This document shows, one piece after another, positions 1-37,878 of a stretch of DNA of 37,878 nucleotides. The stretch covers positions 1 through 37,878 of the forward strand of contig WRFY01000107.1 of the NCBI GenBank assembly GCA_009783445.1, read 5' to 3'. Numbering within the stretch: the stretch's first letter is position 1; every line of letters begins with the position of its first letter. This DNA is from Candidatus Azobacteroides sp. Its GTDB lineage: Bacteria; Bacteroidota; Bacteroidia; Bacteroidales; Azobacteroidaceae. The notes beneath the pieces were generated by a model. It saw only the letters and a list, made by a program, of their open reading frames with translations. It was not told where the DNA came from and did no database searches. Both the position numbers and the translations under genes were made by a program.

Positions 1-60
1 AAGTACAGTCAGGCATTGCGGTTGCTCAAATAATCAGAATAATTTTAAAAAACAAAAAAT

Positions 61-993
61 ATGAAAAGAACGCTCTTATTTTTCGGCATTTTGCTTGTTG
101 CGGGAACAGTCCATGCGCAAGATATTTTAAAGAACTACGGTTGCAACAAGGAAATATTGACATTGAGTAAGGGACGTTACAAGGAAACGTTTATCAATGA
201 AAATGTAATGCAAATTGGTACCGTACTTATCGACACTCGTACAGAGAAAGTGGTTAAGTTTTTGGAGGAAGATACTACTGAAGTAAGCTACAAAGCAGAT
301 GACACAAGCCGGTTTATGACGATTGATCCTGTGGCGGAAAAATATCCGGAGTTATCGCCATACGTCTATTGTAGGAATAATCCGATGAGGTTTGTGAATC
401 CGACGGGAATGATTGTTGAAACAGATGAACTGTCTCAAAACAACATAAAAAACACACTAACAGATCAAGAAGCAAAATATGTAAGATTTAACAACAACGG
501 AGTGCTTGATGCAAAAAGATTAAATAAATCAAAAAGTACTTCTGATAACATGACGGCTTTGAAAACATTGGCTAAGAGTGAACTTGTATATAATTTTCAA
601 GTTACAAAAGAAGACCACGAAGGAAATTCATTTTATGATAAGACAGCCACAGGAGGTAATTTTTATAGAGGCGTTACAGAAATGCCAGGAGCAGAATCAA
701 ATCCATCGCCAGATAACAAAATATATGTACTTGTTGGAGAAGTTTTGAATAAAAAACAGCAAGTAATGACTACTGCACACGAAGGTTTGGGGCATGCCTA
801 TTTTTATGAAATTACACGCAATGTTGAGAAAGCAAGCCATACCTATAAATCTGAAGGTCGTATGGTCTGGGACGAAGAAATCCAAATGAATGTTTTTGAA
901 ACAACAAAAGTTCCCACAAATATTTCTTTAGAAAATCAAATAAATAAAGTTGTAAAACAAGCAGAAAATAATTATGATAAGAAAAACAACTAA
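61..993 (+). CDS. Compact Rhs-tip protein with predicted HExxGH metallopeptidase toxin domain
   Basis: 310 aa. Residues 1-20 form a signal peptide ending in VHAQ. Residues 21-83 are a short N-terminal segment that replaces the usual long Rhs/YD-repeat shell. Residues 84-117 are an Rhs core remnant (RFMTIDPVAEKYPELSPY, then NNPMRFVNPTG), the point after which variable toxin tips start. The tip (118-310) carries HEGLGH at 240-245 and a downstream His260. The motif has three residues between Glu and the second His, as in the HExxGH signature of M49 (dipeptidyl peptidase III) peptidases, so a zinc peptidase toxin is inferred. The tip is paralogous to the one at 1562-2443 (shared NTLT, KYVRF, NG, SPDN and the GHA motif). 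The next gene overlaps by 20 nt, as expected for a toxin/immunity pair. Activity and target are not known. Confidence 0.72.
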   Translation: MKRTLLFFGILLVAGTVHAQDILKNYGCNKEILTLSKGRYKETFINENVMQIGTVLIDTRTEKVVKFLEEDTTEVSYKADDTSRFMTIDPVAEKYPELSPYVYCRNNPMRFVNPTGMIVETDELSQNNIKNTLTDQEAKYVRFNNNGVLDAKRLNKSKSTSDNMTALKTLAKSELVYNFQVTKEDHEGNSFYDKTATGGNFYRGVTEMPGAESNPSPDNKIYVLVGEVLNKKQQVMTTAHEGLGHAYFYEITRNVEKASHTYKSEGRMVWDEEIQMNVFETTKVPTNISLENQINKVVKQAENNYDKKNN

Positions 994-1423
994 AATAATG
1001 CTTATATTGCTATGTTTAACTAATGTTGTTTTTGGACAAATGCAAACGAAAGTAGATACAACATTATGTCATGGTAAAAATATAATTGTCGAATATCCAT
1101 TAATTAATAAAATTGATATAGTTAATTATGAGGAAGGTTATTTCAAAATAATAAGTTGTATTTTAGATACTGCTGTAATAACAATACATTGTGGAAGTAT
1201 GGTAAATTTGCCATTAACAGATTTAACAGACAAAACAATATGCAGTATATTTATATTAGGTAAAGATATTCGTAGTATAAGAGGTTATTATTCGTTAAAT
1301 GGAAAAAAATATTTTAGAGAAGATAATTATTTTAAATATAACATTACCATTACCTATGAGAATGTTGATGAAACAAAATTGACCTATTACGAACACTTTT
1401 TCAATGATATAAAAATACAATAA
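974..1423 (+). CDS. Exported putative immunity protein of cassette 1
   Basis: 149 aa, not recognised as a named family. The first 22 residues are a signal peptide (basic RKTTK, hydrophobic LILLCL, cleavage near VFGQ). I keep the ATG at 974, inside the end of the toxin gene, because the next Met (base 998) would drop the basic n-region. The mature part is small, rich in beta-type residues and Ile/Tyr, with two Cys that could pair in the periplasm. The 20-nt overlap with the preceding Rhs-tip gene implies translational coupling, and by position it is the cognate immunity protein. Its export suggests the toxin is neutralised in the periplasm or at the outer membrane. The immunity role is inferred from context only. 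Confidence 0.6.
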   Translation: MIRKTTKIMLILLCLTNVVFGQMQTKVDTTLCHGKNIIVEYPLINKIDIVNYEEGYFKIISCILDTAVITIHCGSMVNLPLTDLTDKTICSIFILGKDIRSIRGYYSLNGKKYFREDNYFKYNITITYENVDETKLTYYEHFFNDIKIQ

Positions 1424-1561
1424 TTATTCAGTACATACATAAGGATTTTTGTTTAATGTAATATGTCAAAATTTGCTTTAACTCGTCAAAGCTTTTGCCT
1501 TTGGCGGACAAAAAGCAAGCCTCAGTTGGCAAAATTAAGTAAATAAAAGAGTGATAGGCTC

Positions 1562-2443
1562 ATGATCATGCCAAATAATTGCGTAAATTTGTCTTCGTTT
1601 GGAATGAGTTTTGCAGAGTGTTTACTGCCCAGCCTCCAGCCCTACAAATGCAACGGGAAAGAGGTGGATCAAATGAGCGGATTGAATCAGTACAATTACT
1701 TATTCCGTAATTACGATACGACAACCGGGAGGTTTCCGATAATGTATCCGTTGGCAGAAAAAGATTATTCGGCAAGTCCGTATGTTTATTGCGCGAATAA
1801 TCCGGTGAGGTACATTGATCCAGATGGAAGAGATGTTAAACCTGCTGATAACGAAGCTTTAAAGATGATTCAAAATACTCTTACAACTAAAGATATGAAA
1901 TATGTCCGATTTGATGCGAATGGCAATATTGATAAAGACTATCTTAATTCTCATATAAGCGAAAGTGGTAATTATAACGCATTACGAGAATTAGTTAATT
2001 CAGATATTTTGACAGAAGTTTCATTAGCAACTCACTACACATACGTGGATCGTAATGGAAAGCAGCATCCATCAGTAACCATGTCGTATCAAAAACCCGA
2101 TCCTGAATTGAGTGATCCTACAGGAAGTACTCTAAATGGAACTACAACTGGTGAAGGTGGATTAATGGGGCAAACTCTATTGCACGGAAAAGGAGTATAT
2201 GATGTAAATTCACCAGATAATACGATAAGAGTAATAATGAATAGAAAACTCTCTCCAGCAGCAAGGGCTGAAATGTATAGTCATGAAGCAAACGGTCATG
2301 CTCTAATGTACGTTAGAACACGTGATAGGTTACAATCTGGACATATATTTAGTGGTTCAAAAGATATAAATAAACCTTTAGTAGACATGATAATAAAGTC
2401 TAAAATGGAAACTGTTAAAAATATGCAAGAAAGCGGAAAATGA
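1562..2443 (+). CDS. 5'-truncated Rhs core plus HExxGH metallopeptidase tip
   Basis: 293 aa. Residues 13-90 are the terminal part of an Rhs repeat-associated core (FGMSFAECLLPSLQPYKCNG, then NQYNYLFRNYD, then YCANNPVRYIDPDGRD). Such a core normally ends a protein of 1000 aa or more; here an in-frame stop lies at 1544-1546 and no shell precedes it, so this is either a displaced tip cassette or a 5'-deleted gene. There is no signal peptide. Residues 95-293 are the variable tip with HEANGH at 241-246 and His261 about 15 residues on, aligning with HEGLGH/His260 of the 61-993 gene, with which it also shares NTLT, KYVRF and SPDN. It overlaps the next gene by 4 nt (ATGA). It may be expressed only after recombination behind a full-length Rhs gene. 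Confidence 0.62.
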   Translation: MIMPNNCVNLSSFGMSFAECLLPSLQPYKCNGKEVDQMSGLNQYNYLFRNYDTTTGRFPIMYPLAEKDYSASPYVYCANNPVRYIDPDGRDVKPADNEALKMIQNTLTTKDMKYVRFDANGNIDKDYLNSHISESGNYNALRELVNSDILTEVSLATHYTYVDRNGKQHPSVTMSYQKPDPELSDPTGSTLNGTTTGEGGLMGQTLLHGKGVYDVNSPDNTIRVIMNRKLSPAARAEMYSHEANGHALMYVRTRDRLQSGHIFSGSKDINKPLVDMIIKSKMETVKNMQESGK

Positions 2444-2982
2444 AAAAGATAATATTATTCATGCTTTTGTTAATATTTCCACTATTCTGTTTTTCTCAAA
2501 TAAGAGATAGTCTTATTATTAGAGAATATTCACTATGCAATTGTGTGGAAAATTCCAGTGAAATTTTTAGTGTTTTATACGAAATAAATAATAATACTTG
2601 CGATGTATTCTATTTATGGATTGAAAAGGAGATTCATTCGCCAGAACTTGAAAGAATAAATGATTATTTTAAGAAAAATAAGGGGGATGCGAGTTTGTAT
2701 CAAATGGCAATGGAAGTTAATATTTCATATGAATGTCCATCTCTATTTACTACCTTTCTCAAGAAAATCAAGCCACAGGAAACATTTATTATCCAGATTA
2801 TTTCTACGGGAATAATGTCTGAGTGTGAAAAAAAACAGATATATACATATTTAGACACACATGTGGTGATCATGAATGAAAATATATTAACAAAATACAT
2901 TGAAGGATTATCTAACTTTAATCCTCTATTATTTTACAAAAATGATTTTATTACATTGCCTGTAGAGATGATTAACTTTTAG
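2440..2982 (+). CDS. Exported putative immunity protein of cassette 2
   Basis: 180 aa, no recognised family. Residues 1-20 are a clear signal peptide (KK n-region, FMLLLIFPLF core, cleavage after CFSQ). The mature protein has several Cys, including a CxC pair early on (SLCNC), which suggests an oxidised periplasmic protein. Start ATG overlaps the toxin stop (ATGA), so the two are translationally coupled. By position it should neutralise the HEANGH tip. It shows no clear similarity to the immunity candidate at 974-1423, although their toxins are paralogous. The stop is followed after 4 nt by a 32-bp sequence that recurs after the cassette 3 lipoprotein gene. Confidence 0.57.
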   Translation: MKKIILFMLLLIFPLFCFSQIRDSLIIREYSLCNCVENSSEIFSVLYEINNNTCDVFYLWIEKEIHSPELERINDYFKKNKGDASLYQMAMEVNISYECPSLFTTFLKKIKPQETFIIQIISTGIMSECEKKQIYTYLDTHVVIMNENILTKYIEGLSNFNPLLFYKNDFITLPVEMINF

Positions 2983-2986
2983 ACAG

Positions 2987-3018
2987 TTTTGTAAATTTAT
3001 GTTTCGAATGAATTGAAA
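2987..3018 (+). repeat. Cassette-boundary direct repeat, copy 1
   Basis: Matches 4521-4552 at 27 of 32 positions (shared core GTAAATTTAT, TTTCGAAT and TTGAAA). Each copy lies within a few bases of the stop codon of an exported immunity-type gene, so it marks the downstream edge of a toxin/immunity module. Confidence 0.6.
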
Positions 3019-3058
3019 CAGATGAATAGAAGTATCTCCTCTATATAGGCCATAGTCT

Positions 3059-3660
3059 ATAGAAAATAAATCATTTACATTTTACAGAGGTAGTGACAAT
3101 AATGCACAAACAAAACAACAGGGAAAAACATTTATTTAGAAAGACAAAATAAAATAAATGGTAAAAACGTTTCAAAAGACCAATCAAAAGCTGCCGAAAT
3201 GCAGGCAAGTATTGATAATCTCAAAGCTGGAGTTTCTGAATTAACAGCAATGGGCGCTACAAAGGAGCAAGTTTTTACTTATAATAACATCGATGGAAGT
3301 GATGGCACCACAAAGATTGTAGATGGAGTTATTGTAATGAATATAGCTGGTAATGGAAATTTACCTAATGGAGTACATGAGTCATCCCATGGATTTGATA
3401 TTTGGAAATCAGGGATGCTTAAAGATATTGCTGCTTTTTATTCAGGAGAAGCAAAAGCATATGGAAGGCAATTCTCATTTGGAGGTAAATCTGCAATGCC
3501 GCATTCTGAAGGAGGAAACATTAATAGTTTGAAAGATGTAACAATAAATTGGGTTATAGGAATTATAGATTCCAATGGAGATTATATGTACCCGAAACAA
3601 TTATTAGGAAATAAGTACAATAAAGCCTATATAAAATCACTTTTATTTAATACAAAATAA
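3059..3660 (+). pseudogene. Decayed Rhs-type tip with HExxH metallopeptidase motif (cassette 3)
   Basis: The longest ATG-started frame (3199-3660, 153 aa) has HESSH at its residues 60-64 and GEAKAYGRQFSF about 20 residues later, giving a candidate third zinc ligand (Glu84). Coding-like sequence extends further upstream: the same frame is open from 3103 and reads GKNIYLERQNKINGKNVSKD before the ATG. Before that the reading continues in the next frame (3059-3121: ENKSFTFYRGSDNNAQTKQQ), stopped at TAG 3053. The gene therefore lost its Rhs core and took a one-base frameshift near 3103-3122. No promoter, signal peptide or normal start is visible. Either it is a pseudogene or the ATG-started remnant is made as a small cytoplasmic protein. 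The tip differs from those of cassettes 1 and 2. Confidence 0.6.
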
Positions 3661-3661
3661 G

Positions 3662-4519
3662 GTGAAATCGATTAATAGTTTATTATTTTGTTGGTTGTTA
3701 ATGATTGGATTATCTTCATGCAAAACTTCTGCCGATGTGGAAGGAACTTATTTATCTTTGTTCCGAAATAATCCTCATAAATTAAATATTTATACTGCAC
3801 ATAAATTTGTCTTCAGTGCTGATTTTACATTCAATTATTCTTATATTGTAATAGGAGATACAGAAAAATATTCTTCGGGGACATGGGAACAAATAGATAA
3901 AAATACGATTGTACTAAACAGTAATATACAATCTAACGTTCTCCCATTACAAGTAGAAAAAGTTAATAGCGAAGACTCACATATTCAAGTTTGCGAAAAT
4001 TTAGTTATCATTCAAAAAATAAGTAAATATGAATACGAAAATGAAGATTTTTTGGTAACGCCATACATTGATGGAATCAATTATTTGGATTTGCATCCTG
4101 AATTATCGGATGAGCCTTTACAAATAACGAAAAACGATTTTTGTAAATCTATGGGATTAGAGACTGATACAATAAATCTCTCGGAAATAGTAATGACTTC
4201 ACCTCCCATAAAAAGAGGCTCGTATTGTATTTATCCCGAAAAACCATTTGACACTCTTTATTTCAAAATATTAAAACAACCTCGAAAAGTTGAACGAATG
4301 GGACCTCGCTCTTATAAAGAATATTATATTTTAGAAACGGAACATAAAAAATTAACTACGAATGATGGGGATATTGTCAATGTCACGATTACTCTGCTCG
4401 ATTCATTATTTTCATACAGAATATTTGATAATGAAAAAATTAAATTAAGCGGAAATAAACTAATATTTAAAGATAAAGAAGACAACAATAAAAAGAATAA
4501 ACTTTACATTAAAGATTGA
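3662..4519 (+). CDS. Putative lipoprotein, likely immunity protein of cassette 3
   Basis: 285 aa from a GTG one base after the preceding stop. The N-terminus (LLFCWLLMIGLSSCKTS) is a lipoprotein signal with lipobox LSSC, so the mature protein should start at the Cys at about residue 20. The first part of the mature protein (SADVEGTYLS, then SGTWEQIDKNTIVLNSN) resembles the small beta-barrel lipoproteins in which a G-x-Y-x-x motif leads into GTW-type strands; this is only a fold guess. No family is recognised for the rest. Position directly behind a metallopeptidase tip suggests membrane-anchored immunity. Unlike the toxin part, this frame is fully intact, which fits selection on immunity outlasting toxin decay. 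Confidence 0.58.
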   Translation: MKSINSLLFCWLLMIGLSSCKTSADVEGTYLSLFRNNPHKLNIYTAHKFVFSADFTFNYSYIVIGDTEKYSSGTWEQIDKNTIVLNSNIQSNVLPLQVEKVNSEDSHIQVCENLVIIQKISKYEYENEDFLVTPYIDGINYLDLHPELSDEPLQITKNDFCKSMGLETDTINLSEIVMTSPPIKRGSYCIYPEKPFDTLYFKILKQPRKVERMGPRSYKEYYILETEHKKLTTNDGDIVNVTITLLDSLFSYRIFDNEKIKLSGNKLIFKDKEDNNKKNKLYIKD

Positions 4520-4520
4520 A

Positions 4521-4552
4521 TTTGGTAAATTTATATTTCGAATATTTTGAAA
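4521..4552 (+). repeat. Cassette-boundary direct repeat, copy 2
   Basis: Partner of 2987-3018 (27 of 32 positions identical), starting one base after the lipoprotein stop and just upstream of the transglutaminase-like gene. Confidence 0.6.
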
Positions 4553-4583
4553 ATAAAAATTAGAAAAAAATGTAAATTTTAAT

Positions 4584-5651
4584 ATGAAGATATTATTATT
4601 AATTGCAGGACTATTTTGGATCATTTCGCTTTCTGCCCAACCATTGGAAGCATATCAACAATCGTATGATTTTATCCATAAAATGTTGAGAGATGAAATG
4701 CCATTAAGTTTTAAAGACGCTGTTTGGGCAACTGAAAATGCTTATGAAAATGATCGTTTGGATATAAAAGCATGCGATCAGGAAATAGAATTCCTCACAC
4801 AACTCTGCGGCATCATTTCCAACACCGAATTAATCGCCTATACTGGAAAAGATAAAGACGTTGTAACAAAACATGCCGCTCTTTTCAAAACTCTTATGGA
4901 TACTGTATCTTTACCAATTGATTCTACTCATATACTGTTCCATTTGCCTTACACTTACGATTTCGACGACCCGACCGGTCAAAAAGACTGGACAAAAATG
5001 TTTGTATCTAAATTATTGAAAACTGGAAAAGGCAACTGTCATTCTTTACCCTATCTTTACAAAATACTGTCCGACGAATTGGGCATTCCCTGCTATCTTG
5101 CTTTTGCACCCAACCATATCTATATCAAACTATACGCCGAAAATACCGGCTGGTACAATACGGAACTGACCAGCGCTTCCTTCCCGATTGACGCATGGAT
5201 TATCGCTTCCGGCTATGTTGCGATTGACGCTATCCGTAACGGACTATATATGGATACTTTAAGCAATAAACAAGCGGTGGCTAATTGCCTACTCGATTTA
5301 GCGCAAGGTTACCAACATAAATATGGAAAAGAAAATCCGGAATTTGTCATACAATGCTGCAATACGGTTTTAGAATATCATCCGACAAACGTAAACGCTT
5401 TGTTGACGAAAGCCGAAGCGCAAAAACAATATATTCATTCATTGATGAAAACAAAAAATCTGAAAAAGCCGGAAGAACTTTTTTCTGATCCAATGATCAA
5501 AGAGATGTTTTCAGACATGGAATCAACTTATATCCAATTACATAAATGGGGATACCGGCGGATGCCCGAAGAAATGTATCGGCAGTGGATGGGATTGCTT
5601 AAGAATGAGCCAAATGCTTATACAAACCAAAAATTAAAAATCCCGAAATAG
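4584..5651 (+). CDS. Secreted transglutaminase-like protein
   Basis: 355 aa. Residues 1-19 are a signal peptide ending LSAQ. The core has the layout of a transglutaminase/protease-like (papain-fold) domain: GKGNCHSLPYLYKIL (Cys152 at a helix start, followed by a hydrophobic helix), LGIPCYLAF (strand after the helix), APNHIYIKL (His178) and GWYNTE (possible third catalytic position). Residues 225-330 are helical and look TPR-like (FVIQCCNTVLEYHPTNVNAL). It could be an envelope peptidase, amidase or inactive scaffold. It lies behind the three toxin/immunity cassettes but has its own 64-nt upstream gap, so membership of that region is uncertain. Confidence 0.6.
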   Translation: MKILLLIAGLFWIISLSAQPLEAYQQSYDFIHKMLRDEMPLSFKDAVWATENAYENDRLDIKACDQEIEFLTQLCGIISNTELIAYTGKDKDVVTKHAALFKTLMDTVSLPIDSTHILFHLPYTYDFDDPTGQKDWTKMFVSKLLKTGKGNCHSLPYLYKILSDELGIPCYLAFAPNHIYIKLYAENTGWYNTELTSASFPIDAWIIASGYVAIDAIRNGLYMDTLSNKQAVANCLLDLAQGYQHKYGKENPEFVIQCCNTVLEYHPTNVNALLTKAEAQKQYIHSLMKTKNLKKPEELFSDPMIKEMFSDMESTYIQLHKWGYRRMPEEMYRQWMGLLKNEPNAYTNQKLKIPK

Positions 5652-5869
5652 ATTTATCCAGTTTCCAAGGCATACATCCTCTAACGCTTCAGAATATTTA
5701 CAAAATAAGAAAGAACAAAAACATTGGTTTTACAGTCGTTTATTTTTCAAATCGAAGTAAATCTATGCGATTGTAATAAAATTTTATTCGTCTGAAAGTT
5801 TTAATTGACCAAATGTTAAAAACGCACCCACGGAACAAAATTATTGCCGAAAAAAATGTCCCTTAACCT

Positions 5870-6343
5870 TCAAACATGATGATAGGGTTCTTGATGAAGA
5901 ATCGTCATTGCCCGATACAATTGTTCCACAAAAATCAACCGAACCAATTGATGGGAAAATGTCATTTTCGATAGCGCAATTTTTTCTTGAGCCGCTTCGT
6001 AAATTTTCCGGGAAAAACCATACGCCCCGCCAATCACAAAGACGAGACATTTGGGGATGGTCTGCCTCTTTTTTTCCAGATATTTCGCAAAATCCAGAGA
6101 GGTAAACTCCTTTCCTTGCTCGTCCAACAAGACTACGTAATCGCCCGCTTGAAGGTATTGAAGAATTCCTTCGCCTTCCTTTTCTTTTTGCTGATCGAAC
6201 GAAAGACTCTTGGCATGCTTTATAGCGGGAATCACTTGTATTTCGAAAGGAAGATAATGTTTTATCCTTCCGCCGAATTCGTCCAAGCCTTTTTCCACAA
6301 AATCCTGACTGGTTTTACCCACAACTAATAACAGAATTTTCAT
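5870..6343 (-). CDS. rlmH: 23S rRNA (pseudouridine1915-N3)-methyltransferase
   Basis: 157 aa, the usual length. SPOUT-class methyltransferase that uses SAM to N3-methylate pseudouridine 1915 in helix 69 of 23S rRNA on the 70S ribosome. Family marks: N-terminal MKILLLVVGKT, YVVLLDEQGKEFTS, the knot loop VFVIGGAYGFS and the C-terminal LSKMTFSHQLVRLIFVEQLY with AMTILHQEPYHH. It is convergent with the transglutaminase-like gene (218-nt gap) and 73 nt downstream of the efflux permease gene; it may be read from that operon or from its own weak promoter. Confidence 0.95.
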   Translation of the reverse strand: MKILLLVVGKTSQDFVEKGLDEFGGRIKHYLPFEIQVIPAIKHAKSLSFDQQKEKEGEGILQYLQAGDYVVLLDEQGKEFTSLDFAKYLEKKRQTIPKCLVFVIGGAYGFSRKIYEAAQEKIALSKMTFSHQLVRLIFVEQLYRAMTILHQEPYHHV

Positions 6344-6416
6344 TGAAAAATGTATTTCATGTTCCTTTTATAGCGGCCTGAATTTTTAAGATTGCTTTAT
6401 TTTTTTCTTACTATTT

Positions 6417-7637
6417 TTATTCGTAACGCAATGCATTGATTGGATCTAAGGAAGCCGCTTTTTTGGCCGGATACCACCCAAAGAAGATGCCGGTTGCCGC
6501 ACAGACCAAAAACGAAACTCCTACAGCCGGAACGCTGACGATAAAAGGCCACTTCAATCCTGCAGAAGCGCCATACGAAAGAAGCAAACCGAGCAAAATG
6601 CCGATGATTCCGCCTATCAGACTTAAGATAATGCTTTCGCACAGAAATTGCAGCAGAATATCTTTGTTCTTGGCTCCGATGGACATACGCAAACCTATTT
6701 CTTTTGTTCGCTCTGTTACAGTTACATACATAATATTCATGATGCCGATTCCGCCGACGAGCAAAGAAATGGAAGCGATAGCCGACAATAAGACTGTGAG
6801 GAAACCGCTAACCGAATTCATCATATCCAGCATTTCTTTTTGAGTGCGAACGTCAAAATCGTTTGCCTGGCCAGGTTTTAATCTGTGGGTGTTGTGTAGA
6901 ATCGTTTCGATTTCCTGCGTCGCCAATGTAGCTGTTTCTTCCGACGATGCCGAAGCCATGATCATGTGAATATACGTAATAGCCAATATGCGCTTTTGCA
7001 CGGTTGTGTAAGGCGCAATCACCACATCATCCATATCTTGTCCCATTTGGTTTTGACCTTTGCTTGCCAATACGCCAATGATTTTAAGCGGTATTTTGCT
7101 GAAACGAATCGTTTGCCCCAATGGATTTTCCCCATTGGGAAAAAGGTTGTCTACCACGGTTTTTCCGACCATGCAAACTTTGGCGGAATTTCGTACATCC
7201 TGTTCAGTAAAAGAAATACCTGAAGCTATTTCGTATTTGCGAATGGAAATCAACTCCGAATTACCCCCTTGCATGCTGCCTGGCCAGTTGTTGGAGCCGC
7301 TAACCAACTGTCCGCTGGCATTTACCAAAGGAGAAATGGAGCTTACGTATTGTGCTTTTGCACGAATAGCTTCCACATCTTTATCCGTGAGCGTCTGTAC
7401 ATTGGCCGAACCAATATTTACTCCCCCCTGCCTTTGGCTTGTACGCATGACCATAATCAGGTTGGTTCCCATGGAAGAAATTTGATTGTTAATGCTTTTC
7501 GAGGAACTTTGTCCCAAACTAACCATAGCGATTACCGACGAAATGCCGATAATGATGCCCAACATGGTGAGGAATGCCCGCGTTTTATTGCGAAGCAAGG
7601 CTTTATAAGCTATTTTAAATAAATTGAGAATGCTCAT
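6417..7637 (-). CDS. MacB/FtsX-type ABC transporter permease
   Basis: 406 aa. One N-terminal membrane helix (about residues 20-42, TMLGIIIGISSVIAMVSLGQ), a large periplasmic MacB_PCD-like domain (45-270), and three C-terminal helices forming the FtsX domain (SLLVGGIGIMNIMYVTVTER, IILSLIGGIIGILLGLLLSY, GVSFLVCAATGIFFGWYPA), ending in the conserved KAASLDPINALRYE. Unlike E. coli MacB, the ATPase is a separate gene directly upstream (3-nt gap). With the MacA-like and TolC-like proteins it would form a mechanotransmission pump that pushes periplasmic substrates through the outer-membrane channel. The substrate cannot be told from sequence. Confidence 0.92.
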   Translation of the reverse strand: MSILNLFKIAYKALLRNKTRAFLTMLGIIIGISSVIAMVSLGQSSSKSINNQISSMGTNLIMVMRTSQRQGGVNIGSANVQTLTDKDVEAIRAKAQYVSSISPLVNASGQLVSGSNNWPGSMQGGNSELISIRKYEIASGISFTEQDVRNSAKVCMVGKTVVDNLFPNGENPLGQTIRFSKIPLKIIGVLASKGQNQMGQDMDDVVIAPYTTVQKRILAITYIHMIMASASSEETATLATQEIETILHNTHRLKPGQANDFDVRTQKEMLDMMNSVSGFLTVLLSAIASISLLVGGIGIMNIMYVTVTERTKEIGLRMSIGAKNKDILLQFLCESIILSLIGGIIGILLGLLLSYGASAGLKWPFIVSVPAVGVSFLVCAATGIFFGWYPAKKAASLDPINALRYE

Positions 7638-7640
7638 ATT

Positions 7641-8390
7641 TTAGTAATCATCGTTAACAGGCAAAACGTCCAAACTTGCTTTTGCAGATTGCGTTTGAAC
7701 TGGAGCGTCTTTCACGATATGTCCGTCGCGCAACTGAATGGTACGGTTCGTAAAGACGGCAATGTCCGGCTCGTGCGTTACAAAAGCGATGGTTTTTCCT
7801 TCGCTGTTTAATTGTTGAAATAAATTCATAATTTCGTAAGAAGTGCGGGTATCCAAGTTTCCAGTCGCTTCGTCAGCTAACAAGATAACCGGATCGTTTA
7901 CCAACGCTCGCGCAATCGCTACTCTCTGCTGCTGTCCGCCTGAAAGTTGGTTGGGCAAGTGCATCATTCGGTCGTGCAAACCAACTTGCTCCAGGGCGCG
8001 GATGGATCTTTCCCTCCGTTCTTTGGTGGAAACGGTATTGTTGTAGAGCAAAGGCAATTCTACGTTTTCTAAAGCCGAAGTTCGGGGAAGAAGGTTATAG
8101 GATTGAAAAACAAATCCGATTTTACGGTTGCGCAACGTGGAAAGTTCGTCTTTACTGCGTTGACTGACCGAAATTCCGTCGATAAAATATTCTCCCGAAG
8201 AAGGACGGTCTAAACAACCCATGATGTTCAGTAAAGTAGATTTTCCGCTTCCGCTCGCCCCCATGATGCTCACAAATTCTCCTGAAGAAATCGTGAACGA
8301 GATGCCTTTTAAAGCATGTACTTCTTCGCTTCCCACTTGGAAAATACGGCGAAGCTGTTCGATTTTGATAATATCGTTCATTTTTCCCAT
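7641..8390 (-). CDS. MacB-type ABC transporter ATP-binding subunit
   Basis: 249 aa from the ATG at 8390, which lies 4 nt after the membrane-fusion gene stop. A longer frame from 8468 exists but would overlap that gene by 74 nt and adds a non-homologous N-terminus. ATG 8381 is also possible. The product has Walker A (GASGSGKST, about 44-52), a Q-loop ([10 protein letters not shown]), the ABC signature (LSGGQQQR), Walker B ([13 protein letters not shown]) and the H-loop (AFVTHEPD), as in the LolD/MacB/FtsE subgroup. It powers the permease encoded 3 nt downstream. Confidence 0.94.
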
Positions 8391-8394
8391 CTCT

Positions 8395-9600
8395 TTACCT
8401 TCTGCGCCGCTGCGGCATAAGAGGATTACTAACAGGCTTTTCCGGTGTGTCCTGTTTTCCGACGGCAACCGATAAAACGACGGTATCGCCCGGTTTCAAG
8501 CCTTCTTTTACAATTGTATTTACATCGTCGGACAATCCGACTTTTATTTCTCGTCGAACAAGACTGTCGGACATTTGCAACCAAACGGTTTTCCTTGTGC
8601 TGTCATGTTTTTCTCCTTCTGCGTTTTGTTCTTGTGTGTGGGGATGAGGGGAGCGAGGTTTCATTTTGAAATGAGCGAACACCTCTTGCGTAGGAACGAA
8701 ATGCAATGCTTCCGCCGGAATAGCGGGTCCGGTTTCTACCTGCGTGACAATCGAAACATTGGCTGTCATTCCCGGATACAGTTTTTCATCGGGATTAGGC
8801 GCTTCGATAATTACGGTATAAGTAACCACATTGTTTGTCACTGTCGGCTGCAAACGGATTTGGTTAACCACGCCGTTGAACGTATCGTCGTTATAAGCGT
8901 CTACTGTGAAGCGGACTTGCTGTCCCAGTTGCACGCGACCTATATCGGCCTCATCCACATCAGCTTCCACTTGCATTTTTGTCAAATCATTGGCAATTGT
9001 AAATAACGTAGGCGTGTTGAAAGAAGCGGCAACCGTTTGCCCTTGATCCACAGAACGATCGAGGATGATGCCGTCGATGGGAGAATAAATTTCTGCGTAA
9101 GACAAGTTTACTTCTGCCTGCTGCAGATTGGCTTTTGCATCGGCCAGAGAGGATTGCGCCTGCGCCAAACTATTGACAGCATCTTCGTAAGAAACGTCGG
9201 TAGCGGCTTTCACATCATGAAGCTGTTTTATTCGGTCGAAGTTTTGCTGGGAATATTTCAGGTTGCTTTCGGCGCTTACCTGAGTTGCTTTTGCTTGCGT
9301 GACCCGTTCTATAAGCGTCGATTTGTCGATTTCCGCTAATAACTGCCCTTTTTTTACCAGCGAATTATAATCGACAAAAATTTTCTCTATCACTCCCGAA
9401 ACTTGCGTACCCACTTCGACTTTGTCCACCGGCTGAACATATCCCGTAGCGGTTACCGTGTTTTCGACGGTTTCGTCCTTTACCTCCGCCGTATTGAATT
9501 GAAGCGCAGCGCCTTCTCTCCTTTTTATTATAAAGAAAAGAATGAGAAGGATTACGACGGCTGCGGCAATGCCGATAATAATTAATTTTTTCTTCTTCAT
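8395..9600 (-). CDS. MacA/HlyD-type periplasmic membrane-fusion protein
   Basis: 401 aa. A Lys-rich start and one membrane helix (5-26) anchor it to the inner membrane. Then come the first half of the lipoyl domain (VEVGTQVSGVIEKIFV), a coiled-coil hairpin (about 90-170), the second lipoyl half (IYSPIDGIILDRSVDQGQTV), a beta-barrel (200-290) and a membrane-proximal domain. Residues about 312-337 are an unusual polar, His/Pro-rich insert (KPRSPHPHTQEQNAEGEKHD) inside the membrane-proximal domain. The gene is 4 nt from both neighbours. It should link the permease to the TolC-like channel. Confidence 0.93.
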   Translation of the reverse strand: MKKKKLIIIGIAAAVVILLILFFIIKRREGAALQFNTAEVKDETVENTVTATGYVQPVDKVEVGTQVSGVIEKIFVDYNSLVKKGQLLAEIDKSTLIERVTQAKATQVSAESNLKYSQQNFDRIKQLHDVKAATDVSYEDAVNSLAQAQSSLADAKANLQQAEVNLSYAEIYSPIDGIILDRSVDQGQTVAASFNTPTLFTIANDLTKMQVEADVDEADIGRVQLGQQVRFTVDAYNDDTFNGVVNQIRLQPTVTNNVVTYTVIIEAPNPDEKLYPGMTANVSIVTQVETGPAIPAEALHFVPTQEVFAHFKMKPRSPHPHTQEQNAEGEKHDSTRKTVWLQMSDSLVRREIKVGLSDDVNTIVKEGLKPGDTVVLSVAVGKQDTPEKPVSNPLMPQRRRR

Positions 9601-9604
9601 ATTT

Positions 9605-10903
9605 TTACATTGTTATTTGAATACCCATGTATACATCTAAAATTTTGCGTTTCAGGATGAATTCGTATTTACTTTGAATATAATCGCTTAATGCGCTTAT
9701 GTAATTGTTTTGCTGTTGTAATAGATCAACGACCGTAATCGAACCGACATTGAATTGCGCTCGGTAAACATCAAAGGTTTTTGAATAGGCAATTTGCCTG
9801 ATATTCGTTGTCTGATATTTATTGTAAGCCGATACCACCGATTGATAATCGGTAACTACCGTTTGTTGAATATCCAATTCGGTTTGTTTTCTGTCCAATT
9901 CGGCCTGTTTCAAAGCAATCCGGCTTTGCGTCACTTTCGATTTAGTTCGGCTATTATCGTAAATAGGAATGCTAAGCGACAATCCGATTTGTTGATTCAG
10001 ATAATCGGAAAGTTGCGTACCGAAATTGCTGGAACCTGTGTGGCCGGTTCCGAGACTTCCGTGCAGGCTAAGCGTAGGCAAATAATTGGCTTGCGACATT
10101 TTAAGACTTACTTTGGCAATATCTATATTGTATTGACTAATTTTTAAGTCCGGCAGCGTTTGGTTTGTTTGGTCTAAAACCTCGTTCAGAGAAGGCAAAA
10201 GACTCATCCGTTGGATGGAGGTCGTATCCGGAGAGATAATCTGAAGATTATCCATTACCGGCATGGAGAGTAAACTCTTTAAGGTAAGCAGACTATTGTC
10301 GCGGGAAATTTGGGTGTCGAGAACATTGTATTGGTCGTTAGCATATTGAGCTTCAAGCAATAAATAGTCGCTTTCCAATATACTTCCGTAGCGGAATTGC
10401 TCTTTGCCTTGATTCAATTGCTCTTCGCTGGCTTTAACCACAGCGGCCTGATATTTAAGCAGTTCTTCGTCGCCCAAGACCGTTAAAAAAGCTTGCAAAA
10501 TCTGAATGGTCAAGTTATTCTGGTATTGGGAAGTTTGATAAGTCGACTGCACTTTTCGTAATTTGTTCTGTTCGATCGTATTGGAAATATTTCCGCCCTC
10601 GTACAAAGTCATATTGGCATTCAAACTGTAGTTGCCGCTCAACGCAGCATCAGAGCCTTTGCTATGGTTGAGGTTCTCTCCCACGGAAGCGCTCAGATTG
10701 GGAAGGCGTTCCATTTTGGATTGCTGATAAGCGTCTTCACTGGCTTCTTCCGTCAATTTCATGGATTGAAGATTGTAATTGTTTCCAAAAGCATAGTTCA
10801 AACAATCTTCCAATGTAAAATGATAATCAGCAACCGTTGTCTCCTGCGCTTTTACTGCTCCTGCCGTCATCACCAATACAAAACCTAAAATAATTTTTCT
10901 CAT
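9605..10903 (-). CDS. TolC-like outer-membrane efflux channel
   Basis: 432 aa with a signal peptide (MRKIILGFVLVMTAGAVKAQ). Two internally repeated OEP halves are visible: long amphipathic helices rich in Gln/Ala/Leu (LTIQILQAFLTVLGDEELL, then RIALKQAELDRKQTELDIQQ) and strand segments between them (LPNLSASVGENLNH, LPTLSLHGSLGTG). This is the pattern of the trimeric alpha-barrel/beta-barrel exit ducts. It is the first gene of the four-gene efflux operon and lies about 20 nt downstream of the expected start of transcription from a matched promoter. Confidence 0.93.
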   Translation of the reverse strand: MRKIILGFVLVMTAGAVKAQETTVADYHFTLEDCLNYAFGNNYNLQSMKLTEEASEDAYQQSKMERLPNLSASVGENLNHSKGSDAALSGNYSLNANMTLYEGGNISNTIEQNKLRKVQSTYQTSQYQNNLTIQILQAFLTVLGDEELLKYQAAVVKASEEQLNQGKEQFRYGSILESDYLLLEAQYANDQYNVLDTQISRDNSLLTLKSLLSMPVMDNLQIISPDTTSIQRMSLLPSLNEVLDQTNQTLPDLKISQYNIDIAKVSLKMSQANYLPTLSLHGSLGTGHTGSSNFGTQLSDYLNQQIGLSLSIPIYDNSRTKSKVTQSRIALKQAELDRKQTELDIQQTVVTDYQSVVSAYNKYQTTNIRQIAYSKTFDVYRAQFNVGSITVVDLLQQQNNYISALSDYIQSKYEFILKRKILDVYMGIQITM

Positions 10904-10930
10904 ATCGCCTTTGTTTTAATTAGTCGGACG

Positions 10931-10962
10931 CAAAGGTAAAGTATATAAAGGGAAGAGACAAG
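10931..10962 (-). promoter_or_regulatory. Bacteroidales-type promoter of the efflux operon
   Basis: On the minus strand, a -33-like CTTG (10962-10959), a 20-nt spacer and a -7 box TACCTTTG (10938-10931) match the TTTG/TAnnTTTG consensus with one mismatch. Transcription would start around 10924, giving a short leader before the ATG at 10903. Confidence 0.68.
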
Positions 10963-11215
10963 TAATTATTAGAGTTTATGTAAATTAGTTAGTGGCGTCC
11001 TAAATCAGCTGGCGGCGAAATTTAACCCCTAAGTTCCGATTTTGTAATAGAATCTTTCAAGGTACCTTCCAATTACATTACTATGAGCGGTTTCGTTCTT
11101 GGAAAAGTAAATAGTCTTGCGATTTAGACGTTTTATAGGCGTCCTAAAATTTAGGTTTTTTCGTTCGATTTTCTATGTATTGTCTTTTCCTGTTCGATGC
11201 TTTTCCGCTCTGTTT
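10963..11215. other. Intergenic region with no gene seen
   Basis: Together with the promoter and leader this forms the 312-nt gap between the TolC-like gene and the 289-aa gene. No plausible ORF. The only structure is the 13-bp palindrome CCTAAAATTTAGG at 11143-11155 followed by a T run, and two copies of GGCGTCCTAAA (about 10993 and 11138). Confidence 0.6.
11143..11155 (+). terminator. Short palindrome followed by T run
   Basis: CCTAAAATTTAGG is self-complementary and is followed on + by TTTTTT. AT-rich and short, so a weak terminator at best. No upstream + gene needs one, so function is doubtful. Confidence 0.25.
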
Positions 11216-12085
11216 TTAATGGAATACAAAATGTACGCGATATTGAAAACTGTTGTCTGTTTGGTCAAGGCTAAATCTCCACCTTGAATTTTGCATCTCT
11301 TGCCGAATCTTATACTGCTTTTTTTTATTTGGAAATTCTTCTACTTCGATCGCATCAACCATTCCCAAACGATTTACATAAAGTAAAATAGTGCACTTTT
11401 CCCCCTTTTTGAGTTCCTTGTATATATCTTTTAAACTATAATTGGCAATACATACATACAAAAGTTTAGGATAATAATTAGGATGAATCTGCTGTGATTC
11501 ATTGAAAGCGCGATTTCCATTTTTATAATATACCGGAGAACGGTCAGCATAATAGATTTGTGTTTGGGTTTCGGTTTCATCTGTGATTATCGGTTTTAAA
11601 AAAGTTTGTCGAGGGTTAAATGGATATTCTACTTTTGTCAACAGGATCGTGCAATTATAAATGTGAGGCGTTAATTGAACAGCGATAGAATTTTCGTTTT
11701 GGATACTATTTATAGCTATGTCTAATGGTTCGTATCCTATTGCACGGAATATTAATTTTGCATCCTGTTCACAAGTATCTGGAATTACAATTTTGCATCG
11801 GTTATCCCTATCCGTTGTTCCAAGATAATTATCCCGCTGTCCCAATTCTTCCCAATATGGATAAGTTTTGTTTTCCATACGGGGCGAATAGTAAAAAATG
11901 TCGGCATTTACCACGACCGTATCATCAACTTCTACACTAATTGCTTTTGAGGGTATTATTTTTGGAGGAACCATCAATTCCCAACCATCATCTTTCGATA
12001 TCAGCGGGAACGACAGAATGGGCATCACTACAAAGAGCCAACATACAAAATGAAAATAATGGTTGCCCATATATAACCTAAACAT
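11216..12085 (-). CDS. CarboxypepD_reg-like / TonB C-terminal-like envelope protein
   Basis: 289 aa. One hydrophobic segment at residues 11-29 (signal anchor or signal peptide). Residues 50-140 follow the beta-sandwich pattern of CarboxypepD_reg-like domains: VVVNADIFYY, then GTTDRDNRCKIVIP, then LIFRAIGYEPLDIAIN, then SIAVQL. Residues 205-289 resemble the TonB C-terminal domain: an amphipathic helix (SLKDIYKELKKGE), strand ILLYVNRLGMVDAIEV, helix KYKIRQEM-like with NSRWRF, and a final strand (QYRVHFVF). Both calls rest on pattern only. It stands alone, with no TonB-dependent receptor or ExbBD nearby. It may be a signalling or regulatory envelope protein rather than an energy transducer. Confidence 0.55.
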   Translation of the reverse strand: MFRLYMGNHYFHFVCWLFVVMPILSFPLISKDDGWELMVPPKIIPSKAISVEVDDTVVVNADIFYYSPRMENKTYPYWEELGQRDNYLGTTDRDNRCKIVIPDTCEQDAKLIFRAIGYEPLDIAINSIQNENSIAVQLTPHIYNCTILLTKVEYPFNPRQTFLKPIITDETETQTQIYYADRSPVYYKNGNRAFNESQQIHPNYYPKLLYVCIANYSLKDIYKELKKGEKCTILLYVNRLGMVDAIEVEEFPNKKKQYKIRQEMQNSRWRFSLDQTDNSFQYRVHFVFH

Positions 12086-12199
12086 TGTATTTTGTTTTGT
12101 ACAAACTTTACTTCAACGCACAGCCGCTATAAATGCCATGAGTTAGATAGTCATTATAACTTTCTTCCCGAATAATTGGTACTTCATTCATAAAATCTT

Positions 12200-12739
12200 T
12201 CAGAATTTATCATTATTCCACCACTTATCAAATGTTTTAGGACATACTTTTCTGATAGATTCTTCGTCGTTTTCGTCCCACTCAAATTCTATTTTTGGCA
12301 AAGGCATTATTTGATAATCTATATTTTTCTCCGCTTCGTAAAAATCTTTGTTAAATTTCTTTTTAAACACTTCTTTAGGAAGATAATCTACGTCTTCCCA
12401 TTCGGGATATTCATCATCTGTTAAATTGTCAAATTCGTCGCAAAGACTATCCGCATCCTGAATAGCTTTCATATAGACCGATTTGCCTCTTGTGAGCAAC
12501 CAAAATCGGAAGTAGTCAAAACTGTCGTCACTACAACCTCCTAATACTACATAAGCGACTGCCCATAATGCTTGATTGTAAGATTGCAGATAAAAATGAA
12601 TCCACCAGTATTCATATCCGAAAATCTCATCTTCGGATAATTTGCTTAATTCATTTTCTAAATCTCTACCTTTGTTAGAGTTCTCCATAATGTCCCAAAA
12701 TCGTTCTTCGGTCAATAACGTGGACGCTAATTTTTTCAT
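12200..12739 (-). CDS. DUF4240 family protein
   Basis: 179 aa, cytoplasmic (no signal). The pattern fits DUF4240: an N-terminal helix with ERFWDIMENS, ELSKLSEDEI leading into an aromatic segment (YEYWWIHFYLQSYNQALWA), then the typical VLGGCSDDSFDYFRFWLLTRGKSVYM at 65-90. The C-terminal half is acidic and aromatic (DEYPEWEDVDYLPKEVFKKK). The biochemical role of the family is not established. Separate from its neighbours by gaps of more than 110 nt, in a mosaic stretch with other accessory genes. Confidence 0.7.
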   Translation of the reverse strand: MKKLASTLLTEERFWDIMENSNKGRDLENELSKLSEDEIFGYEYWWIHFYLQSYNQALWAVAYVVLGGCSDDSFDYFRFWLLTRGKSVYMKAIQDADSLCDEFDNLTDDEYPEWEDVDYLPKEVFKKKFNKDFYEAEKNIDYQIMPLPKIEFEWDENDEESIRKVCPKTFDKWWNNDKF

Positions 12740-12887
12740 GGTTCAATCGTTTAATAATTATTTATTTTCAAATTCCATTAAATTGATCATCTTATCTTCA
12801 TTAAAATACTATTTTATCATTCTTATTCAAATGAAATCATAGTTAGAAGGAAGAGAATAAACCCATTTTATCTAATGGAAAAATTAT

Positions 12888-14021
12888 CTATTTATCAAGA
12901 TGGTTTAATGGCTGATTTACATCAAACCACAGTTCTTCTAATCCATCTTCGTTAGGCTTTAAATATAAAATATCGTATCCCCCGTTTGCCAAAGACTGGC
13001 TTTGCATTGATAAATGATTCAAAAACAAATAATTGTATTCACTATACACTGCGATAACATGTATGGCAGTTTCCTTTAATAACCCATCGCCTGTCGAGGT
13101 TAACGCATCTGCAATGCACCGTATTTTATTGATATTTTTATCGGCATCAACAGATTTATTTAAAGCATCATACGCAATACTTTGATAATATAGATAAGTG
13201 CAATTAAACGGCTCTACACTTAGTGCAGAATCGAATAACGACACCAATTTTTCCCATTCTTCTTTGCTTGGCTCTTCTTTGTCTAATATGGTATCAACTT
13301 GTTTTGCGTCGTATGCGGATGCATAAGGCGAATAATTTTTATGAAACACATAACCATAGTATAAATGCCTTTTTTCGTCCAAGTTCATAGTACTATCTCC
13401 TTGTTGAAATCTATCCCAAAGTTTAGAATAATAAAAATCGGATTGGTCGTCTTCTATGTCCAATTTTATCTGTTCATAATCAGGTTTTACAAAATTATCC
13501 TCCCACAACATTTCATTGCTGATAAAAATTTGTTGAGCCAATGTATCTCCCAATTGTGCCGCTTTTTTGGCATACAGCAGCGCATAAATCGGATTGCCCT
13601 TCTCTTGATAAAACAAACCCAAATAATAGTATTCCTCTGGAGAATCAGGCTTTAAATTTATACCTTTTTTAAACAGTTCAATAGCTTTGTCATAATCTTC
13701 TTTTTCCGCATAAATACCGCCTAATGCAAAAAAAGTATCTGCAATCGTGTCGTTAATAGCGATAGCTTTAGCATAATATTCTATCGCTTTATCTAAGTCA
13801 GGAATCTGAGAAAATGTATTACCCAAGTTATAGTAAGCATCAAAATAAGTACTGTCTGTTTCTATTGCTTTTTGATAATATTCAATAGCCTTGTTGTAGT
13901 TAGCGCTGTCGGCCTCTGCATTGCCGAGTTCTTTCCATTCTTCTGCTGTTTGTGCGAATAGATTAATACCCGTAATAAAAAATATTACTGTTAATAAAAT
14001 TGTTTTACATCCTCTCATCAT
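12888..14021 (-). CDS. Exported TPR protein with DUF4919 C-terminal domain
   Basis: 377 aa with a signal peptide (residues 1-24, ending LFAQ). Four tandem TPRs follow at about 26-59, 60-93, 94-127 and 128-160, with textbook spacing (YYNLGNTFSQIPDLDKAIEY). Residues about 172-375 match DUF4919: KPDYEQIKLDIEDD, FYYSKLWDRFQQGDST, RHLYYGYVFHKNYSPY, SVEPFNCTYLYYQSIAY, GDGLLKETAIHVI, then YDILYLKPNEDGLEELWFDV. DUF4919 is a Bacteroidota domain of unknown function, often in exported proteins. The TPR part likely mediates protein contacts in the periplasm. Start chosen at the first of two Met codons; the second is equally possible. Confidence 0.78.
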   Translation of the reverse strand: MMRGCKTILLTVIFFITGINLFAQTAEEWKELGNAEADSANYNKAIEYYQKAIETDSTYFDAYYNLGNTFSQIPDLDKAIEYYAKAIAINDTIADTFFALGGIYAEKEDYDKAIELFKKGINLKPDSPEEYYYLGLFYQEKGNPIYALLYAKKAAQLGDTLAQQIFISNEMLWEDNFVKPDYEQIKLDIEDDQSDFYYSKLWDRFQQGDSTMNLDEKRHLYYGYVFHKNYSPYASAYDAKQVDTILDKEEPSKEEWEKLVSLFDSALSVEPFNCTYLYYQSIAYDALNKSVDADKNINKIRCIADALTSTGDGLLKETAIHVIAVYSEYNYLFLNHLSMQSQSLANGGYDILYLKPNEDGLEELWFDVNQPLNHLDK

Positions 14022-14059
14022 TTAATTTATAATTACAGATAAAAAATATATATCTTTTT

Positions 14060-14245
14060 TTATTCTTCAAAAAATAATCCTTCTGTATCCTCGTCATCTA
14101 TTATGCCAACGCCTTTTCTTTTCGCCCTATTCCACCAAAAACTTTCCATGGGTTTGCCGTCGATAGAGTCAACTTTAATGTAATTGGCCTCGCTGGCATA
14201 ATTTGATCTATTTGCTGAAGTATTTTTCCTTGTTGGTTTTTCCAA
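14060..14245 (-). CDS. Small unrecognised ORF, possibly a gene remnant
   Basis: 61 aa from a TTG (14245); no family recognised. The C-terminal part (NYIKVDSIDGKPMESFWWNR, then GVGIIDDEDTEGLFFEE) is ordered and acidic at the end and looks more protein-like than the start. A stop lies four codons before the TTG, and an overlapping 61-aa frame (14101-14286) covers the same DNA, so coding is uncertain. It sits 38 nt upstream of the TPR-DUF4919 gene on the same strand. It may be the 3' remnant of a larger gene. Confidence 0.25.
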   Translation of the reverse strand: MEKPTRKNTSANRSNYASEANYIKVDSIDGKPMESFWWNRAKRKGVGIIDDEDTEGLFFEE

Positions 14246-14369
14246 TTTTCTTCTTTATGATACTTGCATTGTCGTCTGCCTACCAATCACTTTTCTAAGT
14301 ATACGTAAAGATACAAGAATTTTTATATTTTATCGTATTTCCTTAAAATTATTTACATATTCGCTGTAT

Positions 14370-14600
14370 TTACCTTATCTCTTTATTTTCTTTTCCAAGA
14401 CAGTTGGGACATATTATTCTGCATTTGTTGCATTTAAAATAAAAATTTTCACCTTCGTTTGTGTGAAATGCATAATTAAAACACGTTAATTGCTCCATTT
14501 CTATTGTGTCTTTTTTCAGAGCATTTACAGGACAATGCCCTATACACAAAAAACAATTTGGAGGACATTTTTCTATAATTATATTATCGGGATCAATTTC
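14370..14600 (-). pseudogene. Remnant of a dicluster [4Fe-4S] protein (QueG-like C-terminal part)
   Basis: A 76-codon open stretch ending at TAA 14372-14370. It has no start codon and is preceded in frame by TGA (14603-14601). It reads KCPPNCFLCIGHCPVNALKK, then QLTCFNYAFH, then FYFKCNKCRIICPNCLG. This is the eight-Cys double-cluster layout seen at the C-terminus of epoxyqueuosine-reductase-type and related iron-sulfur proteins (CxxCxxCxxxCP, a lone Cys before an aromatic, then CxxCxxxCP). Length and missing start show a 5'-truncated relic. QueG itself is only one candidate; other dicluster ferredoxin proteins share the layout. Confidence 0.55.
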
Positions 14601-14848
14601 TCAAAGAAAAAAACAATAAAATATTAGACTAAATGGAAAAGAAGGCATTTATTTTGAAACAAATCATAACTATATCCCCTCCCCTTTGGTTTTTTAGCGT
14701 TGGATTTATAATAGTGGGTATATTTTGACTCTTGGGAGATATTCTCAAACGGTTTGCCAACAGCATGCCTATTTGTCTGTGGAGTATACAAACCTTTGCT
14801 TAGCGCAGCTGCTTACTAAAGGTACCGTTTAAGCGTCAAATCAACTGT
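14601..14848. other. Intergenic stretch with no convincing gene
   Basis: Part of the roughly 690-nt gap before rplQ. The only ORF of note is 31 codons on + (14633-14728) with a hydrophobic end (SPPLWFFSVGFIIVGIF). It has no homology I recognise and no promoter, so I do not call it. Confidence 0.5.
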
Positions 14849-14913
14849 TGCAAGAACCTTGCCCGAAGCAATCCCCAAAGGAATTCATAGGATTGCTTCG
14901 GGCAAAGCTCTTG
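14849..14913 (-). terminator. Long hairpin downstream of rplQ, likely end of the ribosomal transcript
   Basis: A perfect 16-bp stem (14859-14874 with 14890-14905; TTGCCCGAAGCAATCC and its complement) is extended by a further imperfect stretch (CAAGAACC against AGCTCTTG). The loop is 15 nt. It begins 65 nt after the rplQ stop. The T run (14931-14938) is on the + side only, so on - this would act as a 3'-end stabiliser or factor-dependent terminator rather than a textbook intrinsic one. Confidence 0.55.
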
Positions 14914-14978
14914 CACTGACGATGCATCTATTTTTTTTAGTGACAGATAGGAATTTCATCCTCATGGTATCGGTATCG

Positions 14979-15548
14979 TCACTGCGCGACTTCGTGATTC
15001 TCTGTTTCTGGAGTTTCCGTTTTCGAAGCTTTTACTATTTCTTCTGCAATTTGGGCATTTTCACCTTCCTGCGCTTTGGCAACAGCAGGAGCAGCAGGCG
15101 TTGCCTGGACAGACGACTTGCCGGAACCTCTCCGTGTTGAGCGGCGGGTTCTTCCGCTTTTAACGGATTCGTTCCCTTTCAACATCAATTCGTTATAATC
15201 GACCAATTCAATAAAGCACATGGAAGCATTATCTCCCAAGCGATTGCCGATTTTTATAATACGAGTGTAACCGCCCGGACGGTCGCCAATTTTCTGAGAA
15301 ATCTCCTTGAACAATTCCGTAACCGCATATTTATCATGCAAGGATTGAAAAACCAGACGTCTCGAATGAGTTGTATCGTTTTTCGATTTCGTAATAATCG
15401 GCTCCACGTATTTACGAAGTTCTTTGGCTTTAGCCAGAGTTGTAAATATCCTTTTATGTTTGATCAACGAAACAGCCATGTTGGAAAGCATGGCTGCCCG
15501 GTGAGAATAGGTACGCCCCAAATGATTGATTTTATCGTTATGTCTCAT
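14979..15548 (-). CDS. rplQ: 50S ribosomal protein L17
   Basis: 189 aa. The first 115 or so residues are canonical L17 ([20 protein letters not shown], then [13 protein letters not shown], then [19 protein letters not shown]). Residues about 128-189 are a low-complexity Arg/Ser- then Ala/Glu-rich tail absent from the 127-aa E. coli protein but usual in Bacteroidota. Last gene of the supercluster, 20 nt after rpoA. L17 binds 23S rRNA near the exit tunnel. Confidence 0.96.
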
Positions 15549-15568
15549 CGTTAATTTTCTAAAATTTT

Positions 15569-16564
15569 CTAATTTTCTTTATCTAATTTATATTTTGAAA
15601 TATCCATACCAAAATTCAAATTCAATTTGTCGAGCAACTCGTCTAATTCGGTCAAAGACTTCTTGCCGAAATTTCTGAATTTCAACAAATCGTTCTTTTG
15701 ATACCTGACAAGTTCTCCCAACGTTTCTACATCCGCCGCTTTCAAACAGTTTAGGGCACGGACAGAAAGATCCATATCGGACAACTTGGATTTCAGCAAT
15801 TGACGCATGTGCAATACTTCTTCATCGAATTCTTCATTCGTCTCGTTGTTAGTTGGTTCTAAATGAATTTTTTCGTCGGAAAACAACATGAAATGATGAA
15901 TCAAAATACGAGCCGCTTCTTTCAACGCTTCTTTTGGATGAATAGAACCATCGGTCATTATTTCGATCGTAAGCTTTTCGTAGTCCGTTTTCTGTTCTAC
16001 ACGAAAAGGCTCCACCACATATTTCACGTTTACAATAGGCGTAAAAATAGAATCTATGGCGACTAAATTAATCTCATCATCTTCGGTGCGATTTTCTTCG
16101 GCAGGTATGTATCCTCTTCCTTTACTGATATTTAATTCCATCTTAAAACTTGCGGTTTTATCTAAATGACAGATAATAAAATCTGGATTTAATACCTCAA
16201 AGCCTGCTAATTGTTTTCCAATATCGCCTGCTCTAAATTCTTCCACGCCAGCAACGCCAATTGTTACTTTTTCATTCTCGATGTCTTTCACCGTTTGTTT
16301 GAATCGCACCTGTTTAAGCCGAAGAATGATATTGGTCACATCTTCCAAAACGCCCGGAATGGAGGCAAATTCATTGTTAACGCCATCAATTCGAATCGAA
16401 GTGATCGCATAACCTTCCAAAGAAGACAAAAGGATACGGCGAAGAGAATTACCTATGGTAATGCCATAACCCGGTTCCAATGGACGAAATTCGAATTTTC
16501 CATATTTGTTATCCGCACCCAACATCAATACTCTGTCAGGTTTTTGAAATGCTAATATCGCCAT
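15569..16564 (-). CDS. rpoA: RNA polymerase alpha subunit
   Basis: 331 aa. The N-terminal assembly domain has [20 protein letters not shown] (dimer interface) and a Bacteroidota-type insert ([16 protein letters not shown]). The C-terminal domain (about 250-325) carries the helix-hairpin-helix [20 protein letters not shown] used for UP-element and activator contacts. It has the alpha-operon position between rpsD and rplQ, coupling polymerase and ribosome synthesis. Confidence 0.98.
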
Positions 16565-16574
16565 AAAAATTTGT

Positions 16575-17180
16575 TTATTTAGAATATAATTCTACAATTA
16601 ATTGCTCTTTAATATTTTCAGGAATATCTGCCCGTTCCGGAATATGCAAATATTTAGCGCTCAAGGAAGCCTGATCGTATTCGATCCATGGATACTTGCT
16701 GTGATTTATGCCTGAAACACTATCAAGAATTACTTCGAGGGATTTGGCTTTTTCCCGTACGCCCACTATTTGTCCCGGTTTCACCGAATAGGAAGGAATA
16801 TTTACCACCTTACCGTCCACAACAATGTGACAATGCGAAACCAACTGACGAGCGCCTGCCCTTGTCTTTGCCAATCCCATACGATAAACAATATTATCTA
16901 AACGAGATTCCAGAAATTGGAGAAGCACTTCGCCCGTAATACCCTTTGCGCGGGAAGCTTTTTCAAATAAATTACGGAACTGTTTTTCCAATACTCCGTA
17001 AGTATATTTTGCTTTTTGTTTTTCGCGCAATTGAATGCCGTATTCCGAAGTTTTCTTTTTTCTTCCATTCCCGTGTTGTCCCGGAGGATAATTTTTTTTA
17101 CTTAGAACTTTATCCGGTCCGAAAATAGGTTCGCCGAATTTGCGTGCTATCTTTGTTTTTGGTCCTATATATCTTGCCAT
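16575..17180 (-). CDS. rpsD: 30S ribosomal protein S4
   Basis: 201 aa. Binds 16S rRNA early in assembly; in other bacteria it represses the alpha operon. The N-terminal part ([20 protein letters not shown]) has no Cys, so this is the zinc-free form. The S4 domain ([20 protein letters not shown], then [12 protein letters not shown]) is intact. 10 nt before rpoA. Confidence 0.97.
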
Positions 17181-17199
17181 TTTCGTAATTTAAAAATAA

Positions 17200-17589
17200 T
17201 TAAACTCTTCTTCTTTTAGGAGGACGGCAACCATTGTGTGGAAGCGGCGTAACGTCGATAATTTCCGTTACTTCAATCCCTGCGCCATGCACTGTACGAA
17301 TGGCGGATTCACGGCCATTACCCGGACCTTTCACATAAGCTTTTACTTTCCTTAAGCCGAGATCATAAGCCACTTTGGCGCAATCTTGCGCCGCCATTTG
17401 CGCGGCATAAGGAGTATTTTTTTTAGAACTTCTGAATCCCATTTTACCCGCCGACGACCAAGATATTACTTGTCCTTCACTATTTGTAATCGTAATAATA
17501 ATGTTGTTAAATGAAGAGTGAACATGCAATTGACCGTTTGCATCGACTTTTACCACTCTTTTTTTAGCTACTACTGCTTTCTTTGCCAT
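17200..17589 (-). CDS. rpsK: 30S ribosomal protein S11
   Basis: 129 aa, normal length. Platform protein next to the mRNA exit. Signature [14 protein letters not shown] near the N-terminus, [20 protein letters not shown] in the middle and the conserved C-terminus ([18 protein letters not shown]). The N-terminal Lys/Val-rich [14 protein letters not shown] is the usual rRNA-binding extension. Follows rpsM by 14 nt. Confidence 0.97.
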
Positions 17590-17603
17590 AATTCCATTAT
17601 TTC

Positions 17604-17984
17604 TTATTTCGTTGCTTTTTTCTTATTCGCAACTGTTTTCTTTTTACCCTTCCGAGTTCGGGCATTATTCTTGGTACTTTGACCTCTCACGGGTAATCCG
17701 ATACGATGACGTACTCCACGATAACTGCCGATGTCCATCAAACGTTTGATATTCAATTGAATCTCAGAACGAAGATCCCCTTCCACCTTAAAATTGTGAC
17801 TAATTACTTCGCGTACTGCCGCCGCTTGGTCATCGGTCCAATCTTTTACTTTAATATCTCTGTCCACTCCTGCTTTTATCAGGATTTTGTTAGCTGAACT
17901 GCGACCAATGCCGAAAATATACGTCAGTGCAATTTCGCCTCTTTTATTTTGAGGTAAATCTACCCCTACTATTCTTATAGCCAT
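17604..17984 (-). CDS. rpsM: 30S ribosomal protein S13
   Basis: 126 aa. Head protein that contacts the 50S subunit and P-site tRNA. Marks: [31 protein letters not shown] (helix-two-turn-helix) and [20 protein letters not shown] with a basic C-terminal tail that reaches the decoding region. Starts 29 nt after rpmJ. Confidence 0.97.
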
Positions 17985-18013
17985 TTTTTAAAAGTTTAAC
18001 AAAAATAATAAAT

Positions 18014-18130
18014 TTATCCCTGACGTTGTTTGAATTTCGGATTTTTCTTATCAATCACATACAGACGTCCTTTCCTCCTCACGATTTTCGAATCGGGAGT
18101 ACGCTTTTTTATCGAAGCTCTTACTTTCAT
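18014..18130 (-). CDS. rpmJ: 50S ribosomal protein L36, zinc-free form
   Basis: 38 aa, found by direct translation because it is very short: [20 protein letters not shown] onward, ending NPKFKQRQG. It has none of the Cys/His zinc ligands of the C+ form, so it is the C- paralogue. The conserved MKVRAS start and KQRQG end settle the identity. Placed between infA and rpsM, as in other Bacteroidales. A gap of about 97 nt separates it from infA. Confidence 0.93.
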
Positions 18131-18227
18131 ATTGTTTCTTTTTTTAATAAACAAGTTAACGGTAAAGCAAAGTACATGTTTAACAAGATTTTTCTCGTTT
18201 ATTCATTTCCTTCGTATTTGCTTATAT

Positions 18228-18446
18228 TTATTTATATCTGAATGAAATCCGACCCTTGGATAAATCATAGGGCGACATCTCTACTTTCACTTTATCGCCC
18301 GGAAGAATTTTGATGTAGTGCATCCGCATCTTTCCCGATATGTGAGCCGTGATTTCGTGTCCGTTTTCCAATTCTACCCGAAACATTGCATTGGACAATG
18401 CTTCTACGATGATTCCATCTTGTTCTATTGCCGACTGTTTAGCCAT
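18228..18446 (-). CDS. infA: Translation initiation factor IF-1
   Basis: 72 aa, exact family length. A single S1/OB-fold domain that binds the ribosomal A site during initiation. Marks: [39 protein letters not shown] and [15 protein letters not shown]. Starts 45 nt after map. Confidence 0.97.
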
Positions 18447-18491
18447 ATTTTTGTTTTTCTAACTCTCTTCCTCTATTTGAAAAATTCTCCT

Positions 18492-19289
18492 TTAGTTAGA
18501 AGAGATCGAGAGAGGGGGTTTATTTATAACCTGATCTATCAAATCAAACGTGGATAAAATATCCGCTTTTCCCGGACGAATAGCCACCGTATGCTCAAAA
18601 TGGGCAGAAGGTTTGCGATCGGCTGTACGCACGGTCCAACCATCTTTTTCAAACTTCACATTTTTTGTACCCATATTAATCATCGGTTCTATCGCTATAC
18701 ACATTCCGTTTTTCAACAATGAGCCGTAGCTTTTCTTTCCATAATTTGGAACTTCGGGTTCTTCGTGCATGTTTTTTCCGATTCCGTGTCCAACTAACTC
18801 CCTGACCACGCCGTAACCTTTGCTTTCGCAATACTTCTGAATCGCATGTCCGATATCCCCAATTCGTTTTCCTTCTACAGCATAGCTGATTCCGAGATAC
18901 AAAGCGTCTTTCGTTGTTTGCAAAAGTCTTTTTACTTCTGGAGCCACTTCGCCCACCTCAAAAGTGTAGGCGGAGTCGCCGCAATATCCATTCAACTTGA
19001 CGCCGCAATCTACCGAAACGATATCGCCTTCTTTCAAGCGATAGTCGTTTGGAATGCCATGCACTACATTTTCATTGACCGAAATACAGAGCGCATTAGG
19101 AAAACCGTTATATCCCTTGAATAAAGGAATGGCGTTCTGATCACGGATAAACTCTTCTCCTATTTTATCCAGATGAAGCGTGCTAACTCCCGGAACAATA
19201 TTTTTGGCTATTTCAGCCAAAGTAGAGCCTACCAAATGGTTAGCCGCCCGCATATATTCTATTTCTTCGTCTGTTTTTAGATAAATCAT
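18492..19289 (-). CDS. map: Type I methionine aminopeptidase
   Basis: 265 aa. Removes the initiator Met from nascent chains at the ribosome exit. All five metal ligands are present: Asp94 (VSVDCGV), Asp105 (YCGDSAYTF), His168 (ELVGHGIGK), Glu201 (IEPMIN) and Glu232 (FEHTVAI); His77 (ENVVHGIPN) lines the active site. There is no N-terminal zinc-finger extension. Starts 4 nt after secY, consistent with co-translation. Confidence 0.97.
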   Translation of the reverse strand: MIYLKTDEEIEYMRAANHLVGSTLAEIAKNIVPGVSTLHLDKIGEEFIRDQNAIPLFKGYNGFPNALCISVNENVVHGIPNDYRLKEGDIVSVDCGVKLNGYCGDSAYTFEVGEVAPEVKRLLQTTKDALYLGISYAVEGKRIGDIGHAIQKYCESKGYGVVRELVGHGIGKNMHEEPEVPNYGKKSYGSLLKNGMCIAIEPMINMGTKNVKFEKDGWTVRTADRKPSAHFEHTVAIRPGKADILSTFDLIDQVINKPPLSISSN

Positions 19290-19293
19290 TTAT

Positions 19294-20634
19294 TTAATAA
19301 GCATTGCCTTGCCGTCCTTTAATCCTTCCCGATTTCAACAATCCATCGTAATGCCGCATCAACAAATGACTTTCCACTTGTTGCAAGGTATCCAGCACCA
19401 CCCCCACTAAAATCAGCAAAGAAGTTCCTCCAAAGAAGGAAGCAAATCCCTGTTGAATTCCAAACACATTGGCAAAGGCTGGCATAATAGCAACTAAAGA
19501 TAGAAAGATAGCGCCGGGCAAAGTGATTCTCGACATAATTTCGTCAATATATTCCGCCGTTTTCCTTCCTGGTTTGATGCCGGGTATAAATCCGTTATTC
19601 CGTTTTAGATCCTCCGCCATTTGTTTCGGATTGATTGTAATAGCCGTATAAAAATAGGTAAACATGATAATCAATACCACGTCTACGAAATTATACCAAA
19701 AACCATGAATATCCGTTAACGGAGCAAATATTTTCATAGCCCAACTGTCGGGATTGGAACCAAAGCCCATCAAAGATACGGGAATAAACATAATAGCCTG
19801 TGCAAAGATGATCGGCATCACATTCGCGGCGTTCACTTTCAAAGGTATATATTGTCTTGCTCCTCCGTATTGCCGGTTTCCAATCATTTGTTTGGCATAT
19901 TGAACCGGAATCCGTCTTGTTCCTTGCACTAAAAGGATAGCGCCTGCAATTACCGCCAACAGCAACAATAATTCCAACAAGAACATGACTAAACCTCCCG
20001 ACACTTCGCTGACTCTCGATACAAGTTCTTGAGACAAGGCTCTCGGCAAACGCGCTAAGATACCCACCATAATGATGAACGAAACGCCGTTTCCAATTCC
20101 CTTATCGGTAATCCTTTCCCCCAGCCAAAGAACAAACATCGATCCGGCAGTAAGGATAATGGTCGAACTGATACTAAACCACACGCCTCCCGGAATGCCT
20201 GCTCCTACATGCCGCATTTGAACATTCAGGTTAACCAAATAAGTTGGCGCTTGAAACAACAAAATAAGAACAGTCAGATAACGAGTGTATTGATTGATCT
20301 TCCGTCTTCCGCTTTCGCCTTCCCGTTGCAATTTTTGAAAATAGGGAACTGCAATGGCTAACAATTGAATTACAATGGATGCCGAGATATAGGGCATGAT
20401 TCCCAAAGCGACAATAGAAGCATTGGAGAAAGCGCCTCCCGAAAACATGTCCAGCAACGACATCAATCCGCCTGCTGTTTGTCCCTGCAAAGCAGACAAG
20501 CTTTTAGGATCAATGCCCGGAAGCGTAATAACTGATAAAAAGCGATAAATTGTAATCAATAGGAGAGTTAAGAGAATTCGGCTTTTCAAATCCTCAATCT
20601 TCCATATATTCTTTATTGTTTGAAATGCTCTCAT
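19294..20634 (-). CDS. secY: Protein translocase subunit SecY
   Basis: 446 aa with ten predicted membrane helices. Central pore subunit of the SecYEG channel. Marks: plug-region sequence (LLDMFSGGAFSNASIVALGI), QLLAIAVPYFQKLQREGESG, GIGNGVSFIIMVGI, NPKQMAEDLKRNNGFIPGIK and the C-terminal RHYDGLLKSGRIKGRQ. Starts 7 nt after rplO. Confidence 0.98.
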   Translation of the reverse strand: MRAFQTIKNIWKIEDLKSRILLTLLLITIYRFLSVITLPGIDPKSLSALQGQTAGGLMSLLDMFSGGAFSNASIVALGIMPYISASIVIQLLAIAVPYFQKLQREGESGRRKINQYTRYLTVLILLFQAPTYLVNLNVQMRHVGAGIPGGVWFSISSTIILTAGSMFVLWLGERITDKGIGNGVSFIIMVGILARLPRALSQELVSRVSEVSGGLVMFLLELLLLLAVIAGAILLVQGTRRIPVQYAKQMIGNRQYGGARQYIPLKVNAANVMPIIFAQAIMFIPVSLMGFGSNPDSWAMKIFAPLTDIHGFWYNFVDVVLIIMFTYFYTAITINPKQMAEDLKRNNGFIPGIKPGRKTAEYIDEIMSRITLPGAIFLSLVAIMPAFANVFGIQQGFASFFGGTSLLILVGVVLDTLQQVESHLLMRHYDGLLKSGRIKGRQGNAY

Positions 20635-20641
20635 TATCGTA

Positions 20642-21091
20642 TTAGCGTTTTATGGTGGTTGTTCCTCCTGCTTTGGTGATCGCCTCTTCTGCTGTTTTAG
20701 AAAAAGCGTGAGCTGTAACTTCCAAAGCAGAAGTCAGCGTGCCTTTTGCAAGAATTTTAACCAAATGCTTGGACGATACAAAACCTGCATCTACCAATTC
20801 ATTCACCCCTATTTTTGTTAAGTGTTGAGAATCAGCCAAATGTTGAAGTGTATCGAGATTAATAGCCTTGTATTCAACACGATTGATATTTTTGAAACCA
20901 TATTTAGGCAAACGTCTTTGAATTGGCATCTGTCCCCCTTCAAATCCGATCTTTCGGGAATAGCCCGATCGTGATTTTTGTCCTTTATGACCTCTCGTAG
21001 AAGTTCCTCCCAATCCCGAACCAGTCCCGCGTCCAATTCGTTTGCGAGGTTTTATCGAACCTTTAGCAGGTTTTAAATTTGATAAATTCAT
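20642..21091 (-). CDS. rplO: 50S ribosomal protein L15
   Basis: 149 aa. Late-assembly 50S protein. Marks: [20 protein letters not shown], the Gly/Arg-rich [40 protein letters not shown] and a C-terminal globular part with [19 protein letters not shown]. The gap to rpmD (21092-21172) holds most of a perfect 28-bp inverted repeat. Confidence 0.97.
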
Positions 21092-21105
21092 ATTTTTTTT
21101 ATTAT

Positions 21106-21181
21106 GAATTATAGATTATGAATTATGAATTATAAATTTATACTGTGCAATAGATAATTCATAATTCATAATCTATAATTC
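21106..21181. repeat. Perfect 28-bp inverted repeat, AT-rich family copy 1, overlapping the rpmD 3' end
   Basis: Left arm 21106-21133 and right arm 21154-21181 are exact reverse complements over 28 bp around a 20-nt loop. Core unit TATGAATTATGAATTATA. Related, less perfect copies lie at 23279-23319, 24528-24568, 28178-28202 and 33039-33113. The right arm contains the last two sense codons and the stop of rpmD. Confidence 0.85.
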
Positions 21182-21349
21182 GACTGATACTAAATGTTTT
21201 ACTTTCTCAATCATTCCTCGAATAGCCGGATTGTCGCCATGTTCCACCACGCGGCCTAATTTTCTCAGTCCCAAAGCATCCAGAGTTCTTTTCTGAACTT
21301 TCGGACATCCGATGCGACTTCTTACTTGTTTAATTTTTATCGTTGCCAT
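21173..21349 (-). CDS. rpmD: 50S ribosomal protein L30
   Basis: 58 aa, found by direct translation: [20 protein letters not shown], then [17 protein letters not shown], ending [11 protein letters not shown]. Length is normal. Starts 15 nt after rpsE. The last codons (Glu, Leu, stop) lie within the right arm of the inverted repeat at 21106-21181, so the insertion replaced the original 3' end while keeping the length. L30 is dispensable in some bacteria, which may explain the tolerance. Confidence 0.93.
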
Positions 21350-21364
21350 ACATTTTCCTCCCGA

Positions 21365-21880
21365 TTATCCTTTAAAAACTTTTTCGACTGATATTCCTCT
21401 ATTTTGCGCCACAGTGGCCGGATCGCGCAATTCGCTCAGTGCGGCAATAGTCGCTTTCACCAAATTATGCGGATTGGACGAACCTTTGGATTTGGCCAAT
21501 ACGTCTGTCACTCCTACGCTTTCCAATACTGCGCGCATAGCGCCGCCTGCCTTGACTCCCGTACCGTGAGTAGCCGGCTTGATCAATACCTGCGCCCCGC
21601 CGTATTTAGCTATCTGTTCGTGTGGAATAGTGCCTTTGTAAATCGGAACTTTTATCAAGTTCTTTTTAGCTGCTTCTATTCCTTTGGCAATAGCCGCTGT
21701 TACTTCGCCAGCTTTACCCAATCCCCAACCCACAATTCCGTCTTCATTTCCAACTACCACAATAGCTGCAAAGCTGAAAGTCCGACCTCCTTTCGTAACT
21801 TTAGTTACACGATTGATGGCAACTAACCTGTCTTTTAATTCTAAGTCGTTTGTTGACTTTACTTTATTATTTACTGCCAT
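21365..21880 (-). CDS. rpsE: 30S ribosomal protein S5
   Basis: 171 aa. Decoding-fidelity protein. The N-terminal dsRBD-like part has [20 protein letters not shown] and [20 protein letters not shown]; the C-terminal part has [20 protein letters not shown] and [20 protein letters not shown]. 5 nt after rplR. Confidence 0.97.
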
Positions 21881-21885
21881 TTTTA

Positions 21886-22230
21886 TTAAAAATTAAGTCC
21901 GCCTTTACGAGCTGCATCCGCCAATTCTTTCACTCTACCGTGGTATAAATAACCGTTCCGGTCAAAAACTACAGCAACAATGCCTGCCTCTTTAGATTTC
22001 TGCGCAATCAACTCGCCTACTTTGGAAGCTTGTTCCTTCTTGGGCGTTGCTTCTGTCATTGCAATAGAAGAAGCAGCCGCCAATGTTTTGCCCGTCGTAT
22101 CGTCGATGACTTGTGCATAAATTTGTTTGTTGCTTCTAAACACTGTCAAACGGGGACGTTCTGCTGTTCCATAGATATGCTTGCGTACCCGTTGTTTTAT
22201 TTTGATTCTTCTTAATTCCTTTGTTGTCAT
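21886..22230 (-). CDS. rplR: 50S ribosomal protein L18
   Basis: 114 aa. Binds 5S rRNA in the central protuberance with L5. Marks: [40 protein letters not shown] and the C-terminal [20 protein letters not shown] followed by RKGGLNF. 19 nt after rplF. Confidence 0.97.
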
Positions 22231-22249
22231 AATAATTCCCGCTTAATAA

Positions 22250-22801
22250 TTATTTACCTGCCGATTTTCCAGACTTTCTACGTACCTTTTCGCCCACAAA
22301 GCGAATACCTTTCCCTTTATAAGGTTCCACTTTCCGGAAGGAACGAATCTTGGCGCAAACTTGTCCGATCAGTTGTTTGTCTGCTGATTCGAGAATCACC
22401 ATCGGATTTTTGTTTCGTTCGCTTTTTGTCTCTACTTTAATTTCCGGAGGCAATTGCAAAAAGATATTGTGCGTATAACCCAAAGAAAAATCCAAAACGT
22501 TGCCCGTACAGGAAACGCGGTAACCAACACCTACTAATTCAAGTTCCTTCCGATAGCCTTCGGATACGCCGACAACCATATTATGGATCAAAGCGCGATA
22601 TAAACCGTGCAAAGCGCGATTCTGGCGTTCATCGTTCGAACGGGAAATAGTTAAAATGTTGTCTTTCAATTCCAGTTGCATAGCTGGACTAATTTTTTGA
22701 GATAATTCTCCTTTCGGGCCTTTCACGGTAACCACATCGTCTTTTTGCGTTATGCTTACTGCCGCGGGGACTGTAATGGGTAATTTTCCTATTCTTGACA
22801 T
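22250..22801 (-). CDS. rplF: 50S ribosomal protein L6
   Basis: 183 aa. Two similar RNA-binding domains near the factor-binding site. Marks: MSRIGKLPITVPAAVSITQK, VTVKGPKGELSQ, ALIHNMVVGVSEGYRKELEL and the C-terminal EPYKGKGIRFVGEKVRRKSG. 18 nt after rpsH. Confidence 0.97.
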   Translation of the reverse strand: MSRIGKLPITVPAAVSITQKDDVVTVKGPKGELSQKISPAMQLELKDNILTISRSNDERQNRALHGLYRALIHNMVVGVSEGYRKELELVGVGYRVSCTGNVLDFSLGYTHNIFLQLPPEIKVETKSERNKNPMVILESADKQLIGQVCAKIRSFRKVEPYKGKGIRFVGEKVRRKSGKSAGK

Positions 22802-22819
22802 ACTTCTTTCCTCCTTCTA

Positions 22820-23215
22820 TTAATAAACATAACATAATACTTCGCCGCCGACTTTCAAGTCGCGGGCTTCTTTGTCTGTCATCACTCCTCTCGAAGTACT
22901 CAATACGGCAATACCCAAACCATTCAATACACGCGGCATTTCTTTATAACCGGTGTAACGACGCAAACCTGGAGAGGAAATCCGCTTCAGGCTCTTAATA
23001 GCATTTACTTTATTCACAGGGTCGTACTTCAAAGCAATTTTAATCGTACTTCTCGGCCCTTCTTCTACAAACTTATAATTCAAGATGTAGCCTTTGTCAA
23101 AAAGGATCTTCGTGATCTCTTTCTTTAAATTGGATGCTGGAACTTCCACCACTCTGTGTTTCGCTTTGATGGCGTTCCTCAACCTTGTTAGATAATCTGC
23201 AATAGGATCTGTCAT
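22820..23215 (-). CDS. rpsH: 30S ribosomal protein S8
   Basis: 131 aa. Primary 16S rRNA binder and, in enterics, the spc-operon repressor. Marks: MTDPIADYLTRLRNAIKAKH, RISSPGLRRYTGYKEMPRVL and the C-terminal GLGIAVLSTSRGVMTDKEAR followed by VGGEVLCYVY. Separated from rpsN by a 109-nt gap containing a repeat copy. Confidence 0.97.
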   Translation of the reverse strand: MTDPIADYLTRLRNAIKAKHRVVEVPASNLKKEITKILFDKGYILNYKFVEEGPRSTIKIALKYDPVNKVNAIKSLKRISSPGLRRYTGYKEMPRVLNGLGIAVLSTSRGVMTDKEARDLKVGGEVLCYVY

Positions 23216-23278
23216 AAACTATTAATAATTAAATTGATTCCGACGGATCGGAACAATATTTAACACTCTCTTCTTTTC

Positions 23279-23319
23279 TTATGAATTATAAACGCGTACA
23301 GCTATAAAATAATTCATAA
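23279..23319. repeat. AT-rich inverted repeat family, copy 2 (rpsN-rpsH gap)
   Basis: TTATGAATTAT (23279-23289) pairs with ATAATTCATAA (23309-23319), 11 bp perfect with a 19-nt loop. Same core unit as at 21106-21181. Confidence 0.65.
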
Positions 23320-23324
23320 TTCCT

Positions 23325-23594
23325 TTACCAACTTGCTTTTTTCACACCCGGAATCAATCCTTGCGAAGCCATCTCGCGCAATTGGATACGGGAGATGCCA
23401 AATTGGCGAACATACCCCTTGGGACGCCCTGTTACTTTACAACGGTTGTGTAAACGAACGGGTGAAGAATTTTTAGGCAAGGCTTGTAAAGCTTCATAGT
23501 TGCCTTCTTTCTTCAATAAAGCTCGTTTCTCGGCATATTTGGCAACTAATTTTGCGCGCTTCACTTCGCGGGCTTTCATCGACTCTTTAGCCAT
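23325..23594 (-). CDS. rpsN: 30S ribosomal protein S14, long zinc-free form
   Basis: 89 aa. Marks: [20 protein letters not shown] and the C-terminal [20 protein letters not shown] followed by [17 protein letters not shown]. It has a single Cys instead of the CxxC pairs of the short form, so it is the C- type. 5 nt after rplE. Confidence 0.97.
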
Positions 23595-23599
23595 ATCTT

Positions 23600-24160
23600 T
23601 TATTGTTCTTTTTTAATGTTTTTAAAAGGCAAACCAAATTCTCTCAAAAGGGCATAACCTTCCTCATCTGTTCGCGCAGAAGTTACAAAGGTAATATTCA
23701 TTCCCAATATTTTAGTAATATTGTCAATATTTATTTCAGGGAAAATGATTTGCTCCTGAATTCCGAGCGTATAATTACCTCTTCCGTCCAATTTGCTTTC
23801 AATTCCCTTGAAGTCGCGAATACGCGGCAATGCGACGCGCACTAAACGTTCAAGAAATTCATACATTTGTTCCCGACGCAGGGTTACCATAGCGCCGATG
23901 GGCATCTTCTTGCGAAGCTTAAAATTGGAAATATCTTTTTTAGAGACAGTTGCAACTGCTTTCTGACCGGTTATCGCGGACAATTCCTGAATAGCCACAT
24001 CAATCAATTTTTTGTCGGCTACAGCCGATCCTAATCCTTGATTGATCACTATTTTCTTTAATACAGGCACCTGCATAACGGACGTATAATTAAACTCCTT
24101 AGTCAATGCAGGAATTATTTTTTCCTGGTATACTTTTTTTAGATTCGCGTTATTGCTCAT
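23600..24160 (-). CDS. rplE: 50S ribosomal protein L5
   Basis: 186 aa. Carries 5S rRNA and bridges to the 30S head. Marks: [78 protein letters not shown] and [20 protein letters not shown]. Its ATG overlaps the rplX stop by one base (TAATG), so translation is probably coupled. Confidence 0.97.
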
Positions 24161-24513
24161 TACTTAATTTCCTCCATTGTTTTTTTAGCATAACGAACCA
24201 AGCTTCCTTTTGCATTTCTTTTACGACCGATACGTGAAGGCGCTACTTTTCGTTCTTCCTTTCCGTCGTTATGTTTAACGGTTACAGTAACCGCCACATT
24301 CAAATTGGATATATGAACGGGAGCTTCTTTCCGTTGAAATCCTCCTTGCGGATTCTTTGAAGTCGGTTTTACGGCTTTCGATACCATATTGACTCCTTCA
24401 ACCAAAGCGCGTTGTTTGTCGACATATACTTTTAATACACGTCCCGTTTTGCCTCTGTCTTCACCGGTATTCACATAAACCGTATCGCCTTTTTTAATAT
24501 GTAATTTACTCAT
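24160..24513 (-). CDS. rplX: 50S ribosomal protein L24
   Basis: 117 aa. Assembly-initiating 50S protein. KOW motif near the N-terminus ([40 protein letters not shown]), then [20 protein letters not shown] and SNLNVA. The C-terminus ([14 protein letters not shown]) is longer than in E. coli. Separated from rplN by a 60-nt gap that is mostly repeat. Confidence 0.96.
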
Positions 24514-24527
24514 TGTCTGATGAATTG

Positions 24528-24568
24528 TAGATTATGAATTATGAATTGTAAAATAATTCATAATTCTA
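24528..24568. repeat. AT-rich inverted repeat family, copy 3 (rplN-rplX gap)
   Basis: ATTATGAATTAT (24531-24542) pairs with ATAATTCATAAT (24553-24564), 12 bp perfect with a 10-nt loop; the flanking TAG/CTA would pair after a one-base indel. The element fills most of the intergenic gap. Confidence 0.68.
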
Positions 24569-24573
24569 AATTA

Positions 24574-24939
24574 TTATAACACTTCTGGCGCTAAGGAAAC
24601 AATTTTCATATTCACGGCACGAAGTTCGCGAGCTACCGGACCAAAAATACGGCTGCCGCGGATTTCTCCTGCATTATTCAGCAACACGCAAGCATTGTCG
24701 TCAAAACGGATATAGGAACCGTCGGCACGGCGTATTTCTTTTTTTGTGCGTACGATAATTGCTTTAGATACTGCACCTTTTTTAATTTCGCTTGATGGAA
24801 TCACATTTTTAATAGCGACGACAATCACATCTCCCACCGAAGCATAACGTCTTCTCGTTCCACCTAAAACTCTAATACAAAGCACTTCTCTCGCTCCGGA
24901 GTTATCAGCTACTATAAGTCTTGATTCTTGTTGTATCAT
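24574..24939 (-). CDS. rplN: 50S ribosomal protein L14
   Basis: 121 aa. Interface protein contacting 16S helix 44. Marks: [60 protein letters not shown] and [13 protein letters not shown], ending LAPEVL. Starts 2 nt after rpsQ. Confidence 0.98.
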
Positions 24940-24941
24940 AA

Positions 24942-25199
24942 TTATTTCGCTTTTTCAATGATTTCCACTAAACGCCATCTCTTTGTTTTACTCAAAGGAC
25001 GAGTTTCCATAATGCGTACGGTATCGCCGATGCTGCATTCATTTTTTTCGTCGTGTACATGGAATTTTTTCGTCTTATTTACGAATTTTCCGTAAATAGG
25101 GTGTTTTTCTTTCCATTTCACAGCAACAGTAACAGATTTATCCATTTTGTTACTGGAAACAACCCCTATCCTTTCCTTTCTTAAATTTCTAGTTTCCAT
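24942..25199 (-). CDS. rpsQ: 30S ribosomal protein S17
   Basis: 85 aa. OB-fold 16S binder. Marks: [40 protein letters not shown] and [20 protein letters not shown]. It abuts rpmC with no spacer. Confidence 0.97.
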
Positions 25200-25409
25200 T
25201 CAATCGCCCGATTTTTTATTGTTAATTTCCCTTTGGCGTAATTCAGTTTTCATACGCGCTATTTCTCTGCGCAATCGTGTGATTGAAGATGGATTATCTA
25301 ATGGAGAAATACTGTGGTTGATTTTCTTCTGATCGTAAGACTTTACTTCCACCTCCAATCTTTCTTTCAATTCTTGAGTCGTTAAATCTCTGATTTCTGC
25401 AATTTTCAT
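25200..25409 (-). CDS. rpmC: 50S ribosomal protein L29
   Basis: 69 aa, helical hairpin near the exit tunnel where chaperones and SRP dock. Marks: MKIAEIRDLTTQELKERLE and DNPSSITRLRREIARMKTEL, ending REINNKKSGD. 5 nt after rplP. Confidence 0.95.
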   Translation of the reverse strand: MKIAEIRDLTTQELKERLEVEVKSYDQKKINHSISPLDNPSSITRLRREIARMKTELRQREINNKKSGD

Positions 25410-25414
25410 AACGA

Positions 25415-25849
25415 TTACACATTTTCATTGTTAAAATCATAATCATGCCTTACAACAAACTTCGTTGTAACGGGAAGTTTTTGCGCAGCCAATCTCAAGG
25501 CTTCTTTAGCCACTTCAAACGACACGCCTTCTACTTCGAAGAGAATTCTTCCCGGCGTAACAGGAGCTACGAATCCTTCGGGCGCACCTTTTCCTTTACC
25601 CATACGCACTTCTGCCGGTTTTTTAGTAATGGGTTTGTCGGGAAAAATCCGTACCCAAACCTGACCTTGACGTTGCATATAACGGGTTACCGCAATACGC
25701 GCAGCTTCAATCTGCCGTCCCGTAATCCATTTACACTCTAAGGTTTTTATACCAAAAGAACCGAAGGCCAACTGATTACCTCTTTGGGCATTGCCTTTCA
25801 TCCGGCCTTTTTGCGACCTTCTGAATTTTGTTTTTTTCGGTTGTAACAT
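25415..25849 (-). CDS. rplP: 50S ribosomal protein L16
   Basis: 144 aa. Needed for A-site tRNA positioning. Marks: [60 protein letters not shown] and [20 protein letters not shown]. The Arg at the E. coli R81 hydroxylation region is within [10 protein letters not shown]-flanking sequence; modification cannot be judged. 8 nt after rpsC. Confidence 0.97.
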
Positions 25850-25857
25850 TTTTCTTC

Positions 25858-26622
25858 TTAATTCTTATTGTTTCTTTCTCTCCGACGATTTCTCTTATCG
25901 CCTCTATCTCCACGACCGCCTCTATCGCCTCTGTCGTTTCGGTCGCCTCTACCGCCGGATTCTTTAGAAGCTCCAAATTGCGGAGACAAATCTTTTTTGC
26001 CGTATATTTCGCCCCTGCAAATCCACACTTTAATGCCCAACAAACCTACTTTTGTCAGCGCTTCGCCCAAAGCATAGTCAATATCTGCCCGCAAAGTATG
26101 CAAAGGGGTTCTTCCTTCTTTATACATTTCCGAACGAGCCATTTCGGCATTGTTTAAACGACCTGAAATCTGGATTTTGATTCCTTCCGCACCCATGCGC
26201 ATAGTAGAAGCAATTGCTGTCTTAATAGCGCGGCGATAAGCCATCTTGCCTTCCAATTGGCGAGCGATATTGTTTGCCACAATTACGGCGTCTAATTCAG
26301 GCCGCTTTACCTCGAAGATATTAATTTGAATTTCCTTGTCGGTAATTTTCTTCAATTCTTCTTTCAGCTTGTCTACTTCCTGACCTCCTTTACCGATGAT
26401 GATGCCCGGACGCGCCGTACACACGGTAATAGTTACCAATTTCAATGTACGTTCAATAACAATGCGAGATACACTTGCTTTAGCGAGACGGGCGTTCAAA
26501 TATTTACGGATTTTGCTGTCTTCATACAAAGTATCGCCATAATTATTACCACCGTACCAATTTGAATCCCATCCGCGAATGATTCCCAAACGATTACTTA
26601 TCGGATTAACTTTTTGTCCCAT
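25858..26622 (-). CDS. rpsC: 30S ribosomal protein S3 with Arg-Gly-Asp-rich tail
   Basis: 254 aa. The N-terminal part ([20 protein letters not shown]) and KH domain ([20 protein letters not shown]) are canonical, as is the C-terminal S3 domain ([40 protein letters not shown]). From about residue 223 comes a highly charged repeat tail built of [12 protein letters not shown] units and ending in [11 protein letters not shown]. The tail is probably disordered and RNA-binding; S3 lines the mRNA entry tunnel. Confidence 0.97.
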
Positions 26623-26629
26623 TGAGCAA

Positions 26630-27037
26630 TTAATTTTGTTTTTCGGTTTTTTTTGTATCTACAAACAATGTTACGTGATTCGACCGTTTACGGACACGGT
26701 AGCCTCTTCCTTGAGGAGCCGGACGCATCCGTTTCAGCATGGTCGCCGAATCTACGCTTATCGATGTTACATATAATTCGCCATTTTCCGCCTTCTTTTC
26801 GTTTTTCACTTCCCAATTGGCTATGGCCGAACGAAGTAGTTTTTCAACTCTTGCGGAAGCTTCTTTATTTGAAAATTTCAAAAGGCCAAGCGCCCGAAAT
26901 ACTTCTACTCCGCGAATCATGTCTGCTACGAGACGCATTTTACGGGGAGAAGTAGGCACATCCCGCAATTTTGCGAAATACATGCTTTTCTTAGCCTCTT
27001 TTTTTCTATCTGCTGATATTTTTTTTCTAGCACCCAT
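26630..27037 (-). CDS. rplV: 50S ribosomal protein L22
   Basis: 135 aa. Its beta-hairpin lines the peptide exit tunnel. Marks: [37 protein letters not shown] and [20 protein letters not shown]. Somewhat longer than the 110-aa E. coli form at the N-terminus ([18 protein letters not shown]). 7 nt after that, rpsC starts. Confidence 0.97.
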
Positions 27038-27051
27038 ATTGTTAATTTCTT

Positions 27052-27321
27052 TTACTTCTTTTTATTTCCCGCGTGGCCACGGAACTGACGTGTAGGAGAA
27101 AATTCGCCTAATTTATGCCCCACCATATTTTCCGTAATATAAACAGGAATAAATTTGTTTCCATTGTGAACTGCAAGGGTATGCCCGACAAAATCAGGCG
27201 AAATCATTGAAGCTCTTGCCCATGTTTTAATAACAGACTTTTTACCTGTTTCATTCATCGTCAGAATTTTCTTTTCCAACTTGACATTGATGTAAGGGCC
27301 TTTTTTTAAAGAACGACTCAT
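27052..27321 (-). CDS. rpsS: 30S ribosomal protein S19
   Basis: 89 aa. 30S head protein that contacts S13. Marks: [40 protein letters not shown] and the C-terminal [20 protein letters not shown]. Between rplB (22-nt gap) and rplV (14-nt gap). Confidence 0.98.
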
Positions 27322-27343
27322 AATTTATTCTTAATTAATCAGG

Positions 27344-28168
27344 TTATTTTTTCCTTCTTTCAATAATATATTTGGAAGAATGTTTCTTCGGAGCCCTTGT
27401 TTTCAAGCCCTTTGCATATAATCCTTTACGAGATCTCGGATGTCCTCCGGAAGCGCGTCCTTCACCGCCGCCCATCGGGTGATCTACCGGATTCATCACA
27501 ACGCCGCGCACACGCGGGCGACGTCCCAACCATCTGGAGCGGCCTGCTTTGCCTGATTTTTCCAAGGCATGGTCAGAGTTTCCCACGCTCCCAATAGTCG
27601 CTTTACAGGCTGCAAGTATTTTGCGCGTTTCGCCCGACGGCATCTTGATAATAGCATAATCGCCTTCGCGTGAAACTATTTGCGCAAACGCTCCGGCAGA
27701 ACGCACCATTTTGGCTCCTTGCCCCGGACGCAATTCAATATTGTGAATCACTGTTCCCAGCGGAATAGTAGACAGTGGAAGCGCATTACCAATTTCGGGC
27801 GCCGCTTCTTTTCCCGATATCACTGTTTGGTTGACTTCCAATCCGTTGGGAGCAATAATATAGGTTTTTGCTCCGTCGGCATAAAACAACAGCGCAATAC
27901 GCGCCGAACGGTTCGGATCGTATTCAATGGTTTTTACTGTTGCTGGAACACCATCTTTGTTTCTCTTGAAATCGATGATCCGGAATCTGCGTTTATGACC
28001 CCCGCCAATCTGCCGCATCGTCCGATGCCCTTCAGCGTTCCGTCCTCCGGTTTTATTTTTACCGAAAACAAGAGATTTTTCCGGTACAACAGCCGTGATT
28101 TCACTGAATGTACCGATAATCTTGTGTCTTTGCCCCGGTGTAGTAGGCTTTAATTTACGAATTCCCAT
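27344..28168 (-). CDS. rplB: 50S ribosomal protein L2
   Basis: 274 aa. Needed for subunit joining and peptidyl transfer. Marks: [77 protein letters not shown] (with the functionally important His in [10 protein letters not shown]) and [20 protein letters not shown]. Confidence 0.98.
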
Positions 28169-28177
28169 TAAAGAAAA

Positions 28178-28202
28178 ATTATGAATTATGAATTATAAAT
28201 TA
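28178..28202. repeat. AT-rich repeat family, copy 4 (half element, rplB-rplW gap)
   Basis: One arm only (units of ATTATGAATTATGAATTATA); the opposite side of the 82-nt gap is AT-rich but no longer pairs well. Confidence 0.5.
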
Positions 28203-28250
28203 CTATCGACATTAGCCGCCATCATTAATAATTTACAATTAATTAAATAT

Positions 28251-28544
28251 TTATATGTTACTAAAGAAATCAATTATATCGCCTTCTTTCAAGGTTACGA
28301 TCGCTTTTTTGAAAGCGGATTCTTTTCCATTCACCACTCCCGACTTAGTAAATCTCGATTTTCGTTTGCCATCGTAATTCATTGTATTGACTTTTATGAC
28401 AGTCACTCCATAAAGCGCTTCAATCGCCGCTTTTATTTCCAACTTATTAGCGTCGGGAGATACGCGAAACCCTACGCGATTAGGAAATTTCTCGGTAATT
28501 CGCGTTTGTTTCTCTGTTACAATAGGTTTAATGATGATTCCCAT
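28251..28544 (-). CDS. rplW: 50S ribosomal protein L23
   Basis: 97 aa. Exit-tunnel rim protein that docks trigger factor and SRP. Marks: MGIIIKPIVTEKQTRITEKF, RVSPDANKLEIKAAIEALYG and KVNTMNYDGKRKSRFTKSG. 19 nt after rplD. Confidence 0.96.
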   Translation of the reverse strand: MGIIIKPIVTEKQTRITEKFPNRVGFRVSPDANKLEIKAAIEALYGVTVIKVNTMNYDGKRKSRFTKSGVVNGKESAFKKAIVTLKEGDIIDFFSNI

Positions 28545-28563
28545 GTTTTATTCCTCCTTTTCG

Positions 28564-29184
28564 TTAAAAGTTATTTATAGCGTTTATCGAGCTTTCCATC
28601 AAAACCAGATGAGCTGCATCCAATACTTTGTATGTGTTGAGTTCGGAAACAGTTATTACACTGGTTTTCGGCAGATTACGTGCTGACAAATAGATATATT
28701 GGTTTGTTTCCGGAAGCACCAGCAACAATTTTTTGCCATCGACTTTCAGGTTTTTCATCACCGCCAAAAACTCTTTGGTTTTTGGGATTTCGAAAGTAAA
28801 ATCTTCCACTACGGTAATTGCTTCTTCGCGCAATTTGTAGGATAATGCCGACCGACGAGCTAAGATTTTTTCTTTCTTATTGAGTTTAAAACTGTAGTCT
28901 CTTGGTTTCGGACCAAATACTCGCCCTCCGCCAATCAGTACGGGAGAATTGATATCGCCCCGCCGAGCGCCTCCTCCTCCTTTTTGGCGGCCTAATTTAC
29001 GGGTACTTCCCGATACTTCGCTTCTTTCTTTGGATTTAGCCGTTCCTTGACGCTTGTTTGCCATGTATTGCTTCACATCTAAATAAATTACATGGTCGTT
29101 AGGTTCAATGCCAAAAACGCCCTCATTCAGGTCTACCTTTTTTCCAGTATCTTCTCCTTTAATGCTATATACGTTTATTTCCAT
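28564..29184 (-). CDS. rplD: 50S ribosomal protein L4
   Basis: 206 aa. Exit-tunnel protein, autoregulator of the S10 operon in enterics. Marks: [40 protein letters not shown] (tunnel loop), [20 protein letters not shown] and the C-terminal [19 protein letters not shown]. Its ATG shares one base with the rplC stop (TAATG). Confidence 0.97.
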
Positions 29185-29798
29185 TATTTTTGAACTATTA
29201 CGATTGAACCTTTAGCGCCCGGAACAGAACCTTTGACAAGCAATAAGTTATGTTCAGGCAACAATTTTAACACTTCCAAGTTTTGAGCAGTTACCCGTTG
29301 GTCGCCCATTTGACCAGCCATGCGCGTTCCCTTGAAAACCTTAGCAGGATACGAACAAGCGCCGATCGATCCGGGGTGGCGTTGGCGGTCGCTCTGACCC
29401 AAAGTCGCCTCTCCTACTCCCCTAAATCCATGACGTCGAACTACGCCTTGGAATCCTTTTCCTTTAGACGTTCCTATCACGTCTACATACAATTCTCCGT
29501 TGAAGAAATCGACGGTAATCACATCTCCGGGCTTATAATCACCCTGTGCTTTGAACTCGGCCAAGTGTCGCTTGGGGCTTACTCCTGCTTTTTTGAAGTG
29601 TCCAGATTCAGGCTTGGTCGTATGTTTATCCTTTTTGTCCTGAAATCCTAATTGAACCGCTTCATAACCATCTTTTTCAACGGTTTTCACCTGAGTAACC
29701 ACGCAAGGACCTACTTCAATAACAGTGCATGGAAGATTTTTTCCATCAGCGCTGAAAACGGATGTCATTCCGATTTTTTTTCCAATTAATCCTGGCAT
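29184..29798 (-). CDS. rplC: 50S ribosomal protein L3
   Basis: 204 aa. Early-assembly 50S protein reaching the peptidyl transferase centre. Marks: [40 protein letters not shown] (tip with the usual modified region), [20 protein letters not shown] and [20 protein letters not shown]. 24 nt after rpsJ. Confidence 0.98.
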
Positions 29799-29822
29799 TT
29801 CACTTATTTTTATTTTTGTTTC

Positions 29823-30128
29823 TCACACTTTTATTTCTACTTCCACACCGCTCGGCAAATCTAACTTCATCAAGGCGTCTACCGTTTTTGTAGTAGAAGT
29901 GTAGATGTCGATCAATCGTTTGTAGGAAGACAACTCGAATTGTTCGCGCGATTTCTTATTCACAAACGTAGCGCGATTCACTGTAAAAATCCGTTTGTGA
30001 GTAGGCAGAGGGATAGGACCACTTACGTAATCGGCCGTACTTTTTACCGTTTTTACAATTTTTTCAGCTGATTTGTCAACCAAGTTGTAATCGTACGATT
30101 TCAATTTAATTCTAATTTTTTGGCTCAT
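29823..30128 (-). CDS. rpsJ: 30S ribosomal protein S10
   Basis: 101 aa. 30S head protein and antitermination factor NusE. Marks: [40 protein letters not shown] and [20 protein letters not shown]. The start is well defined by family length. The 116-nt gap to fusA is one of the larger breaks in the cluster. Confidence 0.98.
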
Positions 30129-30244
30129 TGTTTTTTTGTTTTATTTTTTAAGTTTTAAGTTTTGAGAAAAGAGCCATTTCCTCTCTCTCCACTCTTTCTC
30201 ATCATTCTTTTGGGAGGAGCCGTTTTTTCAACGCCTCGTTTCAT

Positions 30245-32374
30245 TTATTTTATCAAATCCACGCGCCCTTTCACTTCTGTCAGTACCGCACGGGCAATTG
30301 TCGGCGACACTTCTTCGTAATGAGAAAACGACATCGTACTTGTTGCCCGACCAGAAGTAATTGTACGCAAAGCTGTTACATATCCAAACATTTCGGCTAA
30401 CGGAGCATGCGCTTTCACGATCCGCGCCCCTGTACGACTGGTATCCATGCCTTCGATTTGTCCGCGCCGTTTGTTCAAGTCGCCGATTACGTCGCCCATG
30501 CATTCTTCCGGAGTAATCACCTCTATTTTCATGATGGGTTCTTTCAACGTTGGGCCTGCCTTTTCGGCAGCGCTGCGGAAAGCTTGGATAGCACAAATTT
30601 CAAACGACAATTGATCGGAATCTACCGGATGGTAGGAACCGTCGAGTAGAGTTACTTTCAATTTATCTAAAGCGTATCCTGCCAGAATGCCGTTCTTCAT
30701 CGCCCGTTGAAATCCTTTTTGAACAGAAGGAATGTATTCTTTCGGAATATTTCCGCCTTTCACTTCATCTACGAATTGCAATTCGCCTTCAAAATCAGGA
30801 TCGGCCGGTTCAACGCGAACGATTATATCGGCAAATTTACCGCGTCCTCCAGTTTGTTTCTTGTATACTTCGCGCAATTCCACCGCTTTGGTGATGGATT
30901 CCTTATACGATACTTGCGGACGCCCCTGGTTGCATTCCACTTTGAATTCTCTTTTCAGACGATCAATAATAATTTCTAAATGCAACTCACCCATTCCCGA
31001 AATAACGGTTTGACCGGTTTCTTCATCGGTTTTCACGGTGAATGTGGGATCTTCTTCCGCCAATTTGCTTAATCCCAATCCTAATTTGTCTAAATCCTTT
31101 TGCGTTTTCGGTTCTACGGCGATTCCAATCACCGGCTCCGGAAAATCCATAGATTCCAAGACAATCGGGTGTTTTTCATCGCACAAAGTATCGCCCGTAC
31201 GAATATCTTTAAAGCCTACTCCTGCGCCAATATCTCCGCATCCGATAAATTCTTTCGGATTTTGTTTGTTAGAGTGCATTTGAAATAGGCGTGAAATGCG
31301 TTCTTTCTTTCCCGAACGACTATTGTAAACATAAGAGCCAGCTTCCAATTCGCCCGAATAAACACGAAAGAAGCAAAGGCGTCCCACGTAAGGGTCTGTT
31401 GCAATTTTAAAAGCCAAAGCGCAGAAAGGTTCGTCGGCGCTCGGTTTGCGGGAAAGTATTTTTTCCGGATCATCCGGATCGGTTCCTTCGATTGCCATCG
31501 TATCGACCGGACTGGGAAGGTAAGCGCAAGCTGCATCCAAAAGGGGTTGCACTCCTTTATTTTTAAAGGAAGAACCCAACAAGATCGGATTGATTTGCAT
31601 CGATAAAGTTCCTTTGCGAAGCGCCTCCCGTATTTCTTCTTCTGTAATGAGCGATGGATCTTCAAAATATTTTTCCATCAAAGTATCGTCTGCTTCTGCG
31701 AGCATTTCGAGCATTTTATCTCTCCATTCTTTCGCTTCGCCGAGTAAATAGGCCGGAATTTCGTCGATCGAATAATCGGCGCCCATCGTTTCATCGTGCC
31801 AATAAAGCGCTTTCATCGTAATCAAGTCGATAATACCGCCAAATTTTTCTTCTGCTCCGATAGGAATCTGTACAGGACAGGGATTTGCTCCTAACATTTC
31901 TTTTACCTGACGAACAACTTCGTAAAAATTGGCGCCCGAACGATCCATTTTATTTACGTAGCCGATACGGGGTACATGATATTTATCCGCTTGACGCCAA
32001 ACGGTTTCTGATTGAGGTTCAACTCCTCCTACCGCACAAAAGACTGCGATAGCGCCGTCCAAAATGCGGAGCGAACGTTCTACCTCTACGGTAAAATCGA
32101 CATGTCCCGGAGTATCAATCAAATTAATTTTATACAGTTCGTCGGCATATTTCCAATTGGCAGTGGTAGCCGCCGAAGTGATTGTAATGCCGCGTTCCTG
32201 TTCTTGTTCCATCCAATCCATAGTTGCAGCTCCATCATGAACTTCTCCGATTTTATGGGTTAATCCCGTATAAAAAAGGATACGTTCCGACGTCGTGGTC
32301 TTCCCTGCATCAATATGAGCCATGATGCCGAGGTTGCGAGTGTACTTCAGTTGTTGATCTGAACTTTTTGCCAT
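30245..32374 (-). CDS. fusA: Elongation factor G
   Basis: 709 aa. Catalyses translocation at the expense of GTP. P-loop AHIDAGKTT (19-27), switch region [10 protein letters not shown] (61-70), DTPGH (87-91) and NKMD (141-144) are intact. Domain IV-V marks include [20 protein letters not shown] and [20 protein letters not shown]. The gene is in the str position after rpsG and is followed by rpsJ, with no tuf. Confidence 0.98.
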
Positions 32375-32464
32375 TTATGTATTATTTAATTACCATCATG
32401 AAATAAACGAAGGAAAAAGAAAAGAACAAAATGTATTTTTCATTTGTCTTATCTTTTTCACCAT

Positions 32465-32941
32465 TTAAAACCGGAAATGAGCAAAAGCTCTGTTTGCTTC
32501 TGCCATTCTGTGCATATCTTCTTTCCGCTTGAAAGCGCCTCCTTGACTGTTGAACGCATCTACAATTTCGGCAGACAACTTGTCAGCCATTGACTTTCCT
32601 CCTCTTTTACGGGAGTAGGCTATCATATTTTTCATTGAAACGGATTCTTTGCGTTCCGGACGAATTTCTGTTGGAACTTGGAATGTAGCGCCGCCAATCC
32701 GACGAGATTTTACTTCTACAAGCGGAGTTATATTATCTAATGCTTGCTTCCATATTTCGAGAGAAGATTTTTGTTCGTTAGGTAGTTTTGTTTTTACCTT
32801 GTCCAAAGCTGTATAAAAGATATCGAAGGCAATACTTTTTTTGCCGTCATACATCAGGTGATTCACGAATTTTGTCACCTTTTGATCACCAAATACAGGA
32901 TCTGGGAGAACCTGCCTTTTCTTTGGTTTTGCTTTTCTCAT
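32465..32941 (-). CDS. rpsG: 30S ribosomal protein S7
   Basis: 158 aa. Primary head-assembly protein and E-site gate. Marks: [60 protein letters not shown] and the C-terminal [20 protein letters not shown]. Confidence 0.98.
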
Positions 32942-33038
32942 TTTCTTCTAAAATTTTTGTTTTTTAACTGGTTGTTCACTCTTTTTTGGCATCTTCAACA
33001 AATTCCTCCGAATCTATTTACTCAACCCTTGTTTTTTA

Positions 33039-33113
33039 AATTATGAACTATGAATTATAAGCTTATGAACTGCAACAAAAGCAATAATTCATCTATTTAG
33101 ATTCATAATTATT
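33039..33113. repeat. AT-rich inverted repeat family, copy 5 (rpsL-rpsG gap)
   Basis: Two nested 9-bp pairs: AATTATGAA (33039-33047) with TTCATAATT (about 33102-33110), and ATGAATTAT with ATAATTCAT. Sequence is partly diverged from the perfect copy at 21106-21181. Fills much of the 167-nt gap between rpsG and rpsL. Confidence 0.55.
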
Positions 33114-33528
33114 TTTTCTTAACCCCTCCTTTTACTGGAGCTGCAGGAGCTTTACCGGCTTTTGGGCGTTTTGCGCCATACTTGGAACGGCGTTGCGTAC
33201 GGCCATTGACGCCGGCTGTATCCAAAGTTCCGCGTACAATGTGATAACGAACGCCCGGAAGATCTTTGACGCGGCCCCCTCTTACCAATACGATAGAGTG
33301 TTCTTGCAAGTTGTGACCTTCGCCCGGAATGTAAGCATTTACCTCCTTGGTACTTGTTAATCGTACACGCGCTACTTTACGCATGGCCGAATTCGGTTTC
33401 TTTGGCGTAGTGGTGTACACCCTTACGCATACGCCTCGCCTTTGAGGACATGCGTCCAAAGCGGGCGATTTTCCTTTTTCAACCAAAGCTGCCCTTCCTT
33501 TTCTTACTAATTGTTGAATTGTAGGCAT
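33109..33528 (-). CDS. rpsL: 30S ribosomal protein S12
   Basis: 139 aa. Decoding-centre protein. The [20 protein letters not shown] loop has the wild-type second Lys (residue 44 here), and [18 protein letters not shown] has Lys88 and Pro91, so no classical streptomycin-resistance change is seen. Asp89 is the position of beta-methylthiolation in other species. The tail ([17 protein letters not shown]) is a longer basic extension. First gene of the supercluster, with tandem promoters upstream. Confidence 0.98.
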
Positions 33529-33587
33529 TTTTTTAACTTTCTTTTAATGTTATTTAGTTTTTCTATTTTTTATTTAATTTCGGGCTG

Positions 33588-33595
33588 CAAAGTTA
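33588..33595 (-). promoter_or_regulatory. Second candidate -7 box upstream of rpsL (P2)
   Basis: TAACTTTG on the minus strand matches TAnnTTTG. The -33 region is only a T-rich run without TTTG at the right distance. It would give a leader of about 50 nt. Confidence 0.4.
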
Positions 33596-33663
33596 CATAT
33601 AATTATTGAAAAAATAATCTGTCTCTCTCACTAATTCTGTATTTTTTTTTGCGTAAAACGTTG

Positions 33664-33694
33664 CAAAGGTAAAGTTTTTCAGACGAATAACAAA
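33664..33694 (-). promoter_or_regulatory. Main promoter of the ribosomal supercluster (P1)
   Basis: On the minus strand TTTG (33694-33691), 19-nt spacer and TACCTTTG (33671-33664) match the Bacteroidales sigma-70-type consensus exactly. Expected start about 33657, so an rpsL leader of about 130 nt. Confidence 0.8.
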
Positions 33695-33722
33695 ATCAAA
33701 GACAAATATTCTATTTTTTTTT

Positions 33723-33754
33723 CTTGTTTTTCTCGATCTTTTCTTCTATCTTTG
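33723..33754 (+). promoter_or_regulatory. Promoter of the C10 protease gene
   Basis: CTTG (33723-33726), 20-nt spacer and TATCTTTG (33747-33754) match the TTTG/TAnnTTTG consensus with one mismatch. Transcription would begin about 33760, which rules out the upstream TTG at 33752 as a start codon and supports ATG 33812. It diverges from the rpsL promoter. Confidence 0.7.
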
Positions 33755-33811
33755 AAAAATAATATCGAAAAAACGAAATATACACACACATTATCACTCA
33801 AAATTGATTGT

Positions 33812-36301
33812 ATGAAAACTGTCATTTTTACTCTATCGTTTTTTCTGTTTTTTTCGTATTCTTTTTCAGAAACTATTACCGTTGACCAAGCTTTATTAGT
33901 GGCAAAAGCATTTTACCAAAAAGAAAGAATACTTAGGAATTCTAACCAAGCGGGTTTATCAGAACTTTCTCTGTCGTATACTTGTACGGATGAAAAGAAC
34001 GATTCTTCAGCGCTTTTTTATGTTTTCAGTAAAACTCATCCTGCCGGATTTATTTTCATCGCCGGCGACGATCGGGCAAAATCTGTGTTGGGCTATTCGG
34101 ATGACAACAGAACGTTTGATATGGAAAATCTGCCCGACAATTTCAAAAACTGGATGGAACAAATGAAAGTAGAAATGCAATGGCTGAGAAAAAATGAATC
34201 CAGTAGCCGGGAATATATATCGGTACAAACAAACCAAAATCAATCGTTCGCCCCTTTTATTTCTCCTCTCTTGGGAGAGCTTTCGTGGGGACAAGATGAA
34301 CCCTACAACGATTTGTGTCCTATGGACGGTAAGTCCCGTTCCAAAACAGGATGTGTTGCTACGGCAATGGCACAAATTATGTGGTATCATCATTGGCCTG
34401 CTCGGGGACAAGGGGAACATAATTACATATCCCGTACGCGAGGTTTCAATCTCTCTTCCGATTTTTCCCAATCGCAATACAACTGGAATCTGATGTATGA
34501 CCCAAAGACAGCCAAAACAACAGAAACAGCCAAGCGTGCAGTGGCGCAGTTAATGTACGATTGCGGAGTGTCTTTGGATATGGATTATACAAGTTCGTTA
34601 AGCAGCACGTATTCAGAGTCCGTTCCGTATGCCTTGAACAAGTATTTTAACTACGATAAAAATATGCAAGTATACTATCGTCGTTATTTTTCTTGCGATG
34701 AATGGGAGAATCTCTTGAAGAAAGAATTAAACAATCGATTGCCCGTTTATTTTTCTGGAGAAAACTCAATTACCGGACATGCATACGTTTGCGACGGTTA
34801 CGATTCCGAAAACCTTTTTCATCTCAATTGGGGTTGGGAAGGAAACAACAATGGCTATTTTGCTATTTGCGCATATAATTCCAAAATAGAAGAAGCGGGA
34901 TATAGTTTTGTGGATTATACCAATTCTCAGATGATTGTTACCGGAATACAACCTCCCACGGCAAACTCAAAAGCATCCTATAATATTTACTTAGAACAGA
35001 GGGATTTTACCACTCTCTCATCGACTATCCAAAGGAACGACTATTTTATTATCAACGCTTCCAGTTTATCGAATCAAGGAATCAATCCGTTTGATGGTCA
35101 AGTCGGGATTGGTCTGTATCAAAACAATGATTTAATAGAGGTGTTCAGCATAAAAAGCATGCAGTGCGAATCTTTTGAACAAAAACATGTTCCATGGAGC
35201 TCATTGCAGATTCCGAATGATATAGAACCCGGAGTTTATGAATTTTGTCCTGTATACAAAGGCTTCGACGAAAACGACTGGTCGATTATTCGAAGTGAAG
35301 GTTCGATTTCGAATCATTTGGGCCTTGCTATTACCGCTACTTCTATCCAGTTTTTCATGCCGATAGATGCAAAGGCTCAATTATATATTCTTCCGTCTGG
35401 ATTTTCGATTTCAGCGCTCTATCAAGATTCGCCAGCCAAATTCAACCTGCATATCGGAAATAAAGGGAAAGATGCCTACTCTCTGTTGGGAGTTTGCTTG
35501 AAAGACGAAAGCGGCAAACAAGAATTGGTCGCCTCCCAAGGAATAGGCATTCATGCCAATGATATATTATCTGTTGAATTAAGCGCATTTATCACGGTAA
35601 AGGAGGGAAAATATTCCGCATATCCCTGCTACGAAGCAGATTATACATGGATTTCGTTTGATAGTAAAAATGAGCAAGCAGTTGTTGTTCTTCCACCCCT
35701 GAAAGGATCACCCGATTTGTCGTTCGAAATAAAACCGCAGTTCTATTTTCTTCCTGTCGAAAACGATAATTTTATCAACATTTCGTCTTCCATCAAGAAC
35801 AAAGGCATTCCCACTAAAGGAGATATGTATGCCATTGTATATAGTTTGGATAATTCCTCTTATTGGGAATATCACCGAAGAACGCTTGCCATTATGGAAA
35901 ATGAAACTGTTCCGTTTGATATTCAAATACCTGTAAAATCGGGAAATGGAAATTATTATATTTCGTTCCAATATAAAGACCAAAAGGATTATGTAAAGTA
36001 TTTTGACGAATCTTCGTATTTTTCCATCAAGGATAATCCTTCATTTTTATCTGAAATAAATTCAAAACCTCAATGGAGCATTTATCCGGATCCAGCCGAT
36101 CAGTACATAATTATTGATTCGCAAATAATGTTGAAATCTATCCGGATTATCGGATTAACTGGCCAAACGTTTTATTGGAAACAATTCCCCAAAAATACTT
36201 TTTTTCGCCGCATTGCAATCGACAATTTGAATCCCAGCATCTATTTATTGCAAATTGAAACGGAACAAGGAAGAGATGTAAAGAAATTTACAAAAAATTA
36301 G
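33812..36301 (+). CDS. Secreted C10 (streptopain-like) cysteine protease with T9SS sorting domain
   Basis: 829 aa from ATG 33812; the longer frame from TTG 33752 starts inside the promoter. Residues 1-19 are a signal peptide (MKTVIFTLSFFLFFSYSFS). Residues about 20-145 are the Spi_C10-type propeptide (TVDQALLVAKAFYQKE, FIFIAGDDRAKSVLGYS). The catalytic domain starts at LLGELSWGQDEPYNDLCP with Cys181 (KTGCVATAMAQIM), His323 (GHAYVCDGY) and the NWGW motif at 339-342. Beta-rich repeats follow. The last 80 or so residues (WSIYPDPADQYIIID, RIIGLTGQ, YLLQIETEQGRDVKKF) form a type A T9SS C-terminal signal, so the enzyme is exported across the outer membrane. Relatives include PrtT, interpain and the Bacteroides Bfp/Btp proteases. 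Substrates are unknown. Confidence 0.92.
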   Translation: MKTVIFTLSFFLFFSYSFSETITVDQALLVAKAFYQKERILRNSNQAGLSELSLSYTCTDEKNDSSALFYVFSKTHPAGFIFIAGDDRAKSVLGYSDDNRTFDMENLPDNFKNWMEQMKVEMQWLRKNESSSREYISVQTNQNQSFAPFISPLLGELSWGQDEPYNDLCPMDGKSRSKTGCVATAMAQIMWYHHWPARGQGEHNYISRTRGFNLSSDFSQSQYNWNLMYDPKTAKTTETAKRAVAQLMYDCGVSLDMDYTSSLSSTYSESVPYALNKYFNYDKNMQVYYRRYFSCDEWENLLKKELNNRLPVYFSGENSITGHAYVCDGYDSENLFHLNWGWEGNNNGYFAICAYNSKIEEAGYSFVDYTNSQMIVTGIQPPTANSKASYNIYLEQRDFTTLSSTIQRNDYFIINASSLSNQGINPFDGQVGIGLYQNNDLIEVFSIKSMQCESFEQKHVPWSSLQIPNDIEPGVYEFCPVYKGFDENDWSIIRSEGSISNHLGLAITATSIQFFMPIDAKAQLYILPSGFSISALYQDSPAKFNLHIGNKGKDAYSLLGVCLKDESGKQELVASQGIGIHANDILSVELSAFITVKEGKYSAYPCYEADYTWISFDSKNEQAVVVLPPLKGSPDLSFEIKPQFYFLPVENDNFINISSSIKNKGIPTKGDMYAIVYSLDNSSYWEYHRRTLAIMENETVPFDIQIPVKSGNGNYYISFQYKDQKDYVKYFDESSYFSIKDNPSFLSEINSKPQWSIYPDPADQYIIIDSQIMLKSIRIIGLTGQTFYWKQFPKNTFFRRIAIDNLNPSIYLLQIETEQGRDVKKFTKN

Positions 36302-36313
36302 AAGAAAAGCAGC

Positions 36314-36354
36314 ATCCTCTCGTTGCGGGCAAATAAAACCCGCAACGAGAGGAT
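36314..36354. terminator. Perfect 16-bp hairpin, bidirectional terminator
   Basis: ATCCTCTCGTTGCGGG (36314-36329) and its exact complement (36339-36354) enclose a 9-nt loop. It sits between the convergent protease and uxuA genes, 12 and 8 nt from their stops. ATTTTG follows on +, and GCTGCTTTTC on -. Confidence 0.85.
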
Positions 36355-36362
36355 ATTTTGAC

Positions 36363-37523
36363 TTATAATTCCGCTACGGCTGCCATCATTCCGGATACTT
36401 CCGCGAGCGCCTTCATTCGGCCTAAAAAGGAATAACCGGGATTGTAATTTTTATCTACATCGGTTAGCATCAGCGGCCCATGATCGACCCGCATCGGAAG
36501 ATGCGGATAGTCCTTGAATATTTTTATCACCTGAAGAAGATGTCCTCTTCCGCCCAGATGGGAAGCTTCTACAAAATCGCCGTTGGGAAGCACGTTAGCG
36601 CTTCGCAAATGAACAAAATGAGTCCGACTTGCAAATTTTTTTGCCAAATCTACGACATCGTTTTGGATGCCGGCGCTTAAAGAACCCGCACAAAAAGTCA
36701 GTCCATTGCGAGGATTATCTACTGACTGCAAAATCCAACGGATATCTTCTTCATTAGTAACTATTCGGGGCAATCCTAAAACCGGAAAAGGGGGATCGTC
36801 GGGATGAATGCACAAATTCAAATCATATTTTTCTGCAACCGGAATGACTTGTTCCAAAAAATATTTGAGATTTTCTCTCAATTGTTTTTTGTCGATGCCC
36901 TTGTATTTTTCCAATAAACGATTGAAAATGGCTACCGGATGGCGGTCGCCCTCGTGAATGTTTCCATTGATAAAACCCTGAGTTTTAACAATAATGGAAT
37001 CAATTAAATCGTCTTGTTCTTTTTTCGTAATTGTTTTGTTCAACTGGTGCGCCTTTTCTACTATTTCCAATGAATAATCATTTTCGGCTCCTTTTCTATT
37101 TAAAATGAACATATCAAAGTAGGCGAAACGAACTTTATCGAAATACAGCGTATACGTTCCATCGTCCTGTTTTTTAGCCAAATCTGTTCGTATCCAATCA
37201 ATGACCGGCATAAAATTATAACAGATTGTCCGAATCCCCAACTGACCCAAATTGGCCAAGCTAATTTTGTAGTTTTCAATCAAACGATCTCTATCAGCGC
37301 CTGCATACCTGACACTTTCCGGTACTGGCAAACTTTCCACTACCGACCATCTCAATCCCGCATTTTCTATGTATTGCTTCCGATTGTTAATTTCTTCCAA
37401 CGACCAAATTTCACCATTCGGAATGTGGTGCAAGGCAGTTACAATGCCTTCCACTCCTATTTGCCTCAAATCAGAAAGCTGAATAGGATCGTCCGGTCCA
37501 AACCATCTCCATGTTTTTTCCAT
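36363..37523 (-). CDS. uxuA: Mannonate dehydratase
   Basis: 386 aa from ATG 37523 (MEKTWRWFGPDDPIQLSDLR), the family start and length; the longer frame from 37580 adds 19 non-homologous residues and overlaps the preceding remnant. Converts D-mannonate to 2-keto-3-deoxy-D-gluconate in glucuronate catabolism using Fe2+/Mn2+. Marks: GVEGIVTALHHIPNGEIW, TICYNFMPVIDWIRTDLAKK, LCIHPDDPPFPVLGLPRIV, NGLTFCAGSLSAG, HFVHLRSANVLPNGDF and MRVDHGPLM, which supply the TIM-barrel metal ligands (Cys, His, Asp). No uxaC, uxuB or kdgK is seen nearby, so it stands alone here. Confidence 0.95.
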   Translation of the reverse strand: MEKTWRWFGPDDPIQLSDLRQIGVEGIVTALHHIPNGEIWSLEEINNRKQYIENAGLRWSVVESLPVPESVRYAGADRDRLIENYKISLANLGQLGIRTICYNFMPVIDWIRTDLAKKQDDGTYTLYFDKVRFAYFDMFILNRKGAENDYSLEIVEKAHQLNKTITKKEQDDLIDSIIVKTQGFINGNIHEGDRHPVAIFNRLLEKYKGIDKKQLRENLKYFLEQVIPVAEKYDLNLCIHPDDPPFPVLGLPRIVTNEEDIRWILQSVDNPRNGLTFCAGSLSAGIQNDVVDLAKKFASRTHFVHLRSANVLPNGDFVEASHLGGRGHLLQVIKIFKDYPHLPMRVDHGPLMLTDVDKNYNPGYSFLGRMKALAEVSGMMAAVAEL

Positions 37524-37542
37524 ACTGAAACTTATATAATTT

Positions 37543-37767
37543 TTATGATTTTTCCATTTCCATTTCCTCAATTTGCTCAAACGTCAACCCCGTTATTTTA
37601 GAAACGGTATCGGCTGCTATTCCGGCATTCAGCGATTTTTTCGCAATCTCATATCTTTCTTTTTCCATCCCTTCTTCTATTCCTTTCTTCATGCCTTTCA
37701 TTTCCGCATAATCCGTAAAATTGCGAAAATCTTCATATTTGTATTTACTGATTACATAGTTTTTCAT
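37543..37767 (-). pseudogene. C-terminal remnant of an Rpn-type PD-(D/E)XK nuclease/transposase
   Basis: 74 codons. The end is typical of the Rpn/PDDEXK_2 family of recombination-promoting nucleases: FTDYAEMKGMKKGIEEGMEK (the charged KG-x-x-x-G linker), then RYEIAKKSLNAGIAADTVSK and ITGLTFEQIEEME. Family members are about 290-300 aa; the catalytic nuclease part is missing and the DNA upstream (37768-37878) is AT-rich and stop-filled. A relic of an inactivated mobile nuclease 19 nt before the uxuA start. The short frame has its own ATG, so a 74-aa peptide could still be made. Confidence 0.65.
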
Positions 37768-37878
37768 CTCTTTTGATTTTAAATATAATAAACGTCATTA
37801 TTATTTACTGATAAGTTTTAATATTTATATTTATTCGATTGATTATCATTATTTTAAATTTATAAGTATACATTTATT
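37768..37878. other. AT-rich window edge, no gene seen
   Basis: The last 111 nt are very AT-rich with stops in all frames. It probably contains the promoter region of the uxuA/remnant strand, but no consensus match is visible. Confidence 0.4.

Follow-up and report, generated by a model that had tools for sequence, protein, structure and literature searches.

A Short Rhs-Type Toxin Gene, Two Parked Tip/Immunity Pairs and a Transglutaminase-like Protein: A Probable Polymorphic Toxin Locus in Candidatus Azobacteroides sp.

Introduction

The beginning of contig WRFY01000107.1 of Candidatus Azobacteroides sp. (assembly GCA_009783445.1) raises the question of whether short Rhs-type genes lying in a row are the remains of a full-length Rhs gene or members of a system that does without the Rhs shell. 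The whole stretch of DNA analyzed, 37,878 nucleotides long, is referred to below as the window. The initial annotation described three tandem pairs of a toxin tip and an exported immunity gene at bases 61 to 4519, with cores reduced step by step, and read them as a graveyard or reservoir array devoted to peptidase toxins. Here, we suggest that the window probably holds one locus, in which a mounted pair (genes 1 and 2) is followed by two spare pairs (genes 3/4 and 5/6) parked before a gene for MTT-S, an exported transglutaminase-like protein with TPR. The locus would belong to a distinct polymorphic toxin class of Bacteroidota, with the MTT proteins as part of the system.

Results

Organization of the Locus

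The six ORFs described earlier were confirmed at their positions, all on one strand. Two neighboring features had been overlooked: bases 1–33 are the end of another gene, and bases 4584–5651 encode a part of the same system. The features are as follows.

1..33, + strand: end of an MTT-L gene, the last 10 codons and the stop (translation); the contig begins here
61..993, + strand: gene 1, mini-Rhs toxin (ORF, TIGR03696, leader profile, DP alignment)
about 61–120, + strand: signal peptide of gene 1
about 130–294, + strand: leader of gene 1
about 301–408, + strand: Rhs core stub of gene 1
409–990, + strand: tip of gene 1, HEGLGH
974..1423, + strand: gene 2, putative immunity protein of gene 1 with a signal peptide (ORF, signal rules)
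1562..2443, + strand: gene 3, orphan with a longer Rhs core fragment and a HEANGH tip, without signal peptide or leader (ORF, TIGR03696, identity to the C76 tip)
2440..2982, + strand: gene 4, putative immunity protein with a signal peptide (ORF, signal rules, C76 relative)
3199..3660, + strand: gene 5, orphan tip, HESSH, without a core match (ORF, identity to the C82 tip)
3662..4519, + strand: gene 6, putative immunity lipoprotein, GTG start (ORF, lipobox, C82 relative)
4584..5651, + strand: gene 7, MTT-S, exported, transglutaminase-like with TPR, Cys152/His178/Glu194 (ORF, family alignment, model)

Genes 1–7 are all open ORFs. The arrangement in successive overlapping or abutting pairs was borne out, since genes 1 and 2 overlap by 20 bases, genes 3 and 4 overlap by 4 bases, and genes 5 and 6 are separated by one base. 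The second gene of each pair also appears to be exported, as had been proposed: genes 2 and 4 have a signal-peptide-like start and gene 6 has a lipobox, both called by simple scripted rules rather than by a trained predictor. A metallopeptidase motif had been assigned to all three tips. This holds for gene 5, which has HExxH (HESSH), whereas genes 1 and 3 carry HExxGH (HEGLGH and HEANGH), a motif one residue longer that is known from M49 peptidases.

The grading of the cores stood up as well. Gene 1 combines a signal peptide with the last part of the core, matching TIGR03696 at positions 41–76 with 30.2 bits, just below the cut-off of 32.5 (32.6 bits in frame with its neighbors). Gene 3 contains a longer core piece (positions 13–75, 49.8 bits) and no signal peptide. 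In gene 5, the frame is open for about 30 codons upstream of the ATG, and no TIGR03696 match was present there. Thus, as regards the features of full-length Rhs proteins, only the last part of TIGR03696 was matched, by genes 1 and 3, and the RHS/YD shell was not found; a Pfam search of genes 1, 3 and 5 gave no RHS repeat match and no other family up to E 1. A PADLOC search of the seven window proteins gave no match up to E 1. The structure prediction for gene 1 was poor (pLDDT 48) and was therefore not used.

It was expected from the initial annotation that a full-length Rhs gene would lie upstream of gene 1. Instead, as far as the contig reaches, gene 1 is preceded by the end of an MTT-L gene at bases 1–33. 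These bases are identical to the start of contig C76 of the same genome and resemble the end of an MTT-L fragment on contig C82 (L010:5244-5549). Since contig C76 and the window open with the same bases, a repeat is the probable cause of the break in the assembly, and no contig continuing the window upstream of base 1 was found when the genome was searched. The core of gene 3 did not lead to a full-length Rhs gene either: it gave seven matches in the genome including gene 3 itself, the rest being stubs or pieces at contig edges. Long Rhs-type genes exist in this genome on contigs C91 and C102, both running into contig ends.

Orphan Modules and Their Relatives in the Same Genome

Both parked pairs have paired homologues in the same genome. 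The tip of gene 3 is 45% identical to a tip on C76 that is mounted behind a full leader, and gene 4 shares 23% identity with the C76 immunity gene. The second pair has its counterparts on C82: a tip piece there matches gene 5 with 47% identity over 87 residues, and the lipoprotein encoded there shares 54% identity with gene 6. The C76 copy stands behind a signal peptide, leader and stub. The C82 copy is broken: this locus is decayed, with an MTT-L end, a toxin gene split into two ORFs and little beyond the flank after MTT-S. Genes 1 and 3 also have tips that are related to each other (29%).

Judged from these comparisons, the pairing of both orphans with same-genome homologues is more than chance, and the view of genes 3–6 as orphan tip/immunity modules is retained. 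Because paired homologues occur on C76 and C82, the window can be regarded as one mounted pair and two parked pairs. Consequently, the reservoir part of the original interpretation survives in the parked pairs related to C76 and C82, but the graveyard part is not supported for gene 1, which belongs to a conserved class of small toxins rather than being a relic of a full-length Rhs gene; members of this class are found as open ORFs in other families.

Distribution of the Toxin Class and Its Linkage to MTT Genes

A profile (A1) built from the leader together with the core stub revealed 15 loci in other genomes, spanning Dysgonomonas, Prolixibacteraceae, Aquimarina and a Sphingobacteriales MAG; the best-matching named relatives were Dysgonamonadaceae MAGs. 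An MTT gene or part of one was present in 14 of these 15 loci, with L084 as the exception. The order MTT-L, toxin, immunity gene, MTT-S was found in two loci (L073 and L074) and also in the window once the orphan pairs are set aside. Other loci have MTT-L, MTT-S, toxin, immunity gene, or toxin, immunity gene, MTT-S, MTT-L.

The linkage was also approached from the MTT side. When the MTT-S profile (A3) was used alone at E 1e-10 or better, it matched 8 of the 392 genomes sampled across the phylum and 21 of the 393 sampled across the order, each count including our own genome. After removal of the duplicates L137 (of L080) and L156 (of L087), 34 MTT loci remained outside our own genome, and 29 of them had an adjoining gene with an Rhs core stub (with weak stub scores in two, 23 bits in L161 and 32 bits in L162). 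The five loci without a stub gene in reach comprise four at or near contig ends (L146, L163, L164 and L165) and one in which MTT is decayed (L151). It should be noted that the seeds of A3 came from loci found through the leader, which may leave MTT proteins away from toxin loci under-represented.

Among the 393 order genomes, the leader occurred in 15, MTT in 21 and both in 12 (Fisher p 5e-15, or 8e-14 without our own genome, in tests that ignore relatedness). Three leader-positive genomes (G495, G576 and G692) had no MTT match, and none was found on their fetched contigs. Nine of the 21 MTT genomes fell below the leader-profile threshold; seven of the nine still had an adjacent stub gene, two of them being the weakly scoring L161 and L162, which indicates that the leaders there are diverged or missing. 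Within 6 kb, as fetched, of the 49 loci, the only groups occurring in at least four loci were MTT/toxin and one group of five ORFs. Two of the three members shown of the latter look like ABC ATPases. MTT and toxin fall in a single BLAST cluster, and MTT–toxin fusions would join them. Taken alone, the existence of the toxin class and its partnership with MTT is very probable.

MTT Proteins

MTT-L is a long exported transglutaminase-TPR protein of about 450 aa, and MTT-S, of about 355 aa, is related to it. In an alignment of 76 MTT sequences, the Cys-His-Glu triad was almost invariant among ungapped sequences (Cys 73/73, His 74/74, Glu 74/75). Transglut_core2 was matched in 15 of 20 MTT members at a cut-off of E 10 (best 8.5e-5), and MTT-S of the window matched Transglut_core with E 0.0016 and 19.1 bits, below the curated cut-off of 23. 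MTT is encoded by a separate gene except in L155 and L157, where a single ORF (684 and 691 aa, respectively) joins MTT, leader, stub and tip.

The predicted model of gene 7 resembles menin; a comparison of MTT with the menin family PF05053 gave no sequence match. According to passages of PMC10318531, human menin is without the catalytic Cys, which is said to be retained in certain other menin members, and menin is called solely eukaryotic. A search for sequence relatives of MTT in the PDB returned three matches with E 0.23 to 0.55, which were taken as chance.

Tips and Neighboring Putative Immunity Genes

Among 43 toxins, 81 pairs shared at least 60% identity in the leader and core, and their tips were unrelated by BLAST (E 1e-3) in 76 pairs and related in 5. 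The class thus combines a constant N-terminal part with exchangeable, unrelated tips, as polymorphic toxins do. A further polymorphic-toxin trait is the presence of tips from known toxin families: at E 0.01 or better, Pfam recognized a minority of 58 tips (six of 64 having been dropped, namely five partial genes and the second L159 copy) as Toxin-JAB1, Ntox21, Ntox33, Ntox23, Ntox44, Tox-MPTase2/3, Peptidase_M91, TseH-like and Hydrolase_2. Simple motifs in the 64 stub-bearing genes, a set that includes own-genome and partial ones, were HExxH (14), HExxGH (5), JAMM-like HxHP (7), caspase-like (4), two papain-like kinds (3 + 3) and HNH-like (1), and 27 of the 64 tips had no recognized motif. The array had been considered to be devoted to peptidase toxins. 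This cannot be maintained for the class, whose tips also include Ntox21, Ntox33, GIY-YIG-like and cell wall hydrolase families; nonetheless, peptidase-like motifs occur in all three window tips and in many elsewhere.

Tips always standing without an adjoining small exported gene would have spoken against the cassette reading, but most toxin genes were found to have a small ORF behind them. In 57 of the 64, a same-strand ORF of at least 55 aa begins between −60 and +150 bases from the end of the toxin gene, two of these followers being tip pieces (L010 and L139). The seven without a follower are L011, the second gene of L108 and L149, which are partial or at contig ends, L077, in which the overlap exceeds 60 bases, and L148, L150 and L152, which have none by this rule.

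The location signals of the neighbors varied with the type of tip. Next to metallopeptidase, JAMM and wall hydrolase tips, a neighbor with an export or membrane signal was found in 25 of 25 cases by a looser rule, which counts membrane anchors as exported, and in 24 of 25 by a stricter signal rule, which misses L138. In contrast, none of the five nuclease-like tips had an exported neighbor by either rule. For other or unassigned tips, the values were 21/25 and 12/25, respectively. Partial genes of L010, L139 (second) and L108 (second) and toxins lacking a found neighbor were left out of this comparison. Since the five nuclease-like tips were hand-picked (Pfam matches and one motif) with the neighbors already known, and the set includes a near-identical pair (L087 and L147), the contrast is suggestive and is not a blind test. 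It fits putative immunity proteins placed where the toxin acts.

Discussion

The anatomy of the toxins, their linkage to MTT, the fusions, the exchange of tips, the orphan modules and the match between neighbor location and tip type are observed. On this basis, we propose the following scheme. The short toxin would be exported by Sec; its order is signal peptide, conserved leader, Rhs core stub with two DP motifs and exchangeable tip, followed by the putative immunity gene. One or two dedicated exported MTT proteins (MTT-L and MTT-S), transglutaminase-like with TPR and a Cys-His-Glu triad, would serve the system. It is possible that MTT binds the leader and stub and processes them, either by a cut that sets the tip free or by attaching the toxin covalently. 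The tip is presumed to act against other bacteria, and the producer would be shielded by immunity proteins in the compartment of tip action.

That MTT is a processing enzyme is a plausible step, for which we see slightly less than an even chance. The wider proposal, an undescribed maturation or delivery pathway in which menin-fold cysteine enzymes recognize the leader and stub, cut or attach the toxin and thereby replace the Rhs shell, is tentative and more open to doubt than to belief. A competing role for MTT is that of a scaffold or surface cross-linker rather than a peptidase, with the toxin held via its leader or transglutaminated to the cell surface. Menin holds partner peptides, and such a role is a serious though somewhat doubtful possibility.

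The DP motifs are relevant to the question of cleavage. Across the class, the Asp of the first motif is kept in 60 of 60 ungapped sequences and that of the second in 63 of 64, gene 1 being the single exception; in gene 3, the first motif is altered. The C-terminal cleavage region of full-length Rhs proteins is marked by two such motifs (passages of PMC8636562). With one motif altered in each, genes 1 and 3 may not be processed like the other copies. Were the stub cleaved as in Rhs proteins, gene 1 might escape cleavage; with MTT as the cutting enzyme, the motif might be of no importance. The altered motif of gene 1 speaks against reading the window copy in a simple way.

These altered motifs would fit the rival reading that gene 1 and its neighbors are only decaying fragments of full-length Rhs genes with no present function, and broken or shortened copies indeed lie on C82, C48 and C83 of the same genome. 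We nevertheless regard decay as unlikely. Open ORFs with the architecture of gene 1 are conserved in other families, all seven genes of the locus are open, and dN/dS was about 0.14 for MTT-S and 0.19 for leader and core in the comparison with C76 and about 0.35 for gene 6 in the comparison with C82. These values were estimated pair by pair with an experimental module, in which the gene 3 tip pair was saturated.

Another route of delivery is suggested by TANFOR toxins of the same phylum, which are proposed to use type IX secretion (T9SS; passages of PMC7073777). It is quite unlikely that the present toxins are also T9SS substrates, with MTT being incidental. Although every one of the 21 MTT-positive genomes in the order sample has SprA, so do 370 of the 393 genomes of that sample overall, and its presence is therefore uninformative on T9SS delivery. 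The linkage of the toxins to MTT also argues against this route. Moreover, the T9SS signal domain is C-terminal, and in these toxins the C-terminus is taken up by the tip.

Finally, an aim at protist or animal hosts rather than bacteria is highly improbable: the best named relatives are Dysgonamonadaceae MAGs, which we take to come from insect or termite gut, and peptidase and JAMM motifs are common among the tips, but a small ORF follows 57 of 64 toxin genes (two being tip pieces) with an export signal matching the tip type, as for immunity proteins, and the class has a member (L082) in Aquimarina algiphila, a marine bacterium.

If the partnership of the mini-Rhs toxins with MTT holds, it would offer a compact answer to how Rhs-type tips work without a shell. 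The leader and MTT would then serve as a marker pair for new antibacterial toxins in a phylum abundant in many guts, and MTT might represent the menin fold in bacteria, with its active site intact. Should the menin-fold pathway prove true, a bacterial toxin-handling enzyme with its catalytic site intact would have the same fold as menin, a scaffold protein of eukaryotes.

Comparison with Known Systems

In the literature searched, with most subscription papers and all preprints outside its scope, no account of the toxin and MTT gene set was found; it yielded general work on polymorphic toxins and, in the passages concerned, TANFOR toxins (PMC7073777) and inactive transglutaminase domains (PMC3482391). 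Rhs polymorphic toxins, as presented in passages of PMC8636562 and in TIGR03696, share with the present class an exchangeable tip after a core end with two DP motifs (one of which is altered in gene 1 and one in gene 3), a downstream gene that is a putative immunity gene in the present class, and orphan modules. They differ in that gene 1 retains only about 33 core residues and has no RHS repeat match, and that the mini-Rhs toxin has a Sec signal and a new leader in place of the shell, along with dedicated MTT partners. A transglutaminase fold is tied to exported Rhs-type toxins in RHS toxins with an inactive transglutaminase domain, too (Zhang et al. 2012, PMC3482391, in the passages concerned). 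In that case, RHS-repeat proteins carry the domain as a fusion after their signal peptide, and its catalytic residues are lost, whereas MTT is mostly a separate gene with TPR, keeps Cys-His-Glu and has a shell-less partner toxin.

MafA/MafB of Neisseria resemble the system in having a constant leader after the signal peptide and a conserved exported partner gene beside a polymorphic toxin (PMC3482391). However, MafA is described there as a lipoprotein restricted to Neisseria, while the leader and MTT are of different families and phylum-wide. TANFOR toxins are likewise Sec-exported polymorphic toxins of the same phylum, but they are large proteins with a TANFOR domain (passages of PMC7073777); an NCBIfam search of the seven window proteins gave no match to this domain (TIGR02542) up to E 1. 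Compared with menin (PF05053), MTT is bacterial and exported, and its catalytic Cys is kept. LapG is a bacterial transglutaminase-like cysteine protease that has no TPR and cleaves an adhesin and not a toxin, whereas MTT has TPR.

Fusion of MTT and toxin modules

In two genomes, each from another family within the order, an MTT protein (exported, transglutaminase-like with TPRs) and a toxin were found to be encoded by a single ORF.

Single ORFs fusing MTT, leader, Rhs-core stub and tip
L155:614-2668 (-), fused ORF of 684 aa
L157:682-2757 (-), fused ORF of 691 aa

Of the two conserved Asp-Pro (DP) motifs of the Rhs cleavage region, one was changed in the stub (301-408) of gene 1, the mini-Rhs toxin of the window; the same position was conserved in the remaining 63 of the 64 stubs.

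Long Rhs-type genes were also present on two other contigs of this genome (L038:1981-10990 and L039:2815-9533), both cut by the contig ends, and therefore their tips are not visible. In another genome (L081:1294-3832), one toxin was followed by a tandem run of four related putative immunity lipoproteins, a small polyimmunity run.

Contig start and other genes of the window

Because the first 60 bases are identical on two contigs of the genome (window 1-60 and L009:1-60), the assembly was probably broken inside a repeated gene for MTT-L, the long MTT form. By eye, positions 6417-10903 hold a set of genes resembling those of an efflux system, with a permease and an ATPase of the ABC type, a membrane fusion protein and a channel of the outer membrane, and positions 14979-33528 hold clusters of ribosomal protein genes. 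The latter are adjoined by a gene for an exported protein (33752-36301), which may be a C10-type peptidase.

Comparison of MTT-S with menin

The predicted model of the short form, MTT-S (window 4584-5651), resembled menin, a eukaryotic scaffold protein, over residues 22-335 of 355. Despite this likeness, the Cys-His-Glu set is retained in MTT-S.
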